Below, piece after piece: positions 1 through 64,000 of a stretch of 64,000 nucleotides of DNA. The first letter of the stretch is position 1, and each line of letters starts with the position of its first letter. The notes beneath the pieces are model-generated. The model had not been told where the DNA came from. It saw nothing but the letters and a program-made list of their open reading frames with translations, and did not search any database. The position numbers and the translations under genes were made by a program. The stretch is taken from IMG/VR virus record IMGVR_UViG_3300035034_002799, positions 21,207-85,206 of that record; one strand, written 5' to 3'. This stretch comes from a virus.

Positions 1-2
1 GA

Positions 3-836
3 CCACCAGGGCTACATAATTTTTATATTGTTAATGCTCCTGATGAAATCTCAGCTAAGGGGTTTGTGTGGAGAAGTTTTGGCAACAACAGAGCATTGAT
101 GGGTCAAATATCGGCATGTACTTTTGCGACTCAATTACCTTTAATAATAAGTACTGTTAATGATCAACCAGGGAAATTTTGGTCTTATGTTCCAATCGGT
201 GGTCGTAGATCACATGGACAGCGCAGGATCACTCCTAAGAGAGAAGATGTATTAGCTAAAAACGAATATGGTGAAATGTCAGCACAGGCATATCAGCATA
301 TACCACCAGATGTACCACCAGATACTACATCTCTTACAGAAGATGATATTAGAAGAGCAAGGGCAGAAACTGGCGCGGCTCGTTCTCCTCAACAAGCTCC
401 TCAACAAGCTCCTCAACAAGCTCCTCAAGTACCAAACTTTAATGGTATGGACCCACAGCAGATGATGGCAGCAATGACTGCTATGATGGCAGCATTTACA
501 CAGGGACAACAACCACAGGAACAACAACCACAAGCTTTTTCAGAAGCAGAACTTGAACGCCAAGCTGAACAAATGGAAGGAAGTAAACCTATTTCGGAAT
601 TACCTCCAGAAATTAACGCTGCCACGAGACTAGCCTCAGCTAGTCCTAGTGAACCTCAAAAAGTTTCAGAACAAGAAGATGCTGATCTTCAAGCAGCGAT
701 TAAAACTCAACGAGAAGCGGGTAAAATTCCTAAAGCAGGTACTCTCCCTGACGAGTTTAAAATCGACGATAACGTTGAAGATATGGAAGCAATGAGTCGT
801 AAACTTAAGAGTGAATTGGATGATATGAATGGTTAA
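3..836 (+). CDS. Unrecognised phage protein with Gln/Pro-rich linker (5' end outside window)
   Basis: The reading frame is open to the left edge, so the true start lies outside the window; the first possible internal start is a GTG at 66. I do not recognise the family. The first ~75 visible residues look folded, with many aromatic and glycine residues. They are followed by a disordered stretch with four tandem Gln-Gln-Ala-Pro units (encoded by a ~12-bp repeat near 390-425), a Met/Gln-rich patch, and a highly charged C-terminus rich in Glu, Lys and Asp. The stop overlaps the next gene by 8 bases, which suggests translational coupling to the gp62-like gene. Such a charged tail on a long linker fits a protein that contacts partners, but no function is assigned. 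Confidence 0.7.
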   Translation, partial: PPGLHNFYIVNAPDEISAKGFVWRSFGNNRALMGQISACTFATQLPLIISTVNDQPGKFWSYVPIGGRRSHGQRRITPKREDVLAKNEYGEMSAQAYQHIPPDVPPDTTSLTEDDIRRARAETGAARSPQQAPQQAPQQAPQVPNFNGMDPQQMMAAMTAMMAAFTQGQQPQEQQPQAFSEAELERQAEQMEGSKPISELPPEINAATRLASASPSEPQKVSEQEDADLQAAIKTQREAGKIPKAGTLPDEFKIDDNVEDMEAMSRKLKSELDDMNG

Positions 837-1260
837 GCGTAAAAGTCTTAACAAGCAAAAGAAAAAGAATGATCATCTATGGGAAATATTAGATGATATT
901 AAATGGCATAAAACAGGGAAGCTTCTTGATAATGAAGAATTTTTCAAGAAGTTTTCTCCTTATTTAGTGTTGCGTATTCTTTCAATGGACAGAGCTAATC
1001 TTGAGGTTGTTAATCTAATTAATCAATATCAAAACGACTCCCATATTGACAATAAAATGATATATACTATTCTTGTTGATCTAATTCCTAAAAACAAAGG
1101 TTTCACCAAATACATAAAACAAGAGAAAGTTAAGAATGAATATGTCAACATTATTATGGGATATTTTGAATGTTCTCGTAAGGACGCTGAAATTTATTTA
1201 GATATGCAGGGTGAAAATTGGGTTAAGGAAATAATGAACGAATATGGTGGAAAAAGATAA
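829..1260 (+). CDS. 62: Clamp-loader small subunit, T4 gp62-like
   Basis: 143 residues, shorter than T4 gp62 (187). Its central pattern, a hydrophobic helix ending in Leu-Ser, then about 20 residues, then a segment with Val-Asn and an I/L-V-x-L-I-P-K-x-K-x-F-x-K-Y-I-K motif (~85-100), resembles the conserved core of gp62 proteins of T4 and marine T4-like phages. With gp44, gp62 loads the gp45 sliding clamp, which serves both the replisome and late transcription in T4. The position directly before regA matches the T4 order 44-62-regA and is the strongest support. The N-terminus is very basic. Similarity is weak by eye, so the call is moderate. Confidence 0.6.
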   Translation: MVKRKSLNKQKKKNDHLWEILDDIKWHKTGKLLDNEEFFKKFSPYLVLRILSMDRANLEVVNLINQYQNDSHIDNKMIYTILVDLIPKNKGFTKYIKQEKVKNEYVNIIMGYFECSRKDAEIYLDMQGENWVKEIMNEYGGKR

Positions 1261-1272
1261 TTATTTTGATCA

Positions 1273-1281
1273 TGATATAAT
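1273..1281 (+). promoter_or_regulatory. Extended -10 promoter for regA
   Basis: TG-A-TATAAT, with TATAAT at 1276-1281, lies 34 bases ahead of the regA start. No good -35 is visible, as expected for extended -10 promoters. The same pattern recurs ahead of several other non-structural genes in this window. Confidence 0.6.
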
Positions 1282-1314
1282 ACTTTTGTTCGTGATGTTA
1301 TGACAAGGAGATAT

Positions 1315-1698
1315 ATGATGTCAGATATTGAATTGGGTATTAAAGTGGAGTTAAAAGCCGAAGAAGCTGTTATACATGAAACCCTTGAGAGAATTGGTGT
1401 AGTTGATGATAGAAATAAAGTTATTTACCCTTCGTGTTATTTGAGAAAATTGGAAAATGATGAATATGCTATAGTTCATTTTAAAGAATTATTCGTTTTG
1501 CAAAATAAACCTAGTACCTTTAATAAACTTGATGATCTTAGACGCTCAACCATTGCGTTCTTTCTACAGAAATGGGGTCTAATCTCCGTTTATCATCCCG
1601 AAGACATCCAACGAATTTTAACCAAGAAAATAGACGTAGTTTCTCATAAAGATAAGAGAGAATACAAGGTCGTTCATAAATTCAAGCATAATCGTTAG
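1315..1698 (+). CDS. regA: RegA translational repressor
   Basis: About 127 residues, close to T4 RegA (122). The order of conserved elements matches RegA: an Ile/Leu-rich first strand, an E-T-L-x-R-I/M-G-V motif, K-V-I-Y-P/Q-S-C, I-V-H-F-K-E, an Arg-Arg-Ser-x-Ala block, then W-G-L-I and a C-terminal strand with V-I/V-S-x-K. RegA binds the initiation regions of many early phage mRNAs and blocks ribosome loading. I chose 1315 (or 1318, the next in-frame ATG) because an AAGGAG ribosome site at 1305-1310 sits 4-7 bases upstream; the longer frame from 1300 would place this site inside the gene. It follows the gp62-like gene as in T4. Confidence 0.9.
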   Translation: MMSDIELGIKVELKAEEAVIHETLERIGVVDDRNKVIYPSCYLRKLENDEYAIVHFKELFVLQNKPSTFNKLDDLRRSTIAFFLQKWGLISVYHPEDIQRILTKKIDVVSHKDKREYKVVHKFKHNR

Positions 1699-1707
1699 AA
1701 TTTGTTT

Positions 1708-1732
1708 TTGTTGGATATAATTAGTGTATAAT
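1708..1732 (+). promoter_or_regulatory. Double TATAAT promoter region before primase
   Basis: Two TATAAT boxes (1716-1721 and 1727-1732) precede the primase ATG at 1739. If the second is used, transcription would begin at or next to the start codon. No Shine-Dalgarno sequence is visible before the ATG, so the gene may be read from a leaderless or nearly leaderless mRNA. Confidence 0.5.
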
Positions 1733-1738
1733 TAGCTA

Positions 1739-2791
1739 ATGAAGTTACCGCAGTATATAGTTCATAATATTTGGTATCGAATAGATGTTAGTGCTAAGCC
1801 TATTAGAACTTCTAATGTTTTTGTTCATTCTGGAAAATGTCCATTGTGCGAAGATCACAAACACCGCATGTATATTAGGGAATACCCAGACTTTTATAAT
1901 GTTAAATGTCATAACTGTGGGTACAATAGTAATATTGAAAGTTTTTTAAAAGACGAATACCCCGCTGAATATGATTCGCTTAAAGAGTATTTCATTGAGT
2001 CTATTAGAACTAGAGAGCTTTTCAAAAAACCTGTTCATATCCCAAAAGAAGAAAAATCTAAAAGCGAATTCGAGATGACCGATATGCGTTTGAGGTTATA
2101 CCTCAAGGAAAACGGTTTCCGCATTGTTCGTCCACAGAAGGACCGTAAATTAGAGATTTTACGCCAGAGAGTCTTGCGGTACCTAGAAGGAAGAAAGCTT
2201 CCTAAAACCGTATACAGTGACTTCTGGGTGATGACAGATGGTTTCCTTAGAGGTTACATTGCTATCCCATTTTACGATGAAAACAAGAGTCACATAATTC
2301 ACGTTCAAGGTCGTTTGTTTGCCGAACTAGGTAGATCAGACCCACAGAAATATTTGTTTTTAAAAGACCTTGATAGTCATGTTGTTATTGAATTACCAGG
2401 CAAAGAAATTTGGGGTCAGTGGAGAGTTACTAATAAAGATACTGTAATTATATGTGAAGGTACTCTTGATGCTGCTGCGTTCGAAAAAGGAGTAGCTACT
2501 TGTGGTGCGACAATAGGTGATGGCTTTATTAGAGATATAAAAAGAAAATACCCAAATAGAATATGGTCTGTTGATAACTTTTGGAACGATAAAGAAGGAA
2601 AGAAACTTACTGAGAAACTTCTTCTTATGGGAGAGACTTGTTTTATATTACCTAATGATCCAAATATAAAAGATTCTAATGATTTGATTAAAACTATAGA
2701 TGGTGAATATATAACCTCTGAAATGTTAGATAAGTGTTCATATACTGGAAAACTCGGTTTAGCTAAATTACGTCTTCAAAATATGATATAA
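1739..2791 (+). CDS. 61: DNA primase, T4 gp61-like
   Basis: 350 residues, close to T4 gp61 (342). The N-terminus holds a zinc-ribbon with C-P-L-C near residue 34 and C-H-N-C-G near residue 56, used for template recognition in phage primases. The C-terminal half carries a TOPRIM domain: I-C-E-G-T-L-D-A near 238-245 supplies the conserved Glu, and a V-D-N segment near 277 fits the acidic metal site. A basic linker joins the two. Primase makes the RNA primers for lagging-strand synthesis and works with the gp41 helicase. It continues the replication group that starts with the gp62-like gene and regA. The start lacks an obvious ribosome binding site. Confidence 0.88.
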   Translation: MKLPQYIVHNIWYRIDVSAKPIRTSNVFVHSGKCPLCEDHKHRMYIREYPDFYNVKCHNCGYNSNIESFLKDEYPAEYDSLKEYFIESIRTRELFKKPVHIPKEEKSKSEFEMTDMRLRLYLKENGFRIVRPQKDRKLEILRQRVLRYLEGRKLPKTVYSDFWVMTDGFLRGYIAIPFYDENKSHIIHVQGRLFAELGRSDPQKYLFLKDLDSHVVIELPGKEIWGQWRVTNKDTVIICEGTLDAAAFEKGVATCGATIGDGFIRDIKRKYPNRIWSVDNFWNDKEGKKLTEKLLLMGETCFILPNDPNIKDSNDLIKTIDGEYITSEMLDKCSYTGKLGLAKLRLQNMI

Positions 2792-2792
2792 T
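2784..2792 (+). promoter_or_regulatory. Extended -10 promoter for the CMP-sugar operon
   Basis: TG-A-TATAAT lies across the primase stop codon, about 26 bases before the first gene of the sugar operon. A strong ribosome site (GCGGAGG, 2807-2813) follows. Confidence 0.55.
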
Positions 2793-2817
2793 AAAACTGG
2801 ATTTTCGCGGAGGTAAT

Positions 2818-3948
2818 ATGAAAACAGCAATAATGATACCAGCTCGCTCAGGGAGTAAAAGAGTTCCGAATAAAAATTTAAGACTATTAAGTGGGAAACC
2901 ACTAATTACTTACGTTATTGAAACTTGTCTTAAAACGGATTTAGACGTTTGGGTGAATACAGACGATTTAAAGATTATTAATATGTGCCAAGATTTATTC
3001 CCAGAAGTAAATATCTTTAAAAGAAAACCTGAACTTTGTTCAGATACTGCTACTAATGATGATTTTATGTTGGATTTTATGAACAAAGAATTACGTTACA
3101 GTCATTTTCTTCAAGTCCTACCAACTTCTCCATTTGTAACTTTAGATGAAATTAATAATTTTGTATTGGCTATGAAAAGTCACGATACCGTTGTTTCAGT
3201 AAAAAATGCTCAAATTGGATGTGTATATGGTGACAGACCAATTAACTTCTCCAAAGATAAAAAGAACCCACCCTCACAGGAAATGACTCCTATCGGAATT
3301 TATGCCACTTCTTTAATGGGTTGGGAACGAACCACTTTTATTGATAATATGAATGAACTAGGCTGTGCGTATCATGGTGGTTTAGGATCAATAAAGTATT
3401 TTGAGCTTAGTGGGTTCTCTACTATTGATATTGACAACGAATCAGATTTTTTACTAGCAGAAGCGGTTGCTCAATTTATCCCTTTTCAAAGTCTCTATAA
3501 AAAGTTCTACTATGAAGATGGACAGTATATCGACTATTTTGTACCCAGAGTACTGAAAGATGATGGTATTGAAAAAACCACAGAAGTTAAACCAAACCAG
3601 AGAGTGGTTAGTGTTACTAATTTAATGCAAGAAATGACAGACCAAGAAGCTTGGTATAAGACAATTGTAGACTCCGATAGTAATTCGTGTACAGTGGTTA
3701 ATCAAATGCCAGGAGAAGGTAACCGCCGCCATTATCACGCTAAGTGGAATGAGTGGTGGTATATTATTAGAGGTCAATGGAGATTCGATATTGAAGATGA
3801 GTCATATGTCGTAAAAGCTGGTGACTTAGTGTTTATTGAAAAGGGGAATAAACATCAGATAACGGCAATTGGTAATACCATTGCTTCTAGGTTAGCAGTG
3901 TCAAGATATGACGTTGAACATATTTATGCGGAGAAGCCAATTAGATGA
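2818..3948 (+). CDS. CMP-sugar synthetase (NeuA-like) fused to a cupin
   Basis: Two domains. Residues 1 to ~230 are a cytidylyltransferase of the NeuA/KdsB type: the N-terminal I-P-A-R-S-G-S-K-R-V-P-x-K-N motif binds CTP, and an S-P-F/D-T segment follows near residue 103. This family makes CMP-sialic acid, CMP-legionaminic acid or CMP-Kdo. Residues ~265-376 form a cupin with two metal-type motifs (R-H-Y-H-x-K then H-x-I), which in sugar pathways is often an isomerase or epimerase. CMP-sugar synthetases are usually ~230 residues, so the cupin is an added module. It heads an operon whose genes overlap by a few bases, and a GT29-like transferase that could use the CMP-sugar is encoded at 7731-8963. 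The sugar itself cannot be inferred. Confidence 0.85.
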   Translation: MKTAIMIPARSGSKRVPNKNLRLLSGKPLITYVIETCLKTDLDVWVNTDDLKIINMCQDLFPEVNIFKRKPELCSDTATNDDFMLDFMNKELRYSHFLQVLPTSPFVTLDEINNFVLAMKSHDTVVSVKNAQIGCVYGDRPINFSKDKKNPPSQEMTPIGIYATSLMGWERTTFIDNMNELGCAYHGGLGSIKYFELSGFSTIDIDNESDFLLAEAVAQFIPFQSLYKKFYYEDGQYIDYFVPRVLKDDGIEKTTEVKPNQRVVSVTNLMQEMTDQEAWYKTIVDSDSNSCTVVNQMPGEGNRRHYHAKWNEWWYIIRGQWRFDIEDESYVVKAGDLVFIEKGNKHQITAIGNTIASRLAVSRYDVEHIYAEKPIR

Positions 3949-4265
3949 GCTTTGTACATCACAAAACTAATGGTAAAAAACTAGGAGCGAAACTTCTCTT
4001 TGAGGGAGAAGACTATTCGGTCTATGTTATCAATGAAAAAGAAGGGAAAGTAATACCCAATCATATGCATAGTCATTGGGATGAATCATGGTATATTATT
4101 AATGGATTATATAGCATTACAATTGAAGGTAAGAATGTTTTTGCTTACCCAGGTGATTTTATTACAGTAGAGAGAAATACTCGACATTCTATTAGATGTG
4201 CATCAGATAATGCCACTCGTCTTGCTATTTTCAAAAAAGATGTGGGGATTGAGTATGAAGATTGA
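3945..4265 (+). CDS. Small single-domain cupin protein
   Basis: 106 residues forming one cupin barrel: H-x-H-S-H-W-D-E near residues 41-48 and a P-G-D-F-I ... R-H-S-I motif near 71-85 supply the likely metal ligands. It is similar in motif spacing to the cupin fused to the preceding enzyme and may be its paralogue. Small cupins in nucleotide-sugar operons act as epimerases, isomerases or sugar-binding accessory proteins. The start overlaps the preceding stop in ATGA fashion, so the two are translationally coupled. The substrate is unknown. Confidence 0.8.
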   Translation: MSFVHHKTNGKKLGAKLLFEGEDYSVYVINEKEGKVIPNHMHSHWDESWYIINGLYSITIEGKNVFAYPGDFITVERNTRHSIRCASDNATRLAIFKKDVGIEYED

Positions 4266-4962
4266 TTTTACGGGAAAGAGGGTTTTAGTTACTGGAGGAA
4301 GTAAGGGTATTGGTAAGAAACTCGTTGAAGATTTTAATAGTTTGGGTGCTGATGTGTATTGGACGAGTACTAAAAAAGTTTGCAACCTAAAGCATTGGCA
4401 AGTTGATCTTACAAATTATAATGAAACTATAGAATTTATAAAATGGATTAAGACTATGGAATTTGATATTCTCATTAATAATGCAGGTACTAATAAGATT
4501 GGACCTATTGAAGAATATGATATAAGGGACTATGAACAAATAATCAACCTAAACCTAACATCGTGTTTCAAAACAACACAAGCGGTTATTCCTCACATGA
4601 AAGAAACTAGTTGGGGGCGAATTGTGAACATTACTTCAATTTCAAGTGAGATTAGTATGCCTCTTCGTTCTGCTTATTGTTCGAGTAAATTTGGCTTACT
4701 TGGTTTAACAAAAGCTTCTGCTGTCGAATTGGCTAAATATGGTATTTTAGTAAATTCAGTTGGACCAGGGGTTACTGAAACAGAATTAACAGTTGATGTA
4801 CTTGGCAGAGAAAAGATGAACGAAATAGCATCTAATGTACCTATAGGTCGTTTAGCTACTGTTGATGATATTTCAAAAACAGTCATGTTTATGTCAAGTG
4901 ATTTAAATACTTATATGGTAGGTCAAAACGTTATTGTTGATGGGGGGTATACTTGTGTTTAA
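4255..4962 (+). CDS. Short-chain dehydrogenase/reductase
   Basis: 235 residues, normal for a classical SDR. The T-G-G-S-K-G-I-G motif at the N-terminus binds NAD(P); N-N-A-G lies near residue 74; catalytic Ser in the T-S-I-S-S segment and the Y-C-S-S-K motif near 140 complete the active site. I chose ATG 4255 because the protein then begins right before the Rossmann strand; an upstream in-frame ATG at 4198 lies deep inside the cupin gene. The frame overlaps the cupin stop by 11 bases. It most likely oxidises or reduces a hydroxyl or keto group in the sugar or cyclitol made by this operon. Confidence 0.87.
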   Translation: MKIDFTGKRVLVTGGSKGIGKKLVEDFNSLGADVYWTSTKKVCNLKHWQVDLTNYNETIEFIKWIKTMEFDILINNAGTNKIGPIEEYDIRDYEQIINLNLTSCFKTTQAVIPHMKETSWGRIVNITSISSEISMPLRSAYCSSKFGLLGLTKASAVELAKYGILVNSVGPGVTETELTVDVLGREKMNEIASNVPIGRLATVDDISKTVMFMSSDLNTYMVGQNVIVDGGYTCV

Positions 4963-6004
4963 AGTTAAATCATATAAAGGGATATATAAGGTAGAAACTA
5001 TTGATCATTTAACTTTCGATGATAATAAAGGTGATATTATAGTAGTTGATTCTTTTATTTGGGATCAATATATCTCAGTACTAAACCACATGGATATATT
5101 TGATGCTTCTGTATATGTATTAGAAACAACCGAAGAAACTAAAACGTTAGAAGAATCACAAAAGTTAATAGATAAGATGATTCAGATTGGCTTTAATAAG
5201 AGTAATAAACTTATTGCTGTTGGTGGCGGTGTTATTCAAGACCTTGTATCGTTTACAGCCTCTATATATTCAAGAGGTGTTGATTGGGTGTTTTATCCTA
5301 CCACTCTTCTCGCTCAATGTGATAGTTGCATAGGAAGTAAGACTTCCATAAACTACAAAGGCAGTAAAAATAAGTTGGGAGGGTTTCATCCACCTAAAGA
5401 GATTTATATTTACCGAAAGTTTCTTGAAACACTTCCAGAGTCAGAGATAAAATCAGGCATTGGGGAAATGCTACATTATTTTTTATTGGACCATAATTTT
5501 GACATATCAGAAAAGATGGTCAATGATGAAAATGTTTTAGAAAATATAGAAGAGTATGTAAAAGAAAGTCTCTCAATAAAAAAAGAAATGATTGAAAAAG
5601 ACGAGTTTGATAAAGGAGAACGTAACTTATTTAATTACGGTCATACTTTTGGACACGCTATCGAATCAATCAGTAACTATGAAGTCAATCATGGACAAGC
5701 AGTTACATTGGGAATGGAAATAGCTAATAGAATTTCATTAAAAAAAGAGTTAATCTCAAAAGATGTTTATAAAAGACTTAATAATATACTTATAAAAAAT
5801 ATACCTAACTATGGAATCAATAATAACGATAAATACGTACAAGCTCTTAATAACGATAAGAAAAACATTAGTAATAACTTAACATGTATATTACTCACAA
5901 GTGAATATGCTATAAAAACAGAAATTGCCTACGAAGATGTAGTGGAGGTGATTAATGAGTTATTTGGGGATAATTTAAATTATCCCATAGATTTTATGAT
6001 TTGA
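4955..6004 (+). CDS. Dehydroquinate-synthase-like sugar phosphate cyclase
   Basis: About 349 residues, the usual length of the 3-dehydroquinate synthase family. It has the G-G-G-V-I-Q-D-L NAD-binding motif (~residues 91-98), the P-T-T-L-L-A-Q segment, S-K-T-S-I-N, K-N-K-L-G, and the zinc ligands in G-H-T-F-G-H-A plus N-H-G-Q-A. The usual E-x-x-K of dehydroquinate synthase reads G-E-M-L-H here, so the Lys is replaced by His. This hints at a relative that cyclises another sugar phosphate, as in 2-epi-5-epi-valiolone or deoxy-scyllo-inosose synthases. No other shikimate gene is nearby. The start is GTG 4955 (a G-rich ribosome site lies 8 bases upstream) or ATG 4940. Confidence 0.85.
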   Translation: MFKVKSYKGIYKVETIDHLTFDDNKGDIIVVDSFIWDQYISVLNHMDIFDASVYVLETTEETKTLEESQKLIDKMIQIGFNKSNKLIAVGGGVIQDLVSFTASIYSRGVDWVFYPTTLLAQCDSCIGSKTSINYKGSKNKLGGFHPPKEIYIYRKFLETLPESEIKSGIGEMLHYFLLDHNFDISEKMVNDENVLENIEEYVKESLSIKKEMIEKDEFDKGERNLFNYGHTFGHAIESISNYEVNHGQAVTLGMEIANRISLKKELISKDVYKRLNNILIKNIPNYGINNNDKYVQALNNDKKNISNNLTCILLTSEYAIKTEIAYEDVVEVINELFGDNLNYPIDFMI

Positions 6005-6011
6005 GGTTTAT

Positions 6012-6791
6012 ATGAAAGTTTATAGTTTAACAAAGACACTAGATGATTACGTTGATTTTTATATTAACGACCCTTCCGAAGCGGAAGTTATTGTTGTTGG
6101 TGGGTCAAGTATTGATCTCGAAAAATTTCCTAAACTCAAATACATATTTAAGTGTGGAGTTGGGGTAGATAATATACCAGACCTTAAAGACACTGGTGTT
6201 AAATTGATTATGCCTTCCGAATTGACAAAAATCAAAATTTACGATGAGGTTTCTTCATTTGCTGTATTTTTAATTTTACAATCTCATTATAGAAAATTAG
6301 GTAATGTTTCTAAATGGGAAAAAGAAGAAAGAAAAACACTTTCTGATAAATCATGTCTAACAGTAGGGAGCATGGGTAATATTGGTAGATTTGTTTTTGA
6401 CAAATTAGAAGATTTGTTTAAAGATAATGTTGGATTTGATGTGAATTCTTTTTTCCATACTACATTAGAAAAGGAAATGAAGTCGGCAGATATTGTAACC
6501 CTTCATTGTCCTCTTACTGATGGTAATAGAGGAATGATAAAAACAGAATGGCTTAAAGATGATGTGATATTGGTTAATACCGCAAGAGCAGAATTAGTAG
6601 ATGAAAATGAATTATATGAATTCCTAAAAAGTAACCCAAAGGCAACTGCCGCATTTGACGTATTTTGGGAAGAACCATATAAAGGTAAACTACTAGAACT
6701 TGATAACTTCATTGCCACACCACACGTTGCAAGTATGGGTGATGGTTTTCGTAAAGGTCTGTATAGAGACTTGATGGAGTTATTAAAATGA
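6012..6791 (+). CDS. D-isomer-specific 2-hydroxyacid dehydrogenase
   Basis: 259 residues, shorter than typical members (~310-330); the N-terminal catalytic lobe is compact. It has the C-G-V-G-V-D-N-I motif near residue 49, a slightly altered NAD-binding loop (G-S-M-G-N-I-G), catalytic Arg in N-T-A-R-A-E-L-V, Glu in F-W-E-E-P, and the catalytic His in T-P-H-V-A-S near residue 238. Members such as SerA and PdxB oxidise 2-hydroxyacids with NAD. In this operon it may act on a sugar-acid or a cyclitol-derived acid. It lies 7 bases after the cyclase and overlaps the next gene by 4 bases. Confidence 0.85.
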   Translation: MKVYSLTKTLDDYVDFYINDPSEAEVIVVGGSSIDLEKFPKLKYIFKCGVGVDNIPDLKDTGVKLIMPSELTKIKIYDEVSSFAVFLILQSHYRKLGNVSKWEKEERKTLSDKSCLTVGSMGNIGRFVFDKLEDLFKDNVGFDVNSFFHTTLEKEMKSADIVTLHCPLTDGNRGMIKTEWLKDDVILVNTARAELVDENELYEFLKSNPKATAAFDVFWEEPYKGKLLELDNFIATPHVASMGDGFRKGLYRDLMELLK

Positions 6792-7756
6792 AAATTGGGA
6801 TAATTGGATATGGTAAAATAGGAAAGATTAGACATGAGGTTTGTAAACAACTAATACCTAATGCTGAATATATGATTTATGATCCAAACGAAGAAACCAA
6901 TTGTAAGAGTAGTCAAGAAGTAATAGATAAGACAGACCACGTATTTATTTGCACGCCAAATTTTTTAACCTCTGATTTAACTATAAAATGTTTAATGGCT
7001 GGTAAGAATATTTTTTGTGAAAAACCACCAGCATTAAATTATGATGAGTTGCTTGAAGTTAATTATGCATACAGTAAAAACCGTAATTTGACTTTATTGT
7101 ATGGATTTAATCATCGCCAATACGACAGTATTCAAAAGATGAAAGAGTTTATTGACAGTCAAGAAACTGGAAAAATTTTATGGATGAGAGGAAGGTACGG
7201 AAAGGCAATGGGTGATCCTAATACTACAGGATGGAGAGCAGACCCTAAAAAATGTGGAGGTGGTATTCTTTTAGACCAAGGTATTCATATGTTAGATTTA
7301 ATGAATTGGTTTGGTGGGGATTTTGATACAGTTCAATCCGTCATAACAAATAATCTTTGGGGTATTGAAGGAATAGAAGATAATGCATTTTTAAATCTTT
7401 ATAATAGCTCGGATAACATTTCAGCATCGCTCCATTCGACGATGATAGAATGGAGACATATATTTTCATTAGAAATTGTTTTAGAACGAGGATATGTTGC
7501 TCTCAATGGTTTAAAGACTCCATCTGGGTCTTATGGTAAAGAAGAGTTAACCATATGTAAAGACAAACATTTTGATTCCGATACGTCCACTAAAGAAACT
7601 ATAGAGTTTAAGAACAATGATACTTGGTACAAGGAAGTACAATTATTTTTTGATAGTATTTTATCTGGAAAAAATAAAACTAATATAGAAGACGCGCTTG
7701 AAGTAATGAGGTTGATTAAGGAGGCTTATAATGGTATTAATGAAAAGACTCCCTGA
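6788..7756 (+). CDS. Gfo/Idh/MocA family oxidoreductase
   Basis: 322 residues, normal for the family. The N-terminal Rossmann motif is G-I-I-G-Y-G-K-I-G; the E-K-P motif near residue 80 carries the conserved Lys; the C-terminal half has G-G-G-I-L-L-D-Q-G-I-H-M-L-D, with the conserved Asp and His of the sugar site. Members oxidise sugars, nucleotide sugars or inositols at a ring hydroxyl. Next to a sugar-phosphate cyclase an inositol- or cyclitol-dehydrogenase role is attractive but inferred. The end overlaps the next gene by 26 bases. Confidence 0.87.
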   Translation: MKIGIIGYGKIGKIRHEVCKQLIPNAEYMIYDPNEETNCKSSQEVIDKTDHVFICTPNFLTSDLTIKCLMAGKNIFCEKPPALNYDELLEVNYAYSKNRNLTLLYGFNHRQYDSIQKMKEFIDSQETGKILWMRGRYGKAMGDPNTTGWRADPKKCGGGILLDQGIHMLDLMNWFGGDFDTVQSVITNNLWGIEGIEDNAFLNLYNSSDNISASLHSTMIEWRHIFSLEIVLERGYVALNGLKTPSGSYGKEELTICKDKHFDSDTSTKETIEFKNNDTWYKEVQLFFDSILSGKNKTNIEDALEVMRLIKEAYNGINEKTP

Positions 7757-8963
7757 AGATTTTTATAAAGATAAAAAAGTAATTGTTATTGGACCGTCAG
7801 AAGGTGCTCCTAAAGAAGTTGAACAAGTTAACCTAGATGATTATGATTATGTTATAAGACTAAACGATCATTTTTACGACTCTGATAAACATGGTCTAGG
7901 TAAAAGAACTGATATAATTTATCATTCTCTTCTTAGTGGTCAATATAATAAAGACCATCTAACTTATTTAATAAAACACAATATTAAACTTATTGCTAGA
8001 TACTGTAGTCCTAATAAAAAAATTGATGGTTATTTAAGAATGTGTGGAGACGAAACCCCAGATTGGTATCTTTTTAATGAAGGAAGAGCCAAACGCTGTC
8101 CTATTGTATTAAAGTGTTGTCCAAGTACTGGAATTCTTGCAATATATGACGCATTAACGGATGGCGCTAAAGAAGTAGCTGCTTTAGGTTTCGATTTTTA
8201 TGAAACATTTTACACTGAGCGTCCTATAGAAACTATGAAACCAAAATCAATAAGCCGTATTATAAATGGTAACCATCGCCCAGCGACCCAACTTAGAAAT
8301 TTTACTAAATGGGCTATGTGTAATAGAAGATTCAATCCAATTGGTAGATTTAAAGAACTTTTTGAAAGGGAGAAAATGATCATGAGTGAAGAAAAATTAT
8401 TTCTTAAAAATAGAGTACAGGATGCCGCTAGAGCATCGCTTAATTTAGAATTGACGAGCGCATATGAATTCGCAGAAAAGATTTTTGAATTGAGGAAATC
8501 AGGTAAGAAAGCTATTTTCATGGGTAATGGTGCTTCGTATACTATCGCAAACCACGCTGCTCTTGATTATATGAGCCAACTGGGTATTCAGACGTTATGC
8601 GCAGCAGACCAAGCAGTTCTTACTGCGTTTGCTAATGATTTTGGGTATGACCACGCCTTAGAAAGATACTGTAAGATTAACTATAAAAAAGGTGATATTT
8701 TAGTTTGTGTTAGTTCAAGTGGTAACTCACCAAATGTAGTTAACGCTGCTAAATGGGTCAAAGCTCAAGGAGGAACTGTTGTTACGTTTACTGGATTTGA
8801 GCAAGATAATAAATTATCTGAGATAGCAAGCAGTAACTTTTGGGTAAACAGTAAAGTATATAACATAGTTGAATCTGTTCATAATCTTTGGCTAGCTATG
8901 ATTTGTGATCTTATGATTGAATGGATGGGTGATGGTGTAGGTACTCACGGTATTAATATATGA
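7731..8963 (+). CDS. GT29-like sialyltransferase domain fused to GmhA-like SIS isomerase
   Basis: A 410-residue fusion. Residues ~15-175 resemble GT29 sialyltransferases: I-G-P-S near residue 21, D-Y-V-I-R-L-N, G-L-G-K-R-T-D, then C-P-S-T-G-I-L-A ... L-G-F-D-F, the L- and S-type sialyl motifs. Residues ~218-410 are a SIS domain like phosphoheptose isomerase GmhA: F-M-G-N-G-A-S near 263, a C-V-S-S-S-G-N-S phosphate loop near 328, and a C-terminal E-S-V-H helix with the catalytic His. GmhA converts sedoheptulose 7-phosphate to a heptose 7-phosphate. An AAGGGAG ribosome site at 8366-8372 sits before in-frame ATG codons at 8376 and 8382, so the isomerase may also be made alone. The main start has an AAGGAGG site at 7718-7724. 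Confidence 0.85.
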   Translation: MVLMKRLPEDFYKDKKVIVIGPSEGAPKEVEQVNLDDYDYVIRLNDHFYDSDKHGLGKRTDIIYHSLLSGQYNKDHLTYLIKHNIKLIARYCSPNKKIDGYLRMCGDETPDWYLFNEGRAKRCPIVLKCCPSTGILAIYDALTDGAKEVAALGFDFYETFYTERPIETMKPKSISRIINGNHRPATQLRNFTKWAMCNRRFNPIGRFKELFEREKMIMSEEKLFLKNRVQDAARASLNLELTSAYEFAEKIFELRKSGKKAIFMGNGASYTIANHAALDYMSQLGIQTLCAADQAVLTAFANDFGYDHALERYCKINYKKGDILVCVSSSGNSPNVVNAAKWVKAQGGTVVTFTGFEQDNKLSEIASSNFWVNSKVYNIVESVHNLWLAMICDLMIEWMGDGVGTHGINI

Positions 8964-9004
8964 TAGACACGAACACATAAGATAAATTTTATATCATCTA
9001 GATG

Positions 9005-9012
9005 TATAAATA
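9005..9012 (+). promoter_or_regulatory. T4-type late promoter TATAAATA
   Basis: Exact TATAAATA box 23 bases ahead of the short gene at 9035, suggesting late expression of the truncated GT29-like protein and the frameshifted gene after it. Confidence 0.6.
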
Positions 9013-9034
9013 AAAGTTAATAGGTAGGTTAATT

Positions 9035-9238
9035 ATGAGTGACACATTAGAAACATTGGCAGAATACTCCAAAAACAAAAATGGTTTGATAATAGGACCA
9101 TCTTCAAATGTTTTACAAGACGTTCGAGGAATTGATGTTGATGGATATGACGTAATTGTTAGATTGGACGGTCATTATAATAGGAAAGATAAAAGGCTTG
9201 TACCACTAGGTATATTTAGGAATTTATTAAATGACTAA
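9035..9238 (+). CDS. Truncated GT29-like protein
   Basis: 67 residues. The I-I-G-P-S and D-V-I-V-R-L-D-G-H segments match the N-terminal nucleotide-binding motifs of the GT29-like domain at 7731-8963, but everything after the Arg-containing motif is missing and replaced by ~15 unrelated residues. It is probably the remnant of a second copy after a deletion. The start follows a plausible ribosome site (TAGGTAGG) and a late promoter, so it may still be translated. It overlaps the next gene by 8 bases. Confidence 0.55.
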   Translation: MSDTLETLAEYSKNKNGLIIGPSSNVLQDVRGIDVDGYDVIVRLDGHYNRKDKRLVPLGIFRNLLND

Positions 9239-9982
9239 AAAATGTATTATAATGGGAAATGGTCCATCGCTTAATAATGTAAATATAGATGATTTACGTG
9301 GTGTTGATACATTCTCTTTTAATAGAGCTTATATAGCATATAAAGAATGGGATTTTTATCCTACATATTTTGCATGTATTGATTGTAGAACTTTTAGAAC
9401 TATATATGACGACTTGAAAAATCTTATTGATTCTGATAACCCCATTAAGAAATATTTTACGGCTCCGTGGGGTAATATGATTAATGGGATCGAACAAAAA
9501 AATAAAATCGTTCAGACTGATTATACAAATGTCAATGCGATAGAAGACTCATCTTTATGTTTTGGTCAGTACAGTGACTTGAGTTTTCCTAATTTATTCA
9601 AAGGTACATGTCCGTTAGATAATGTTAGTATATGGGCGGTTCAGTTTGCCTACTTAATGGGTTACACTCATGTTGGTATGGTTGGGGTTGATTGTCGTTA
9701 TGTTCCTAGATCAGATGTTAGGCAAATTGAAGGGGGGGGGATTGTGAATTTACTTCTGATGAAGACCCAAATCATTTTAGATCAGATTATTTTGGTAAAG
9801 GGTCGATAACAACTCACCATCATTTGAATAATGGTGTGGCTGGTAATAATTTAGGTGTGTGGGAAAAGTTGAAAGCTAGTTATGTTAAACAAAATGAATT
9901 TAAACTATATTCTTGCACTGAAGGCTCCAGAGTAAATAGGATTTTTAATTATCTACCACTTAAAAAATTATTGGAGTTATAA
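9231..9982 (+). CDS. DUF115-type glycosyltransferase-like gene, frame broken at a G9 tract
   Basis: The frame from ATG 9231 has G-N-G-P-S-L near residue 9, F-N-R-A-Y, and G-V-D-C-R-Y near 160, features of the DUF115/Maf-like group that handles nucleotide sugars or surface glycans. At 9732-9740 a run of nine G's puts the ribosome out of frame, and the ORF ends at 9809. One extra G, or a -1 slip, restores a frame running to TAA 9980-9982 with clearly coding content, including D-E-D-P-N-H-F and D-Y-F-G-K-G, typical of this family. The full product would be ~250 residues. The tract may be a phase-variation switch, a slippage site, or an assembly error. It ends convergently with the minus-strand gene, overlapping by 6 bases. 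Confidence 0.7.
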
Positions 9983-10641
9983 ATAATTAACTTCAATATA
10001 TTTAGTTAGGGCTTTTATGCATTCATCAGTAGGGTGCCATGCCAAATCTTTAAACATTTTTCCATTATATGACTTAGCAAAATCTTCTAAGTCAACTGAA
10101 TTATGAAAAATACTATGAAGCTCTGGGTAGCTTATGTGATTTCCGTAAATATTCTTAGTTGGTTCTTTATCACCTTCTCCTCCCCACCAAGCTCCAAAAT
10201 GACACAAAATATGAATTTCACTTGGGGGAATCTTTGATAATATCTTAACCATTTTACGAAGAACCTATTCTGAATATCGGTAACTATTTCATTTTTCAAC
10301 AACTTATTGTCTATATACCATTTATCTGGGTTATTTAAAGATTTTAAATATAAAGAATGATTCATTTTTTTAGAGTAAAAATCATTATCTTCAAGCTTAA
10401 GATTGTCTTCCATCCAGTGGTTTATAGTATTAAAGGCTAATGATCTAAAAGGTAAAACAAAAACATGATCGCATTTTTTGCTTGCGTTTATTGTAGCATC
10501 TATCATTTTTTCGTGAAATATAGGCATTGATGTTGCCCCAAAAAAAGAGTTATAATTCCATCCAGTGGGTGAGAATAATGATTTTGGTAATTTTTGCATC
10601 CATGCAACATGCGAGCAACCGACGAATGATTTTACTGACAT
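9977..10641 (-). CDS. SGNH-hydrolase-like protein, apparent frameshift
   Basis: Two overlapping minus-strand frames (10641 to 10132, and 10252 to 9977) join into one protein of ~221 residues if one base is added in the T4 run at 10252-10255 (A4 on the coding strand). The N-terminus has V-G-C-S-H, a possible block I of the SGNH family. The end has A-W-H-P-T-D-E-C-I, like the catalytic Asp/His block (D-x-x-H-P) of SGNH/GDSL esterases. Such enzymes add or remove acyl groups on glycans, which fits the neighbourhood. Codons on both sides of the break look coding. Whether the break is real or a sequencing error cannot be decided here. Confidence 0.5.
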
Positions 10642-10664
10642 ACAAACGATCCTTATGTTATAAT
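10635..10664 (+). promoter_or_regulatory. Promoter for the gmd operon
   Basis: CTGACA at 10635-10640, an 18-base spacer, then TATAAT at 10659-10664 with an extended -10 TG at 10656-10657. It lies between divergent genes, 24 bases before the dehydratase start, which has a weak AAAGAG ribosome site. Confidence 0.6.
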
Positions 10665-10687
10665 TATATCAGAAAGAGTGTTAAAAT

Positions 10688-12751
10688 ATGAAAAAAGCAT
10701 TAATCACGGGGATCACAGGACAAGACGGTAGTTACTTAACGGAACTGTTACTGGATAAAGGATATGAAGTACATGGAATAGTCCGTAGGTCTTCGTCTTT
10801 CAATACAGGTAGGATTGATCATTTAGTATCTGATCCTAAATTGTTTAATAAAACGTTACATCTTCATTTTGGTGACCTAACAGACTCAACTAATATTGAC
10901 GAATTAATACGAACTATAAAGCCAGATGAAATTTATAATTTGGGCGCTCAATCTCATGTCAAAGTATCCTTCGAAGTTCCAGAATATACGGCAGATGCTA
11001 ATGCTATGGGACCACTAAGAATTTTAGAAGCTATGAAGAAGCATTGCCCTAATTCTAAGTATTACCAAGCTTCAACCAGTGAGATGTACGGTGGCGTAAC
11101 AGAAGAGATGCCTGAAAAGGGATATAATGAAAACTCTCCCTTCCATCCCAGATCACCATATGGTGTAGCAAAGCTCTATGGACATTGGATTGCTCGTAAT
11201 TACCGAGAGTCTTATAATATGTTTATAGTTTCGTCTTGCCTGTTTAATCATGAATGTTTCGATTCCAATACCCCGATAACTATAAAGAACGGCGAAACAA
11301 TAGATGTCGTTTATATGAGAGACTTCTTACCAGAAAGAAAAGATATATCTAAAGATAATAATATTCTAATCGGAGATTTTTCTAATGAAAATATAGAAGT
11401 ATGGAATGGTAGCGGATATACTAAATTAAAAACTATAACTAGGCGCAAAATAAAAACCTTAGATACTGAAAATAGAAACAAAGTGGTCTCTAATACTAGA
11501 AATGGCTCAGTAGTTACTACACCCCATCACAATTTTCTAATAGGTCAGAAAAAAATACCACAGAGACAACTCAACTTACATGATGAATTAGATCATGGGG
11601 GGTTACCGAAACTAGGTAATCATATTAAAATCACTGAGGCGGAAGCTAAATTTTTAGGAATGTTAGTAGGAGACGGTCATATATGTTCATCTGGTCATGT
11701 TCGTTTGGCGAACCTAGATCACGGTGAAACCTTTAAAGATTTATGCCGATTTCTATTTCCAGTCTTCAATATCAGAGAAGCTAACTACGCATCTGGGTAT
11801 GGTGACAATACTAGACATCATAACGTGTCAGGTATTAGCAGTCATTTAGGTAAATTTTATAGGTCAGAAATATACGACGAACGCACAAAACATAAAAAAG
11901 TACCAAAGCGTATATTAAATTCTTCTTTGGAAGTAAAAACAAAATTCTTGGAGGGATATTATCTTTGTGATGGGTTAAAAAAAGACAAATGTACATATAA
12001 ATTTAAGTCTTTTAAATCCAACTCACCACTATTATGTCAGGGTCTTATTTTACTTATGAATGAGGTAGTTGAAGGTTTCAAATTTAATATTAATACTTTT
12101 GAACAAAACAGTAGATTGTATAATCAAGTAAACATACATAGTGATAAAAAAGGAGATAAAGGACTACATTTGATAAAAAATAATAAAGAACTTAAAAAAG
12201 AGATCATATTAGATGAGTCTAATTGTTTTGTATATGACATAGAAACTGAATGTGGTTACTTACAAGCTGGGGTAGGTTCTATGGTGTTGGCTAACTCACC
12301 ACGTAGAGGTGATACATTCGTAACCAAAAAGATTACAAACTGGTGTAAAAAATGGAAAATGAACCCCAATGAAACTGAGCCGCTTGAATTGGGTAATTTA
12401 TACGCTTATCGTGATTGGGGTCACGCTAAGGACTTTATGAATTGTGTGTATTTAATGATGCAACAAGAAACTCCAGAAGACTTCGTAATAGCTACTGGTG
12501 AAACATACACCGTTAAGGATTTCGTTGAAGAGTGCTTTAATCAATTGGGAGAATCAATAACTTGGAAAGGTGAAGGTATTAATGAAGTAGGACTGGTAAA
12601 TAATAAAACAGTAGTAAAAATCAATCCTAAATACTTCCGTCCTGCTGAGGTGGATATTTTGTTGGGTGATTCATCAAAGGCTCGTAAGAAGCTTGGATGG
12701 ACCCCTGAGTATAATTTTAAAACGCTTGTTAAAGATATGTTGGATAACTAA
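10688..12751 (+). CDS. gmd: GDP-mannose 4,6-dehydratase containing an intein
   Basis: The two extein parts (residues 1-189 and 537-687) join to a 340-residue SDR enzyme, the usual size of Gmd. [10 protein letters not shown] at the N-terminus binds NADP; S-P-Y-G-V-A-K holds catalytic Tyr158 and Lys162; the intein sits inside the conserved N-H-E/S-P-R-R-G motif; R-D-W-G-H-A and the R-P-A-E-V-D-x-L-L-G-D end are typical. The enzyme converts GDP-mannose to GDP-4-keto-6-deoxymannose, the branch point to GDP-fucose, GDP-colitose and GDP-perosamine. The following genes use such products. Activity requires splicing of the intein. Confidence 0.95.
11255..12295 (+). mobile_element. Intein with LAGLIDADG endonuclease in Gmd
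   Basis: 347 residues (190-536 of the precursor), starting with Cys and ending in Asn, followed by Ser as the +1 nucleophile. The T-P-H-H block B is present. Two LAGLIDADG-type motifs appear: L-G-M-L-V-G-D-G near residue 323 and L-E-G-Y-Y-L-C-D-G near 420. The C-terminal block reads V-G-S-M-V-L-A-N, so the usual penultimate His is Ala, and block F has Cys in place of a His. Splicing must tolerate these changes. The intein marks a homing insertion in the Gmd active-site motif. Confidence 0.9.
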
Positions 12752-13329
12752 TGACTGAACACGAAAGATGGCTTAAAGATAACGGTGAAGAAAAGCGTTT
12801 AACATACCCATTAAACACCAAAAGTCTTTACGTGGATTTTGGTGCTTATGACGGTAAATTCGCTAGAAAGATTTATGATAAATTCAAATGTCAGATAATT
12901 GCTTATGAGCCTATTCCTAAATTTTTGGATTTATGTGAGAAAAACTTAGAAGGTACAGATGCTACTGTTTTGCCTTATGGTGTTGGTAAAGAAAATATCC
13001 AATTATATGTAGAAGATACTAATGATGCCACCCATCTTTTTTCTAAAGGTAATATTAAAATTGAAGTTAGAGATGTTTATAATCTTATAGGTAAAGATGA
13101 TATAGACCTTCTAAAAATTAATATCGAAGGTGCTGAATATGATGTCTTAGAGAGAATGATCGAAACTGATTTATTAAAAAACGTTCGTTATCTTCAAGTT
13201 CAGTTTCATAAATTTCCTCATGTTGAACGACCAGTGGAAAGAAGACAAAAGATTTGGGAAGAACTTCAAAAAACTCATAAATGTCAATGGTCTTATGATT
13301 TTGTTTGGGAGAGTTGGGAGAGAAAATGA
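12751..13329 (+). CDS. FkbM-family methyltransferase
   Basis: 192 residues. V-D-F-G-A-Y-D-G-K near residue 28 is the SAM-binding motif I, A-Y-E-P-I-P carries the acidic ribose-binding residue, and L-L-K-I-N-I-E-G-A-E-Y-D-V-L is the hallmark FkbM motif near 120-133. FkbM enzymes O-methylate sugars and glycans, so a cap or decoration on the polysaccharide made by this cluster is likely. ATG overlaps the gmd stop (TAATG), consistent with coupling. Confidence 0.88.
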   Translation: MTEHERWLKDNGEEKRLTYPLNTKSLYVDFGAYDGKFARKIYDKFKCQIIAYEPIPKFLDLCEKNLEGTDATVLPYGVGKENIQLYVEDTNDATHLFSKGNIKIEVRDVYNLIGKDDIDLLKINIEGAEYDVLERMIETDLLKNVRYLQVQFHKFPHVERPVERRQKIWEELQKTHKCQWSYDFVWESWERK

Positions 13330-14252
13330 ATAAAGGCGATGTTATTTATGTAACTGGTTCTACTGGTCTGGTAGGTAGTGCTATTATGAGAAAACTAAAA
13401 GAAGAAGGATTTACTCAAGTTTATGGAGCTTCAAGAGCTAATGGTTGTGATTTGGGAGATGTTAACTATGTAAAAGACATTCTATGGCATGTACGTCCAA
13501 AATACATATTCCATTGTGCGTCTATGGTTGGTGGAATTGGTAAAAACATTAAATACCCCGCCGACTTTGGTTTAACTAATTCCCGAATAAACAATAATGT
13601 TATTGAATGGGCTAGGGTTGTTAATGCTAAACTGTTATTTCTAGGTTCTTCTTGTATCTACCCCAGAGAATGCCCACAACCAATGAAAGAAGAATATCTT
13701 ATGACTGGTCCATGTGAACCAACCAATGAGATGTATGCTCTATCTAAGATTTATGGCATTAAAATGTGTCAGGCGTATCGTAAACAATACGGTAATAATT
13801 TTATTACTTGTCAGCCTGCTAATATATATGGGGTAGGGGATCACTTCGATCCTGAAAACGCTCATGTTGTGGGTTCTCTTATTAGTAAATTTCACAAAGC
13901 AAAGATCGAGAAGACACCTGTTGAACTTTGGGGTGATGGTTCAGCAATGAGAGAATTATTATATGTTGATGATGTTGCTGATGCTTGTTTGTTTCTTATG
14001 AACAATTATGACGGGGAAGAATTAATCAATGTTGGAACTGGTATTGATATTACTATAAAAGAATTAGCAAATATGATCAAGAAGGTTGTCGGGTATGATG
14101 GGCACATTCAATGGGATGTTCTAAAGCCTAATGGAATGCCCCGCAAAGTTCTAGATGTAGCAAAAATTCATTCAATGGGATGGGAACATAAATTTGACCT
14201 TGACAAAGGAATAGAAAAGACTTATAATTGGTATTTGGGGAATATAATATGA
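13326..14252 (+). CDS. GDP-L-fucose/GDP-colitose synthase-like epimerase-reductase
   Basis: 308 residues, the size of GDP-L-fucose synthase (Fcl). G-S-T-G-L-V-G-S at the N-terminus binds NADPH; the G-S-S-C-I-Y-P motif contains catalytic Ser and Cys; Y-A-L-S-K-I-Y-G provides Tyr and Lys; V-x-L-W-G-D-G-x-x-x-R-E-L-L-Y-V-D-D is the sugar-end signature. Fcl epimerises C3 and C5 and reduces C4 of GDP-4-keto-6-deoxymannose. The related ColC does the C5 epimerisation and C4 reduction for colitose. The ColD-like gene at 15079 makes the ColC role possible. Start ATG 13326 overlaps the FkbM stop in ATGA fashion. Confidence 0.9.
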   Translation: MNKGDVIYVTGSTGLVGSAIMRKLKEEGFTQVYGASRANGCDLGDVNYVKDILWHVRPKYIFHCASMVGGIGKNIKYPADFGLTNSRINNNVIEWARVVNAKLLFLGSSCIYPRECPQPMKEEYLMTGPCEPTNEMYALSKIYGIKMCQAYRKQYGNNFITCQPANIYGVGDHFDPENAHVVGSLISKFHKAKIEKTPVELWGDGSAMRELLYVDDVADACLFLMNNYDGEELINVGTGIDITIKELANMIKKVVGYDGHIQWDVLKPNGMPRKVLDVAKIHSMGWEHKFDLDKGIEKTYNWYLGNII

Positions 14253-15082
14253 TTAACGTTATTATGTATAGTTTTGACCGAGCTTGTCAGTTAGATTTAG
14301 CGTTAAGGTCAATAAAAGATCACTTTGCGGAATGGCAAAGTTGTACATGGACTATTATTGTAAAGTGTAGTAACGATGAATATTCAAAAGGATATTCAAG
14401 AGTTAGACAACTTCATCCTGAAAGGCAATTTGAATTTGTTCATGAGATTAATTTTAGAGATGATACCCGCCGAGCTTTTAATAAACCGAATAAACCCTAT
14501 ACTACATGGATGATGGACGATGATGCGTTTATTAGACCGTTCTCATTACAGGATCAACAATTTAAGGATTTCGCAAATAATCAAGAGATCACTACTTTAA
14601 GTTGTAGACTAGCACCATATATGAACGAATGTTACACACAATCAAGAAAAGCATTAGTTCCTGATCTTACCGAAAATTTAACATGGAACTGGCGTAATTC
14701 ATCCAAATTAGATTTGTTTCATGGATACCCTACTGATTGGGGGTATCCTATGTCAATTGCTAGTTTCCATATTTTTAGAACATATCAAATAGCAAGTACT
14801 GTTAATAAAGTAATATTTAAAGCACCTAATTCTCTTGAAGGTCAGTTAGCTCTTAATCCTCCTGCTGGTGACTATATGATGTGTTACCCAAGAGCTTTAA
14901 ATATCAACATTCCTATTAATAAAGCCCAAACTGAAAATGGTAATCGTTTTGGTAATAAATCTCATCTTCAACAAGATGTCCTCAACCGAGAATTTATAGT
15001 AGGAAAAAGATTATCTACTGATAAAGTATATGGAGCAGTCACACCTAGCCCTCATTATGAATTAGATTTGGAGTTTGAATGA
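14249..15082 (+). CDS. GT-A fold glycosyltransferase-like protein
   Basis: 277 residues. The N-terminus alternates short hydrophobic strands and helices as in GT-A folds (S-F-D-R near residue 7), and T-T-W-M-M-D-D-D-A-F near residue 85-93 supplies a DxD-type metal and nucleotide-sugar site. The rest is unlike families I know well. It lies inside the GDP-sugar operon and overlaps both neighbours by 4 bases. I chose ATG 14249 because it overlaps the preceding stop and follows a GGGG-containing site at 14237-14240. Confidence 0.72.
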   Translation: MINVIMYSFDRACQLDLALRSIKDHFAEWQSCTWTIIVKCSNDEYSKGYSRVRQLHPERQFEFVHEINFRDDTRRAFNKPNKPYTTWMMDDDAFIRPFSLQDQQFKDFANNQEITTLSCRLAPYMNECYTQSRKALVPDLTENLTWNWRNSSKLDLFHGYPTDWGYPMSIASFHIFRTYQIASTVNKVIFKAPNSLEGQLALNPPAGDYMMCYPRALNINIPINKAQTENGNRFGNKSHLQQDVLNREFIVGKRLSTDKVYGAVTPSPHYELDLEFE

Positions 15083-16242
15083 AATACCCACTTGCAACTG
15101 AAACATGGACAGACATCGAAAAAAAGGTAGCTAAAGATGTCATTGATAGTGGCATGTGTACTATGGGTAATATAACAAAAGAATTTGAGGCTAAATTTGC
15201 TGAATTTTTCGGAAGCAAATATGCAGTATTTAGTAACTCTGGTTCTTCAGCTAACCTATTGGCAGTAGCTGCATTAGTTCATAAATATAATTTACAACGA
15301 GGAGATGAAGTCATTGTCCCTGCGGTATCTTGGAGTACTACATATTATCCATTACAACAGTATGGTTTGAAATTAGTTTTTGTAGACGTAAACGAAAACG
15401 ATTTTAATATTGACATTGACGAAGTAACAAAAGCATTAACACACAAAACGAGATTAATTGTTGCAGTTAATCTTCTTGGTATGTCATGTAATTTTGGTGC
15501 GCTTGAGCATATTTGTAAATCTAAAAACATTATCCTTATGGAAGATAATTGTGAGTCAATGGGTGCTACATATGAAGATAAGTATTGTGGTGCGATTGGT
15601 GAAATAGGAACTTTTAGTACTTTTTTCTCACATCATATATGTACTGTCGAAGGTGGTGTTACAGTAACTAATGATGAGGAACTTTATCATTTAATGCTTT
15701 CAATTCGTTCTCATGGATGGACTCGACATCTACCAGACAATAATCATATTGAAAATAAAACGGGTGATTCTTTTTATGATTCTTACCGTTTTGTGTTGCC
15801 TGGGTATAATCTTAGAAATAATGACATTTTTGCTGCTATAGGTTTAGAACAACTTAAGAAATTACCTGAATTAGTTTCTAAAAGAATAGAAAATTGGGAT
15901 TATATGGTTTGTTCACTACAATATATCAACGTTAGTAATTTAAAACTTCAATGGACCAATGACGACCGCAGTAGTTCGTCTTGGTTTGGTTTCGGTTTCA
16001 TTTATGATGGGGATAGAGACTCTTTAGTTAAAACCCTCACTGAAGAAGGTATTGATACCCGTCCTATCGTAGCTGGTAACTTTTGCAAAAACCCTGTGAT
16101 TCAATATATGAATCACAGGATTGTAGGTGACTTACCTATTGCTAATTTAATTGATAAACAAGGTTTCTTTGTTGGTAATAACGGAAGTTCCTTGAGTTCT
16201 CAAATTGATCATTTTATTAATATTATTTCGAAAAATGCTTGA
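15079..16242 (+). CDS. DegT/ColD-like PLP sugar 3-dehydratase
   Basis: 387 residues, typical of the DegT/DnrJ/EryC1/StrS aminotransferase fold. Hallmarks are S-N-S-G-S-S-A-N for phosphate binding, E-D-N-C-E-S-M-G for the pyridine ring, and V-E-G-G after the Lys position. At that position the sequence reads F-S-H-H-I, so the PLP-binding Lys is replaced by His185. In ColD (GDP-4-keto-6-deoxymannose 3-dehydratase) and RfbH-type enzymes the same Lys is His, and they remove the C3 hydroxyl rather than transaminate. With Gmd and the ColC/Fcl-like protein this predicts GDP-colitose or another 3,6-dideoxy sugar. It ends convergently with the next gene, overlapping 20 bases. Confidence 0.83.
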   Translation: MKYPLATETWTDIEKKVAKDVIDSGMCTMGNITKEFEAKFAEFFGSKYAVFSNSGSSANLLAVAALVHKYNLQRGDEVIVPAVSWSTTYYPLQQYGLKLVFVDVNENDFNIDIDEVTKALTHKTRLIVAVNLLGMSCNFGALEHICKSKNIILMEDNCESMGATYEDKYCGAIGEIGTFSTFFSHHICTVEGGVTVTNDEELYHLMLSIRSHGWTRHLPDNNHIENKTGDSFYDSYRFVLPGYNLRNNDIFAAIGLEQLKKLPELVSKRIENWDYMVCSLQYINVSNLKLQWTNDDRSSSSWFGFGFIYDGDRDSLVKTLTEEGIDTRPIVAGNFCKNPVIQYMNHRIVGDLPIANLIDKQGFFVGNNGSSLSSQIDHFINIISKNA

Positions 16243-17101
16243 TTATAAACTCAGCAAAGTTAGCTTCGCCAAGTAACTTATCTTGTGCTACTTTTGTAGA
16301 CTTGTTATTTACGAACTGGTCGGTATTATAGTAAGCATTTTTTATTGTATTAAATATATCATTTACGTCATCACTAAGCTTATAGTGAGTCTCTTCTCCA
16401 AAAACATGATGACAGTGGTTAGCTCCCCAATATAAAGGAACACAATCACATATGATAGGATCAACAAATTTCTCAGTTATCCAATAAGGCATTCTTTTAT
16501 TTTCAATAGCGATATTCATTTTATAATCTCTAAAGGCTAAAGTCTTATCTGCTATTTCTCCTTTAACTCTTCCGTCTAGTGGATAAAGTTCACGACTACC
16601 TCTCCCATAAACATGAATATCCATATCGCTTGCTAAAATCTTTTTGATCAAACCATGGCGAAGATTGTGACCAGGTAAGAATTTCTTATTAGATGCAATA
16701 ATACTCATTTTCTGCGGTTTTTCTGGATTAGTATATCCAGAAAAATCTTTTACTAAAGGGATGTTTGGTAAGAATGTATACCATTCTTTTATATTAGGAC
16801 CGTTCATATAACGAAGATCGTAAACAAAATAGGTTCCTACATGTTTATCAACCCACTCTCTATATTTGTTCATATCAATAAGTTCATATACTTCTTGATG
16901 AAAACCCACCACGTTTTCTTTAGGTACTTTAAGTTGTGGGAGTTTACCATGATTGAAAATACACGCATGGGTATAGCTTTCATCATCAACAACCGTAATA
17001 TTTTTGTAAGTAGTATTACCTAATCCCCAAGATTTAAATGCACCTTTAGCTACAGTAGGAGTGGTATAATCTGAAAATATTTTAAGCCTTATTTCTTGCA
17101 T
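16223..17101 (-). CDS. GT10 fucosyltransferase-like enzyme
   Basis: 292 residues. The C-terminal half has the GT10 signature: I-A-I-E-N-K-R-x-x-Y-W-I-T-E-K-F near residue 195-210 followed by V-P-L-Y-W-G-A-N, the GDP-sugar binding region of alpha-1,3-fucosyltransferases. The N-terminal half is the acceptor lobe. GDP-fucose or GDP-colitose made by the adjacent plus-strand enzymes is the natural donor. It is the last gene of a four-gene minus-strand set and overlaps the preceding one by 20 bases. Confidence 0.87.
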   Translation of the reverse strand: MQEIRLKIFSDYTTPTVAKGAFKSWGLGNTTYKNITVVDDESYTHACIFNHGKLPQLKVPKENVVGFHQEVYELIDMNKYREWVDKHVGTYFVYDLRYMNGPNIKEWYTFLPNIPLVKDFSGYTNPEKPQKMSIIASNKKFLPGHNLRHGLIKKILASDMDIHVYGRGSRELYPLDGRVKGEIADKTLAFRDYKMNIAIENKRMPYWITEKFVDPIICDCVPLYWGANHCHHVFGEETHYKLSDDVNDIFNTIKNAYYNTDQFVNNKSTKVAQDKLLGEANFAEFIIKHFSK

Positions 17102-18233
17102 TGGTATGTTCCCATGTTTTAATGTATTCTTTTAGTTCGGTAATTGTCATTTTTAAAACTTTTTCATGTTCTCTTATATTATTCCTATAAAGAGGATTTG
17201 AATATGTACTATTTTGAGTTATCATATGATCTACATGATAAAGATAACCTTCTAATGAATCAACTTTATAACCTAGTTTTTTAACTCTATGTAATCTTTC
17301 CTGGTCTTCTGGACCCCATGAAATCATGTTTTCATTTTCCATCCCAGCTTCAATAAATTTTTCTCTATTCATAAAGAAACATCCACCAGGAGGAATTCCT
17401 TGGTGAATAATCCCAGTTAACGAATCTACAATATCAAGATTGAGAGTTTCTCTTATTATTCTAAAGTCTTTCTTAAATATGTGTTTGAGAGGTTTATTAA
17501 AAGGATAACAAAAATCAAGTTTACCTGAACGAATAGCTTCAGCCGCCGCGACATATTTATCTGGTTGCATAAGAACGTCAGAATCGTAACTAACAATAAT
17601 AGGAGTAGTTACTAATTCAGCCATCTTATTAAGTATTCTTGTTTTATAAAAGTAGTCGGTTTTGTTTTCAATGAAAAGACAGCGAACATAAGAGTTCCAT
17701 TCTGGTTTCCAAAAATCCTTAATGTTTATTTTCTTACCGCTTTCACATATAATAATATTAGTATTAAAATATTTACCTAAGTAGTCAATAATTAAAGTTA
17801 GATTGTTTTTTCTGTCTTGTGATTCTATACCAACAGGTATAGTAAAAGTTACGTCAGATAGATCAATTTTCCCACTATTTTCCATTTTTTTATTTCCTTT
17901 TAATACTTTATATTCTATAGTATTTGTTTCAGCTTTTTCTTTTTCTATTACTTGTTTTTCAGTTTCGACGTCTTCTACATATACTTCTATGGGCGTTTCG
18001 TCTTTTATTATGACATCTTCAATATTCACTTCTGTAGGTAGAGATAATTTTCTTAAACTATTACGAACTTCTATATTAGGTACCGTTGTATCTTCATCTG
18101 ATAATTTTAGTAAACCCTTATAACTAGAAAAGAATTCAGGACCATTAATAGTTTGCTGGGGAGCGACTACTATTCTTCGACCGTGATGTAATATTCTAAT
18201 TTTACGGCGTGATGTGTTTTTAAATTCTGCCAT
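17082..18233 (-). CDS. GT7-like glycosyltransferase with extra N-terminal domain
   Basis: 383 residues. Residues ~120-383 are a GT-A transferase: Y-D-S-D-V-L near 218 is a DxD motif, and G-G-C-F-F-M-N-R ... S-W-G-P-E-D-Q-E-R near 285-312 matches the galactosyltransferase-type C-terminal motif (W-G-x-E-D). The first ~115 residues are a separate module: a small basic beta-like segment with a G-R-R-I-V-V-A-P core, then an acidic Glu/Val-rich linker. A similar short segment begins the coiled-coil late protein at 59129. The transferase domain is a close paralogue of the next gene. Confidence 0.82.
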   Translation of the reverse strand: MAEFKNTSRRKIRILHHGRRIVVAPQQTINGPEFFSSYKGLLKLSDEDTTVPNIEVRNSLRKLSLPTEVNIEDVIIKDETPIEVYVEDVETEKQVIEKEKAETNTIEYKVLKGNKKMENSGKIDLSDVTFTIPVGIESQDRKNNLTLIIDYLGKYFNTNIIICESGKKINIKDFWKPEWNSYVRCLFIENKTDYFYKTRILNKMAELVTTPIIVSYDSDVLMQPDKYVAAAEAIRSGKLDFCYPFNKPLKHIFKKDFRIIRETLNLDIVDSLTGIIHQGIPPGGCFFMNREKFIEAGMENENMISWGPEDQERLHRVKKLGYKVDSLEGYLYHVDHMITQNSTYSNPLYRNNIREHEKVLKMTITELKEYIKTWEHTNARNKA

Positions 18234-18245
18234 TATTACTCCGTT

Positions 18246-19022
18246 TTAGTCCTTGAGCCACTTCCAAGATTTAATGTATTCATTTAGTAAATTCTTGTTC
18301 ATTTGACTAACCTTAACCCATTCCTTTTCGTTCTTTTTATAAAAAGGATGTGAATTAGTAGCACTGTTAGGACTTGATCCGTGACTCATATGAAAAAGTG
18401 GACCTTTAAGTCGATTAACATTCAGCCCCATAGTTCTTGCTCTATAGTCTCTTTCAGTATCTTCAAACCCCCAAGATACAAAGTTTTCATTTTCCATACC
18501 AACACTAATGAATTTTTCTTTTGACCAGAAAATAGCACCACCAACCGAATCTGCTTTAGGTCGAAGGTTTCTACATACAGTTTCTGGAACATCTAGAGTT
18601 AAACTATTTCCTAATTTATGAACATGTGTTGCTGGTACATCCAGAAAGTTACCATTATATGGAAAAATTAAATCACTAAAACCGTTGCGAATCATTGTAG
18701 CTGCTTCGACATATTGTTCAGGTTGTAAAAGCACATCAGTATCATAGTTTACAATAATTGGCGTGGTTGCTAATTTTGCCATATAATTAAGCATCATAGT
18801 ACGATGAAACCATTGGCTTTGGGTTTTCATAAAAATATACTTATAATCTATACCTTCATCAATATGTTGTTTAGCTTTTGATTCGGTGTCCATTTCGCAT
18901 ATCATAATATTTGTTTTAAGATGTTTTTTCAAATAACGGGTCATAATATTTAGATTACGACCACGGTCTGGTTGGTCTATTTTTACTGGAATTGTAAAGG
19001 TAACGTCACTTAGGTCTAACAT
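18246..19022 (-). CDS. GT7-like glycosyltransferase, paralogue of its neighbour
   Basis: About 258 residues from ATG 19022, chosen because the sequence then begins directly with the conserved L-D-L-S-D-V-T-F-T-I-P-V block shared with the gene at 17082-18233; a longer frame to 19148 lies inside the upstream gene. It has N-Y-D-T-D-V as DxD, and G-G-A-I-F-W-S ... S-W-G-F-E-D-T-E-R as the galactosyltransferase-type motif. The two genes look like a tandem duplication. It overlaps the upstream gene by 17 bases. Confidence 0.83.
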   Translation of the reverse strand: MLDLSDVTFTIPVKIDQPDRGRNLNIMTRYLKKHLKTNIMICEMDTESKAKQHIDEGIDYKYIFMKTQSQWFHRTMMLNYMAKLATTPIIVNYDTDVLLQPEQYVEAATMIRNGFSDLIFPYNGNFLDVPATHVHKLGNSLTLDVPETVCRNLRPKADSVGGAIFWSKEKFISVGMENENFVSWGFEDTERDYRARTMGLNVNRLKGPLFHMSHGSSPNSATNSHPFYKKNEKEWVKVSQMNKNLLNEYIKSWKWLKD

Positions 19023-19740
19023 GTGTATACTCCGCACTAATAGGTATATGAATTTTAGGGACTGCTCCGTGATAAATTCTTGCATTATGTTGTATGTATT
19101 TCTTTTTGTCCGATTCGTCAATAACAGAAGGGGTATGAATCCAATCAATATAAGGAGTAGATTCCATTACATGGAAATGCTCTTTAGGATGATACATTCC
19201 AGCCATTCTACATCTGCGTGTATAATCGGCATGTTCATATCCATATCTATTATAACGCTCATCGAAGGCACCCACTTGGTTTAAACATTCTTTTGTCATT
19301 ACCATTAGGACTCCGTTTACATAAGCACCGCATAGACCCAAATGAATTGATTCATACTTAAGAGCCTTCTTTATCATTTTTCTGTAGTCAGAAACAATAT
19401 AATTCATATGCTGAAACCCAGATTGTTCGATTGCTCTAAGATACACATCAATCCACCCTGATTTTTTAAAGCAGATATCATCCTCACTTATGAATACAAC
19501 ATCATTATCTTTTAAAAAATGGAGAAGTCTATTCTTATTAACAGGGATACCACTGTTAGGTCCATGAATAAGACCAAAATTTTCGGCAATCCATTCATAG
19601 CCTGTGGTATCATGGTCATCTACTGAACAAATAGTCTGTATCTCGTGTTTATTCTTATCTGTGGTCTTAAGAATATCTTCACATACTTTAGTTGCCAAGT
19701 CTGGTCTTTTATATGAACAAACCCCAATTCCGATCTTCAT
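19006..19740 (-). CDS. Family-2-type GT-A glycosyltransferase
   Basis: 244 residues. The N-terminal strand I-G-V-C-S-Y-K-R-P is typical of family 2 and related GT-A enzymes; F-I-S-E-D-D-I-C-F near residue 82 is the acidic metal site; the region V-G-A-F-D-E-R-Y-N-R-Y-G-Y-E-H-A-D resembles the G-x-F-D-E ... E-D acceptor/base motif. It is the first gene of the minus-strand set, with an AAGGGG site just before the ATG. Confidence 0.83.
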   Translation of the reverse strand: MKIGIGVCSYKRPDLATKVCEDILKTTDKNKHEIQTICSVDDHDTTGYEWIAENFGLIHGPNSGIPVNKNRLLHFLKDNDVVFISEDDICFKKSGWIDVYLRAIEQSGFQHMNYIVSDYRKMIKKALKYESIHLGLCGAYVNGVLMVMTKECLNQVGAFDERYNRYGYEHADYTRRCRMAGMYHPKEHFHVMESTPYIDWIHTPSVIDESDKKKYIQHNARIYHGAVPKIHIPISAEYTHVRPK

Positions 19741-19749
19741 TTTTTCCCC

Positions 19750-19777
19750 TTGACATTTTTAAAAGATCAAATATAAT
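19750..19777 (+). promoter_or_regulatory. Sigma-70-like promoter for the 3D-domain gene
   Basis: TTGACA (19750-19755), a 16-base spacer and TATAAT (19772-19777), both consensus. The same 73-base gap must also hold the promoter for the divergent glycosyltransferase set. Confidence 0.75.
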
Positions 19778-19813
19778 CTCTTCTGATATTTTAACACAAA
19801 AGGAGTTAGTTTT

Positions 19814-20431
19814 ATGCAAAATTTTAAAGATATAACTTTACACATTTTTATTATATGTTCTCTTGGTTTTTCACTATTGTTCACCGCTTTTTTAATTATA
19901 GATGCGGAACCACATACAGAAGAAAAACAGGGTGCGGTTATGTATCGTCACGAACTTTACGAAAATGATAATTATAATCAACCTTCTGCTGTACCTTCTG
20001 TTAATGCTCCAGAGAATGAAGATAAAAACATTGAACCAGAAATCCATGAAGGTTATTGGTTATGGGCGCAGGTTACTGCTTATTGTCCTTGTAAGATTTG
20101 TTGTGGAAAAACACCAGACGATCCTGCTTATGGTATAACTAGCAGACAAGTGAATGTACTTTCAGGTGATCCTAACGATGCTTACGGTATTGCCGCTGAT
20201 CCTAGAGCAATACCATATGGGACTTTTGTTTATATTCCAGGTTATTGGGAGAGTATTCAGAACAATAAGACATTTGTACCTACTCAATTGCCATATGTTG
20301 ATGATACTGGTGGTGCGATGCGTCAAAGTTGGGAACAACGTGGTGTAATCCATTTAGATGTTCGTTATCGTACACACAAGGCAGCCCGTACTTGGGGCGT
20401 TAGGATGATGCAAGTTTTCGTATATGAATAA
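19814..20431 (+). CDS. Membrane-anchored 3D-domain cell-wall protein
   Basis: 205 residues. Residues ~9-29 form one hydrophobic segment, a membrane anchor or uncleaved signal. After an acidic linker, residues ~85-205 form a 3D domain named for three Asp: V-T-A-Y-C-P-C at its start, A-A-D-P-R-A-I-P-Y-G-T, V-D-D-T-G-G, and H-L-D-V-R-Y. The fold is shared with MltA-type lytic transglycosylases and with RpfB and YuiC of Gram-positives. A role in peptidoglycan cleavage for lysis or entry is likely. It has a consensus host-type promoter and an AAGGAG ribosome site. Confidence 0.82.
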   Translation: MQNFKDITLHIFIICSLGFSLLFTAFLIIDAEPHTEEKQGAVMYRHELYENDNYNQPSAVPSVNAPENEDKNIEPEIHEGYWLWAQVTAYCPCKICCGKTPDDPAYGITSRQVNVLSGDPNDAYGIAADPRAIPYGTFVYIPGYWESIQNNKTFVPTQLPYVDDTGGAMRQSWEQRGVIHLDVRYRTHKAARTWGVRMMQVFVYE

Positions 20432-20458
20432 AAATATAGTCCCTTGAGTGTTATACTG

Positions 20459-20466
20459 TATAAATA
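20459..20466 (+). promoter_or_regulatory. T4-type late promoter TATAAATA
   Basis: Exact late box 31 bases ahead of the acidic-repeat gene at 20498; no consensus -35 precedes it. Confidence 0.7.
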
Positions 20467-20497
20467 AAAACAGATAATGTTATCAAAGGAGATTAAT

Positions 20498-21133
20498 ATG
20501 AGCGGTATGTCAATTAACGACGACGAAAAACTTCGCAGCCTCAAAGAGTCTTGGACATCAATGGAAAGCCAAATGGCTGGTACTGAAGACAAAGACGGGC
20601 ATGTCACTGACCAAGGAAACGATGTAACCAAAACTGGTGATGAACAAAACACTGAAGCTAACTCAAGTGGTGATCAGCATGTTCAGTATAGCAAATCTGT
20701 CCGTAACGGTCCATCTTTTGATGTAAAAGAAGGCATGGGCGGCATGATGACTGCTGATGACATGGAAGATGATCCTGTTGACGATGATCTTAATGTAGAT
20801 ACTGATGTTGGTGGTGAAATGGGTGGTGAAATCGGCGATGATCTTGGTGATGATCTTGGTGATGATCTTGGTGATGAAATGGGCGATGCGTCTCCTTGGG
20901 ATACTATTGCTCGTGCTTTTGGTGACCTCCAAGCGGCTTTTGATCAACTTAAGGGTGATCAGGGTGACCTCGGTGGTGATGACCTCGGTGGTGATGACCT
21001 CGGTGATGACCTCGGTGGTGAAGATGACCTTGATGAAGTTATCAACCGTTATGACGTAACAGAGAGCAAGCAGAGAAACGCTAATGCTCGTATGGCAAGA
21101 ATCCGCGAAGCTCGCGCTCGTCGTCGTTCCTAA
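20498..21133 (+). CDS. Acidic Asp/Gly-repeat late protein
   Basis: 211 residues from ATG 20498, which has an AAAGGAG ribosome site. I do not recognise it. The middle has two low-complexity blocks of G-D-D-L-type repeats, encoded by 12-bp repeats (GATGATCTTGGT units near 20837-20872, GGTGATGACCTC units near 20970-21015), flanking a short helical segment with D-T-I-A-R-A-F. The last ~20 residues are very basic (Arg-rich). A strongly acidic body with a basic tail, late promoter control, and a terminator right behind suit a scaffold/core or packaging protein, but that is inference. Confidence 0.78.
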   Translation: MSGMSINDDEKLRSLKESWTSMESQMAGTEDKDGHVTDQGNDVTKTGDEQNTEANSSGDQHVQYSKSVRNGPSFDVKEGMGGMMTADDMEDDPVDDDLNVDTDVGGEMGGEIGDDLGDDLGDDLGDEMGDASPWDTIARAFGDLQAAFDQLKGDQGDLGGDDLGGDDLGDDLGGEDDLDEVINRYDVTESKQRNANARMARIREARARRRS

Positions 21134-21161
21134 TAATTATATTCTCCAATAAACAAAAAAA

Positions 21162-21186
21162 GGGTGGACAAGTTCCACCCTTTTTT
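21162..21186 (+). terminator. Rho-independent terminator
   Basis: Perfect 7-bp stem (GGGTGGA/TCCACCC), 5-base loop, then six T's; an A-run before the stem lets it act in both directions. Confidence 0.9.
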
Positions 21187-21201
21187 ATTGGGTTCCTTAA
21201 A

Positions 21202-21209
21202 TATAAATA
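21202..21209 (+). promoter_or_regulatory. T4-type late promoter TATAAATA
   Basis: Exact box 20 bases before the start at 21230 and directly after a terminator, so the downstream gene has its own late control. Confidence 0.7.
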
Positions 21210-21229
21210 AGGATATACGTGGAGTTAAT

Positions 21230-22678
21230 ATGAAAAAGAAATATCTTCCTCTTGTAAATGAATTAGATAACACTAAATTGTTTAGAAAATTAAAAGAAAT
21301 TAATAAAAACCTAAAAGAGGGTGTGTTCAATCCGCTCGAATCTGAAGGTATTACTATATCTGAAAAAGCAGATTCTGTGTCGTGTCGTTTCGGTATTAAC
21401 GAAAAGGATGAATTGTTTTTCGAATCTGAAAGATGTGACGAAGAAGAGAAAGAACAAGCAGTTTCTTTTATTAGGAATAATAAACTATTGGAAGTTGTAT
21501 TAAAAAACATGAAAAAAGACCACGGTCCTGTTCAATTTGAAGCAGAATTCTTTCCAACTTATAACCATGAATTTAATGAAGAAAACCGTACTGTTTTTAA
21601 CGCTGTTCCATATCATAAAGACCGTCTCGGTGAAGCTGGTGCTTTTGTTGTATATGACGCAAAGGTTTACGATGATGAACTAGGCAGATGGAACGAAATG
21701 CCAGATAATGTTCGATTTGGTAAAAAACACTTTGCAGAAATTAAAGATGCAGATTGTAAACATTGTCGTGTTTACACAAGTGAAGATTTGAAGGTTGATC
21801 AACCTATTGGTCTTTCAGTTAATCTCGAATCTCTCAGAGAGTATTTTGAAGATGATGAAATGTTTGAAAGAGGAATAAAGATTTTAAATAGTGGTTGGAA
21901 AACTCCTGAATTCTTAAGATTAAAAAATGAGTTAAATCAAATCAAAGAACAATTAAACAACGATTTTACAAATTTTGCAGAATCCTCTTCTTCTTACTTT
22001 GGAAGTGAATTCCCTGAAGGATATGTTATTAATGTTGGTAATGGTCCTGAAAGATTCTCTTCTAAAATAAACACTTCTCGTTTTAATGAAGCAAAAGATT
22101 TTAACTGGTCTGTAAGAACTTCAACTAGTAAGATTGTTAAGGAATGCTATAAGAAACTAAAAAGAGAAGTTCTCCAACTTGGATTTAGAAACAGTTCAAC
22201 TATTAATGAAATAATTAAAAAGAAAATGGGTAAAATTGAAGAAACTAACAACGACGAAACTTATATTGAAGCTATAGGTAATATTTTAGAATCTGTTGTT
22301 TCTCCAGATGCGACTTTTGATGGTATCAAAGAGAACGCTCAACGTATTATATACGAAGCTGAAAACTCTCTCGCTCAATTGGAAGCTCAGTTAGATGAAT
22401 ATGATTATAGTTCTGATGTTCGTCGTAAGACTGTTAGACGAATGGGAAAAGCAAAAGAAGTTATAAGTAAATTAAAAAATTCGTTTGTTAACAATCAACT
22501 AGAAGGATATGAATATCTTGTTAGTGGTTTTATGGAAGTATTTAATAATCAATTAAATATCCCAGAGAGACCAGTTAAAGAAAAAGCACCAGTGATAAAT
22601 ATAGTAAAAGAAAGTTATAAAGAAAATTGTCCTAAGATTTATAAAAGAATTTCCAATGCAATTTGGAGCAAGGAGTAA
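21230..22678 (+). CDS. Predicted ligase-fold nucleotidyltransferase
   Basis: 482 residues from ATG 21230, which follows GTGGAG and a late promoter. Elements in the order of covalent nucleotidyltransferases (DNA/RNA ligases) can be seen: E-K-A-D-S near residue 45-49 with Lys46 as possible adenylylated residue (motif I K-x-D-G), V-Q-F-E-A-E-F-F-P near 100 (motif III-like), E-G-Y-V-I near 262 (motif IV) and S-S-K-I-N near 278 (motif V). The C-terminal ~180 residues are helical and charged and look like a separate domain. Whether it seals nucleic acid or transfers a nucleotide to another target is unknown. Confidence 0.6.
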   Translation: MKKKYLPLVNELDNTKLFRKLKEINKNLKEGVFNPLESEGITISEKADSVSCRFGINEKDELFFESERCDEEEKEQAVSFIRNNKLLEVVLKNMKKDHGPVQFEAEFFPTYNHEFNEENRTVFNAVPYHKDRLGEAGAFVVYDAKVYDDELGRWNEMPDNVRFGKKHFAEIKDADCKHCRVYTSEDLKVDQPIGLSVNLESLREYFEDDEMFERGIKILNSGWKTPEFLRLKNELNQIKEQLNNDFTNFAESSSSYFGSEFPEGYVINVGNGPERFSSKINTSRFNEAKDFNWSVRTSTSKIVKECYKKLKREVLQLGFRNSSTINEIIKKKMGKIEETNNDETYIEAIGNILESVVSPDATFDGIKENAQRIIYEAENSLAQLEAQLDEYDYSSDVRRKTVRRMGKAKEVISKLKNSFVNNQLEGYEYLVSGFMEVFNNQLNIPERPVKEKAPVINIVKESYKENCPKIYKRISNAIWSKE

Positions 22679-22679
22679 C

Positions 22680-22814
22680 ATGATAATTAAAAGATTTCTT
22701 AACGGAAGAGCCGTAAACAAACAGCGGGTTCATCGTCAACTCAATAAAGAACAGATTGACGAGAGACTTGATCAAAGAAAGAAAAAAGGCTGCGGGTGTG
22801 GTAGGAAAAAATAA
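22680..22814 (+). CDS. Small basic protein with C-G-C-G tail
   Basis: 44 residues. ATG 22680 follows AAGGAG (22670-22675) that overlaps the stop region of the preceding gene, indicating coupling. The product is strongly basic, and ends in K-K-G-C-G-C-G-R-K-K, a possible metal or nucleic-acid binding tail. No family recognised. Confidence 0.55.
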   Translation: MIIKRFLNGRAVNKQRVHRQLNKEQIDERLDQRKKKGCGCGRKK

Positions 22815-22848
22815 TAAATAAAATTGGCAATGAACCTCAAATAGTTCA

Positions 22849-22857
22849 TGATATAAT
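22849..22857 (+). promoter_or_regulatory. Extended -10 promoter before the RNR gene
   Basis: TG-A-TATAAT, about 155 bases ahead of the chosen RNR start. The 198-base gap (22815-23012) holds this, an inverted repeat-like segment (AACTCG/CGAGTT near 22860-22890), and a possible 23-codon leader ORF at 22951. Confidence 0.55.
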
Positions 22858-23012
22858 AGGAACTCGTCATTACAATAAGTGGTGGCGAGTTGCTTATTTA
22901 TATACCACATATAGTGTGATTTTACTTTTTATAGGAAAGAAAAAAGTATAATGAAATGTCACATGGCGGTAATAAATATCATGCACGAACCAATATTAGG
23001 AGGTATCAGAGA

Positions 23013-26000
23013 ATGTCAATAAAGGCACTAGCAGACTACACGCAATACAGTAAATACGCGAGATTTCAAAAAGAAAAAAAGAGAAGAGAAACGTGGAACG
23101 AACAAGTTGAGCGAGTGTTCAATATGCATGAAAAGAAGTTTGGTAGCAAGCTTGATGATATTAGAGAAGAATTTGAATGGGCAAAAGAACAAGTTAAAAA
23201 GAAAAGAATTTTAGGCTCACAGAGAGCACTTCAATTTGGTGGCGATCCTATTCTATCTAAGCCAGCCAAGATGTATAACTGTTTTAGAAAAAATACCACA
23301 TTCATTACAAGTGATGGTGTAAAGTCATTTGAAGATTATGAAAATGGAGATTCTGTTAACGTTTTGACTCATACAGGAAGTTGGAAACCTGCAATAGTTA
23401 AGAGTTATGGGGAACAGGTAGTATACCCAATTAGTTTCAATAAAGGAAAAAGTAAAGATTTTACTGTATGGGCTACTGGTGATCATACTTGGATTCTAAA
23501 GGACGGATCAAAAACTACTGATCTTACCGAAGGTAATCAACTTATTAGCCAGCCAAATATTTTCAATGACTGGTCCTACGAAGAAGCAACTCCAGAGGAG
23601 AGACTTTATTGGGCTTATGGTTTAGTATATGGTGATGGTACTTGTATCCAAGATAAAAATGGAATTAATAAATATTCTATGATTAGACTTTGCGGGTCTG
23701 ATAAAAAATACGCACCCCGTTTTGAGGAATTAGGATTTAAGACATCAACAAACCATTCTCTAAATGGTGATTTTTATGCTTATACAGGGTCATACCTTAA
23801 ACAATTACCTAACCCAGAAATAGATTCTATTGAGTTGATTAGAGCATTTGTTCGTGGGTTTTTAGACGCTGATGGTGAGAAAAATAGTAGTTTCAATGGA
23901 ACAGGTAGTATGTTTGTTTCAATTCAGCAATCTAAAAAGGAAGCTCAAGAGTTTATCAGAAATGTTTTCCCTATAGTTGGTGCATATGTGTTGTCTGAAA
24001 CAGAAATTAACAGAGAAACTAATTTAGGAAAACACGATGCGGTATTATTTAGAATATCAACCTCTTGTGAGGGATCATCGCCAATCTGGAAGGTAAATAA
24101 TATTGATAAATCTTGGAATAAAAAAGAGATTGTTTGGTGTCTTGAAGTTGAAGATGATCATAGTTTTGTAATGCCTAATGGAGTGGTTACTGGTAACTGT
24201 ACCGTCTCGTATGTTGACCGCCCAAGGTTTTTTCAAGAATGTATGTACTTATTACTTTGTGGATGTGGTACTGGATTCTCTGTCCAAAAACACCATATCG
24301 CAAAATTACCAAAAGTAGGTCCACGTAATAAAGGAACCAAAACTTTTATTATACCTGACACAATTGAAGGATGGGCAGACGCTATTGGTGTACTTATGAG
24401 TTCTTATTTTATTAATGATGATGATAAAGGTTATTTTGCATATGATTATGGAACTGAGCTTGATAATTTTTCTGGTTACGAAGTAGAGTTTGATTTTTCA
24501 CAAATCCGCACGCGAGGAGCTTCTATTAGTTGGGGAGGTAAAGCACCAGGACCTGATGGGCTTAAAACCTCTATCAATAAAATTTCAACACTTCTTGATT
24601 TAGCAGTTCATGAAGGTAAAAAATCCCTTCGTCCTATCGAAGCATATGATATTATCATGCATTCATCAGATGCTGTTCTTTCTGGTGGTATTCGCCGCTC
24701 CGCTACCATTTGTTTGTTCTCGCCAGATGACGAAGAAATGATTGACGCGAAAACAGGTGACTGGTTTATTAAGAACCCACAAAGAGGACGTTCAAACAAT
24801 TCAGTACTTCTTATCCGTAATGAAACCACTGCTGCACAATTTTCTAATCTTATGAAAAGTGTTAAAGAGTTCGGCGAACCAGGTTTTGTTTGGTCTGATG
24901 ATACAGAACTTTTAGTAAATCCTTGCGTCGAAATAGGCATGAGAGCATACACAGAGGATGGTGAAAGTGGTTGGCAATTTTGCAATTTATGTGAAATTAA
25001 CGGAAAGAAATCATCTGATGAAACCGCATTCCTTGATCAGTGCCGCGCTGCTGCTATTTTAGGAACCCTACAAGCTGCTTATGACGAGTTTGGTTACCTC
25101 ACAGATGCAACTAGTAAGATCGTCAAGAAAGAGGCTTTATTGGGTGTTTCTATGACTGGTATGATGGATAACCCACATATTACTTTTGATCCAGAAATTC
25201 AAAAGAAGGGTGCAAAAATTATTCTAGATATTAATGAAAGAATTGCTGCTAAAATAGGAATAAACAAATGCGCTCGTGCCACATGCGTTAAACCCGCTGG
25301 TACAACTTCATGTATTTTAGGGTCTGCTTCGGGTGTACACCCACATCATGCCAAAAGATACCTGCGTAGAGTCCAAGCAAACAAACTTGAGTTTCCCGCT
25401 CAGCATTTTGAAAAAATAAACCCGCATGCCGTAGAGGAATCAGTATGGAGCAATAACGGCACTGATGTTGTTATTACTTTCTTGTGTGAAGTACCTGATG
25501 GTGCGAAAACTAAAAATCAAGTAAATGCTATTAGTCTTCTTGAACATGTCAAATCAACTCAGCAAAATTGGGTTGAAGCTGGTACTCGTTATGACTCATG
25601 TGTAGCTCCTTGGTTACGTCATAACGTAAGTAACACTATTAATGTTAAACCAGATGAATGGAAGGATGTTGAAAACTTTATTTACAAAAACCGTAAATGG
25701 TTTGCTGGTATTTCCCTCCTCTCCCATTCTGGAGATAAAGATTATCCACAGGCACCGTTTACTACTGTTTACACTCCCCAAGAAATGGTTAAGGAATATG
25801 GAGACGGCGCAATGATGGCATCAGGTCTTATTGTTGATGGCTTACATGCTTTTGATAACAATCTTTGGAAAGCATGTGATTGTGTTCTAGGAGTTGGTGA
25901 GAAAATTAAACTATTAGAAGCCCCAGAAGAACCAGTGTTACCTGCTAAAAATGGTTATACCATTAAAGAATGGAAAGAAAAACTTACTAAATACGGCGAA

Positions 26001-26318
26001 GAAATGGAAAGCTATCATTTTAATCTTGTCTCATGGATGAAGAGCCTTGATAAAGTCGAATGGGTTCGCCGTGTTAAGCAGTTTGCTGATCGTTACGTAG
26101 ATCATGACGTGCGCCGTTGTACTTATTTATTGAAAGACGTTCACAACTGGAAACTTTGGTGTGATCTAAAACGTGAGTATAGTGATATTGATTGGGTAGA
26201 TGTTGTAGAAGAAAGTTATGAACTTGATGTTTCTACTATCTCAGGAGAAGCTTGTGCAGGCGGCAAGTGTGATATAGGTGACTTGGGTAAAGCAATCGAA
26301 CAGGCTAATAAAAAATAG
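23013..26318 (+). CDS. nrdJ: Class II (B12-dependent) ribonucleotide reductase with intein
   Basis: 1101 residues, 795 after removal of the intein. The extein resembles the monomeric adenosylcobalamin-dependent class: M-Y-N-C-T-V-S-Y-V-D-R-P, then Y-L-L-L-C-G-C-G-T-G-F-S-V; the radical-site region N-P-C-V-E-I holds the catalytic Cys and Glu; K-P-A-G-T-T-S is conserved; the C-terminus has C-A-G-G-K-C, the redox Cys pair. It makes deoxynucleotides without oxygen or a tyrosyl radical, but needs B12. I chose ATG 23013 because TAGGAGG lies 9 bases upstream; an in-frame ATG at 22956 would add 19 residues. Confidence 0.92.
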   Translation: MSIKALADYTQYSKYARFQKEKKRRETWNEQVERVFNMHEKKFGSKLDDIREEFEWAKEQVKKKRILGSQRALQFGGDPILSKPAKMYNCFRKNTTFITSDGVKSFEDYENGDSVNVLTHTGSWKPAIVKSYGEQVVYPISFNKGKSKDFTVWATGDHTWILKDGSKTTDLTEGNQLISQPNIFNDWSYEEATPEERLYWAYGLVYGDGTCIQDKNGINKYSMIRLCGSDKKYAPRFEELGFKTSTNHSLNGDFYAYTGSYLKQLPNPEIDSIELIRAFVRGFLDADGEKNSSFNGTGSMFVSIQQSKKEAQEFIRNVFPIVGAYVLSETEINRETNLGKHDAVLFRISTSCEGSSPIWKVNNIDKSWNKKEIVWCLEVEDDHSFVMPNGVVTGNCTVSYVDRPRFFQECMYLLLCGCGTGFSVQKHHIAKLPKVGPRNKGTKTFIIPDTIEGWADAIGVLMSSYFINDDDKGYFAYDYGTELDNFSGYEVEFDFSQIRTRGASISWGGKAPGPDGLKTSINKISTLLDLAVHEGKKSLRPIEAYDIIMHSSDAVLSGGIRRSATICLFSPDDEEMIDAKTGDWFIKNPQRGRSNNSVLLIRNETTAAQFSNLMKSVKEFGEPGFVWSDDTELLVNPCVEIGMRAYTEDGESGWQFCNLCEINGKKSSDETAFLDQCRAAAILGTLQAAYDEFGYLTDATSKIVKKEALLGVSMTGMMDNPHITFDPEIQKKGAKIILDINERIAAKIGINKCARATCVKPAGTTSCILGSASGVHPHHAKRYLRRVQANKLEFPAQHFEKINPHAVEESVWSNNGTDVVITFLCEVPDGAKTKNQVNAISLLEHVKSTQQNWVEAGTRYDSCVAPWLRHNVSNTINVKPDEWKDVENFIYKNRKWFAGISLLSHSGDKDYPQAPFTTVYTPQEMVKEYGDGAMMASGLIVDGLHAFDNNLWKACDCVLGVGEKIKLLEAPEEPVLPAKNGYTIKEWKEKLTKYGEEMESYHFNLVSWMKSLDKVEWVRRVKQFADRYVDHDVRRCTYLLKDVHNWKLWCDLKREYSDIDWVDVVEESYELDVSTISGEACAGGKCDIGDLGKAIEQANKK
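23280..24197 (+). mobile_element. Intein with LAGLIDADG endonuclease in RNR
   Basis: 306 residues inserted in the conserved M-Y-N/C-T-V segment. It starts with Cys, ends V-V-T-G-N, and is followed by Cys as +1 residue; the penultimate residue is Gly instead of His. Block B has A-T-G-D-H, block F has D-D-H-S-F. LAGLIDADG motifs are G-L-V-Y-G-D-G and R-G-F-L-D-A-D-G. Removing it restores a continuous RNR sequence. Confidence 0.92.
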
Positions 26319-26486
26319 ATGAATAATATTAATAAAGCAGCAGAACCTCTCTCAAGAGAAACTCTTCTTAAGAGAGGTTCGTGTTGTAACTTGGGTTGTG
26401 TAAATTGTCCATGGGGGTTTAAAAAGGAAAATAAAGAAACAATTCGTTTTCCTCAATTTAGCGACAACGAATGTAGGACGAAATAA
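26319..26486 (+). CDS. Small Cys-rich protein, DUF5522-like
   Basis: 55 residues, beginning directly after the RNR stop (TAGATG). The pattern L-S-R-E-T-L-L-K-R-G-S-C-C-N-L-G-C-V-N-C-P resembles the DUF5522 family, whose members are short bacterial proteins with C-C-x-x-x-C-x-x-C-P. Four clustered Cys suggest metal binding. Coupling to the reductase hints at a redox or cofactor-related role, but no function is known. There is no good ribosome site, so it would rely on re-initiation. Confidence 0.6.
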   Translation: MNNINKAAEPLSRETLLKRGSCCNLGCVNCPWGFKKENKETIRFPQFSDNECRTK

Positions 26487-26527
26487 GGTGATGGTTAGTC
26501 AAAATAAGATAAATTTGACGAGAAGTA

Positions 26528-26536
26528 TGTTATAAT
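26528..26536 (+). promoter_or_regulatory. Extended -10 promoter
   Basis: TG-T-TATAAT, followed by an AAAGGAG ribosome site for the gene at 26554. A TTGACG lies only 10 bases upstream, too close to be its -35. Confidence 0.55.
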
Positions 26537-26553
26537 CTTTAAAGGAGTATGTT

Positions 26554-26799
26554 ATGAAAATTAGTGATGTCCAGAATCTTATTGCTTTATCCCGTCAGGG
26601 TGTTAAGGTTCTTGCCGAAAATGTAGACGCTCAACAGGGAGCACAAGCTTTTGCCTCAATTGCTGCGGTTGAACAGTGGGTAAATACCATGATTGAACAA
26701 CATCAACAGAACCAGACAGCTAATGCTGATGAAAACGGTCAAGGAGTTGAAGTGGTTGAAGTTAAAGACGAAGAAGTATTTAATAAGTCTGAAAGTTAA
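26554..26799 (+). CDS. Small protein of unknown function
   Basis: 81 residues with a good ribosome site. The first ~50 residues are predicted helical (Val/Ala/Gln-rich, with an I-A-A-V-E-Q-W-V-N-T-M heptad-like segment), and the last ~30 are acidic and disordered. No family recognised. It lies between its own promoter and two glycosyltransferase genes. Confidence 0.7.
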   Translation: MKISDVQNLIALSRQGVKVLAENVDAQQGAQAFASIAAVEQWVNTMIEQHQQNQTANADENGQGVEVVEVKDEEVFNKSES

Positions 26800-26812
26800 T
26801 CGACCGAATGGT

Positions 26813-27565
26813 ATGAGAAAACTAGCTTATCTTGTAACTTTTGGTAAAACTTTCTTTTATCAGCTTGCTGAATTGTCAATAGAGAGTCTGTTAAAGACTG
26901 GTTTTGATGGTGATATAGTTGTTTTGTCTCAGCACCCTTATAAATTTAAGGGCGCAGAGACAATTCTATTAGATAGAGATTTTAAACACAAATACGAACC
27001 TCATATGTGTCGCGCACGGCTTCATGAGTATATTGACATGTCCAAATATGATGTTGTTCTTTATATTGATACTGATGTCATTGCTATTAGAGACACAACA
27101 CCTATACTCGAAGATACTATGAATAATAATTGTTTTTCTGTATTTACAGCACCAACTAGACTTCATAAACTTTGGCATTATGCAACCATGGATAAACCTC
27201 AACGAGATAAATTTATCAATAGTGAGACTCCATCAATTTGTAGTGGGGTTTATGCTCTTCCAGCTAATCAAGTAGAGGAAACTTTTAAACTTTGGCTAGA
27301 TATTTTTGAAAATAGAATATCCAACCCCGATTTGTTTGTATGTGATCAGAACGTATTATGCGAGGCAATATACACAGAACAATTGAAATCTAATCTTCTT
27401 CCCAACAAATGGTTATTTTATCCTAAGTATCATAAAGAAGAAAAGGGCACTGAGTTATTAATCCATCACTGTGCCCAAAGTCGATATGTTTTAAAATATA
27501 AATATCTTGAGGAACGTTTGGGAAAGGTAACAGATGATTATCAAAAAACCAGGACACAAAAATAA
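26813..27565 (+). CDS. GT8-like glycosyltransferase
   Basis: 250 residues from ATG 26813, where the first beta strand (L-A-Y-L-V-T-F-G) begins. V-V-L-Y-I-D-T-D-V-I near residue 81-90 is the DxD motif, and S-I-C-S-G-V-Y-A-L-P near 140 is the acceptor-side strand found in GT8-type and related enzymes; H-H-C-A-Q near the end could give the C-terminal metal His. A longer frame exists upstream but lies over the preceding gene. It overlaps the next gene by 32 bases. Confidence 0.78.
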   Translation: MRKLAYLVTFGKTFFYQLAELSIESLLKTGFDGDIVVLSQHPYKFKGAETILLDRDFKHKYEPHMCRARLHEYIDMSKYDVVLYIDTDVIAIRDTTPILEDTMNNNCFSVFTAPTRLHKLWHYATMDKPQRDKFINSETPSICSGVYALPANQVEETFKLWLDIFENRISNPDLFVCDQNVLCEAIYTEQLKSNLLPNKWLFYPKYHKEEKGTELLIHHCAQSRYVLKYKYLEERLGKVTDDYQKTRTQK

Positions 27566-28403
27566 ATTAGAAACAGTTGTTCCAGTTAATCCTAAAAAAT
27601 CAACTGGAAAAGAGAAACCAATTCAGAAGTTTCCTTCTGTCGAGATTGGATGCTTTGCTTTCCGTTATCCTCGTCGTACATGGTGGCAGCTATCAAGTAT
27701 TGCTGGTCAAGTTGCGTCTAAGGGTATCCAAGTACCTGATATAAAATTTACTTTGAACCTACACGAATCTGACCCTGGTCGTGATATGTGGGAACTCCTT
27801 ATTGATACCTTTTCTCCATTAATTGATTTGAATGTGCGTTGGTGGGACACTGAGGATTTTTTCAGAAGAGCCACTACTAGAACAAGAGATATCAAAGAGG
27901 CAACTGGAGATTTTCTTTTATTTGTTGATTCGGACCAAGTTTGGCACCCAGAATTTTTCTCGACGCTTGCTCCTTTCATGAAGCAATATGATGAAGAAAA
28001 CGAAGGTCGTTGTATCGCTCACTGGCGATATACAATGTCAATCGAAGATGGGAATAACATTGTAGATACTGAGGAATATATTGATTCTCCAGTTAAAAAC
28101 TGGTTTGGTAAATTAAAGTCAGTACCCCATAAAGTCATTTCTGGTGCTAGGGGAGCGGGAGGTTTTCAATTAGTGAACACTCGATTACTTAGAGAAAGAG
28201 GAATAGACACATACGGTAACCCAAATAAAGACCGCCCAGCAAATGCTAAAGTACATTACAAAACCAAAACCGAAATGCATTTTAGAGCAAGAATTGGAGG
28301 GATTTATAGAAAACATTGTAATCTTTTCAAACCCTTCTATCATATCAACCACTTCCGAGCAGATGACCGCCTAGTGAAGATGGACGAAAATTACTTATTT
28401 TAG
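27534..28403 (+). CDS. GT-A glycosyltransferase
   Basis: 289 residues. After a ~35-residue Lys/Pro-rich leader, the GT-A core starts at I-G-C-F-A-F-R-Y-P. D-F-L-L-F-V-D-S-D-Q-V-W-H-P near residue 122-135 is the DxD motif, and S-G-A-R-G-A-G-G-F near 205 fits the acceptor loop. Similar proteins occur in large marine phage genomes with unknown acceptors. A GGAAAGG site lies just before the ATG. Confidence 0.75.
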   Translation: MIIKKPGHKNKLETVVPVNPKKSTGKEKPIQKFPSVEIGCFAFRYPRRTWWQLSSIAGQVASKGIQVPDIKFTLNLHESDPGRDMWELLIDTFSPLIDLNVRWWDTEDFFRRATTRTRDIKEATGDFLLFVDSDQVWHPEFFSTLAPFMKQYDEENEGRCIAHWRYTMSIEDGNNIVDTEEYIDSPVKNWFGKLKSVPHKVISGARGAGGFQLVNTRLLRERGIDTYGNPNKDRPANAKVHYKTKTEMHFRARIGGIYRKHCNLFKPFYHINHFRADDRLVKMDENYLF

Positions 28404-28406
28404 AAC

Positions 28407-28434
28407 TTGACTGTTAAATAAATTAGTGTATAAT
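28407..28434 (+). promoter_or_regulatory. Sigma-70-like promoter for the HNH gene
   Basis: TTGACT (28407-28412), 16-base spacer, TATAAT (28429-28434). Confidence 0.75.
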
Positions 28435-28437
28435 ACT

Positions 28438-28464
28438 AAAACAGAATGGCACCCATCCTGTTTT
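28438..28464 (+). promoter_or_regulatory. Hairpin at the 5' end of the HNH mRNA
   Basis: AAAACAG (28438-28444) pairs with CTGTTTT (28458-28464), and ATGG with CCAT inside it, around a 3-base loop with one mismatch. It begins near the predicted transcription start and has no T-run, so it may protect the mRNA 5' end or serve as a binding site. Confidence 0.5.
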
Positions 28465-28489
28465 AGGATGATATTACAAAGGAGAACCC

Positions 28490-29065
28490 ATGCGTTGTAT
28501 GGTACTAAATCAAGATTATCAGCTTCTTGACATCGCCAATTGGACGGACGCGATCCATCTTGTTCTAGATGATAAAGCTACTGCAATTGCTCATTATGAT
28601 GAAGTAATCCATTCTGCGTATAATGAATATCAGCTACCTGCGGTTATGGTTATGAATTACTATATTCGCAGCAAAAAGAAAAATAAAATGTTCTCAGCAG
28701 CAACGAAACGAAACGTGTTCGTGCGTGACAATTTTATTTGTATGTATTGTGGTATTCCAGTTACTTTGAACTCTGGTACGCTTGATCATGTTATTCCAAC
28801 TTGTAGAGGTGGTCCAAATGTAATTACTAATGTTATATGTTCGTGTAAGACGTGTAACAACCGTAAAGATGATAAAACTGCTGAGGAATACTACTCATGG
28901 GCTAAGAAGACAAAGGCTATGGACCCAGAAAACTGTAAGCTTTCATCCCCTCCTCGTTCTTTGACCGAAGAGGAAAAGATACGTGTATTGCTTAAAAAGT
29001 TTAAGAGTAAAGAACGTAAGGTTTGGTTAAAGTGTTTGAAAGATAAGGGTATTTCTTTATGGTAA
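28490..29065 (+). CDS. HNH endonuclease-like protein
   Basis: 191 residues. The HNH zinc-finger nuclease core lies at ~80-125: M-Y-C-G near residue 86, L-D-H-V-I-P near 102 (first His), G-G-P-N-V-I-T-N (Asn), and C-K-T-C-N-N-R-K at the end, giving two CxxC-type zinc pairs. The N-terminal ~60 residues and charged C-terminus resemble bacterial and phage HNH proteins of the HNH_5 type. It could be a free-standing homing nuclease or act in DNA processing. It heads a run of overlapping small genes. Confidence 0.82.
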   Translation: MRCMVLNQDYQLLDIANWTDAIHLVLDDKATAIAHYDEVIHSAYNEYQLPAVMVMNYYIRSKKKNKMFSAATKRNVFVRDNFICMYCGIPVTLNSGTLDHVIPTCRGGPNVITNVICSCKTCNNRKDDKTAEEYYSWAKKTKAMDPENCKLSSPPRSLTEEEKIRVLLKKFKSKERKVWLKCLKDKGISLW

Positions 29066-29340
29066 GAGGGAAAGATTTCCACCTAGCTAGATTAGTCGGT
29101 TTAAATCCTAGAGCACAAAACATACTAGACCACTTCAACAACGGTCTACTCATCCGTGAATATGACGAGATGGGTAGACCGTTGTGTCATGCTCCTAATG
29201 GAAAACAAGCTATATTTTGTGTTGCTCCAGATTTTTCTTGGCAAGGTTGGATGGTTTTAGATGATGATGTTAGGTTCGAAGAAGAAGAAAAAAGAATCCA
29301 TGATATAATGAAATCTGTACAGGAGAATCCTGATGGCTAA
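29059..29340 (+). CDS. Small protein of unknown function
   Basis: 93 residues. ATG overlaps the HNH stop. A Q-G-W-M-V-L-D-D-D segment followed by I-H-D-I-M-K near the C-terminus resembles Q-G-W-F-D-L-D ... V-H-D-I-K in the next gene, so the two may be diverged paralogues. No known family. Confidence 0.7.
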   Translation: MVRGKDFHLARLVGLNPRAQNILDHFNNGLLIREYDEMGRPLCHAPNGKQAIFCVAPDFSWQGWMVLDDDVRFEEEEKRIHDIMKSVQENPDG

Positions 29341-29581
29341 AAATCAAGATCGTGGAATGATCAAGTTAAGAAAAGGAATAATAGGAAATTTACATCCTAC
29401 CTTAACATTTTTAGATAAGGATGATATTCCTTTTCAAGGATGGTTCGACCTTGATAAGAAGTTCTTTTATATTGAATATGGAACTATAAATAGTGGACAA
29501 TATGAACGTGGCGTAATTACAACTGATGTCGATAGCGTTGTTCATGATATAAAAGAATGGCAAAGGGAGCAAGCTAAATGA
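29333..29581 (+). CDS. Small protein of unknown function, likely paralogue of its neighbour
   Basis: 82 residues, overlapping the preceding gene by 8 bases with a ribosome site (AGGAG) inside it. The pattern F-Q-G-W-F-D-L-D, an aromatic strand, and V-V-H-D-I-K-E-W at the end parallels the preceding gene. Function unknown. Confidence 0.7.
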   Translation: MAKNQDRGMIKLRKGIIGNLHPTLTFLDKDDIPFQGWFDLDKKFFYIEYGTINSGQYERGVITTDVDSVVHDIKEWQREQAK

Positions 29582-29835
29582 TAAAATATTTTTTTGAGCC
29601 AGATGAAAAAATCGAAATTGGCGTTTATAGTGATGATAGAAATCACTCTGATATTATTAACAAAGTCAGTGATATTTTAGGTTATTCTTTTGAACCAGGA
29701 CATGATGTTGATATTACTTTAGATGTAGACGATATTAGTCTAGATAGAGATGTTGTAATCTTCTACCGTCATATATTTACAGAAGAATTACTTGATCTAA
29801 CATCTGATGGGATTGGTGTGTATATTGTTAAATGA
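29578..29835 (+). CDS. Small acidic protein of unknown function
   Basis: 85 residues, strongly acidic (many Asp), predicted alpha/beta. It overlaps both neighbours by 4 bases, which supports translation. No family recognised; acidic early phage proteins of this size are sometimes DNA mimics or inhibitors, but nothing here proves that. Confidence 0.7.
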   Translation: MIKYFFEPDEKIEIGVYSDDRNHSDIINKVSDILGYSFEPGHDVDITLDVDDISLDRDVVIFYRHIFTEELLDLTSDGIGVYIVK

Positions 29836-30602
29836 GTACTGAAGAAAAACCATTAAACGTGATGATTAGCCATAGCTCAATGGAAGCTATGGAACAATGC
29901 CTATTAAAATGGTATTACAAATATATTGAAAAACTTAAAGTTGATATTCCTAGAAACATGGAAGCTAACTTTGGTTCTTATATTCATGATGTAGCTGAAA
30001 ACTTTGAAGGTGGGTCTCAAAAAGATTTTAAAAACCTTGCCAAAACTATACTAAAAAAATATGACATTGACCCTTCTATACGATATAAGGTTCCTTTAGC
30101 TCTTAAGAATCTTTGGAAATATTGGAATAAGGTGATTAAACCACTTAATCTAACCAAAGATAATAAAGAAAGAAAAGTATTTGCAAATACCCACGAAGAT
30201 AATTTTCGTATGATGGCGATTTTTGATGTCATGTATAAAAATGAGGACGGTACTCTTACTGTTCTTGATTGGAAAACTAATAAAAAACCACGAGACGCTT
30301 CTAAACAGCTTGCTTTTTATTTTTATATTTTAAAAATGGTTGGAGAAATACCAGAGCACGTAGACACTTGTAAGTTTAAAATTGTTTATTTGTGCCTTGA
30401 GGCGAAAGACTACGAACCCGTTGAGATAGAATATGTATTAGACGATCTTGACCTTGAGACTGCATCTAGTCGTATTGACGCTTTTATTAGAAGAGTAAAG
30501 AACAAGGGTAGAAATAAAGAAAAATATAGAAAAAAGACTGGTCCTTTATGTCCTTGGTGTGACTACTATCAGGCTGGAGTCTGTAAAGGTAAAGACGAAT
30601 AA
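29832..30602 (+). CDS. Cas4/RecB-like PD-(D/E)XK nuclease
   Basis: 256 residues. Cys near residue 22 in M-E-Q-C-L-L-K-W-Y-Y-K-Y, G-S-Y-I-H-D near 48 (conserved His), M-A-I-F-D-V-M near 130, and V-L-D-W-K-T-N-K near 143-150 (the D-x-K core) are the RecB-family nuclease motifs, followed by Q-L-A-F-Y-F. The C-terminus has C-P-W-C-D-Y-Y-Q-A-G-V-C, so with the first Cys it could bind an iron-sulphur cluster as in Cas4 and AddB. Proteins like this act as exonucleases in phage recombination or host DNA degradation. Confidence 0.83.
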   Translation: MSTEEKPLNVMISHSSMEAMEQCLLKWYYKYIEKLKVDIPRNMEANFGSYIHDVAENFEGGSQKDFKNLAKTILKKYDIDPSIRYKVPLALKNLWKYWNKVIKPLNLTKDNKERKVFANTHEDNFRMMAIFDVMYKNEDGTLTVLDWKTNKKPRDASKQLAFYFYILKMVGEIPEHVDTCKFKIVYLCLEAKDYEPVEIEYVLDDLDLETASSRIDAFIRRVKNKGRNKEKYRKKTGPLCPWCDYYQAGVCKGKDE

Positions 30603-30607
30603 TAAGA

Positions 30608-30635
30608 TTGACAGTCCTCTATAACATGCTATAAT
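30608..30635 (+). promoter_or_regulatory. Sigma-70-like promoter for DNA ligase
   Basis: TTGACA (30608-30613), 16-base spacer ending in an extended -10 TG-C, TATAAT (30630-30635). The predicted start site lies near 30642, inside which the ligase ribosome site GGAGG falls. Confidence 0.8.
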
Positions 30636-30653
30636 ATAGACATGGAGGACAAT

Positions 30654-32624
30654 ATGAATTACAACAGAGAAGACCTCATCACTGATCTTCGAGCAGCAGA
30701 TGCTGCTTATTATGGCGATGGTACTTCCCCATTAACCGACAAAGAGTATGACGAGAAAAAGGCTTGGCTCAAGTCTAACTTTCCTGAAGAAACTTACTTA
30801 GATGAAGTAGGGGCTGAACCAATTGAAAATACTCATTGGGAGAAACACAAACATGAGTATCCACTTGGGTCTCTTGACAAAGTAAACAGTTATAGTGAAC
30901 TTATTGGTTGGAAACCTCAGTTTCCTGTTGTAGTACAACAGAAACTTGATGGTATCTCAATTTGTCTTACTTATGAAGATGGTAAACTTACTCGTGCAGT
31001 TACTCGCGGTAAAAATGGTGTTGGTGATAATATTACTCGTAATGTGATTAAGATGAAAGGTATTGTAACTGAACTACCTGCTGGTTTTGAAGATACGAAG
31101 GCAGTAGTGAGGGGTGAGATCGTCCTTAAACATTCTGATTTTGAAAAGCTTCCTATTGAGAAACGAGGTAAGAACCCCCGAAATACAGCGGCTGGTGCTG
31201 CGAAGAAACTTTCGGGTGACTTGTGTTCACACCTTACTATCATTGTATATGATTTAATGAACGCCGCCGACCTTGGAGTTATCACTGAGACTATCAGTAA
31301 CACTTATCTCAAAAGCCTTGGTTTTCCTTTTATAGTTGATACAAATCGTTGCAATAACGAGGACGAACTTGATGAGTGTATTGGTGTAATGGAAGGCAAC
31401 CGAGACGTATATGATTATGACATTGATGGTCTTGTTATTAAGAACAATCAGATAGACTCTAAAGACAATTGGGAACATCCAAAAAATAAAATCGCATATA
31501 AATTTAGTCATCAACTAGCTATGACAACCATTAAAGAAATAGTTTGGTCAACAAGCGGTGAACGAGTTAACCCTGTAGCAATTCTTGAACCTGTTGATAT
31601 AGCTGGAGTTACTGTAAGTAAAGCGTCTTTGCATAATAAGGCGTATATTGAACAGCTTGCTAACGGTAATCCAATTCGCAGGGGTGATTGGGTTGAAGTT
31701 ACTCGTCGTAATGACGTAATTCCTCAAGTCGAAAGAATAACAGAAAGAAGTCAAGGGTTAGTTCTTAAAATGATACCAAGCTCCTGTCCTACCTGTGATG
31801 GTGACATTGAACGCCCTTTTAACTCTGAAGGCAAAGAAATGGCTTGGTACATTTGCACAAACCCTGCTTGTTCAGCTAAAGCAATTAAAAATGTATTAAA
31901 GTGGTTTGAAGTTCATGATTGTAAGGGGGTCGCAGAAAAGACCGTGGAGCTAATTCATAATGAAATCGGCTTTGATAATCTTGCTGAATTTATTGACATT
32001 ATTAATAATAAAGAAGAAGATTTATTGAAACTTTCAGGTATGGGTAAGTCTAAACTTAAAACAATTCGTGATCAGCTCAAATCTACTAAAGACACTTCTA
32101 TTAGCAAGTTTATCGGTGGGTTAAATTTTCGAGGTTTCGGTCCTAAAAGCATTCAAAAAATTGTTAGTCATGTGACTAACAATTCCGACACTTCCATTAG
32201 TGAAGTCTTAAATATTAATTTCGAAGAACTAGTTAAGGTTGAGGGGTTTAGTGATAGTTCTGCTAGCTCTTATTTGAGCCAAGTTGATAATAGTAGAGTA
32301 CTGATGGCTGAAATAGAAAAGAGAGGCGTCCGTCCTTCTATTGCTAGAAGGACTACAGCTACCTCCGCTCCTCTTACAGGCACTTCGTTCTGTTTCACAG
32401 GTGCTATGAACACTATGAACCGTAAAGAGGCTCAAGAGCTTGTAGAGAGCCTTGGTGGCGAATTCAGAGGTAGTGTCAGCAAGGGTCTGTCATATTTAGT
32501 CACCAATACACCAGACAACGGCTCATCTAAAAATAAGAAGGCAACTCAGCTTGAAGTCAAAATCATAACTGAAGAAGAATTCAAATCACTTTTGGCTCCT
32601 ATCGCGCTGTTAAAATCCCTCTAG
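30654..32624 (+). CDS. ligA: NAD+-dependent DNA ligase
   Basis: 656 residues, the full bacterial LigA length and domain order: domain Ia with Y-Y-x-x-D-G-x-S-P-L-x-D-x-x-Y-D, adenylation domain with K-L-D-G (Lys97), V-R-G-E-I, D-G-L-V-I-K, an OB domain, a four-Cys zinc finger (C-P-T-C ... C-x-x-x-x-C), helix-hairpin-helix repeats, and a C-terminal BRCT domain (~575-656). ATG 30654 is chosen because GGAGG at 30644-30648 is its ribosome site; the upstream ATG at 30642 would sit at the transcript start. T4 itself uses an ATP ligase, so this is a substitution within a T4-like background. Confidence 0.95.
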   Translation: MNYNREDLITDLRAADAAYYGDGTSPLTDKEYDEKKAWLKSNFPEETYLDEVGAEPIENTHWEKHKHEYPLGSLDKVNSYSELIGWKPQFPVVVQQKLDGISICLTYEDGKLTRAVTRGKNGVGDNITRNVIKMKGIVTELPAGFEDTKAVVRGEIVLKHSDFEKLPIEKRGKNPRNTAAGAAKKLSGDLCSHLTIIVYDLMNAADLGVITETISNTYLKSLGFPFIVDTNRCNNEDELDECIGVMEGNRDVYDYDIDGLVIKNNQIDSKDNWEHPKNKIAYKFSHQLAMTTIKEIVWSTSGERVNPVAILEPVDIAGVTVSKASLHNKAYIEQLANGNPIRRGDWVEVTRRNDVIPQVERITERSQGLVLKMIPSSCPTCDGDIERPFNSEGKEMAWYICTNPACSAKAIKNVLKWFEVHDCKGVAEKTVELIHNEIGFDNLAEFIDIINNKEEDLLKLSGMGKSKLKTIRDQLKSTKDTSISKFIGGLNFRGFGPKSIQKIVSHVTNNSDTSISEVLNINFEELVKVEGFSDSSASSYLSQVDNSRVLMAEIEKRGVRPSIARRTTATSAPLTGTSFCFTGAMNTMNRKEAQELVESLGGEFRGSVSKGLSYLVTNTPDNGSSKNKKATQLEVKIITEEEFKSLLAPIALLKSL

Positions 32625-32649
32625 ACAATCATTATCTTGGACATATAAT
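32622..32649 (+). promoter_or_regulatory. Sigma-70-like promoter
   Basis: TAGACA (32622-32627), 16-base spacer, TATAAT (32644-32649), followed by an AAAGGAG ribosome site for the gene at 32678. Confidence 0.65.
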
Positions 32650-32677
32650 AATAAAAGTTAACTAAAGGAGAACTACT

Positions 32678-32878
32678 ATGACTAATGTAAAAGAATCAAA
32701 CTGTTTCTATGTTTATGCTCGTGATACTGGTGGATGTTACATCACTGAACGAGCAAGCCGCGCATCTACTGGCGAGAAGTATTTTTGGGTGAAGAGTAAG
32801 GGTGAAGCCGCTCCTCTCACTCGTAATGTGGCTCGTAAGGTAGCTCAGCGTTATGGTGGAGTTGTTCGTCAGTTCTGA
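32678..32878 (+). CDS. Small basic protein of unknown function
   Basis: 66 residues, basic (many Arg/Lys), with its own promoter, a good ribosome site and a strong terminator behind it, so it is a complete single-gene unit. An aromatic beta segment (C-F-Y-V-Y-A-R-D) is followed by a helical C-terminal half. No family recognised; possibly a small early host-takeover protein. Confidence 0.72.
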   Translation: MTNVKESNCFYVYARDTGGCYITERASRASTGEKYFWVKSKGEAAPLTRNVARKVAQRYGGVVRQF

Positions 32879-32902
32879 TAAACAATAAACAATAAACAAT
32901 AA

Positions 32903-32934
32903 AAACCTCAGAGTTGATGCTCTGAGGTTTTTTT
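32903..32934 (+). terminator. Rho-independent terminator
   Basis: Perfect 11-bp stem (AAACCTCAGAG/CTCTGAGGTTT), 6-base loop and a T-run; the A-rich 5' side makes it bidirectional. Confidence 0.93.
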
Positions 32935-32943
32935 GTTTTTATA

Positions 32944-32952
32944 TGTTATAAT
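32944..32952 (+). promoter_or_regulatory. Extended -10 promoter
   Basis: TG-T-TATAAT just after the terminator, 35 bases before the gene at 32988, which has an AAAAGGAG site. A near-match to the late box (GATAAATA, 32965-32972) lies in between. Confidence 0.55.
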
Positions 32953-32987
32953 GGTCTCAAAATGATAAATAAGAAAAGGAGATCATT

Positions 32988-33404
32988 ATGGATGGTTTAA
33001 AATGGAGATTAACTGAATTTCTTGATAAAATAAAATCTGATAGAGATTTTAGAAAAATCCTATTGGATAACGCTGAGTCTATTATTGAGGATGTTTATAC
33101 TTTTGGTGAAAGTGGCTGTGGTAAATGTAAAAAACATATTTTAAGATACGCCGACGAGAATGTAGACATTATAAATAAAGTTATTGATGAATATTCTAAA
33201 TTAAATATATCAAAAGAAGAAACTACTGTTGTACAACCACAACAACCACATAGACCAACCAGAGTCATAGGTGATATATTTGAGATAGACGCTAATCCTG
33301 AGGCATATAAACAGTTTATCACTGAAGCACAACAAAAAAGATGGATGCATCGCGGTTTGACTGTTGTACCCAAAGATAACAAATGGATTATCTTTTTTTA
33401 TTGA
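32988..33404 (+). CDS. Unknown protein preceding the baseplate genes
   Basis: 138 residues. A helical N-terminal half contains G-C-G-K-C-K-K near residue 43, a possible CxxC metal or redox site; a Gln/Pro-rich hinge near 85-92 separates a C-terminal ~50-residue domain with W-M-H-R-G-L and an aromatic end. No family recognised. It lies 12 bases before the gp5-like spike gene, so it may be co-transcribed with the baseplate set. Confidence 0.72.
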   Translation: MDGLKWRLTEFLDKIKSDRDFRKILLDNAESIIEDVYTFGESGCGKCKKHILRYADENVDIINKVIDEYSKLNISKEETTVVQPQQPHRPTRVIGDIFEIDANPEAYKQFITEAQQKRWMHRGLTVVPKDNKWIIFFY

Positions 33405-33416
33405 GAGGTTTTATAA

Positions 33417-35183
33417 ATGGATATTGATTTTTCTCAATTTTCGAGAGAAGATTTTAAAATAAGTGGTTTTCGTAGAGCTATTGTTGAAGATAATGATGAC
33501 CCAACTGGTTCTGGTAGAGTCAGAGTTAGAATAATAGGCATACATAGTCTTGATGGTACAGAAACACCAGTTAGTCATTTACCATGGGCAGAACCTTGTT
33601 TAAGTCTCTATACAAGCGGTGGTTTTAATCTTAAAAACAAAAATACTGAAAGTCCAGTATCTAGATATGAATCTGGTGGTGATGGGGGAACTGTTTTACA
33701 AGACCGCCCTTCAAAAAGAGAAACTGAAATAAAACTTATATCCGAATGGCAAGACCAAACTACGCAAAATAACGGAACAGGTGCTCATTACGTAGTACCA
33801 TCTAAAGGTACTATGGTTTGGATTTTCTTTGATGATGGTAACCATCTCCGTCCTCAATATTTTGGTGCAGCTCCACGTAAACTTGATTGGGATACTCAGT
33901 TTGATAAGTTAGCTGCTGATCTTAAAGATAAAGAACAAACATTAACTGACGTTATAGATGAAATGGAAGCTCTTAATTCACCAAATCAAAATTTTACTGG
34001 TAAAAGAAAAATAACGCAGAATATCCAAATTAAAACTCCCATTATACGACCAGAGTACACTTTTGAAGCAGATGATTTTAACTCTAATACAAAAAACAAA
34101 GATTTATCAAGCTGGACTTCACCAGGTGGTGTTACTTTTTTGGCAGTTAATGATAACAATGAAGGCTCTAATGAAAAAGTTTTTATTATGCATAAAGGTT
34201 ATGTAGAACATGTTGATCAACGAGGGCAAAGAACTATACTAGTAGGCAAAACGAATGAGAATTCAACTGATCCTCTAAGTCCTCAACATGCTGAAGGTCA
34301 AGGAAACGATTTAAGAAACATCGTTGCTAATAATAGTGAATTATATGTATTAGGTGACTATAAGGTGTTTGTAAAAGGTAATTGTTTCATTCAATGTGAA
34401 AAATCAGTAGAAATTAATGCTAAAGAAGAAGTCGGTATCTTTTCTAGAGAAGGGAATATTAATATATTAACAGAAGCCGCTGATATTAATATAGAGTCTA
34501 AAACTGCTAATTTTAACGTTAGTTCAACTAATACTCAATTTCAAGTAGATGCTGGATTCTTTGTAAAAGCTGAAGGTCCTATTAAGTTTGAGTCATCCGA
34601 GTCGATTGATTTTGTTGCGCCAACTGTTCAAATTGGTGCTGAAACGCAATTTTCTGTTAATACTGGGGATATGAGAATATTAGTGGGTGATCAGTCTAAA
34701 TTCGAAATAACATCTGATGGGTTTCTTGTTGAAGTAACTGGAGAAATAGCATGTAAGTCATCTGATCATATTATTGAATCTAAAAATACAATACAGCACA
34801 AGACAGCCACTTATAATATATCAGTAGATGATGCTTATAACTTAGATGTGTTCAATAAAACAAGTATAATAAGTAATCAGATAGCATTTGATACTGCAAT
34901 ATTCTCAGCTAATGCAACGGCTGAGGTTAAAATGAAAGGCGCTACGGCTAGTTATGCTGGAGAGGGTCCATGTTTTGTAGGTGGTTCAACTACTCAAGTT
35001 GGTGGTGTTGTGTCACTGGGACAAGGACAAGCTGCTCAACCAGATTCAGCCAACCAAGCGACAGTCAATACCCCAAGCTCTCCTGAACAACCAGAGGATA
35101 TTGAGCCTATTGAGTTCCAAGATGGCTCTGTTGCAAAAGATATAGTAATTACCGAGACAAACTTCCCTAATGAAGAAGCTTAA
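33417..35183 (+). CDS. 5: Baseplate central spike, T4 gp5-like (no lysozyme domain)
   Basis: 588 residues. Residues ~10-165 form a gp5-type OB-fold: F-R-R-A-I-V-E-D-N-D-D-P-x-x-S-G-R-V-R-V-R starts it and V-P-x-K-G-T-M-V-W-I-F-F-D-D-G closes it. Residues ~280-520 are a run of short alternating hydrophobic strands (V-E-I-N-A-K-E-E-V-G-I, I-N-I-L-T-E-A-A-D-I-N-I) typical of the triple-stranded beta-helix needle in gp5 and VgrG. T4 gp5 has a lysozyme domain between these; none is seen here. The spike punctures the outer membrane. The gene order to gp25, gp6 and the gp7-like gene supports the call. Confidence 0.85.
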   Translation: MDIDFSQFSREDFKISGFRRAIVEDNDDPTGSGRVRVRIIGIHSLDGTETPVSHLPWAEPCLSLYTSGGFNLKNKNTESPVSRYESGGDGGTVLQDRPSKRETEIKLISEWQDQTTQNNGTGAHYVVPSKGTMVWIFFDDGNHLRPQYFGAAPRKLDWDTQFDKLAADLKDKEQTLTDVIDEMEALNSPNQNFTGKRKITQNIQIKTPIIRPEYTFEADDFNSNTKNKDLSSWTSPGGVTFLAVNDNNEGSNEKVFIMHKGYVEHVDQRGQRTILVGKTNENSTDPLSPQHAEGQGNDLRNIVANNSELYVLGDYKVFVKGNCFIQCEKSVEINAKEEVGIFSREGNINILTEAADINIESKTANFNVSSTNTQFQVDAGFFVKAEGPIKFESSESIDFVAPTVQIGAETQFSVNTGDMRILVGDQSKFEITSDGFLVEVTGEIACKSSDHIIESKNTIQHKTATYNISVDDAYNLDVFNKTSIISNQIAFDTAIFSANATAEVKMKGATASYAGEGPCFVGGSTTQVGGVVSLGQGQAAQPDSANQATVNTPSSPEQPEDIEPIEFQDGSVAKDIVITETNFPNEEA

Positions 35184-35185
35184 AA

Positions 35186-35193
35186 TATAAATA
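35186..35193 (+). promoter_or_regulatory. T4-type late promoter TATAAATA
   Basis: Exact box 18 bases before the gp25 start. Confidence 0.7.
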
Positions 35194-35211
35194 GTTAAGA
35201 GGTTCATAAAA

Positions 35212-35604
35212 ATGAAGCGTGAGAGAAAACCAGAAAACTACTCTGATTTAGCATTTAATCCTGCTTTGGATCAAAATGGTGACTTTTCAGTAGTAAAAGA
35301 TAATGATTCAATCAGTCAAGCTCTTTTTACACTATTTCATACTATTCCAGGTTCTAGAGTAATGGCTCCAGGGTACGGAGCAAGTTTAATTCCTTTTTTG
35401 TTTGAACCGTTTGATGAAAATACTGCCAGTAAATTAGGCACTTTTATTAAATCAACGGTTGATCGTTACGAACCGAGAATTATTTTAGATAAAGTAAGTA
35501 TAGATATAAACGAATCCGAAAATAGGTATGATGTTGATTTATTTTATAAAATAGTTAATACAGAAATAGTACAGTCTATTACTTTTAATTTAGAAAGATT
35601 GTGA
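35212..35604 (+). CDS. 25: Baseplate wedge protein gp25
   Basis: 130 residues, the size of T4 gp25 (132). The T-I-P-G-S-R-V-M-A-P-x-Y-G segment followed by L-F-E-P-F-D ... Y-E-P-R-I is the hallmark of the GPW/gp25 family, the lysozyme-like fold that anchors the sheath to the baseplate wedge. It is preceded by its own late promoter. Confidence 0.93.
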   Translation: MKRERKPENYSDLAFNPALDQNGDFSVVKDNDSISQALFTLFHTIPGSRVMAPGYGASLIPFLFEPFDENTASKLGTFIKSTVDRYEPRIILDKVSIDINESENRYDVDLFYKIVNTEIVQSITFNLERL

Positions 35605-35615
35605 GGAATTAAAAA

Positions 35616-38600
35616 ATGGCGAACGACCAGAATAACATGAAAAGAACTATTGACTATACATCTTATGATTTTGAAGCATTAAGAGATGAATTAATTACCT
35701 ATTTACAAGAAACTGGTTCTTTCAAGGATGTTCAATTTATTTCTTCAAATATCAGAACTTTAGTTGATCTATTCTCTTACATAGGTTCACTATTTGGTTA
35801 TTATATTAACTCCGCAGCTAACGAAGTTTTTCTTCCTACTGCTAAGAGATATAAAAACTTAAATAAGATAGCTCAGCTTCTCCGATATGAACCAAGAGGA
35901 GTTACTTCTTCAAGAGTAAATGTAGTTGCTCAACTTTCTCCAGAATATGTTTTTAGTAAAGAATCTGTTGGTTTGGAGATTCCCGCCTATTCCATATTTC
36001 CATCATCTAAACCTACTAATGATACTAATGAAAATTTTCAGTTTACTAATGATAAACCAGTTAACTATATCATCAAGGGTGTTGGTACCCGCCCAGTTCA
36101 AGCTAGTGATATTGAATATAAAGGGTATTCATTACCATACACTGCTCCTTTATCTTTCTGGAATAATAACTCAGGAGTTTATTTCCAGTCGAATGGGATT
36201 GATATTCCTCTTTCTATGCAAAAGCAACTTAGAGTTATCGAAAACAACGATATTACTAATTATCGTGGATTTGATACCACTAATTACCCTCTAATTAACC
36301 CATCAAGTAACCAAAGTGTTGGACAACCTTTCCAGAAAACTATTAAAACAAATGATTTTGGTTCTTTGTTAGTTCCTAACACTAGATATTTCTTAGTCAT
36401 GAATTTTGATGACGCATCAAGTGACTCATACATGACAATCATCCAAAATGAATCTACTTTAGGTGATAAAATAGATGATGTTGTTGCAGTGTTAATACTC
36501 GAAGCGACTGATAAAACAGGCGAGTTTTATACTCTTAAAGTAGATGAGATTAGAACTTTTCATAGATTCTACGTAGGTACTTTAGGGTTAACTAATCTTG
36601 AATCCGTTTTTCTTGAATATGATCGTTTACCAAATAGAACAGACGGACTTGAAAAAATAAAAATGGTTATTAATAAAGATGGAAACTCTCCAGACTTCGC
36701 TGTACTTGTAGATGGGGTTACATATGCGTTTAATAGTGGTACTATAGAAACACCAAAATATAAAGAGGATAATTGGGATAGAGATAGAGTAGAATATAAT
36801 CTTAATTTAGTAATTTCAAACCCAGACAGTCCAGAAACTAATTATGACGCAAAACTTGAAATTACATCAAATGAGCCATTATCTAATCAGGTAACAATTG
36901 CTAAAATTTATACTAACTTCGTAGACCCAGATACTGGGACCCCAACTATTAAAACCCAAAGAGGTCGTAAATTTGGAGATTTTCAGATTGTAGATAAAAT
37001 TGAAACCAAGGGGGATATTCAAAAAGCTGGTACGGTTGATTTTAATTCAGGGGAAAATTTCTCCGCTGTTATTTTTAGTACTCCTTTTGAAAATGATAAC
37101 TATCAAGTTTCTTTGAGTTCACAGGAACCAATTAGGTCTTGGGTTGCTAACAAAAATGTTGAGGGGTTTACTATTTATGTGGAGCCAGGAAATAACTTTG
37201 AGGGTAAAATAAGTTGGATAGCTACAAGTGTAATTGAGGAAAACATCAACGAAGTCAATGTTACTTTCTCAACTCCTATGTCTCTTTCAGTAAGCCCAGA
37301 CGGTAATATTTCAAATTATATGGTACAACTAACTGCTAATGATAATGTTAATATGTGGTACGATAATCTTAATGAAAATGGGTTTACTATTAAGACTGAA
37401 AAGAATTTTAGAGGTCATGTATCATGGTCAGCTTTTAATTTCTTTGCTGATGGTACAGTTCCTCAAGAAAACGTAAATTCTTTAAGACAAAGAGGTAATA
37501 TTGTTTTCAGAAGCGATGACTTAATAAATGGAATAGATATTGAGTTTGAAGTTCCTATAAATGATGAAAATTACGCAATTCAACTAACTCCTGATAAAGA
37601 TGTTAATGTTTGGTATACGAAAAAATCATCAAATGGATTTACTATTAACATAGAACCAAGTTCAGAGGAACCCGTTAGAGAAGTTGTTATTGAATGGATT
37701 GTTGATATTACTTCCGAATATACTTTCCAAAAACACGGAGAGATTAAATTCCGTGGGCAGGATACTTTAAATAGTCAAATTCCTGGCTTACAATTTGTAA
37801 ACATTTCTGAATCTTTTCAAATCCCTGATCTAATTGAAGGTCAGCCATCTATATCGTTTATTAGCTCCAACGCTGTTGTTGATTCAGATAAGAACGGACT
37901 ACAACTTTCACTTGATCCTGTTAGATTTTACGAAACGGATATTCGTTTCGTTGTTAATAATAAAAATATTTCAACAAACGGTATTAGAGTTTTTGTTAAA
38001 AACGAAGAGGGTAAATGGGACGAGTGGGACCGAGCTAGTTTAGTTACGAATAAAAATACCGCCGCAGGAGAAAAGATTTACATAATAAGAGTCAACCCTG
38101 AAGAAAAAGTTCTTATTGAATTTGGAGACGGTGATAATTGGGGAACTAGTGTCCTTGATAAAGAGGTTCTTATTTTAGGATTAATATCTGTTGGTGAAAG
38201 TGGAAATATTAATAGAAGAACCTTAGATAAAAGAGTCATTCTCTCCCAGTACATTTTAGGTAATGATATTACTAATATTGATTTTGAGCAAAACTTTATT
38301 AATCTAATTGGTCTTAAAAATGAATTATACTTCGAAGGTAGAGTTCCAGAGACTTCTATTTTAGACAGTGAACGAACACTTATTCCTCAAAATAAATTAT
38401 TAATTGTTCAAAACCAAAACGCATTTGGTGGTAATGATATTGAAACAGCTAATGAGCTTAGAAAAAACGCAAACAACTTTTTCGTCTCTCAGAATCGTTT
38501 GGTGTCTCTAGATGATTACGAGCGATTTTCTCGTCAGGCGTTTTCTGATTACTTAATTAAAACAAAAGTATTATCATATACAGAAGTCAAACAACAGAAT

Positions 38601-39227
38601 CTTTTAAGTGACGAAGAATTAGAACAATATTGGTTTAATCATGTGTTTCTAGTTGGTTTAAATGCTGATGGTTCAAATATTATTCCGAAGAACTTACGCG
38701 AATTTATTTCAGGGCAGCTTGATGATAATAAATTTAGGTTAATTGGTGCTGATCATGAAGTCATATCTGCTACTTGGGTTCCTATTGATGTAGCCATTAA
38801 ATATAAGAAAACTGATTTCGGCAGTGCTCAGGCTATTGAAAATCAATTAAGAAATATTTTAATTGATTTCTTTAAATCGGATAACCACGAACTAGGTGCT
38901 AAAATTTATCATTCTAAGTTAATTAATCTTCTTTCTGTCGATAATGTTGAGTCTATAGAAGTATTTTTAAATAGAGATGAAAATAATACTTTAAAAGCAA
39001 GCGACTATGATGTTGATTTTAGAACTGATGAACCAGATCAAAATGTAGCAATAAGAAACCGCCTGATGGAACTTATGGCTAAAGATAAATCTCTTGCTAA
39101 GATATATCAGCCACTTTTTGATACACTTAAATCTGACGGGACAAGAGAATGGAATTTTAGCTTGGATATACAATTATCTGATTTTGAGTTTCCACAACTT
39201 GGTGATGTTACGATTGAAAGAGAATAA
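35616..39227 (+). CDS. 6: Baseplate wedge protein gp6-like with inserted beta repeats
   Basis: 1203 residues, about twice T4 gp6 (660). The N-terminus (D-Y-T-S-Y-D-F-E-A-L-R-D-E-L) and the region I-R-T-L-V-D-L-F-S-Y-I-G-S-L are typical of gp6/baseplate-J proteins, as is the C-terminal part from ~900 on (E-T-A-N-E-L-R-K-N-A, then S-L-D-D-Y-E-R-F). Between them, residues ~470-720 contain at least three copies of a beta unit ending in V-x-x-W ... G-F-T-I ... W, which look like inserted lectin- or fibre-type sandwiches exposed on the baseplate. gp6 forms the inner ring joining wedges. Confidence 0.85.
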   Translation: MANDQNNMKRTIDYTSYDFEALRDELITYLQETGSFKDVQFISSNIRTLVDLFSYIGSLFGYYINSAANEVFLPTAKRYKNLNKIAQLLRYEPRGVTSSRVNVVAQLSPEYVFSKESVGLEIPAYSIFPSSKPTNDTNENFQFTNDKPVNYIIKGVGTRPVQASDIEYKGYSLPYTAPLSFWNNNSGVYFQSNGIDIPLSMQKQLRVIENNDITNYRGFDTTNYPLINPSSNQSVGQPFQKTIKTNDFGSLLVPNTRYFLVMNFDDASSDSYMTIIQNESTLGDKIDDVVAVLILEATDKTGEFYTLKVDEIRTFHRFYVGTLGLTNLESVFLEYDRLPNRTDGLEKIKMVINKDGNSPDFAVLVDGVTYAFNSGTIETPKYKEDNWDRDRVEYNLNLVISNPDSPETNYDAKLEITSNEPLSNQVTIAKIYTNFVDPDTGTPTIKTQRGRKFGDFQIVDKIETKGDIQKAGTVDFNSGENFSAVIFSTPFENDNYQVSLSSQEPIRSWVANKNVEGFTIYVEPGNNFEGKISWIATSVIEENINEVNVTFSTPMSLSVSPDGNISNYMVQLTANDNVNMWYDNLNENGFTIKTEKNFRGHVSWSAFNFFADGTVPQENVNSLRQRGNIVFRSDDLINGIDIEFEVPINDENYAIQLTPDKDVNVWYTKKSSNGFTINIEPSSEEPVREVVIEWIVDITSEYTFQKHGEIKFRGQDTLNSQIPGLQFVNISESFQIPDLIEGQPSISFISSNAVVDSDKNGLQLSLDPVRFYETDIRFVVNNKNISTNGIRVFVKNEEGKWDEWDRASLVTNKNTAAGEKIYIIRVNPEEKVLIEFGDGDNWGTSVLDKEVLILGLISVGESGNINRRTLDKRVILSQYILGNDITNIDFEQNFINLIGLKNELYFEGRVPETSILDSERTLIPQNKLLIVQNQNAFGGNDIETANELRKNANNFFVSQNRLVSLDDYERFSRQAFSDYLIKTKVLSYTEVKQQNLLSDEELEQYWFNHVFLVGLNADGSNIIPKNLREFISGQLDDNKFRLIGADHEVISATWVPIDVAIKYKKTDFGSAQAIENQLRNILIDFFKSDNHELGAKIYHSKLINLLSVDNVESIEVFLNRDENNTLKASDYDVDFRTDEPDQNVAIRNRLMELMAKDKSLAKIYQPLFDTLKSDGTREWNFSLDIQLSDFEFPQLGDVTIERE

Positions 39228-39239
39228 TAGGAGCTTTAG

Positions 39240-42200
39240 ATGGCTTTCAGCGCAAACTACGATGTTCTTGATGAAGGACCATATGCTAATCAAAAAACAC
39301 AGTTCAAAGCTAGTTCTAGCATAGGATTTGTTGTTGATGATGGTAATGTCACCCTTGATGGTAATGTCACCCTTGATGAACTTACTTTGTCTAACTATAC
39401 AGTAACCCAAATAACTAAATACCAATGGGACTTCTCAGATGGTCACTTTTATAATAGTGAAAATGTAATACATAAATTTTTAACATCTAAAAGAGAAACA
39501 GTAGTTCTAAAAATTTGGTCTGAAGTGTTCCAATATAATGGTATTAATTTTCAATTTACATACACCATCACTAAATATATTGATGTTCAATCAAGATTTT
39601 ATAAGTTTTTAATTGATAGATTGCCTCTTTGGGAATTTATTAAAAGTGATGAGATGGACGACTTGATTAAATCTGCTGGCAAGTTTTTTGACAGGATGCA
39701 CTCCGATACTTCTGAATTGTTTAATTTAATTGACATTGATCGTATGAACCCCTCATTCTTCGAGTATATTTCCCAAACATTAGGACATGATTCTCTATAC
39801 GCAAGTAAAGTTGGTTATGATCTAACTAGTAATGATATTGAAGATTATGATATCTTTGATAGGATCGCTCAAAATAAAGCATCAAGTGTAGAAATAGACG
39901 CATTCCGCCAATTCTTACATCTTTCTGCTGAGTTTTTTCGTAATAAAGGCGCTCCTAATAACGTAAGTAATCTACTTAGTTTTATGGGTATAAACGCAAC
40001 CACAAAGGACTTGTGGACCAAAAATTGGGGAGTAACTATCAAAGGAACAACCTCAGAAAACTTCTTGAAACTTACTGACTTTGAAGATAACCGTCTTGGT
40101 CTTAAGTGGGAAGAAGTTAGGGCTGTAAGTATTAACAATGAAGATGGTCATTTCACATTACTTGATAATTCAATTATATTAGATACTTATAATGAAACTC
40201 AAAAAATTGAATATGATGCTGATGTTGTTAATGAAAATAGTGATGGTTGGGTGGAGTTTGAGCTTAATTATGAAACATCTAAAATCAAAGATATTCTTAA
40301 CCATAATGGTAAAGTAATAACTGGTTTTGCTAGTGATAGTACTACTGTTCCTAATGATCCCGTTCGTTACGATACATCTAAACCAGAAATCCTTCAAGTT
40401 AATCCAGCTATTCTTGAACAGGGTGACAGGATTTCTGTAAGATATGAGGTACCAAGAGACGATGAGTTAGATTCTTTTGTTGCTGTTACTGATAATAAAG
40501 TTCAAAACTTTGACATAAACTTTAAGGTTAGTATTATTCCCGAAAATACAAGAACCAACCTTTATAGAAGTCCATCTAATGAAATATTTTTTGTTTTTCG
40601 TGGTATTGAAAATCTTGAATCTGATCCATATGCTCACTTCCAAGACTTTTATCGTTTTAATGTAAATACTGAAAAAAGTACATTTTCGGTATCTAAAATG
40701 GTTTATAATGAACAATTAGATGATTACCTTACTCAAAACATTAGTCTTGATTATGATAAAGATGATGTGTTTGAAGCTCTTATTTTATACCCTGATGATC
40801 ATATGAATGCAGGCGAAACTTTTTGTTTTAAGAAAGATACTATTTACGAATTCGTTGTTATGGTTAACGGAACTATGATTACTGCTGCCGTTCGAGAAAA
40901 CGTAAAAGAAACCGCAATTCAAAAAGCCATAGATTCTAATCTTGGAACTAACGAATTCTTTGACGAAGAACCAGAACAGTTCATCTCTCTTTTAACGGCT
41001 TTTAATTTTGATGTATCAGTAAAGAAAACTAAATCTGTTGACCGTATGGGTAATGAGATTTATTCGCAAGGGTATAATGTTATTAAAAAAGCAGGTAATT
41101 GGGGTATTGGTGTTAGAAATGGCATCATAAAAATCAAAGAAATAACTATTGATAACTTTGATCTTGATGAAACATTACTTAATAACACTGAAAAAGAATT
41201 ACAGTGTAAGCCAGAATATCTTGAATTTGTTAAGAGACAACAATTACGCCTTGATAACTTTAAAAATACCAAGAGAGATTTTACTAAAGTAATTGATAAT
41301 GACTATAACACATCAACTTCGAAATACACGTTATCTGATGAGGAGGCTAATTCTATTGAACTTCTTTATCTAGAAGAAGCAAATATACTTGAAGAATTAG
41401 GAACTCGCTATAACATCGAATTTGATGAAACTTGGGTATCCAATAACTTTGAAAATGATGATGAGTTAATTAGTAAAATTATAATCCCTATAGGTAGCCA
41501 ATATAGTTCAGTGATTAACGAAAGTCGTTTATATGATTCAAGTACATACCGTGATTTTTATGGTAATCAAGAAGCACTATCTGGTGCCCCAGGTTTATTC
41601 GCTGCTAACTTAAGCACAGTCCTTGATAATTATCCTACAGTACCTTTTGATCAATTCTCTACACTTATTAGACAAGAAGAATATTCCACAACATTTACAA
41701 TTAATAAAAAACTCGATCAATTTAAAAACTTAAGCGGTCAAACATTTACGTATGGTGGAGTTTGGGAAGAAGTTACGCCTCTATCTAATGTATTCGAATC
41801 TATTAATCCAGATATTACTCTTGATGATACAAGTATTTTCTTTAATAAACTATTCTTACCTATTATTGTTGATAATAATGATGGAGATAAAATAATAGGC
41901 GTTAGGTTTAAAACGTGCGATCATATTACTTCTTTAATCAATCGTTATGGTACTGAAATTAACTCTGAGGTTATGCTTTGGGGTAGCTTTAAATTCCATT
42001 TACCTTGTTATAGTGTACAGCATCGCCCAAATATAAACCACGAACTAAAAACCTCTTCCAAATTTAAAGGTCATTTTGAAATTGATATATTTGTTCCTCT
42101 TGGTGTTTTAAATACTGACATTCAGGATTATAAACTTGGATTAGAATTTATTAAAATCACCAATGCGTCTCCTTCGTTAATCGAATTAAATGGTGTGTTC

Positions 42201-44522
42201 TGTAAGCTTAATACAACCAAAGCGACTTTTAGTGGTAACATAGTTACCCTAAAATCGGCTAATCAATTTGAGAGTGTAGAAAAGGGAACAGTATGTCGTT
42301 ACTTTATGTCTTCTAATTTAAATGTAGTAACTAGTTTAGAAAAACCTGTTTCTAATGATCCAACTAAGCAACATAATATATTCCCACTTTCTCTTAACAC
42401 TAGAAAATTCTTACATACTCTTGAGGATACTAACACATATAGTTACGAAAATGATTATGATTGGTGGGTACCTAAAGAAGTTTGGAGAATAAGAGAATAT
42501 GAAGTTCTTGAAGTTAATGAAGATGTTGATATTCTTACGGGATTGAATCATTCTCAAAATAATACTTACAGTAAACTCTGGTTTGGTAGAGAAGTGGCTC
42601 CTAGTTCAGAAAATGTTAAGAGTTTACGAATTCGTTTACTTGATGGGAACATTACACCAGGGGTTAGTTATTATGCTAAAGTAAAAGTTTATATTCAGTA
42701 TAGTGGCTTTAATACAGCCCAGATTGATAATTTAACAGAACATGGTCGTCAGTCTCTTAGCGTCTCTGGGGGAGACTCTACAATTTATGAATATAATCAA
42801 GTACCTGTTGGTACGTGTTTAGAAGTATTTTTACCTATTGCTTGGTATCCTAATGGCGATACTAATGAAATAGAATGGGCTAATTTTATTGAAGGTAGTT
42901 TTGAAAATAATAGTTCTATTTCATTTACTCCTATTGGTCTTATGACTCAACTTTTAAACGATAACCCTAGAGTGAATGTCAATGTTCTTAACGCTCAAGA
43001 GGAACTTCAAAGATTTGTTACCTTTACTCCTAAGTGGGACTTGGCTGATTATAATCAGTATTTTCTTGAGAATATAGAAATAGAATATATCGCTGAAGAG
43101 GTATCGTCAGATAACGCAAAACTGTTTAATAAATATAGTATTCTTTCTACTGAAGAAGTCAATATTGGGTCATTTATTGACATTAAATACGATAATACTT
43201 CTGACGATATTGACTGGGTAGTTAACAACAACTTCCGTTATTTTGTTAATAATCATGTAAATGATAATGTTATTTTTAATATTCCTTTAGAATTTATATC
43301 TCTGGAAGATTGGGTTAAGAGAGTCGGTGATGTTACTCTTAATCGTTATATTGTTCCTAATAGTTTTTATAATATATCAGGCAATACTTTAACAGTTAAT
43401 ACTGGTACTATTCTTGAGAATGTTGACAAGGGTAAACTTGTTGGTAAATTCATTTATGATTTGTATTTTAATGAAGACAGTAGAACTAAAGAAGCAGTAG
43501 ATAATTTCTTTGATAAAAGAGACATATTTTATCTACCTTATGAAGCTGATTCAAAAGAAATTTACGAAATTCAAAAGAGAGTACCGAGTGAAAATCTTAT
43601 GTTTGGTGTTGGTACCCCAGACCAATCCTTTGATATTATCAATGTCGCTGGTAAGGGAAAAGCTTTTAGAAGCCTTAATCGTAACTCGCTATATCCGTTT
43701 AATGGTCGTCAAAGCGGTACTCGTATCAATAACCGAAAAATTAATATACAAGAAAACGAACCCCATGCTCGTAGAATTTATATGGTAAATGATAACAATT
43801 TTGTCTTTGATATTGAAGCCGAGATTTATTTTGATCCTATCCTCAATGAAACCAAGAATTATAGAGGTAAGAAGTTTGAAATCATCCTTAATGCTCGTGA
43901 AACTATTAACCCTAATACGAAGAAGGCAATTCTTGATAGTTACTACTTTGCAGGTATTGGGTCATTTGATTTTGATTGTGCTCTAGGGGTGTCTAAATAT
44001 GACGAGAAAAATGATGTTACTGGTGAATCATTCTTAGCAGGTTTCGGTGATTTCAATACTAAAAATATTAAAGTGGGTACTTGGTATAAAATTAGATGTA
44101 TTGTTACTAATGACTATATTCGTATATTATTCAATGAATCAGAAAAAGATGAACGTTTAGTCATGAATTATTTCATAAATAAGGAGTATCAGCGAGATAC
44201 TAATCGTTATATTGATGGAGATTTTGAAAACTTGAAATATGCGCTTTATGGTTTAGAAGAGTTAGATATTAACTACCCAGCGACCGCAGGGAACGCAACA
44301 AATGATAAGTTTATCAGAAGAAACTTCAATGAGGACTTAGTTAAGAATATTAGACCTAGTGGTTCTCTTTGTGGTTTTAGAATATTCAATGAATATACTT
44401 ATATGACCAACGTTAAATATAAGTACCTTGCTGAGGGTGATGTTCAATTTGGTAAAGTATTCGATACTACCAATTTAAGTGATATAATGGTTGAAATAAA
44501 TAGGAAATACGGGAATATATAA
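39240..44522 (+). CDS. 7: Giant baseplate wedge protein, gp7/tail-protein-I-like
   Basis: 1760 residues. Residues ~1-110 include a PKD-like beta domain (Y-Q-W-D-F-S-D-G ... I-H-K-F). Residues ~120-260 resemble phage tail protein I: L-P-L-W-E-F-I, I-D-R-M-N-P-S-F-F-E-Y, and F-L-H-L-S-A-E-F-F-R-N-K-G-A. The remaining ~1500 residues are beta-rich with concanavalin-like segments near the end. T4 gp7 is 1032 residues and follows gp6 as here. An 18-bp tandem repeat at 39343-39378 duplicates six residues. The long C-terminal part probably forms the outer baseplate and may hold fibres. Confidence 0.72.
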   Translation: MAFSANYDVLDEGPYANQKTQFKASSSIGFVVDDGNVTLDGNVTLDELTLSNYTVTQITKYQWDFSDGHFYNSENVIHKFLTSKRETVVLKIWSEVFQYNGINFQFTYTITKYIDVQSRFYKFLIDRLPLWEFIKSDEMDDLIKSAGKFFDRMHSDTSELFNLIDIDRMNPSFFEYISQTLGHDSLYASKVGYDLTSNDIEDYDIFDRIAQNKASSVEIDAFRQFLHLSAEFFRNKGAPNNVSNLLSFMGINATTKDLWTKNWGVTIKGTTSENFLKLTDFEDNRLGLKWEEVRAVSINNEDGHFTLLDNSIILDTYNETQKIEYDADVVNENSDGWVEFELNYETSKIKDILNHNGKVITGFASDSTTVPNDPVRYDTSKPEILQVNPAILEQGDRISVRYEVPRDDELDSFVAVTDNKVQNFDINFKVSIIPENTRTNLYRSPSNEIFFVFRGIENLESDPYAHFQDFYRFNVNTEKSTFSVSKMVYNEQLDDYLTQNISLDYDKDDVFEALILYPDDHMNAGETFCFKKDTIYEFVVMVNGTMITAAVRENVKETAIQKAIDSNLGTNEFFDEEPEQFISLLTAFNFDVSVKKTKSVDRMGNEIYSQGYNVIKKAGNWGIGVRNGIIKIKEITIDNFDLDETLLNNTEKELQCKPEYLEFVKRQQLRLDNFKNTKRDFTKVIDNDYNTSTSKYTLSDEEANSIELLYLEEANILEELGTRYNIEFDETWVSNNFENDDELISKIIIPIGSQYSSVINESRLYDSSTYRDFYGNQEALSGAPGLFAANLSTVLDNYPTVPFDQFSTLIRQEEYSTTFTINKKLDQFKNLSGQTFTYGGVWEEVTPLSNVFESINPDITLDDTSIFFNKLFLPIIVDNNDGDKIIGVRFKTCDHITSLINRYGTEINSEVMLWGSFKFHLPCYSVQHRPNINHELKTSSKFKGHFEIDIFVPLGVLNTDIQDYKLGLEFIKITNASPSLIELNGVFCKLNTTKATFSGNIVTLKSANQFESVEKGTVCRYFMSSNLNVVTSLEKPVSNDPTKQHNIFPLSLNTRKFLHTLEDTNTYSYENDYDWWVPKEVWRIREYEVLEVNEDVDILTGLNHSQNNTYSKLWFGREVAPSSENVKSLRIRLLDGNITPGVSYYAKVKVYIQYSGFNTAQIDNLTEHGRQSLSVSGGDSTIYEYNQVPVGTCLEVFLPIAWYPNGDTNEIEWANFIEGSFENNSSISFTPIGLMTQLLNDNPRVNVNVLNAQEELQRFVTFTPKWDLADYNQYFLENIEIEYIAEEVSSDNAKLFNKYSILSTEEVNIGSFIDIKYDNTSDDIDWVVNNNFRYFVNNHVNDNVIFNIPLEFISLEDWVKRVGDVTLNRYIVPNSFYNISGNTLTVNTGTILENVDKGKLVGKFIYDLYFNEDSRTKEAVDNFFDKRDIFYLPYEADSKEIYEIQKRVPSENLMFGVGTPDQSFDIINVAGKGKAFRSLNRNSLYPFNGRQSGTRINNRKINIQENEPHARRIYMVNDNNFVFDIEAEIYFDPILNETKNYRGKKFEIILNARETINPNTKKAILDSYYFAGIGSFDFDCALGVSKYDEKNDVTGESFLAGFGDFNTKNIKVGTWYKIRCIVTNDYIRILFNESEKDERLVMNYFINKEYQRDTNRYIDGDFENLKYALYGLEELDINYPATAGNATNDKFIRRNFNEDLVKNIRPSGSLCGFRIFNEYTYMTNVKYKYLAEGDVQFGKVFDTTNLSDIMVEINRKYGNI
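39343..39378 (+). repeat. 18-bp perfect tandem repeat inside a gene
   Basis: Two adjacent copies of GGTAATGTCACCCTTGAT encode G-N-V-T-L-D twice. The perfect identity at synonymous sites implies a recent duplication. Confidence 0.85.
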
Positions 44523-44873
44523 TGTCTTCATCTAGTTTAAGTTCAAGTTCTACAAGTTCCAATTCGTTTCAAAGCTCTTTAAGCTCTTCAAGTTCATTTT
44601 CTTCTGAGAGTTCCTCAAGTGATTCCGAGAGTTCATCTAGTAGCTCAAATAGTAGCTCAAGTAGCTCAAGCTTTTTACAAAATTCTAGTAGCTCAAATAG
44701 TAGCTCAAGTAGCTCAAATAGTAGCTCTTCTAGTAGTTCAAGTAGCTCTTCTAGTAGCTCAAGTTTGAGTTCTAACTCTAGTTCGTCAAAATCTAGTAGT
44801 TCTAGTAGTTCCACCAGTAGTTCCAGTAAATCTAGTCAATCTGAATCTTCTCAATCCTCTGTTTCTTCTGAAG
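44522..44873 (+). repeat. Low-complexity poly-Ser coding repeat, first tract
   Basis: Short degenerate repeats of AGTAGCTCA and TCTAGT type. The mixture of both Ser codon families limits perfect DNA repeats. Confidence 0.85.
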
Positions 44874-46906
44874 AGATAGAAGAGTTTGAATTCGAAACTC
44901 TTGACTTTGTTGGTAAAACACTTAATGGTACTATTATTGTAGTTCAAAAAGGCGTTCTTTATTATAAAAGACGTGGAAGTGAAGTTGTTAGATTAACTGA
45001 TGGAGTTAGAAAAGTAGAAATTCATGAGAATCAGATTATTGTTCTTTATAATAGAACAGGAAAAGGTTCAGACCTTGTAGTTTATAATGAACAATTTACA
45101 AGAGAAAACGATGTATTTGTCAAAGATAAAAAATTCCATGAAGATTACATTAATAAGTATCTAGATATCACTAATAGAATTATTCAAGATTTCTATGTAA
45201 GTAGTGGAGAGCTTTATGTTCTGTTCTATGAAACTGGGGATGTTGGAATCGTTACTAGTTCTTCAAGTGGTGACGAAATTATAATTCCTCTTACAAGTAG
45301 CTCTAGTCAATCACTTTCAAGTTTTTCAAGCTCTAGTTCAAGTTTTTCAAGCTCTAGTTCGAGTTCCTCAAGTTCTTCAAGTTCAAGTAGTAACTCAAGC
45401 TCAAGCTCCAGTAGCTCAAGCTCTAGTAGCTCAAGCTCAAATAGCTCTAGCTCCAGTAGCTCTAGCTCTAGTAGCTCAAGCTCTAGTAGCTCTAGCTCTA
45501 GTTCTAGTAGCTCTAGCTCTAGTTCTAGTAGTTCTAGCTCTAGTTCTAGTAGTTCTAGCTCTAGTTCTAGTCTAAGTAGTTCATCGGATAGCTCATCTTC
45601 ATCGTCATTCGATGACACATGTGAACCTCTTATTAATTCAGACGAAGACGGTTTTGGTAGTTCTCTTGCAATTAGTGAGGATGGTCTTCTTGCTGCTATT
45701 GGGTCACCACAAAATGATAAAGTTTATATTTACGATATAACTCCAAGCATGGTACCAGGTTATAGCTTAAAACAAATTATAACAGGGACAATTAATTCTG
45801 AGTTTGGTTTCTCTATTGAGTTTTCAAATAATAACGAATTGGTTATTGGTGCGCCAGGATATGATAATAATAAAGGTGTAGTTTTCACTTATGTTCCGTC
45901 TGGTGGTACATGGATTATTCAAGATACTTTAACAGGTCCGTCAACTCAATCACAGAGTTCGTTATTTTCCCGTGGTAGTAGATTTGGTCATTCGGTGGCT
46001 TTAGACTATGATGGGTCACATGTGTTTATCGGTAGTCCTTATTATAGTAGTAACGTGTTAAGCGATCTACAAGAAGGCGCAGTTTTTGTGTTTAATAGTG
46101 GAGTGTTTGAAGATGTATTACAGCCTCTTGATGTTCAGCAACAAGATTATTTTGGGTGGGCAGTTTCTGCCAATGAAAGTGGTAATAGGTTTGTGGCGTC
46201 AAGTGTCGATGATGATTTTGGATTTGGACTAGCGGCTGGTTCTATCTATGTTTTTGATTACTTAGGGGGTTGGTCAGAAAGCCATAAGATTACTGCCTCT
46301 GATGCAGCTTCTCAGGATAAATTTGGTTGGTCTGTCGATATTGCTAGAGGTAATGATGTTATTGTGGTAGGTGCTTACAAAGACACGAACGCGAACGGAA
46401 GTGAAGCTGGTTCTGTTTATGTATATACTTGGAATGGGGTTTCTTGGGATGAAGATAAACTAATTGCTTCTGACGGTGCAGCAGAGGAAGTATTTGGTTT
46501 TGATGTGTCAATTAATAACTGCGGTAATTCAATCGCGGTCACTTCTCTTGGTTCTGGATATGACGCGAATGCTGTAAGTGGTAAGCTTTATATATTCAGT
46601 GATACGGGTAGTTGGACTGAAGAGTATATATTTGATCAGGGTAATGAAGACAATTATGGGTTTGCAGTTTCTATAGCACAATCAAGCACATACGTCATGG
46701 TAAGTGCTCCAGATATCGACGGTTCTGTTAGAGTATATAACCTTGATTCTGATTGTTATCCAATTTCTGTAACTTGTGGTGGTCTACTTAGTAGCTCAAG
46801 TGAATCACCAAGTTCAAGTTCAAGGAGCGCGGATGATGTAATCCTCATTGATAACGAAGGTATTATCATAATTGATAACGAAGGCAATGAAATCCTTCTT
46901 GAGTAA
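44522..46906 (+). CDS. Poly-serine linker protein with FG-GAP-like propeller
   Basis: 794 residues. Residues 1-117 and ~258-362 are nearly pure Ser, encoded by a mix of AGT, AGC, TCA, TCT and TCC codons. Between them lies a ~140-residue beta domain. Residues ~370-750 contain repeated units with F-G-x-S-V-x-I-x-x-x-x-x-x-I-V-V-G-A and G-S-V-Y-V-Y, typical of integrin-like FG-GAP propellers. It overlaps the preceding gene by one base, with no ribosome site. Such long Ser linkers with propellers suggest a flexible surface adhesin or fibre that binds host glycan or protein. Position among tail genes supports this. Confidence 0.72.
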   Translation: MSSSSLSSSSTSSNSFQSSLSSSSSFSSESSSSDSESSSSSSNSSSSSSSFLQNSSSSNSSSSSSNSSSSSSSSSSSSSSSLSSNSSSSKSSSSSSSTSSSSKSSQSESSQSSVSSEEIEEFEFETLDFVGKTLNGTIIVVQKGVLYYKRRGSEVVRLTDGVRKVEIHENQIIVLYNRTGKGSDLVVYNEQFTRENDVFVKDKKFHEDYINKYLDITNRIIQDFYVSSGELYVLFYETGDVGIVTSSSSGDEIIIPLTSSSSQSLSSFSSSSSSFSSSSSSSSSSSSSSSNSSSSSSSSSSSSSSSNSSSSSSSSSSSSSSSSSSSSSSSSSSSSSSSSSSSSSSSSSSSLSSSSDSSSSSSFDDTCEPLINSDEDGFGSSLAISEDGLLAAIGSPQNDKVYIYDITPSMVPGYSLKQIITGTINSEFGFSIEFSNNNELVIGAPGYDNNKGVVFTYVPSGGTWIIQDTLTGPSTQSQSSLFSRGSRFGHSVALDYDGSHVFIGSPYYSSNVLSDLQEGAVFVFNSGVFEDVLQPLDVQQQDYFGWAVSANESGNRFVASSVDDDFGFGLAAGSIYVFDYLGGWSESHKITASDAASQDKFGWSVDIARGNDVIVVGAYKDTNANGSEAGSVYVYTWNGVSWDEDKLIASDGAAEEVFGFDVSINNCGNSIAVTSLGSGYDANAVSGKLYIFSDTGSWTEEYIFDQGNEDNYGFAVSIAQSSTYVMVSAPDIDGSVRVYNLDSDCYPISVTCGGLLSSSSESPSSSSRSADDVILIDNEGIIIIDNEGNEILLE
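45295..45609 (+). repeat. Low-complexity poly-Ser coding repeat, second tract
   Basis: More regular than the first, with AGCTCTAGT/AGCTCTAGTTCTAGT units; likely length-variable by recombination. Confidence 0.85.
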
Positions 46907-46909
46907 AAA

Positions 46910-46917
46910 TATAAATA
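46910..46917 (+). promoter_or_regulatory. T4-type late promoter TATAAATA
   Basis: Exact box 15 bases before the gene at 46933. Confidence 0.7.
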
Positions 46918-46932
46918 TTGTAGGAGTTTAAA

Positions 46933-47547
46933 ATGGCAGTTAGAAAACAAATTGAGGATTTCAGTCAAAAACCAGAAATTTATGGTAATGAGAAAGTGCT
47001 AGTGCAAGAAAGCGGTAGTCCTAGTGGTCAGTATTGGTTTATTAACCTCAACGACTTATCAAATTATATTGGTAACACATTAGACATTCCTGTTTCAAGA
47101 GCATTAAGCCCAGCCACAAACGGAGCTGACTTATCAGCACTTGAAGTTGGTCCTAGTGCTTCACCTTACTTTTTTGACTCTTTAGATTTTGATGGCTCTA
47201 CTAATGAATCATCATATTTTTCTTTTACCGCTCCTCCTTCAATGAACACTGATGATCTTGATGTTGAAGTTTTTGTTACTTCATCTGCTAACGATGGTGA
47301 TAGTGCTAAACTTGATATAGGCGTTATGGTAGTTAATGATATTGTTGATTTGGTTGGTACAATAAGAGCCACCGATACTAATACTTTTACTCTAAATACT
47401 ATAAATGATGTTCAGGAACATACATTCAGTACTACTAGTGTAAATATATCGGGTGGTGACATAGTAAATCTCAAACTTTCAAGAGACGCAACAACTGATA
47501 CCGCATCAGAAGATTTAAATTTACTTAAAATTACTTTAAGGTGGTGA
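46933..47547 (+). CDS. Probable tail-fibre or virion-surface protein
   Basis: 204 residues. The N-terminal ~40 residues (F-S-Q-K-P-E-I-Y-G-N-E-K-V-L-V-Q-E-S-G) resemble the start of phage fibre or adaptor proteins. Residues ~75-204 form a beta-sandwich with S-Y-F-S-F-T-A-P-P-S and repeated Thr/Asp-rich strands seen in fibre tips. It has its own late promoter and lies between two large adhesin-type genes. Confidence 0.7.
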   Translation: MAVRKQIEDFSQKPEIYGNEKVLVQESGSPSGQYWFINLNDLSNYIGNTLDIPVSRALSPATNGADLSALEVGPSASPYFFDSLDFDGSTNESSYFSFTAPPSMNTDDLDVEVFVTSSANDGDSAKLDIGVMVVNDIVDLVGTIRATDTNTFTLNTINDVQEHTFSTTSVNISGGDIVNLKLSRDATTDTASEDLNLLKITLRW

Positions 47548-47550
47548 TGG

Positions 47551-50500
47551 ATGGCTAATAATTATTGGACTGGTTCGATTAATAATAACTGGAGTGATGG
47601 CGGTAACTGGAGTGAGGGGTTATCTCCTTCTTTGTCTGATAGTGTCTTCTTTGGAATTAGCGGTAATGCTGACTGTGTGCTTTCAGAAGCGTCTTCTGCT
47701 TCTTTTGTTAGTTTCGATAGTTATAGTGGTTCTTTTGATATGAGCGGCAGTGAGCTTTTTGTTACCGATGGTATTACGTTTGATTTAGATAATAACTCTT
47801 CTCCTATTTACGATGCCAACATAAATATATTTGGTGGCACTTTAAAAATAATAGATGTTGGGGCTGGTAGTAGCATTGATGCTGATGTTGTGATTCATGG
47901 TGATATAACATTTTTTTCATCGGGTGATTTTGTTGCAACAAGTTGGCTTGGTAGCATAACCCCTTCTGCTTCTGGACAACATACTATTATATTTGACGGT
48001 GAAGAAGGTACTTCTAACGATCCCATTATTTATTTTTTCGATGAGGGTGGTTTTCTTAATAGAAATTGTATTATTACCAAAAATGCTCATGTTTCAGTGT
48101 TTAATCCATCATTAACTGGCATTAATGAATATTATTTTGGTACCGAATCGGTAATCCTCAGTGGTGGTCAATTAGATGTCAGAAGTGACAATTTTATTAT
48201 TCACTTTCAAACTAAAATTATAATTGACGCGCTTGGTGGTAAAATAAATGATGGGCGTGCTTCTAGTAGTGCTATAGGTCAAAAATACTACGGTGGTGTG
48301 GATTTAGGTGGTGTTTTTACTCTCGGTAGTACTGGTGGTTACGCTGGTATAACTGATTTTTTTGAAAACTTAGAAGGGTACGCAATTAAGCTTCTTGCTT
48401 CTGCTCCCCAATGTAAAATAATTAGTTTAAATAGATCATTTAGACAAATAAGTATTGAGGGTCCCATAATAGAAGAATTTGGAAATACGAATCCTCTTAT
48501 TTTGGAAACAAATGGTAGCCAACGAGAATTCTTTATGAATAGTAGAAACGATGTTACTTCTGGGCTTATAGTACAAAACACAAAATCTGGATATCCTGGT
48601 AACCAAGAGGGTATTGTTTCTTTTATTTCTATAGAAGACCATCCTTTTGGTTTAGGTTACTTACATATTAAAGGTGGAGCATTTAGACATGATGATGCTT
48701 TTGGAATATCAGGAGATTTTATATTTTCAGAAAATAGCACTTTTTTTATCACCAACACTAATGCTGGTCCTTTAAACGTGGCAGGTAAAGTGGAAATAAG
48801 TGGTGGTTTCAACGTAACCTCTTTACCAACTGGTAATAAAAATCTTATACGAAATTTATTTGCCCCTCAAGAAGGTTTTGTTAGAGTATACGATGGTGCT
48901 ATTATAGAAGCAAACAATTCTTTCAACCTTAACACTGATGATATTAAATTTTCTAGTCCTGTCACGAATGTTAAGTTTGGTGATTCTGACATTATTGTAA
49001 CCTTCGATAAATTTGAAATTGATTCTGATGAGAATGTCTTAATCACTTTCGAGGGTGATATGCAACTATCAGGAAGTCCTCTTTTAATTAACAATGGCGT
49101 TCTTGGTTTTGAATCTTTTAGTGACAGTACTGCTCATGAGTTAAGATTTGTTGCTTTTAACACTGAAGAAGATTTAAACTTGGTTAATATCCCTATAACA
49201 TCAGGAGTTTTAAGGTTTACAAACAACACATTTGCTGAAAATAGCCATGGTACTTCTGTTATTAATATTACAGGTTCAGAAGATATTTTTCCTATAAACA
49301 CTTATTTTAGCCAAAGCTATGGTGATTTGACTATTAACGCTACAGGTATGTTAAGAACGCAAACTAATGATTTTCGCTTTGAAACACAATCAGGTAATAC
49401 TACAGAAGAGTCAAGTTTTACATTCAACGGTAATAATTTAACAATGATCGCCTTAGCTGATTTTCAAAATGGATTTACTTTTGAAAATAATACGACTGTA
49501 ACTGATTCAATTTCAGCGAACAATGTTTTCACTTTTAACAACTCAAGGTTGTTTACCTACTATAATTTTGACACTGATTATCCTTCAAGTGCTAATTTGA
49601 ATAATAAATTAGTTCTTAATAATACTAAAATTATAGCCACCGCAAGCGGGTATGACACTTTTAGTGGATTGTATTCTTTCCATGAAATAGATACTGAAGA
49701 TGGTGGTTTTTTTATAATAACAGGTTTATCTGATAGCGTTAACGGGTCTTCGTCTGAAATATCCCTTAGAAGCCAAGATCAGACAAATAATAATAATGAC
49801 GGTCGGGGTGCTCCAGAAGTCCCACTTATGATTGGGTACAAAAGTTTTGACAAGGATTATGCCCCAGCGCCAATAGTTCAAGACGGAACCATTAACAGTC
49901 CAATAGTTGTTGATGAAAATTACGATGATGTTCATAATCTACAAGACCCACCTTCTGGTGTTTATAAGTTTTTCCAAGTTAACGGTAAATTAGGTTATAA
50001 AATAGAATCTTATAATACGGGAGATGATCCAGACACTATTTTTATTATTCATGAGGATAATTTTGACTGGAAAAATGTTATAGATGCTAATGAGGACCGT
50101 TATAATTACGGTAATAATAATGTTGAATCTGAGTATGTTTTTCCTAATAACAGAACATATTATATAAGAGTAACTGAATATGGTCTTAATAATGAAGACC
50201 CAAATAACCTTTCTAATACAGATTATGGTATCAGAATAGTACCATTTGAAAATCCAAATAGAAATAACTTAGATATATATGTTGGTTCTAATTATGATAG
50301 AGGCGGTGGTTTTTTTAATCGCTTTCACGCAAATGATGTTAATATTGAGATAGTTAATAACACAAGTGATCAGTTTTCAGTTACGGAAGATTTCGTGATA
50401 GGAGATAATGCTACTTTTGAGTCTTTATTAGGTGGGACTGTGATGAACATATCTGGTTCTTTTGATATAAATGGAAACTTACTATTTACAAATTCTGGTA

Positions 50501-50649
50501 CCATAGAATTAAATCTTAATACTGATCTAAATAACAGAAACAATGCTTTTGTCAATATTGAAGATGTAAATTGTGTAAATAATAAACTTAATGTTGTTAG
50601 AGCTAAGAACTCTGGTGGTAATACAAATATAAACTTCAGGAGAGTATAA
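47551..50649 (+). CDS. Large beta-helix-type adhesin or tail fibre
   Basis: 1032 residues, strongly beta-rich, with Gly/Asn/Ser/Asp/Phe abundance. The opening Y-W-T-G-S-x-N-N-N-W-S-D-G-G-N-W resembles the N-termini of many secreted beta-helix or autotransporter-passenger proteins. Repeated short strands of the F-x-I-x-G type through ~650 residues suggest a parallel beta-helix. The C-terminal part has a domain with Y-Y-I-R-V-T-E-Y-G near 865. It is likely displayed on the virion and contacts the host. There is no catalytic motif that I recognise. Confidence 0.7.
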   Translation: MANNYWTGSINNNWSDGGNWSEGLSPSLSDSVFFGISGNADCVLSEASSASFVSFDSYSGSFDMSGSELFVTDGITFDLDNNSSPIYDANINIFGGTLKIIDVGAGSSIDADVVIHGDITFFSSGDFVATSWLGSITPSASGQHTIIFDGEEGTSNDPIIYFFDEGGFLNRNCIITKNAHVSVFNPSLTGINEYYFGTESVILSGGQLDVRSDNFIIHFQTKIIIDALGGKINDGRASSSAIGQKYYGGVDLGGVFTLGSTGGYAGITDFFENLEGYAIKLLASAPQCKIISLNRSFRQISIEGPIIEEFGNTNPLILETNGSQREFFMNSRNDVTSGLIVQNTKSGYPGNQEGIVSFISIEDHPFGLGYLHIKGGAFRHDDAFGISGDFIFSENSTFFITNTNAGPLNVAGKVEISGGFNVTSLPTGNKNLIRNLFAPQEGFVRVYDGAIIEANNSFNLNTDDIKFSSPVTNVKFGDSDIIVTFDKFEIDSDENVLITFEGDMQLSGSPLLINNGVLGFESFSDSTAHELRFVAFNTEEDLNLVNIPITSGVLRFTNNTFAENSHGTSVINITGSEDIFPINTYFSQSYGDLTINATGMLRTQTNDFRFETQSGNTTEESSFTFNGNNLTMIALADFQNGFTFENNTTVTDSISANNVFTFNNSRLFTYYNFDTDYPSSANLNNKLVLNNTKIIATASGYDTFSGLYSFHEIDTEDGGFFIITGLSDSVNGSSSEISLRSQDQTNNNNDGRGAPEVPLMIGYKSFDKDYAPAPIVQDGTINSPIVVDENYDDVHNLQDPPSGVYKFFQVNGKLGYKIESYNTGDDPDTIFIIHEDNFDWKNVIDANEDRYNYGNNNVESEYVFPNNRTYYIRVTEYGLNNEDPNNLSNTDYGIRIVPFENPNRNNLDIYVGSNYDRGGGFFNRFHANDVNIEIVNNTSDQFSVTEDFVIGDNATFESLLGGTVMNISGSFDINGNLLFTNSGTIELNLNTDLNNRNNAFVNIEDVNCVNNKLNVVRAKNSGGNTNINFRRV

Positions 50650-51077
50650 TGAGTAGTTTTTTAAAAAGAAACAGAAACAAATCCATATTGCTGGCTAAAT
50701 CACAAGAGTATGTATCTAGTTATTTCGATGATTTTGCATGGATTCAAATGCTTGACTGGAAAGCAGATGCTTTTCGTCAAAAAGATAATCATGGAACTGT
50801 AGAGATAGTTGATGGTGTAATAACAGGCGTTGAAGTTTTACCAGAAGGAGAAAATCCTGATATACAGCTAATTTTACCATATATTGAAGCGGTTAAAGTT
50901 TGGAAGGATCGGGTAATGGTTGATTATCTTTTTTTAAGAAAACCAAAATCTATAGCTGGTGAAGAAGTTAGCTACGACTTCTCAAATAACGGACAACCCC
51001 CAGTGAGTTTCACTGATTTGTTCTTAATAGTAAATTCTGCTGCTAGACCTCAAGGTTGGGCATTTCCAGAAATTTGA
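50649..51077 (+). CDS. Unknown protein among fibre genes
   Basis: 142 residues, ATG overlapping the preceding stop (TAATG). A basic N-terminus (S-F-L-K-R-N-R-N-K) is followed by a mixed alpha/beta domain. No family recognised. Position suggests a fibre-associated or assembly protein. Confidence 0.7.
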   Translation: MSSFLKRNRNKSILLAKSQEYVSSYFDDFAWIQMLDWKADAFRQKDNHGTVEIVDGVITGVEVLPEGENPDIQLILPYIEAVKVWKDRVMVDYLFLRKPKSIAGEEVSYDFSNNGQPPVSFTDLFLIVNSAARPQGWAFPEI

Positions 51078-51085
51078 ATTTATAC

Positions 51086-51120
51086 ATTACTCCTCTCTAT
51101 AAATAAGAGAGAGGAGTAAT
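51086..51120 (+). promoter_or_regulatory. Hairpin enclosing a late promoter and the ribosome site
   Basis: A perfect 13-bp inverted repeat: arm 51086-51098, loop 51099-51107, arm 51108-51120. The late box TATAAATA (51098-51105) fills the loop, and the ribosome site GAGGAG (51111-51116) for the ATG at 51124 lies in the right arm. Read-through RNA would hide the ribosome site, but RNA started at the late promoter would lack the left arm. Confidence 0.8.
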
Positions 51121-51123
51121 ATA

Positions 51124-51480
51124 ATGTACGAACGTACTATTGCTAGCGACCATCGTATATACGAAGTTACTTTAGGTTCTAAGAGTGTTATTAAAGACCT
51201 TCTAAGTGTTGATGATTTGGTAGACTATAATACCTTCGTACATCAAAATAAAAGAAATGATGGGGATCATGGTGAACTTCAAAGAGATGCGTACAAACGT
51301 ATTGTAGTAGATGGGTATATATTATGTCCTTCCAGTACTATGTTTGTGTCTACTTCTATTAATGGAGCCGAAGAACCAGTTGATGCAGGGGTACAATTTA
51401 CTTCTCCTGTAGCTTTCTGGCTAGATAAAACTTATGTAAGAGGTAGCGGTACTGCTTATTTAAGAGTATTTTTCTCATAA
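51124..51480 (+). CDS. Probable small virion protein
   Basis: 118 residues, beta-rich, ending in a short hydrophobic strand (Y-L-R-V-F-F-S). No family recognised. Expression is probably restricted to late infection by the hairpin-promoter arrangement just upstream. The tail-gene setting makes a fibre-tip or decoration protein likely. Confidence 0.7.
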   Translation: MYERTIASDHRIYEVTLGSKSVIKDLLSVDDLVDYNTFVHQNKRNDGDHGELQRDAYKRIVVDGYILCPSSTMFVSTSINGAEEPVDAGVQFTSPVAFWLDKTYVRGSGTAYLRVFFS

Positions 51481-51491
51481 TGGAGTTTTGA

Positions 51492-52223
51492 ATGGCAATT
51501 TATATCCCGCCTAGAAGAGATACTGGGTCTAGTTCCCCATCATTAACAGGTAACTATGTTACGGTTGATACAGACCAAACCATAACCGCTGATAAAATAT
51601 TTGAGGGTACTGTTACCTTTAATGGGACTGTTTTAGAAAATTTAACCATAGAAGACAATACTATTATTATTAATAGTGGAGAAATAGCTGCTGGGGTTTC
51701 TGATGGTTCCGCTGGTCTACAAGTAGATCGTGGTACTGCGACTGATGCAAAATTATTATTTACAGAAAATTCTCTTGGGGATGATACGGATAACCGTTGG
51801 GTAGTTGATATTGGAGACGGTTCTCAGGAGCAAATTGTTTATGATACTATGCCAGATGATGTTGTGTTTAATGGCAAACTTACAGTTAATAATGACCTTG
51901 ATGTCAATTTCGATTTAACTGTAACATCTTTGGCTGGGAATACTGATGAAATAGTAACTCTTGATGCTAATGGTAAGTTACAAAATAGTGGCACCACTGT
52001 TGCTGGGCTTAGTGGTACGTATGTCCTTAAGTCAGGCGATACGATGACAGGTCAATTGACTTTAAGCGAATCTAACATATTAATTCAAAACACTGGAAGT
52101 CCATCTTCTATATATGCAGAACGAGTAGATGGTGTAATGGGTGCTCTTGGTGCTGGGGATTCAATCTCATTATGGTATGATGGCACAAGTAGCCTTTGGA
52201 GAGTCATGGGAACTCATAATTAA
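51492..52223 (+). CDS. Tail fibre protein with GDTMTG repeat
   Basis: 243 residues. The D-Q-T-I-T-A-D-K-I-F-E-G-T-V-T-F-N-G segment near 28 and L-K-S-G-D-T-M-T-G-Q-L-T-L near 178 are typical of phage long tail-fibre shafts, including those of marine T4-like phages. Short beta segments alternate between them, and the C-terminal 60 residues form a small tip domain ending W-R-V-M-G-T. Preceded by TGGAG. Confidence 0.82.
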   Translation: MAIYIPPRRDTGSSSPSLTGNYVTVDTDQTITADKIFEGTVTFNGTVLENLTIEDNTIIINSGEIAAGVSDGSAGLQVDRGTATDAKLLFTENSLGDDTDNRWVVDIGDGSQEQIVYDTMPDDVVFNGKLTVNNDLDVNFDLTVTSLAGNTDEIVTLDANGKLQNSGTTVAGLSGTYVLKSGDTMTGQLTLSESNILIQNTGSPSSIYAERVDGVMGALGAGDSISLWYDGTSSLWRVMGTHN

Positions 52224-52290
52224 TAGGAAAATTATATATGAAAAATAGCAAATTTCATATGCTGCTGAATAACTGATAAGAGGAGAATAC

Positions 52291-52653
52291 ATGCTTAGAA
52301 TTAAAAAGATTATTATGGAATCTCTTTATGGTGAAGAAAGTGGCATAATTGAGTTTACCTATGGACAAATGCCTTTCGAGGATGCTCAAGAAGCATTTGA
52401 AAGACTTAGAGGATCGTTAAACCATATTGGTATAGATAGTTGTGTCAATTATGGACATGTTGGTAAGATCGCTATTATCACAACGGAAGATAAAGCTCAG
52501 CAAGCAAGAGAGTTAGCTGAAGCTGAAGGGTTTCAGCATGTTAATGAGATTTTTGGAACTCGTTCTAAAGAAGAAATTAACAATGATGTACCAGTAGGCG
52601 ATTCCAAAAATGCTCGCGTTGGAAGTGGTTTTGATCGTCGTTGGGGATTCTAA
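52291..52653 (+). CDS. Unknown protein
   Basis: 120 residues with an AGAGGAG ribosome site. Predicted alpha/beta fold of ferredoxin-like order (strand, helix with A-Q-E-A-F-E-R-L, two strands, helix with A-R-E-L-A-E-A-E-G) and a disordered C-terminal tail rich in Asn/Gly/Arg. No family recognised. The 67-base gap before it contains an inverted repeat (ATATGAAA/TTTCATAT). Confidence 0.7.
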   Translation: MLRIKKIIMESLYGEESGIIEFTYGQMPFEDAQEAFERLRGSLNHIGIDSCVNYGHVGKIAIITTEDKAQQARELAEAEGFQHVNEIFGTRSKEEINNDVPVGDSKNARVGSGFDRRWGF

Positions 52654-53020
52654 TAAGAGATATTGTTATCTACTAAATTGTTTAACCCAGAATCTTGTAC
52701 TGGACCCGTGATGTCACTCCACCTAACATTTGTATTGTTAGAAGTAACTAAACATTTTTCTGTAGATGGTGTTAATATAATCGCAGCGGCTTGTGTTCTA
52801 TCACCGTCTCTTGATATTATAGAATTAGATGTTACTACAGAACCTAAAGCATTAGATAACACAATAGCGTGATTAGTACCATATAGTTGTCGATCAAGTT
52901 CAATAATATTATTAGAAATAATAAAGTGTGTTCTCACTTTATGTGCGCTATCATAGAATATTGTGTGTTCTTTTTTATTAATAGTATTAATGCTTTGACG
53001 AAAAAAGATTTGAACCTTTT
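52650..53020 (-). pseudogene. Remnant of a beta-helix tailspike C-terminus
   Basis: On the minus strand an open frame of ~123 codons ends at 52650; the only plausible start is a GTG at 52937. It reads N-A-I-V-L-S-N-A-L-G-S-V-V-T-S-N-S-I-I-S-R-D-G-D and later V-D-N-N-I-S-Y at the stop, the rung pattern of pectate-lyase or NosD-like right-handed beta-helices of tailspikes. A real tailspike would be several hundred residues longer, and the frame is closed by a stop just upstream. It lies opposite in direction to all nearby tail genes. Confidence 0.6.
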
Positions 53021-53110
53021 ATTGATAGCTCCGTTTGTACTAGTGGAGGATAGGACGTGAAAAAGCCATACAAAGAACCTAACCTTTTACCGTATATAAA
53101 GGAGAAAATC

Positions 53111-54730
53111 ATGGCGATCACTGATGTAGAAAACGAAGAAGAACTTATGGAGGAATTCCAAGAAATTGACGAGTACATAGAAGAAGAAGATAATAGAGAA
53201 ACTGTAGCCGCAGTAAGTGGCTGGAGTATGTCTCTCGCTATCCATGCCATCCTTCTGCTACTATTGACATTTATAGTCATTGCTGATAGGATATTAGAAG
53301 AACCAATTCCAATAAAAACTGCATTTACAGAACAACCTCCAATAATAAAAGAGGAAGTAATTAAAGAAGTTGAGTTTAAAGAAGTAGAAATTACTATTGA
53401 TGATGTAGTAGTCGAACAACCAGTTGTAAATCAACTTGATGTGGTTGTTGAAGAAGTCAATTTAACTGAAGACGACACCGAAGTGACTGCTGAAGCTAAA
53501 GGTCGAGAAGAGGCAGTATCGTCTTCTGAAAATGGAGGTCAGGCGGCATTTATGAATATCGGTGCTGGTGGTGGCGGTGCTGGAATGATGGGGTCGAGAA
53601 CTGGTGGAGCTAAAAAGAGGGCACTAGTAGGAGGGGGTGGCTCAAGAGCAACTGAAACTACTGTTGATAGGGCTTTACAATGGTTTGCAAGGCACCAAAG
53701 TCCAAACGGACAATGGGATGTTGACGGTTATCAAATAAATTGTCAAGACGCTGGTCCAAAATGCGAACCTGGAACTGATCATACTGGCAGTGATGGTGAT
53801 GTTGCATCAACTGGATATGCAGTATTAGCTTTTTTAGGAGGTGGTTACGATCACAGAACTCCTAATAGATATCGCAGAGTTGTAAAAAATGGTTTGAGTT
53901 GGTTAGTTCAATCTCAAAATCAAGAAGGTGGTTGGGGTGACAAAAATCGTAATTATGAAAATGGTATAGCAACCATGGCATTAGCTGAAGCGTTTGCTAT
54001 GACAAATGACCCTGTATTAAGAGAACCAGCCCAAAGAGCAGTCGATTTTCTAAAGAGCCGTCAAATTGATGGGGATAATGGCTATGGTGGTCTTGGCTGG
54101 GATTATAAAACTAGCGATTCGAGAAACGATATGTCTGTTTCTGGTTGGGTTATAATGGCACTAAAATCCGCTAAAGCTGGTGATTTGGACGTTGGTAATT
54201 CCATGGAAGGTGCAAAATTGATGTTTGAGAAAGCATGGAATTCGACAAATAATAATGGTGAAGGAATTAATGATTATTATAAGGATCGCTCTGGTTATCC
54301 TTACACATGGAATTCGAAAACTGATAAGGCTGATCGACCAAACAGAACGGCTATAGGTCTTTGTATCGGAGTATTTTTAGGGCATGGTGCTGGTGACATT
54401 ATGATGGAAACTATGGCAAATGATGTTATGGCGAGAATGAGGGAAGGTGATGCTGATTATCAACTAAACACATACCCGACAAATACCTACTATTTGTATT
54501 ATTCAGCTTTGGCAATATTCCAAGTTGGAGGCGAACGCTGGGATGAATATAATAAAAAGATGATTGACGTTTTATTAAAGAGTCAACATACAAATGGTGG
54601 ATGCTTTGACGGTAGTTGGGATTACGAGGGCACCAGATTCCATGGTAATAAAACTGGAAGACTATTATCGACTGCTTATAACGCTTTAAGCCTACAAGTT
54701 TATTATCGTTATACCAGAGCAAATAAATAA
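53111..54730 (+). CDS. Membrane-anchored squalene-cyclase-repeat protein
   Basis: 539 residues from ATG 53111, which has an AAAGGAG ribosome site; a GTG frame start at 53057 has none. Order: acidic N-terminus, one transmembrane segment (~37-60), a Pro/Glu/Val linker, a Gly-rich stretch, then ~350 residues of alpha/alpha-toroid repeats. R-A-L-Q-W-F-A-R-H-Q-S-P-N-G-Q-W-D, Q-N-Q-E-G-G-W-G-D-K and G-Y-G-G-L-G-W-D-Y are QW-type motifs of the prenyltransferase/squalene-oxidase superfamily. The cyclase D-x-D-D-T-A motif is not seen. Closest in style are planctomycete-type proteins, suggesting capture from a host. Confidence 0.78.
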   Translation: MAITDVENEEELMEEFQEIDEYIEEEDNRETVAAVSGWSMSLAIHAILLLLLTFIVIADRILEEPIPIKTAFTEQPPIIKEEVIKEVEFKEVEITIDDVVVEQPVVNQLDVVVEEVNLTEDDTEVTAEAKGREEAVSSSENGGQAAFMNIGAGGGGAGMMGSRTGGAKKRALVGGGGSRATETTVDRALQWFARHQSPNGQWDVDGYQINCQDAGPKCEPGTDHTGSDGDVASTGYAVLAFLGGGYDHRTPNRYRRVVKNGLSWLVQSQNQEGGWGDKNRNYENGIATMALAEAFAMTNDPVLREPAQRAVDFLKSRQIDGDNGYGGLGWDYKTSDSRNDMSVSGWVIMALKSAKAGDLDVGNSMEGAKLMFEKAWNSTNNNGEGINDYYKDRSGYPYTWNSKTDKADRPNRTAIGLCIGVFLGHGAGDIMMETMANDVMARMREGDADYQLNTYPTNTYYLYYSALAIFQVGGERWDEYNKKMIDVLLKSQHTNGGCFDGSWDYEGTRFHGNKTGRLLSTAYNALSLQVYYRYTRANK

Positions 54731-54760
54731 TTAAAATATAATTATTTAATTATCACAATA

Positions 54761-54791
54761 AAACTCCTAGTAAAAGCTAGGAGTTTTTTTT
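54761..54791 (+). terminator. Rho-independent terminator
   Basis: Perfect 10-bp stem (AAACTCCTAG/CTAGGAGTTT), 6-base loop, eight T's. Confidence 0.93.
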
Positions 54792-54824
54792 GGAAACTAT
54801 AAGATATAATATAAAAAAGGAGAT

Positions 54825-55010
54825 ATGATGGATGAAAAGGTTATCGTGCAGGGCAGTGAACGTGAATTCGATGAACGAGTAGAAAAATGGCATCATAGTG
54901 ATATAATGGTACCATCACAGAGTTACTTATGTCTCACTGATAACGAATGGCATGCCTTTCTTAATGGTAATGTCATATTTTCTGATGATTTGGAGAGTAA
55001 AAAATTATGA
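54825..55010 (+). CDS. Small acidic protein of unknown function
   Basis: 61 residues with a TATAAT box (54805-54810) and an AAAAGGAG ribosome site upstream. No family recognised. It overlaps the next gene by 4 bases, so it is the leader gene of the second glycan island. Confidence 0.65.
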   Translation: MMDEKVIVQGSEREFDERVEKWHHSDIMVPSQSYLCLTDNEWHAFLNGNVIFSDDLESKKL

Positions 55011-56329
55011 CATTTGAATTTAAAAAATTAACTGGAGATGAACCTATTATCGAAAAGGTCAATCAAGAACCTACTAAAAAAGCTTCGATGATTGGTGGGG
55101 AAACTCCAATTAAAGAAATAGTTAAACAACCTATTAAGATAACGAAGAAAAAGAGAATACCTCCTATTAGTGGTACTAAGGACGGTACTGATCTTTCTCG
55201 ATTGAGACAAGGTAGAGAGCGACATGAGGGGTTTGATGTTGGACAGTATGTTCAGTCAGTTCCTATGTTGTTTAGTAGAGATGGACATAATCAATGGTTA
55301 GGTGATCAATTTAGAGGAGGGCATGCTTTTTTACTTTTGGGTGGTCCTTCTTTCGGTGATTTAATGAAAGAAACCTATGAATTTAAAGGTAAAAAAAGAT
55401 CAGTAAAGGAAATCCTAGATTACCCAGGTCATGTGACTATGTGTGTTAATAACGCAGTAAAATCATATAGACCTAATATGTGGGTTTGTGTTGACAGTCC
55501 TGATCATTTTATTAAAAGCACTTGGCTTGATCCCAAAATCCAAAAATTTGTTCCTTTTTGTCATACTGAAAAAACCATATTTGATAACGAGTCATGGAAA
55601 GAAACCAATACTAAAGTTGGTGATTGTCCTAATGTATTATTTTATCGTAGAAATGAACATTTTCAACATGAACAGTTTATGCATGAAGATACTTTTAATT
55701 GGGGTAGTCATAAGAAATATGGTGGCAGTCGCTCAGTCATGTTAGTAGCTTTTAGATTACTTTATCATTTAGGTATTAGAAATCTATATTTGTTAGGATG
55801 TGATTTCAACATGAGCGAAGATTCTAAATATCATTTTGATCAGGATCGTACTAGAGGATCACAGACGGGGAATAATTCTACATATAAAGCTTTGATAGAA
55901 CGGTTTTCATTAATGAAACCTGATCTCGACGCTCTTGGATATAATGTTTGGAACTGTAATCCAGATTCTCAACTTAAAGTTTTCCCTCACATGAAGTTTA
56001 TTGATGCAGCTAATAGAGCATGCGCAAATATGCCTAATATTGAAACTGAAAGAACGGCTGGTCTTTATGATAGACAAGCGAACATGAAGAAGGACAAAGA
56101 AGTTGACCTAAAGAAAAACGCGGCTAAAAATATAGCCGACCAATATTCAGAAACTGATAGAAAAGAAATCAAAGATAAATTAGATACTGCGCGTATTAAA
56201 CTCAGTAATTTAAAGAAACTTGCTGAACAAGAACCAACTGATGAAAACAATAAAGCGGTTAGGCGAGCACGAACTGAATTCAGGAAAATAGAAAAAGAAA
56301 AGAATAAAATTTGGGGGATCGTTAAATGA
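55007..56329 (+). CDS. DUF115-like glycan protein with coiled-coil tail
   Basis: 440 residues. After a ~75-residue Lys-rich leader, residues ~100-330 resemble DUF115-type proteins: L-L-L-G-G-P-S-F-G near residue 108, V-T-M-C-V-N-N-A-V, P-N-M-W-V-C-V-D-S-P-D, and L-Y-L-L-G-C-D-F-N-M near 262, followed by Y-H-F-D. The same motif order occurs in the frameshifted gene at 9231. Residues ~350-440 are a charged coiled coil. Probably a glycosyltransferase-related protein for surface glycan. The coiled coil could mediate assembly. Confidence 0.7.
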   Translation: MTFEFKKLTGDEPIIEKVNQEPTKKASMIGGETPIKEIVKQPIKITKKKRIPPISGTKDGTDLSRLRQGRERHEGFDVGQYVQSVPMLFSRDGHNQWLGDQFRGGHAFLLLGGPSFGDLMKETYEFKGKKRSVKEILDYPGHVTMCVNNAVKSYRPNMWVCVDSPDHFIKSTWLDPKIQKFVPFCHTEKTIFDNESWKETNTKVGDCPNVLFYRRNEHFQHEQFMHEDTFNWGSHKKYGGSRSVMLVAFRLLYHLGIRNLYLLGCDFNMSEDSKYHFDQDRTRGSQTGNNSTYKALIERFSLMKPDLDALGYNVWNCNPDSQLKVFPHMKFIDAANRACANMPNIETERTAGLYDRQANMKKDKEVDLKKNAAKNIADQYSETDRKEIKDKLDTARIKLSNLKKLAEQEPTDENNKAVRRARTEFRKIEKEKNKIWGIVK

Positions 56330-56991
56330 AATACGTTAAAAACATAGAATTAAAAGAAGTTTTTGATGATAATTCATTAGTTCTTTCTGATATTGAAACT
56401 ATGATGGAACATCAGGTTGGGTTTGCTTTTAATCGTAAGATAATCACTATAGCTGAACATGTTCAAATGGGTGGTCTTCGATGTGTTCAATATCCTAACG
56501 AATTTGCTCAGTATTTGAGCTTTATTTTTGATGTGAACGCGGAAACTCCAATTAATACATATATGGAAATAGGGGTAGATAGGGGCGGTACTTTTTTTGT
56601 TACTGACTCTTTTTTAAGATCAATCAATAGTTCTTTTCAAAAAAGTTACGCAGTGGATATTAAAAAGAAAACAATTCAATGGGATGAATATGCTGAAAAG
56701 TTTGATGTTGAGTTTATTTTAGGGGATTCTAAAAAGATTACACCTTTTGAGGTTGATTGGTGTTTAATTGATGGTGATCACACCTATGAGGGAGCAAAAG
56801 CAGATTTCGAGAAGATGAAAAATCATGCTAAATATATTGCTTTCCATGATATTGATATTATTCATAAACAGACGAATGTTAAAAAACTATGGGAAGAATT
56901 AAAACCGAATTACAAACATTGGGAATTTAGAAACAAAGATAGTAGATTTCCAACACCAATAGGGATTGGTGTTATTAAGGTAAAGGATTAA
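56326..56991 (+). CDS. SAM-dependent methyltransferase (CmcI/Methyltransf_24-like)
   Basis: 221 residues. Y-M-E-I-G-V-D-R-G-G-T near residue 75 is SAM motif I, A-V-D-I-K is the ribose acid strand, and W-C-L-I-D-G-D-H-T-Y-E-G-A near 144-156 is the hallmark of class I methyltransferases of the CmcI/macrocin group, which act on sugars. It ends in A-F-H-D-I-D. ATG overlaps the previous stop. Confidence 0.82.
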   Translation: MKYVKNIELKEVFDDNSLVLSDIETMMEHQVGFAFNRKIITIAEHVQMGGLRCVQYPNEFAQYLSFIFDVNAETPINTYMEIGVDRGGTFFVTDSFLRSINSSFQKSYAVDIKKKTIQWDEYAEKFDVEFILGDSKKITPFEVDWCLIDGDHTYEGAKADFEKMKNHAKYIAFHDIDIIHKQTNVKKLWEELKPNYKHWEFRNKDSRFPTPIGIGVIKVKD

Positions 56992-56992
56992 T

Positions 56993-57877
56993 ATGAGTCA
57001 AGGGTGTATTTTTTTTAATTTTGGTAATAAATGTATGGCTAGACTTTTTGTTGCGATCCATACACTTAGAAAAGTGTATAATGGTCCAGTAACAATAATG
57101 CTGTCCGAAAATGACGAATTTAATAAAGAAGTCTATTCTATATTTGAGAATAAGTATAATTGTAATATTCAATGGTTTGATCTTGATAGGACAGTTAAAA
57201 GAAACCTCAAAAGTGTGCTTAAGCCTATGTTTTTTGAAAACAGCCCTTATGATACGTCAATAATGTTTGATGGAGATTTGGTTTTTGCTAAACCTTTTGA
57301 TGAGTTGTGGGATTGGACTGAAGATAAAGGTTGGACTGTTACTCACTTTATGGGGTGGATGTCAAACGGTAAGAGCATGAGTAAGAGAATAAACAATGTT
57401 CTTAGTGATGTTTTTAATGAGAAACAAATGGCAGCCGCTACTGATAATCACCCCGCTATTAATGTGGGTGTGTTAGGTTATAACAAAGATAAAGGGCGCA
57501 AACTACTTCGTAAGTGGAAACAGGTTACTCAGCAAGTGGCTGGTAAGTTTATTGCTGATGAAATTGCAATGCAAGGTGTTTATTTTTGGTATGATCATTA
57601 TGTAGCCGACGAAAGATTTAATTATTCATGTCATTATGGTAAGATTTTGAAAGAAGCAAAAATTATTCATTATCATGGTAATAAACACACAGGTTTACAT
57701 CGTGAGTCTAGTCGTTTATGGTGGGCATGTGTGAAAGAGATAATGGATAAAGGTGATATTGATATAATCAAATGGCTCAAAGCTGATCCAGATGCTAACA
57801 GGGTATTAACTGAACATCCCGATGAAAAGTTTTTAAAAGAATGTCAGGATGAGTTTAAAGGGTATTGGGATGGTTGA
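56993..57877 (+). CDS. GT-A glycosyltransferase (GT8-like)
   Basis: 294 residues. I-M-F-D-G-D-L-V-F near residue 90-98 is the DxD motif, N-V-G-V-L-G-Y-N-K near 160 fits the acceptor-binding loop, and I-I-H-Y-H-G-N-K-H near 225 resembles the C-terminal His that completes the metal site in GT8-type enzymes. It follows the methyltransferase by one base. Confidence 0.8.
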   Translation: MSQGCIFFNFGNKCMARLFVAIHTLRKVYNGPVTIMLSENDEFNKEVYSIFENKYNCNIQWFDLDRTVKRNLKSVLKPMFFENSPYDTSIMFDGDLVFAKPFDELWDWTEDKGWTVTHFMGWMSNGKSMSKRINNVLSDVFNEKQMAAATDNHPAINVGVLGYNKDKGRKLLRKWKQVTQQVAGKFIADEIAMQGVYFWYDHYVADERFNYSCHYGKILKEAKIIHYHGNKHTGLHRESSRLWWACVKEIMDKGDIDIIKWLKADPDANRVLTEHPDEKFLKECQDEFKGYWDG

Positions 57878-58622
57878 TTTTACAACAATTATTGCTATTG
57901 ATGAACACCATACAAATGAACTTCAATTGGCATGGAGATCATGGGAGCATTTTAAACCAGAAATAGTTAAATCACCAATTATTATTATATATGATGATAT
58001 GCAAGTTGATCCAGAAGAAGGCTGGCTAGGCGAAATAAGCGAAAAATTTGATATTACGTTTATACCTTGGCATCCACCTGAAGGTTTATATAAGGACCAA
58101 CGAGAGAAAATGCTTACTAGTTTCTTTAAGGCAGTTGAGTATGTTCAAACTCCATGGTATTTGAAAATTGATACTGACTGTATCGCAACCAATCACGATA
58201 AGGGTTGGTTGAATCCTGATTTCTTCGTAGATGATCCAGTTTTCGTCTCCAATCCTTGGGGGTATACAAAACCTAATAATACTTTTGATATTATGGATGA
58301 TTGGGCTGATGAACTAGATGCGTTTAGAGGTTCTTCGAGATTGAATTTACCATATGATTCTTTATCTGATTTGGTAAGACATAATAGAATCATCTCGTGG
58401 GTTTATTTTGGTAATGTAGGATGGACTAATACTATGTCTTATATATGCCAAGATTCTGAAGGTAATTATAAGTTACCGTTTCCATCTCAAGACACTTACA
58501 TGTGGTATTGTGCTGAACGTATGAATAGACATTATAAAAGAATAAAATTCAAGAAGTTTGGATTTGAACATTGGCATAATATGAAGAGAATTAGAAATAG
58601 AGTTCAGGAGCTTTTGGGATAA
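57870..58622 (+). CDS. GT-A glycosyltransferase-like protein
   Basis: 250 residues from ATG 57870, overlapping the previous gene by 8 bases. P-W-Y-L-K-I-D-T-D-C-I-A near 96-107 carries the DxD motif; F-E-H-W-H-N-M near the end may hold a metal His. The overall strand-helix pattern is GT-A. No closer family seen. Confidence 0.75.
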   Translation: MVDFTTIIAIDEHHTNELQLAWRSWEHFKPEIVKSPIIIIYDDMQVDPEEGWLGEISEKFDITFIPWHPPEGLYKDQREKMLTSFFKAVEYVQTPWYLKIDTDCIATNHDKGWLNPDFFVDDPVFVSNPWGYTKPNNTFDIMDDWADELDAFRGSSRLNLPYDSLSDLVRHNRIISWVYFGNVGWTNTMSYICQDSEGNYKLPFPSQDTYMWYCAERMNRHYKRIKFKKFGFEHWHNMKRIRNRVQELLG

Positions 58623-58624
58623 TT

Positions 58625-58906
58625 ATGTACGATTTTGTTATTGCTGGTGCTGGTGTTAGTGCAGCTTCTTTTGCTGCCGCTTTAAAGCATAAGATAAGAT
58701 ATGTTTATTGTGAGTTAGATAATCCAGTCCCGTTTTATCCAGTAAATACTAAACGAAATAAAAAAATACTTGATGATCTAAAAGGATTGATAAAATTTCA
58801 ATATCCTAAACTTGAACTTTTGGGTAGATTAGGAACCTATAAGTACATTGATATTCACCAAGCAGTTGGGCAAGCACTTAGTCTTGCTAAGAAATATAAG
58901 GAGTGA
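58625..58906 (+). CDS. Mini UDP-galactopyranose mutase with large internal deletion
   Basis: 93 residues. The N-terminus F-V-I-A-G-A-G-V-S-A-A (FAD Rossmann motif) continues for ~35 residues, then the sequence jumps to Y-P-V-N-T-K-R-N and L-L-G-R-L-G-T-Y-K-Y-I-D-I, which are the C-terminal hallmarks of UDP-galactopyranose mutase (Glf, ~370-390 residues). About 280 residues, including the substrate domain, are missing, yet the frame is intact with a following AAGGAG for the next gene. It either is a decaying gene or a short protein with a kept role, such as FAD binding. Confidence 0.7.
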   Translation: MYDFVIAGAGVSAASFAAALKHKIRYVYCELDNPVPFYPVNTKRNKKILDDLKGLIKFQYPKLELLGRLGTYKYIDIHQAVGQALSLAKKYKE

Positions 58907-58909
58907 CCT

Positions 58910-59104
58910 ATGGCTAAAACAGGAATAGATGCTCTTTTTGAGCTTATTGATGATTTAGAAAAGAAAATTTGTGATAAGTTTCCAAAACAAAAAGGCAAAG
59001 TAATGATTGCTAATGCTAAACAAGTAGCTGATTATGAAGTTGAAAATGAAGATGTAATGCTTTGGGCGCATACATACCAAAAAGAACTTCAAAAACGCTT
59101 ATAA
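58910..59104 (+). CDS. Small helical protein of unknown function
   Basis: 64 residues, AAGGAG ribosome site, predicted all-helical with Lys-rich start and K-E-L-Q-K-R-L end. It closes the second glycan island. No family recognised. Confidence 0.65.
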   Translation: MAKTGIDALFELIDDLEKKICDKFPKQKGKVMIANAKQVADYEVENEDVMLWAHTYQKELQKRL

Positions 59105-59105
59105 T

Positions 59106-59113
59106 TATAAATA
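59106..59113 (+). promoter_or_regulatory. T4-type late promoter TATAAATA
   Basis: Exact box 15 bases before the gene at 59129, which also has TTAGGAG. Confidence 0.7.
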
Positions 59114-59128
59114 GCTTAGGAGAAAAAT

Positions 59129-59644
59129 ATGCCTAAATATCAAAATATTTCAGATTTTAGACAATCCATGGTTTTCAAAGGTAATCGTATATTACTTCGA
59201 CCAGGAGATGTTATTAATTCTGACAGTGAACTTCGTGAAATTTTCCTTGAGAAAGTGGAAGAAGATACAGCCGTTACTTTTATAAATGGTGGGTATACTC
59301 GTCAGGTTGATAAACTAGCAGAAAAAGTCACCGAACTTGAAAAAGAGAAAGAAACCTTGGCTGCTAGTAATAATATAAACGTTGAAAACAACCTTAATAC
59401 TATTCAAGCTTCCATCAATGATCTCAAAAATGACCTTTCTGAAGATTTAAATCAAACGAGAGAAATGGTTAAAGCATTGAAAGAAATGTATCAAGGACAA
59501 AAAGAGTTTGCTCAAAAAACAAGAGATGAATTTGAAAAAGAGAAAGATGTTATCGGTAGGCGTTTGGCGCTTCTTAAAAGTGCCATGATGACAATGGAAG
59601 AAGAAATTTACGGACCAATGGAGGATTCCGAGGGAAACGAATAA
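59129..59644 (+). CDS. Coiled-coil late protein with possible -1 frameshift extension
   Basis: 171 residues. Residues 1-50 form a small beta-like domain (N-I-S-x-x-R-x-x-x-x-F-K-G-N-R-I-L-L-R-P-G-D) similar to the N-terminus of the glycosyltransferase at 17082-18233; residues ~65-155 are a long charged coiled coil. Six bases before the TAA stop, G-GGA-AAC (59632-59638) is an in-frame slippery heptamer. A -1 shift there would add 28 residues rich in Asp and Glu, ending at TAA 59722-59724, which overlaps the next start codon. A virion or tail-assembly role is inferred from the late promoter. Confidence 0.75.
   Translation: MPKYQNISDFRQSMVFKGNRILLRPGDVINSDSELREIFLEKVEEDTAVTFINGGYTRQVDKLAEKVTELEKEKETLAASNNINVENNLNTIQASINDLKNDLSEDLNQTREMVKALKEMYQGQKEFAQKTRDEFEKEKDVIGRRLALLKSAMMTMEEEIYGPMEDSEGNE
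59632..59638 (+). promoter_or_regulatory. Candidate -1 ribosomal slippery heptamer GGGAAAC
   Basis: Fits X-XXY-YYZ in the reading frame and lies three bases before the stop codon. The -1 frame stays open for 28 codons (59638-59721). Lambda uses GGGAAAG for its G/T tail-chaperone shift. Confidence 0.5.
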
Positions 59645-59716
59645 CCGTTGATGATTCTTATTTTCAGTTAGATGAGGATTTTATTGTGATGTTTGATGAA
59701 GACGAGGAAGAGAAAG

Positions 59717-60076
59717 ATGCCTAATTTAGCAGTGTTAACCGATCAAGCAACTGGAAATAATCAGTTCGGTTTTGTTTTTAAAGCTAAACCTAATATAACT
59801 TCTGATGGAATCCCCGTTGCTAGATTGAACGATGATGTTTTAGTGTGGGGGTTGACTAATATAGCTCCTACTGGAATTAGAGAAGTGTTTAGTATACCTA
59901 CTATTGTTACGCCATCAGGACCTATTCAATGGTTTATTATGGAATACGGACATATAACAAGTGGTTCGAGTAAAACCACAGTTGAACAGTTACCACTTGC
60001 TTTTCAGGGTTCGACTTGGGTGTCTTCCCATTTTTTTGGCACTTTACAAGCCACATCAAGACACGATGTAATTTAA
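59717..60076 (+). CDS. PAAR-like spike-tip protein (tentative)
   Basis: 119 residues from ATG 59717, which follows GAGGAAGAGA. I-T-S-D-G-I-P-V-A-R-L-N-D-D-V near residue 30-45 resembles the G-x-P-V-A-R-x-x-D motif of PAAR proteins, which sharpen the baseplate or type VI spike tip (gp5.4 in T4). The metal-binding Cys/His set of classical PAAR proteins is not obvious. The rest is Thr/Ser-rich with short strands. A strong terminator follows. Confidence 0.5.
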   Translation: MPNLAVLTDQATGNNQFGFVFKAKPNITSDGIPVARLNDDVLVWGLTNIAPTGIREVFSIPTIVTPSGPIQWFIMEYGHITSGSSKTTVEQLPLAFQGSTWVSSHFFGTLQATSRHDVI

Positions 60077-60099
60077 AAAAAAGATTCAATAGATGTTGT

Positions 60100-60128
60100 A
60101 AGGGAAGTCTATTGACTTCCCTTTTTTT
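60100..60128 (+). terminator. Rho-independent terminator
   Basis: Ten-bp stem (AAGGGAAGTC/GACTTCCCTT), 4-base loop and seven T's. Confidence 0.92.
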
Positions 60129-60139
60129 AATGGTAAAAT
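60112..60139 (+). promoter_or_regulatory. Sigma-70-like promoter overlapping the terminator
   Basis: TTGACT (60112-60117), 16-base spacer, TAAAAT (60134-60139) with a TG-G before it. The -35 lies in the terminator stem. An AAGGAG site follows. Confidence 0.65.
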
Positions 60140-60155
60140 CAAATAAGGAGAAACT

Positions 60156-60608
60156 ATGAAGAAGAGCATTTTGCGTGAGTGTTTTAGAAAGGCAACCAAA
60201 AAGAACCCTCACCACGAAGAAGGTGTTTTTGGTTGTTTCAGGCATTACTCTTTTTTTATACAGCGTAACAAGATTCTTGAAATGGGGATCAATAGAGCTA
60301 ATTATGTATTTGAAGACTGTTATCTGATATCTCTTGGTTACTCACCATTGAGTAAGATTCACTCTGAGCTTGACGCATACCATAAAACCAAAGGTCACCC
60401 AGATTTTGATATGAACTTACCGTGGGAGTGTATTAATATAAGGCTACTCAAGGATGGAACTCCTCGTTTGTCAGCCCCATGTAGGGTTTGTGCAAAAAAC
60501 CTCTTGCGTTGGGGATGTAATACGGTATACTATTCAACCAACGAAGGGTTCGACCGACTCAATATAGGAGAACACTATGCCTCTTTTGATGAACTTGTTT
60601 CTGTTTAA
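60156..60608 (+). CDS. Cytidine-deaminase-like zinc protein
   Basis: 150 residues. K-I-H-S-E-L-D-A near residue 66-73 gives the zinc His and catalytic Glu (H-x-E), and S-A-P-C-R-V-C-A-K-N-L-L near 107-118 gives the P-C-x-x-C pair, the two hallmarks of the cytidine/deoxycytidylate deaminase superfamily. V-Y-Y-S-T-N-E follows, as in many members. The substrate could be a nucleotide (dCMP/CMP) or a base in RNA or DNA. T4 has a dCMP deaminase, but this one is shorter and differs in its N-terminus. Confidence 0.83.
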   Translation: MKKSILRECFRKATKKNPHHEEGVFGCFRHYSFFIQRNKILEMGINRANYVFEDCYLISLGYSPLSKIHSELDAYHKTKGHPDFDMNLPWECINIRLLKDGTPRLSAPCRVCAKNLLRWGCNTVYYSTNEGFDRLNIGEHYASFDELVSV

Positions 60609-60819
60609 GTTATTATGGAGGGCATCAGAATCCCTTTTTTACTTTTTAATCGTATTTATGATTGGTTTTTTAGAAGCTAACGGTCTTATAATATTTAGTT
60701 TAACTTATATAATCTTAATCTATTTTTTTGACTGGGTGTATGATAATCCTGTATTGACGTTTGAGCAACTTTCTAAGGACATCCCTAGTGAAGACAAGGA
60801 GGAAGAAGAAAATGACTAA
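60577..60819 (+). CDS. Small membrane protein
   Basis: 80 residues, starting within the end of the deaminase gene at a good site (ATAGGAG then ATG). Two hydrophobic helices (~15-34 and ~37-54) are followed by a strongly acidic tail (S-E-D-K-E-E-E-E). The size and topology are compatible with a holin or a small inner-membrane regulator, but there is no specific motif. It overlaps the ClpS gene by 8 bases. Confidence 0.68.
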   Translation: MPLLMNLFLFKLLWRASESLFYFLIVFMIGFLEANGLIIFSLTYIILIYFFDWVYDNPVLTFEQLSKDIPSEDKEEEEND

Positions 60820-61147
60820 AATCGGCTTTGATTTGGGAAGTGATACCGTAGTTGAAGAAGAAACCACGGTTGATCATCGTATTTCTCCTCATTGGAATGT
60901 CATTCTATGGAATGACGCCCACCACACCTTTGAGTTTGTTATTGGTATGATTACCAAGATTTTCAAGAAGGAACTAGAGGAAGCTTTTGTTCATACTCGT
61001 GAGATTCACGAAAAAGGCAGATCAATTCTAACTACTTGTTCTAAAGAGCGTGGTTTACTATACCTAGAACAAATTTCCACGATGCATGAGCGTCATAGTG
61101 ATAAGGATTTAGGACCACTCAACTGTACAATTGAACCTACGGAATAA
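60812..61147 (+). CDS. clpS: ClpS-like N-end-rule adaptor
   Basis: 111 residues, the size of bacterial ClpS (~106). P-H-W-N-V-I-L-W-N-D-A-H-H-T-F-E-F-V near residue 28-45 corresponds to the ClpS core (P-x-Y-x-V-x-L-x-N-D-D-x-T-x-x-x-F-V) that forms the N-degron pocket; F-K-K-E-L-E-E-A ... H-E-K-G-R-S-I-L matches the later H-x-x-G motif. ClpS delivers proteins with bulky N-terminal residues to ClpAP. I chose ATG 60812 because AAGGAGGA lies 7 bases upstream. A Clp-type unfoldase gene follows after a 77-base gap. Confidence 0.87.
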   Translation: MTKIGFDLGSDTVVEEETTVDHRISPHWNVILWNDAHHTFEFVIGMITKIFKKELEEAFVHTREIHEKGRSILTTCSKERGLLYLEQISTMHERHSDKDLGPLNCTIEPTE

Positions 61148-61201
61148 TTTTTTTAAAACAAGTCTAAAACATTACCAGACATAGGTTTGTGTGAGTTGGT
61201 G

Positions 61202-61209
61202 TATAAATA
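61202..61209 (+). promoter_or_regulatory. T4-type late promoter TATAAATA
   Basis: Exact box 15 bases before the Clp-like gene, inside a short palindrome GTATA-AATAT-TATAC. Confidence 0.7.
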
Positions 61210-61224
61210 TTATACGGGGTCAAC

Positions 61225-62463
61225 ATGCCACCGAGAACACAACTTTTAACAGTCAAAGATAAAAAAAGAGCTACTTTAGACCCTACAAAAAGGTCAGCCT
61301 TTATTGAGGATTTAGAAAAAGAATTGTTCAAAGCGGTGATAGGGCAAGATGAAGCCCTGCATGCTATTGCTGATTCTACGAGTCGGCTTATCACTGGTAT
61401 ACGTGACAAAGACAAACCCATTCTTAATATGCTTTTTCTTGGTCCTACGGGGGTCGGTAAAACCGAAACTGTGAAGGCTATATCCAAGTGCTTGTTTGGT
61501 AACAGAAGCAGATTTACTAGAATCAACTGCCAAGAGCTTAGCGAATCCCACACTGTTTCAAAATTAATTGGTTCTCCACCAGGGTACGTTGGTGGAGAAA
61601 TAGAACCATTACTATGTGAAGAAAATATCATAAGAGAATGCGAAGCGGCTTGGATTGAGTCTCAAGGAATTTATAGTAAACCAAATCCTATATTTAAAAG
61701 ATATGACCCAGAGAAAGGAACTTTTCTTTCTATTATTCTTTTTGATGAGATTGAGAAAGCGCACCCTAAGATATGGACTGCGCTTTTAGGGTTAATGGAT
61801 GATGGGCATTTGGTACTTAGTAATAACGAAAAAGTTAATTTCACCGATTCTATTATTATTATGACTACAAATGTTGGTTCGAAAGAATTAGATATTAGCT
61901 TATCGAAAAATACCGTGGGGTTTGAGCTTAATGAAGAATCCGAAGTAGATTATAAAACCCTTGATAAGCAAGCCAAAGACACAGTATCTAAGCATTTTCC
62001 TCCAGAATTTATTAATAGATTTGACCATGTGATTGGGTTTAAACCATTAAATCACGAAAATCTTAGTGAAATACTTGAAATTCAGCTTAATAAATTTTAC
62101 AAAACGCTTTTAGATGCTGAAATTCCTATTAGATTTAAATATAGTGGAGAATTTAAAAAATATATTATTGATGTTGGAACTAATAATCAATATGGAGCGC
62201 GGTACCTTAAAAGGAAAATCGAAGAAAATCTTATAACTCCCGTTTCCAAAATGGTAAGTAGCGAACAAATAATTGCTGGTGATGAAGTATTTGTCACTAT
62301 GAAAGAAGGACAAATCAATTTTGTTAGAGAAAGAAGAACTGAAGACCAAATGCAAAAATGGGATCGTATTCAGAAAGCAAAAAACAGAAAACCGAGAGCC
62401 AAACCAAAAACTATTAAAAAACCTGTAAGACCTATTAAAAACACAGTCACCCGTAAAAAATGA
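61225..62463 (+). CDS. Single-ring ClpA/ClpC-type AAA+ unfoldase
   Basis: 412 residues, equal to only the second (D2) ring of ClpA/ClpC. Walker A is G-P-T-G-V-G-K-T (73-80), pore loop G-Y-V-G (120-123), Walker B I-L-F-D-E (171-175), sensor 1 T-T-N-V-G-S, Arg finger in F-I-N-R-F-D (265), sensor 2 G-A-R-Y-L-K-R. Residues V-G-F (231-233) fall where ClpC has the V-G-F loop that docks on ClpP, so it probably feeds host ClpP. The N-domain and D1 ring are absent; the C-terminal ~50 residues are basic (Lys/Arg/Pro-rich). It follows ClpS and has its own late promoter. Confidence 0.9.
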   Translation: MPPRTQLLTVKDKKRATLDPTKRSAFIEDLEKELFKAVIGQDEALHAIADSTSRLITGIRDKDKPILNMLFLGPTGVGKTETVKAISKCLFGNRSRFTRINCQELSESHTVSKLIGSPPGYVGGEIEPLLCEENIIRECEAAWIESQGIYSKPNPIFKRYDPEKGTFLSIILFDEIEKAHPKIWTALLGLMDDGHLVLSNNEKVNFTDSIIIMTTNVGSKELDISLSKNTVGFELNEESEVDYKTLDKQAKDTVSKHFPPEFINRFDHVIGFKPLNHENLSEILEIQLNKFYKTLLDAEIPIRFKYSGEFKKYIIDVGTNNQYGARYLKRKIEENLITPVSKMVSSEQIIAGDEVFVTMKEGQINFVRERRTEDQMQKWDRIQKAKNRKPRAKPKTIKKPVRPIKNTVTRKK

Positions 62464-62505
62464 CTTGCTTTTTTTAGAAATCATGTTAAGGTGTTATTTT
62501 TATCA

Positions 62506-62532
62506 TTGACAAACTAATTTTTCCTGTATAAT
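62506..62532 (+). promoter_or_regulatory. Sigma-70-like promoter
   Basis: TTGACA (62506-62511), 15-base spacer, TATAAT (62527-62532), ahead of the phosphoribosyltransferase gene with CCAGGAG. Confidence 0.7.
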
Positions 62533-62549
62533 ACGAACCAGGAGTTAGT

Positions 62550-63020
62550 ATGTCAGCTAAACGTTATATATCTGAAGAAGAAACTAAAGAAATAATGTTC
62601 GATTTACTTGAACATATTGAAGATAGTGCTTTTGACTTCACAATGGTATGTGGTATAGCCCGTGGTGGGTTACCTATTAGTCGATTTTTGGCTGAGGGGT
62701 TGGGTTTACCTCATAAAGAAATAAAGATTTCCTTTTATGAACAAGATGTCTTTATCCCTTGGCAACCTGAAGTAGATATTGGTACATTTAAGTTTTCAAC
62801 TAGAACTGACCGTGTTTTGTTTGTAGATGACATGATTTATAAGGGAAGTACTCTTAATCACCTAACTAAAATGATTAAGTCAGCTAAGAGAGGCGCACAT
62901 TGGGAGATAGCAACCATGTTTTGGAACCGAGCTTTATCACCTAACAACCCTCCTGATTATTATGGACGGTCTTTAGATACTGATCAATGGGTTGTGTTTC
63001 CGTGGGAACTTAACGACTAG
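62550..63020 (+). CDS. Phosphoribosyltransferase (Gpt-like)
   Basis: 156 residues, close to bacterial xanthine-guanine phosphoribosyltransferase (152). G-I-A-R-G-G-L-P near residue 35 is the pyrophosphate loop, and V-L-F-V-D-D-M-I-Y-K-G-S-T-L near 91-104 is the PRPP-binding motif. W-V-V-F-P-W near the end resembles the purine-stacking W-V-x-F-P-W of Gpt. It likely salvages purine bases for phage nucleotide pools. Confidence 0.88.
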   Translation: MSAKRYISEEETKEIMFDLLEHIEDSAFDFTMVCGIARGGLPISRFLAEGLGLPHKEIKISFYEQDVFIPWQPEVDIGTFKFSTRTDRVLFVDDMIYKGSTLNHLTKMIKSAKRGAHWEIATMFWNRALSPNNPPDYYGRSLDTDQWVVFPWELND

Positions 63021-63115
63021 TTAATAGATTTAAAAATAATATTGATATATTTGAACAAAATCTTATATCATTAAATATAGAAAAGGAATCTAAATAGATG
63101 CATACGGAGACATCA

Positions 63116-63340
63116 ATGCAGATAATGTGGGAAAACACAGTAGGTCATCTTAAAGCTGAAACTTTCTATATGGATGATCGCAGTGTTTTTTTGGTGCGCG
63201 TTACTGATTTGAAAACCAAAAAATATATGGAGGAAGAATTCGAAACTCTTTATCAACCTCTTTTTGGTATGGATATTCAAGATAGTAATACATCTCTTTC
63301 AATAGCTGAGGAATTAGCATTAAAAATAGAAGATATTTAA
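63116..63340 (+). CDS. Small protein of unknown function
   Basis: 74 residues from ATG 63116, preceded by CGGAG at 63105-63109; an ATG at 63098 has no site. Beta-rich first half with V-F-L-V-R-V-T-D-L, acidic helical end. No family recognised. The 95 bases before it hold no clear signal. Confidence 0.6.
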   Translation: MQIMWENTVGHLKAETFYMDDRSVFLVRVTDLKTKKYMEEEFETLYQPLFGMDIQDSNTSLSIAEELALKIEDI

Positions 63341-63347
63341 AATCTTT

Positions 63348-63355
63348 TATAAATA
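63348..63355 (+). promoter_or_regulatory. T4-type late promoter TATAAATA
   Basis: Exact box 14 bases before the HD-domain gene. Confidence 0.65.
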
Positions 63356-63369
63356 AACGTATAGGTTTT

Positions 63370-63903
63370 ATGAAGCATATTTCTGAAAAAACATGGGTGG
63401 CTTTTATGGCTCCTAAAATTTACAAATTTGGGATGTCGGTGACAGATTCACTAACCATCGCAAAATCTACATATTATATGTATTCAGATGAAGCCAGATC
63501 GTATCATGGTGTCTATCATCCAATGCATATATTAGAATATGCTATCGAAAATAAAATTAATCTGTCAATGGAACAAACCATAGCAATTATCTTTCATGAC
63601 GTAGTTTATAAAATTGGTGGGGTTAATAATGAAAAGGCATCTGCATTATTCGCAGAGTCGGTACTTATGCCTTATGCTGTAACTAACGATCAAAAGAAAT
63701 CAATTATTAAAATTTCAAATCATATTATTGATACAACCCAACATTTTAACGATGATCCTAAACTTATAGAACCCGATAGTGATTTAGTATTAGACATTGA
63801 TATATGTAACATGACTCTTAGTTTTAGTGAGTTCTTAAAATGGAACAAAGCTATTGAAATTGAAATGGGTGATATAGTTACATTTTATCATGAAAAATCA
63901 TGA
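63370..63903 (+). CDS. HD-domain hydrolase
   Basis: 177 residues. Y-H-x-V-Y-H-P-M-H near residue 47-55 supplies the first His set, I-F-H-D-V-V-Y near 76 is the HD pair, N-N-E-K-A-S-A near 88 matches the N-E-x-x-S-A motif of a subgroup of predicted HD phosphohydrolases, and L-D-I-D-I near 138 gives the last Asp. HD proteins cleave phosphoesters of nucleotides. Ends convergently with a minus-strand frame. Confidence 0.82.
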   Translation: MKHISEKTWVAFMAPKIYKFGMSVTDSLTIAKSTYYMYSDEARSYHGVYHPMHILEYAIENKINLSMEQTIAIIFHDVVYKIGGVNNEKASALFAESVLMPYAVTNDQKKSIIKISNHIIDTTQHFNDDPKLIEPDSDLVLDIDICNMTLSFSEFLKWNKAIEIEMGDIVTFYHEKS

Positions 63904-64000
63904 AGTCGATGTTTTAGTGACAAGAGGGACTATATTCTCCTCTCCATCTTCAATCCAAAAGAAACCAGTTCTAATATTATGAAGATGTCGTTTCTTATAA
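63898..64000 (-). CDS. C-terminus of a minus-strand gene running out of the window
   Basis: An open minus-strand frame of 34 codons ends with TGA at 63898-63900, overlapping the HD gene stop by 6 bases. The visible peptide (with R-T-G-F-F-W-I-E-D-G-E-E near its middle) looks coding, but no family can be named. Confidence 0.45.
   Translation of the reverse strand, partial: YKKRHLHNIRTGFFWIEDGEENIVPLVTKTSTS

What the first reader, a model, noticed from the sequence alone, without database searches (positions are those of the whole stretch)
60812..62463. Phage-encoded ClpS next to a single-ring Clp unfoldase with a ClpP-docking loop
The sequence shows a 111-residue ClpS-like protein and, after a 77-base gap with a late promoter, a 412-residue AAA+ protein equal to the D2 ring of ClpA/ClpC. 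A V-G-F loop at residues 231-233 sits where ClpC binds ClpP. ClpS normally binds the N-domain of ClpA, which is missing here, so this ClpS must dock differently, redirect host ClpA, or act as a decoy. No clpP gene is visible. I infer a hijack of host ClpP for selective late proteolysis by the N-end rule, or for proteolytic maturation of virions.
Basis: partly seen in the sequence, partly recalled or inferred. Interest (0 to 1): 0.87.

Follow-up and report, generated by a model that had tools for sequence, protein, structure and literature searches.

The report
Phage ClpS beside single-ring Clp unfoldase
An uncultured T4-like phage carries, side by side, a protein-degradation adaptor (ClpS) and a cut-down one-ring Clp unfolding motor that still has the docking loop for the bacterial protease ClpP; the motor belongs to a phage-only clade for which I found no earlier description, but the two proteins are probably not partners in the textbook way.

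Summary
ORF 60812-61147 encodes a true ClpS (PF02617, 65.7 bits; ClpS fold). ORF 61225-62463 encodes one complete ClpA/B/C-type D2 ring with all motor residues and VGF at 231-233 in a flexible loop. TATAAATA late-promoter words are significantly enriched before genes here, and one lies 23 bp before the unfoldase.

New: the unfoldase belongs to a monophyletic clade (bootstrap 100) of single-ring, D2-only phage unfoldases. The ClpP loop (xG[F/Y]) is kept in 12/12 compared members, so it is selected, not chance. I found no clade member among isolate phages or plasmids, and no matching PHROG family.

The partnership is not supported. None of 11 other single-ring carriers has ClpS. Other ClpS phages have double-ring ClpA or ClpX instead. 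In E. coli, ClpS docks on the ClpA N-domain and delivery needs the D1 ring; this protein has neither. Missing clpP means little: the record is an 85-kb fragment, and all six ClpS-bearing jumbo phages examined carry ClpP and double-ring ClpA. Phage ClpS is already published.

Best reading: two separate ways into host Clp proteolysis, a ClpS for host ClpA/ClpC and a late minimal unfoldase for ClpP. A stripped ClpS-D2-ClpP machine is not excluded. Nothing here was shown biochemically.

The parts
60812..61147 (+). clpS, 111 aa, N-degron adaptor fold with a ~25-residue flexible N-terminal extension
   Evidence: PF02617 65.7 bits; structure match to ClpS
61225..62463 (+). single-ring Clp/Hsp100 D2-type AAA+ unfoldase, 412 aa
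   Evidence: PF07724 and PF10431; clade of 12 single-ring phage proteins, bootstrap 100; model pTM 0.75
61441..61464 (+). Walker A, GPTGVGKT, residues 73-80
   Evidence: G73, G76, G78, K79, T80 invariant in 12 relatives
61582..61593 (+). pore-1 loop GYVG, residues 120-123
   Evidence: Y121 and G123 invariant in A5
61735..61749 (+). Walker B, ILFDE, residues 171-175
   Evidence: D174, E175 invariant
61915..61923 (+). VGF, residues 231-233, ClpP-docking type tripeptide
   Evidence: xG[F/Y] in 12 of 12 single-ring relatives; IGL in E. coli ClpA, LDY in E. coli ClpB
62002..62019 (+). PEFINR with arginine finger R265, residues 260-265
   Evidence: P260, E261, F262, R265 invariant
62194..62202 (+). 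sensor-2 GAR, residues 324-326
   Evidence: invariant in 12 relatives
61202..61209 (+). TATAAATA, T4-type late promoter word, 23 bases before the unfoldase ATG
   Evidence: enrichment test
60100..60130 (+). intrinsic terminator: 10-pair stem plus T run, upstream of the clpS gene cluster
60156..60608 (+). 150-aa ORF of unknown function, overlaps the next gene
   Evidence: no family
60577..60819 (+). 80-aa ORF, hydrophobic N-terminal half, overlaps clpS by 8 bases
   Evidence: gaps

Best explanation
Two independent phage tools that act on the host Clp proteolysis system. (1) The 412-aa protein is an active hexameric single-ring unfoldase of a phage-specific clade. It is made late, threads proteins through its Y121 pore loops and docks by its VGF loops on a ClpP ring, the host's or one encoded outside this fragment. 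(2) ClpS is a working N-degron adaptor that acts on the host's full-length ClpA or ClpC, which has the N-domain and D1 ring that ClpS needs; it steers that protease to proteins with bulky hydrophobic N-termini and away from others. They sit together as parts of one protein-turnover region, not as adaptor and motor of one machine. Shown: sequence, domains, conserved catalytic and loop residues, clade, late promoter word. Inferred: hexamer, ClpP docking, ClpS partner, substrates.
For: Motor residues invariant in 12 relatives; xG[F/Y] loop 12/12, absent in E. coli ClpB, in a disordered loop like the flexible ClpP-binding loops described for ClpA and ClpX (PMC7707817). Late promoter. ClpS pocket largely kept and ClpS fold. 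The two genes occur apart: ClpS in 0 of 11 other single-ring carriers, and ClpS phages with ClpX or double-ring ClpA. In E. [quoted passage not shown]
Against: Two rare Clp genes being neighbours by chance is unlikely, and the order clpS-unfoldase copies the E. coli clpS-clpA order. M. tuberculosis ClpS acts on ClpC1 lacking its N-domain (PMC6274998), though through a middle domain that this protein also appears to lack (not tested). The host is unknown, so a host ClpA or ClpC is assumed. Most single-ring relatives are fragments and could carry ClpS elsewhere.
Confidence: 0.45

Rival explanations
1. Stripped N-degron protease: the phage ClpS feeds its neighbour directly. The flexible ClpS N-terminal extension is gripped by the D2 pore and the single ring passes substrates to ClpP, with no N-domain or D1 ring.
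For: Gene adjacency in clpS-clpA order; a long flexible N-terminal extension is kept; in ClpAPS structures the extension reaches the D2 pore in some classes (PMC9663308); ClpS can act without the ClpC1 N-domain (PMC6274998).
Against: ClpS absent from 11 other carriers; D1 pore-2 loops essential for delivery in E. coli; no known docking site left on the protein; no late promoter word between the terminator at 60100 and clpS, so timing may differ.
Confidence: 0.15
2. The single-ring protein is a late assembly chaperone or disaggregase that works without ClpP; the loop is a relic.
For: In L048, L102 and L136 the gene lies next to very large or tail-like late genes, judged from ORFs only; human CLPB is a ClpB-type ATPase with an ankyrin N-domain that works as a disaggregase (PMC9934407, listed); the tree does not group the phage protein with E. 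coli ClpA.
Against: A relic loop would not be kept as xG[F/Y] in 12 of 12 divergent members, the others being 33-38% identical to the window protein.
Confidence: 0.2
3. ClpS is a decoy or brake: it occupies host ClpA/ClpC so that SsrA-tagged or unfolded phage proteins are spared.
For: ClpS inhibits SsrA-substrate unfolding by M. tuberculosis ClpC1 (PMC6274998); D36A, T38H, M40F and M62T changes relative to E. coli could weaken N-degron binding.
Against: N34, D35, V43 and H66 are kept; relatives with the same HHTF motif occur in planctomycete and verrucomicrobial genomes, where a decoy role is not expected.
Confidence: 0.15
4. The complete phage carries a full Clp set and the 85-kb record lacks the rest: ClpS serves a phage double-ring ClpA, and a phage ClpP serves both unfoldases.
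For: All six ClpS-bearing jumbo phages examined carry a double-ring ClpA-like protein and a ClpP family protein. Nearest polymerase matches are mostly phages of about 180-200 kb, so half of this genome may be missing.
Against: Nothing of the kind in the 85 kb held; some PF00574 proteins in phages may be prohead proteases.
Confidence: 0.15

Closest known systems
Cellular ClpS / ClpA / ClpP N-degron protease (E. coli clpS-clpA operon)
   Same: ClpS family, gene order clpS then unfoldase, D2 motor with a ClpP loop
   Different: no ClpA N-domain, no D1 ring, no ClpP seen; unfoldase not in the ClpA clade
Jumbo-phage ClpS (PMC7824862; GAP32, PA5oct, Atu_ph07, Phosso, Kaldavass, Vibrio 2.275.O)
   Same: phage-encoded ClpS
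   Different: those phages carry a double-ring ClpA and a ClpP, not next to clpS; here ClpS adjoins a single-ring D2
Single-ring D2-only Clp unfoldases of uncultured phages (clade found here: L048, L055, L056, L072, L102, L136, L138, L139, L141, L147, L173)
   Same: one D2 ring, LD motif near the N-terminus, xG[F/Y] loop; one clade, bootstrap 100
   Different: about 30-residue insert before Walker B and basic tail in the window protein; none of the others has ClpS
ClpX
   Same: single-ring Clp unfoldase with ClpP loop
   Different: no zinc finger, D2 of the ClpA/B/C type; ClpX models score far lower than ClpA/ClpB models
Human CLPB (Skd3)
   Same: single ClpB-type D2 motor (from established knowledge)
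   Different: ankyrin repeats, disaggregase not known to use ClpP; no ankyrin here and ClpP loop present

Membership tests
ClpS (PF02617) | profile match over the curated cut-off | tested here: met
   65.7 bits against 23
ClpS (PF02617) | ClpS fold | tested here: met
   best PDB matches are ClpS chains; M. smegmatis ClpS rmsd 1.1
ClpS (PF02617) | N-degron pocket: N34, D35, T38, M40, V43, V65, H66 | tested here: inconclusive
   N34, D35, V43, H66 kept, V65 is I; T38 is H, M40 is F, and D36 is A
ClpS (PF02617) | binds the ClpA N-domain and delivers N-degron proteins | not testable with these tools
   needs biochemistry; no partner N-domain in the record
ClpA/ClpC double-ring unfoldase | N-domain and D1 ring | tested here: not met
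   none in the protein or the record
ClpA/ClpC double-ring unfoldase | D2 motor with ClpP loop | tested here: met
Single-ring phage D2 clade | single complete D2 ring, under 460 aa, own clade | tested here: met
Single-ring phage D2 clade | xG[F/Y] in the ClpP-loop position | tested here: met
   12 of 12
ClpP-dependent unfoldase | binds and feeds ClpP | not testable with these tools
   no complex prediction offered; experiment needed
ClpX | C4 zinc-finger domain and ClpX-type AAA | tested here: not met
   no PF06689; ClpX models score 42.5 bits against a cut-off of 359

The most novel reading that the evidence does not exclude
A minimal phage N-degron protease: a ClpS adaptor that hands substrates straight to a D2-only ring docked on host ClpP, dispensing with the N-domain and D1 ring that are held to be required, thereby rewriting which host or phage proteins are destroyed late in infection.
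Probability: 0.13. Interest if true: 0.8.

Novelty: new variant of a known kind. Interest (0 to 1): 0.5.

Why it matters
A natural D2-only Clp ring with a conserved ClpP loop would be a ready-made minimal unfoldase and a test of what the N-domain and D1 ring contribute to adaptor delivery. It also suggests that phages reach into host Clp proteolysis with several different toolkits: ClpS with ClpA, ClpS with ClpX and Hsp20, or a single-ring D2.

Tried and rejected
Single-protein scans of viral contigs found no relatives; alignment-based scans did. The first alignment A1 was too divergent to scan with. A2 used two composed ClpS-like probe sequences written from memory, not database sequences; only the loci they found, confirmed against the window ClpS, are used as evidence. 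'Bacteriophage sp.' hits MT838771 (clpS beside a double-ring clpA) and MT835505 look like bacterial contigs and were set aside. A ClpA origin of the unfoldase with loss of N-domain and D1 was considered: E. coli ClpA and the ClpA-like proteins of Phosso, XaC1, SCTP-2, VnaP and R16F fall in another part of the tree. The idea that the VGF is chance was rejected. Plasmid tblastn with ClpS gave nothing; plasmid and isolate-phage tblastn with the single-ring L139 gave only weak matches, all below 60% identity and at most 39.5% among those listed. Two tree runs failed on script errors before the third worked.

Full report
What was checked. The window is bases 21207-85206 of an 85,206-base linear virus record. 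Its gene content is T4-like: baseplate hub/tail lysozyme and baseplate wedge genes, ribonucleotide reductase and NAD ligase, and a family B DNA polymerase closest, at 31-32%, to cyanophage and marine-virus polymerases, with a recombinase-like ORF in the upstream 21 kb. No tRNA and no Rfam family was found. Since the nearest polymerase matches are mostly in genomes of about 180-200 kb, the record is probably about half a genome, so absence of a gene means little.

The ClpS gene. ORF 60812-61147 starts with ATG after AAGGAGGA and overlaps the preceding 80-aa ORF by 8 bases. Pfam ClpS 65.7 bits, cut-off 23. An AlphaFold model from 14 sequences has a core pLDDT of 92-98 and a flexible N-terminal ~25 residues; Foldseek gives ClpS chains first, including E. 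coli and Caulobacter ClpS with N-end peptides and M. smegmatis ClpS at rmsd 1.1. A review gives the E. coli pocket as N34, D35, T38, M40, V43, V65 and H66 (PMC8346999). In the window protein N34, D35, V43 and H66 are the same, V65 is I, T38 is H, M40 is F, and the neighbouring D36 is A. The same HHTF motif occurs in the nearest viral relative L018 (46%) and in planctomycete and verrucomicrobial ClpS. M. smegmatis ClpS, solved with Phe and Trp dipeptides, belongs to the actinobacteria, whose ClpS in our alignment reads NDPVN, i.e. without D36 (Demequina); D36 is therefore unlikely to be essential. That step is inference.

The unfoldase. ORF 61225-62463 encodes one AAA+ domain plus the D2-small domain. 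Frames upstream of the ATG contain stops, and double-ring ClpA proteins find no D1 or N-domain anywhere in the record, only this D2. Walker A, pore tyrosine, Walker B, sensor-1 asparagine, arginine finger and sensor-2 arginine are invariant across 12 relatives. The AlphaFold model (pTM 0.75) matches ClpC and ClpB NBD2 structures best. Residues 231-233 are VGF in a loop (229-240) with pLDDT below 50. ClpA and ClpX bind ClpP by flexible loops carrying IGL or IGF (PMC7707817).

A clade of single-ring phage unfoldases. Scans of viral contigs with D2 alignments gave 11 other single-ring proteins, 337-438 aa, each starting within about 25 residues of the D2 domain, against 68 double-ring ORFs in the second set. 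In a tree of 50 D2 domains all 12 single-ring proteins form one clade, bootstrap 100, with the window protein as an early branch, apart from E. coli ClpA, E. coli ClpB and the double-ring phage proteins. The loop triplet in the 12 is VGF, MGF, MGF, LGF, LGY, MGF, YGF, IGY, VGF, YGF, IGF, IGF; E. coli ClpA has IGL and E. coli ClpB LDY. With the relatives at only 33-38% identity to the window protein, such retention indicates selection. More members and a second, more distant single-ring subtype (L237-L248 and others, TGF or AGF in the loop) appeared in a further scan. PHROGs assigns the three members scanned only to the double-ring family phrog_4871 as best match. Queries with one member found only weak matches in isolate phages and plasmids, none identified as a member of this clade. 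I found no paper on this clade in the library searched, which is not a full search of the literature.

Does ClpS work with its neighbour? Against: none of the 11 other single-ring records, 27 to 455 kb, has ClpS. The six named ClpS phages carry a double-ring ClpA-like protein (6 of 6) and a ClpP family protein (6 of 6). In five viral contigs (L303, L304, L305, L307, L308) ClpS lies 0.5-1.4 kb downstream of a ClpX-like gene; in the three examined in detail (L303, L307, L308) IF-3 lies between them, with Hsp20 in L303 and L307 and ribosomal protein S21 in L303. In E. [quoted passage not shown] The phage unfoldase has neither. For: adjacency in the clpS-clpA order of E. coli, and a report that M. 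tuberculosis ClpS acts on ClpC1 without its N-domain (PMC6274998), although there the middle domain is needed. So the partnership is possible but not favoured.

Timing. TATAAATA occurs 15 times on the + strand of the record; 9 lie 15-35 bases before a gene start, while permutations of the same letters average 0.57 and otherwise reach at most 3. One lies 23 bases before the unfoldase. A strong intrinsic terminator has its stem at 60100-60123, and no TATAAATA lies between it and clpS, so clpS may be read from another promoter. A sigma-70-like match at 60112-60139 exists, but such matches are at chance frequency in the region.

Known or new. Phage-encoded ClpS was described in 2021 as a likely feeder of host ClpAP (PMC7824862). 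That the six ClpS phages examined carry their own ClpA and ClpP seems not to be noted there (from the passages found). The single-ring clade and its pairing with ClpS here are, as far as the tools show, a new variant. Nothing here shows activity, ClpP binding or substrates.

Noticed in passing
L303:3344-6240, L307:3649-6300, L308:4172-6240 (ClpX-like and ClpS also in L304, L305): Recurring phage gene cassette: clpX, IF-3 (infC-type), sometimes S21 and hsp20, then clpS; members confirmed by Pfam in L303, L307 and L308, with related sets in PA5oct (L009), GAP32, Kaldavass and Vibrio 2.275.O. Suggests a conserved translation and protein-turnover island in phages.
   Followed up: partly
records W01-W06 (Phosso, Atu_ph07, PA5oct, GAP32, Vibrio 2.275.O, Kaldavass): All six ClpS-bearing jumbo phages also encode a double-ring ClpA-like protein and at least one ClpP family protein.
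   Followed up: partly
L237-L248: Second, more distant subtype of single-ring D2 phage unfoldases with TGF, AGF or PGF in the loop position.
   Followed up: no
window 10688-12751: GDP-mannose 4,6-dehydratase interrupted by about 330 residues that start with C and end VLAN before S: looks like an intein.
   Followed up: partly
window 22956-26318: Ribonucleotide reductase with an apparent intein near the N-terminus (NCFRKNTTFITSDG...VVTGNC).
   Followed up: no
window 2818-16242 and 55007-58906: Large sugar-modification block: cytidylyltransferase-cupin, short-chain dehydrogenase-like ORF, 3-dehydroquinate synthase-like, SIS sugar isomerase, epimerases, DegT aminotransferase, glycosyltransferase-like ORFs, and a short UDP-galactopyranose mutase-like fragment at 58625.
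   Followed up: partly
window 53057-54730: 557-aa protein with weak similarity to squalene-hopene cyclase and pectate lyase profiles, downstream of the tail genes; role unknown.
   Followed up: no
L136 record (G018) 856-1329: A carrier of the single-ring unfoldase whose 32.7-kb contig also encodes a ClpP family protein (55.6 bits).
   Followed up: no
MT838771.1 (L004), MT835505.1 (L013): Records filed as bacteriophage that look like bacterial chromosome contigs.
   Followed up: partly
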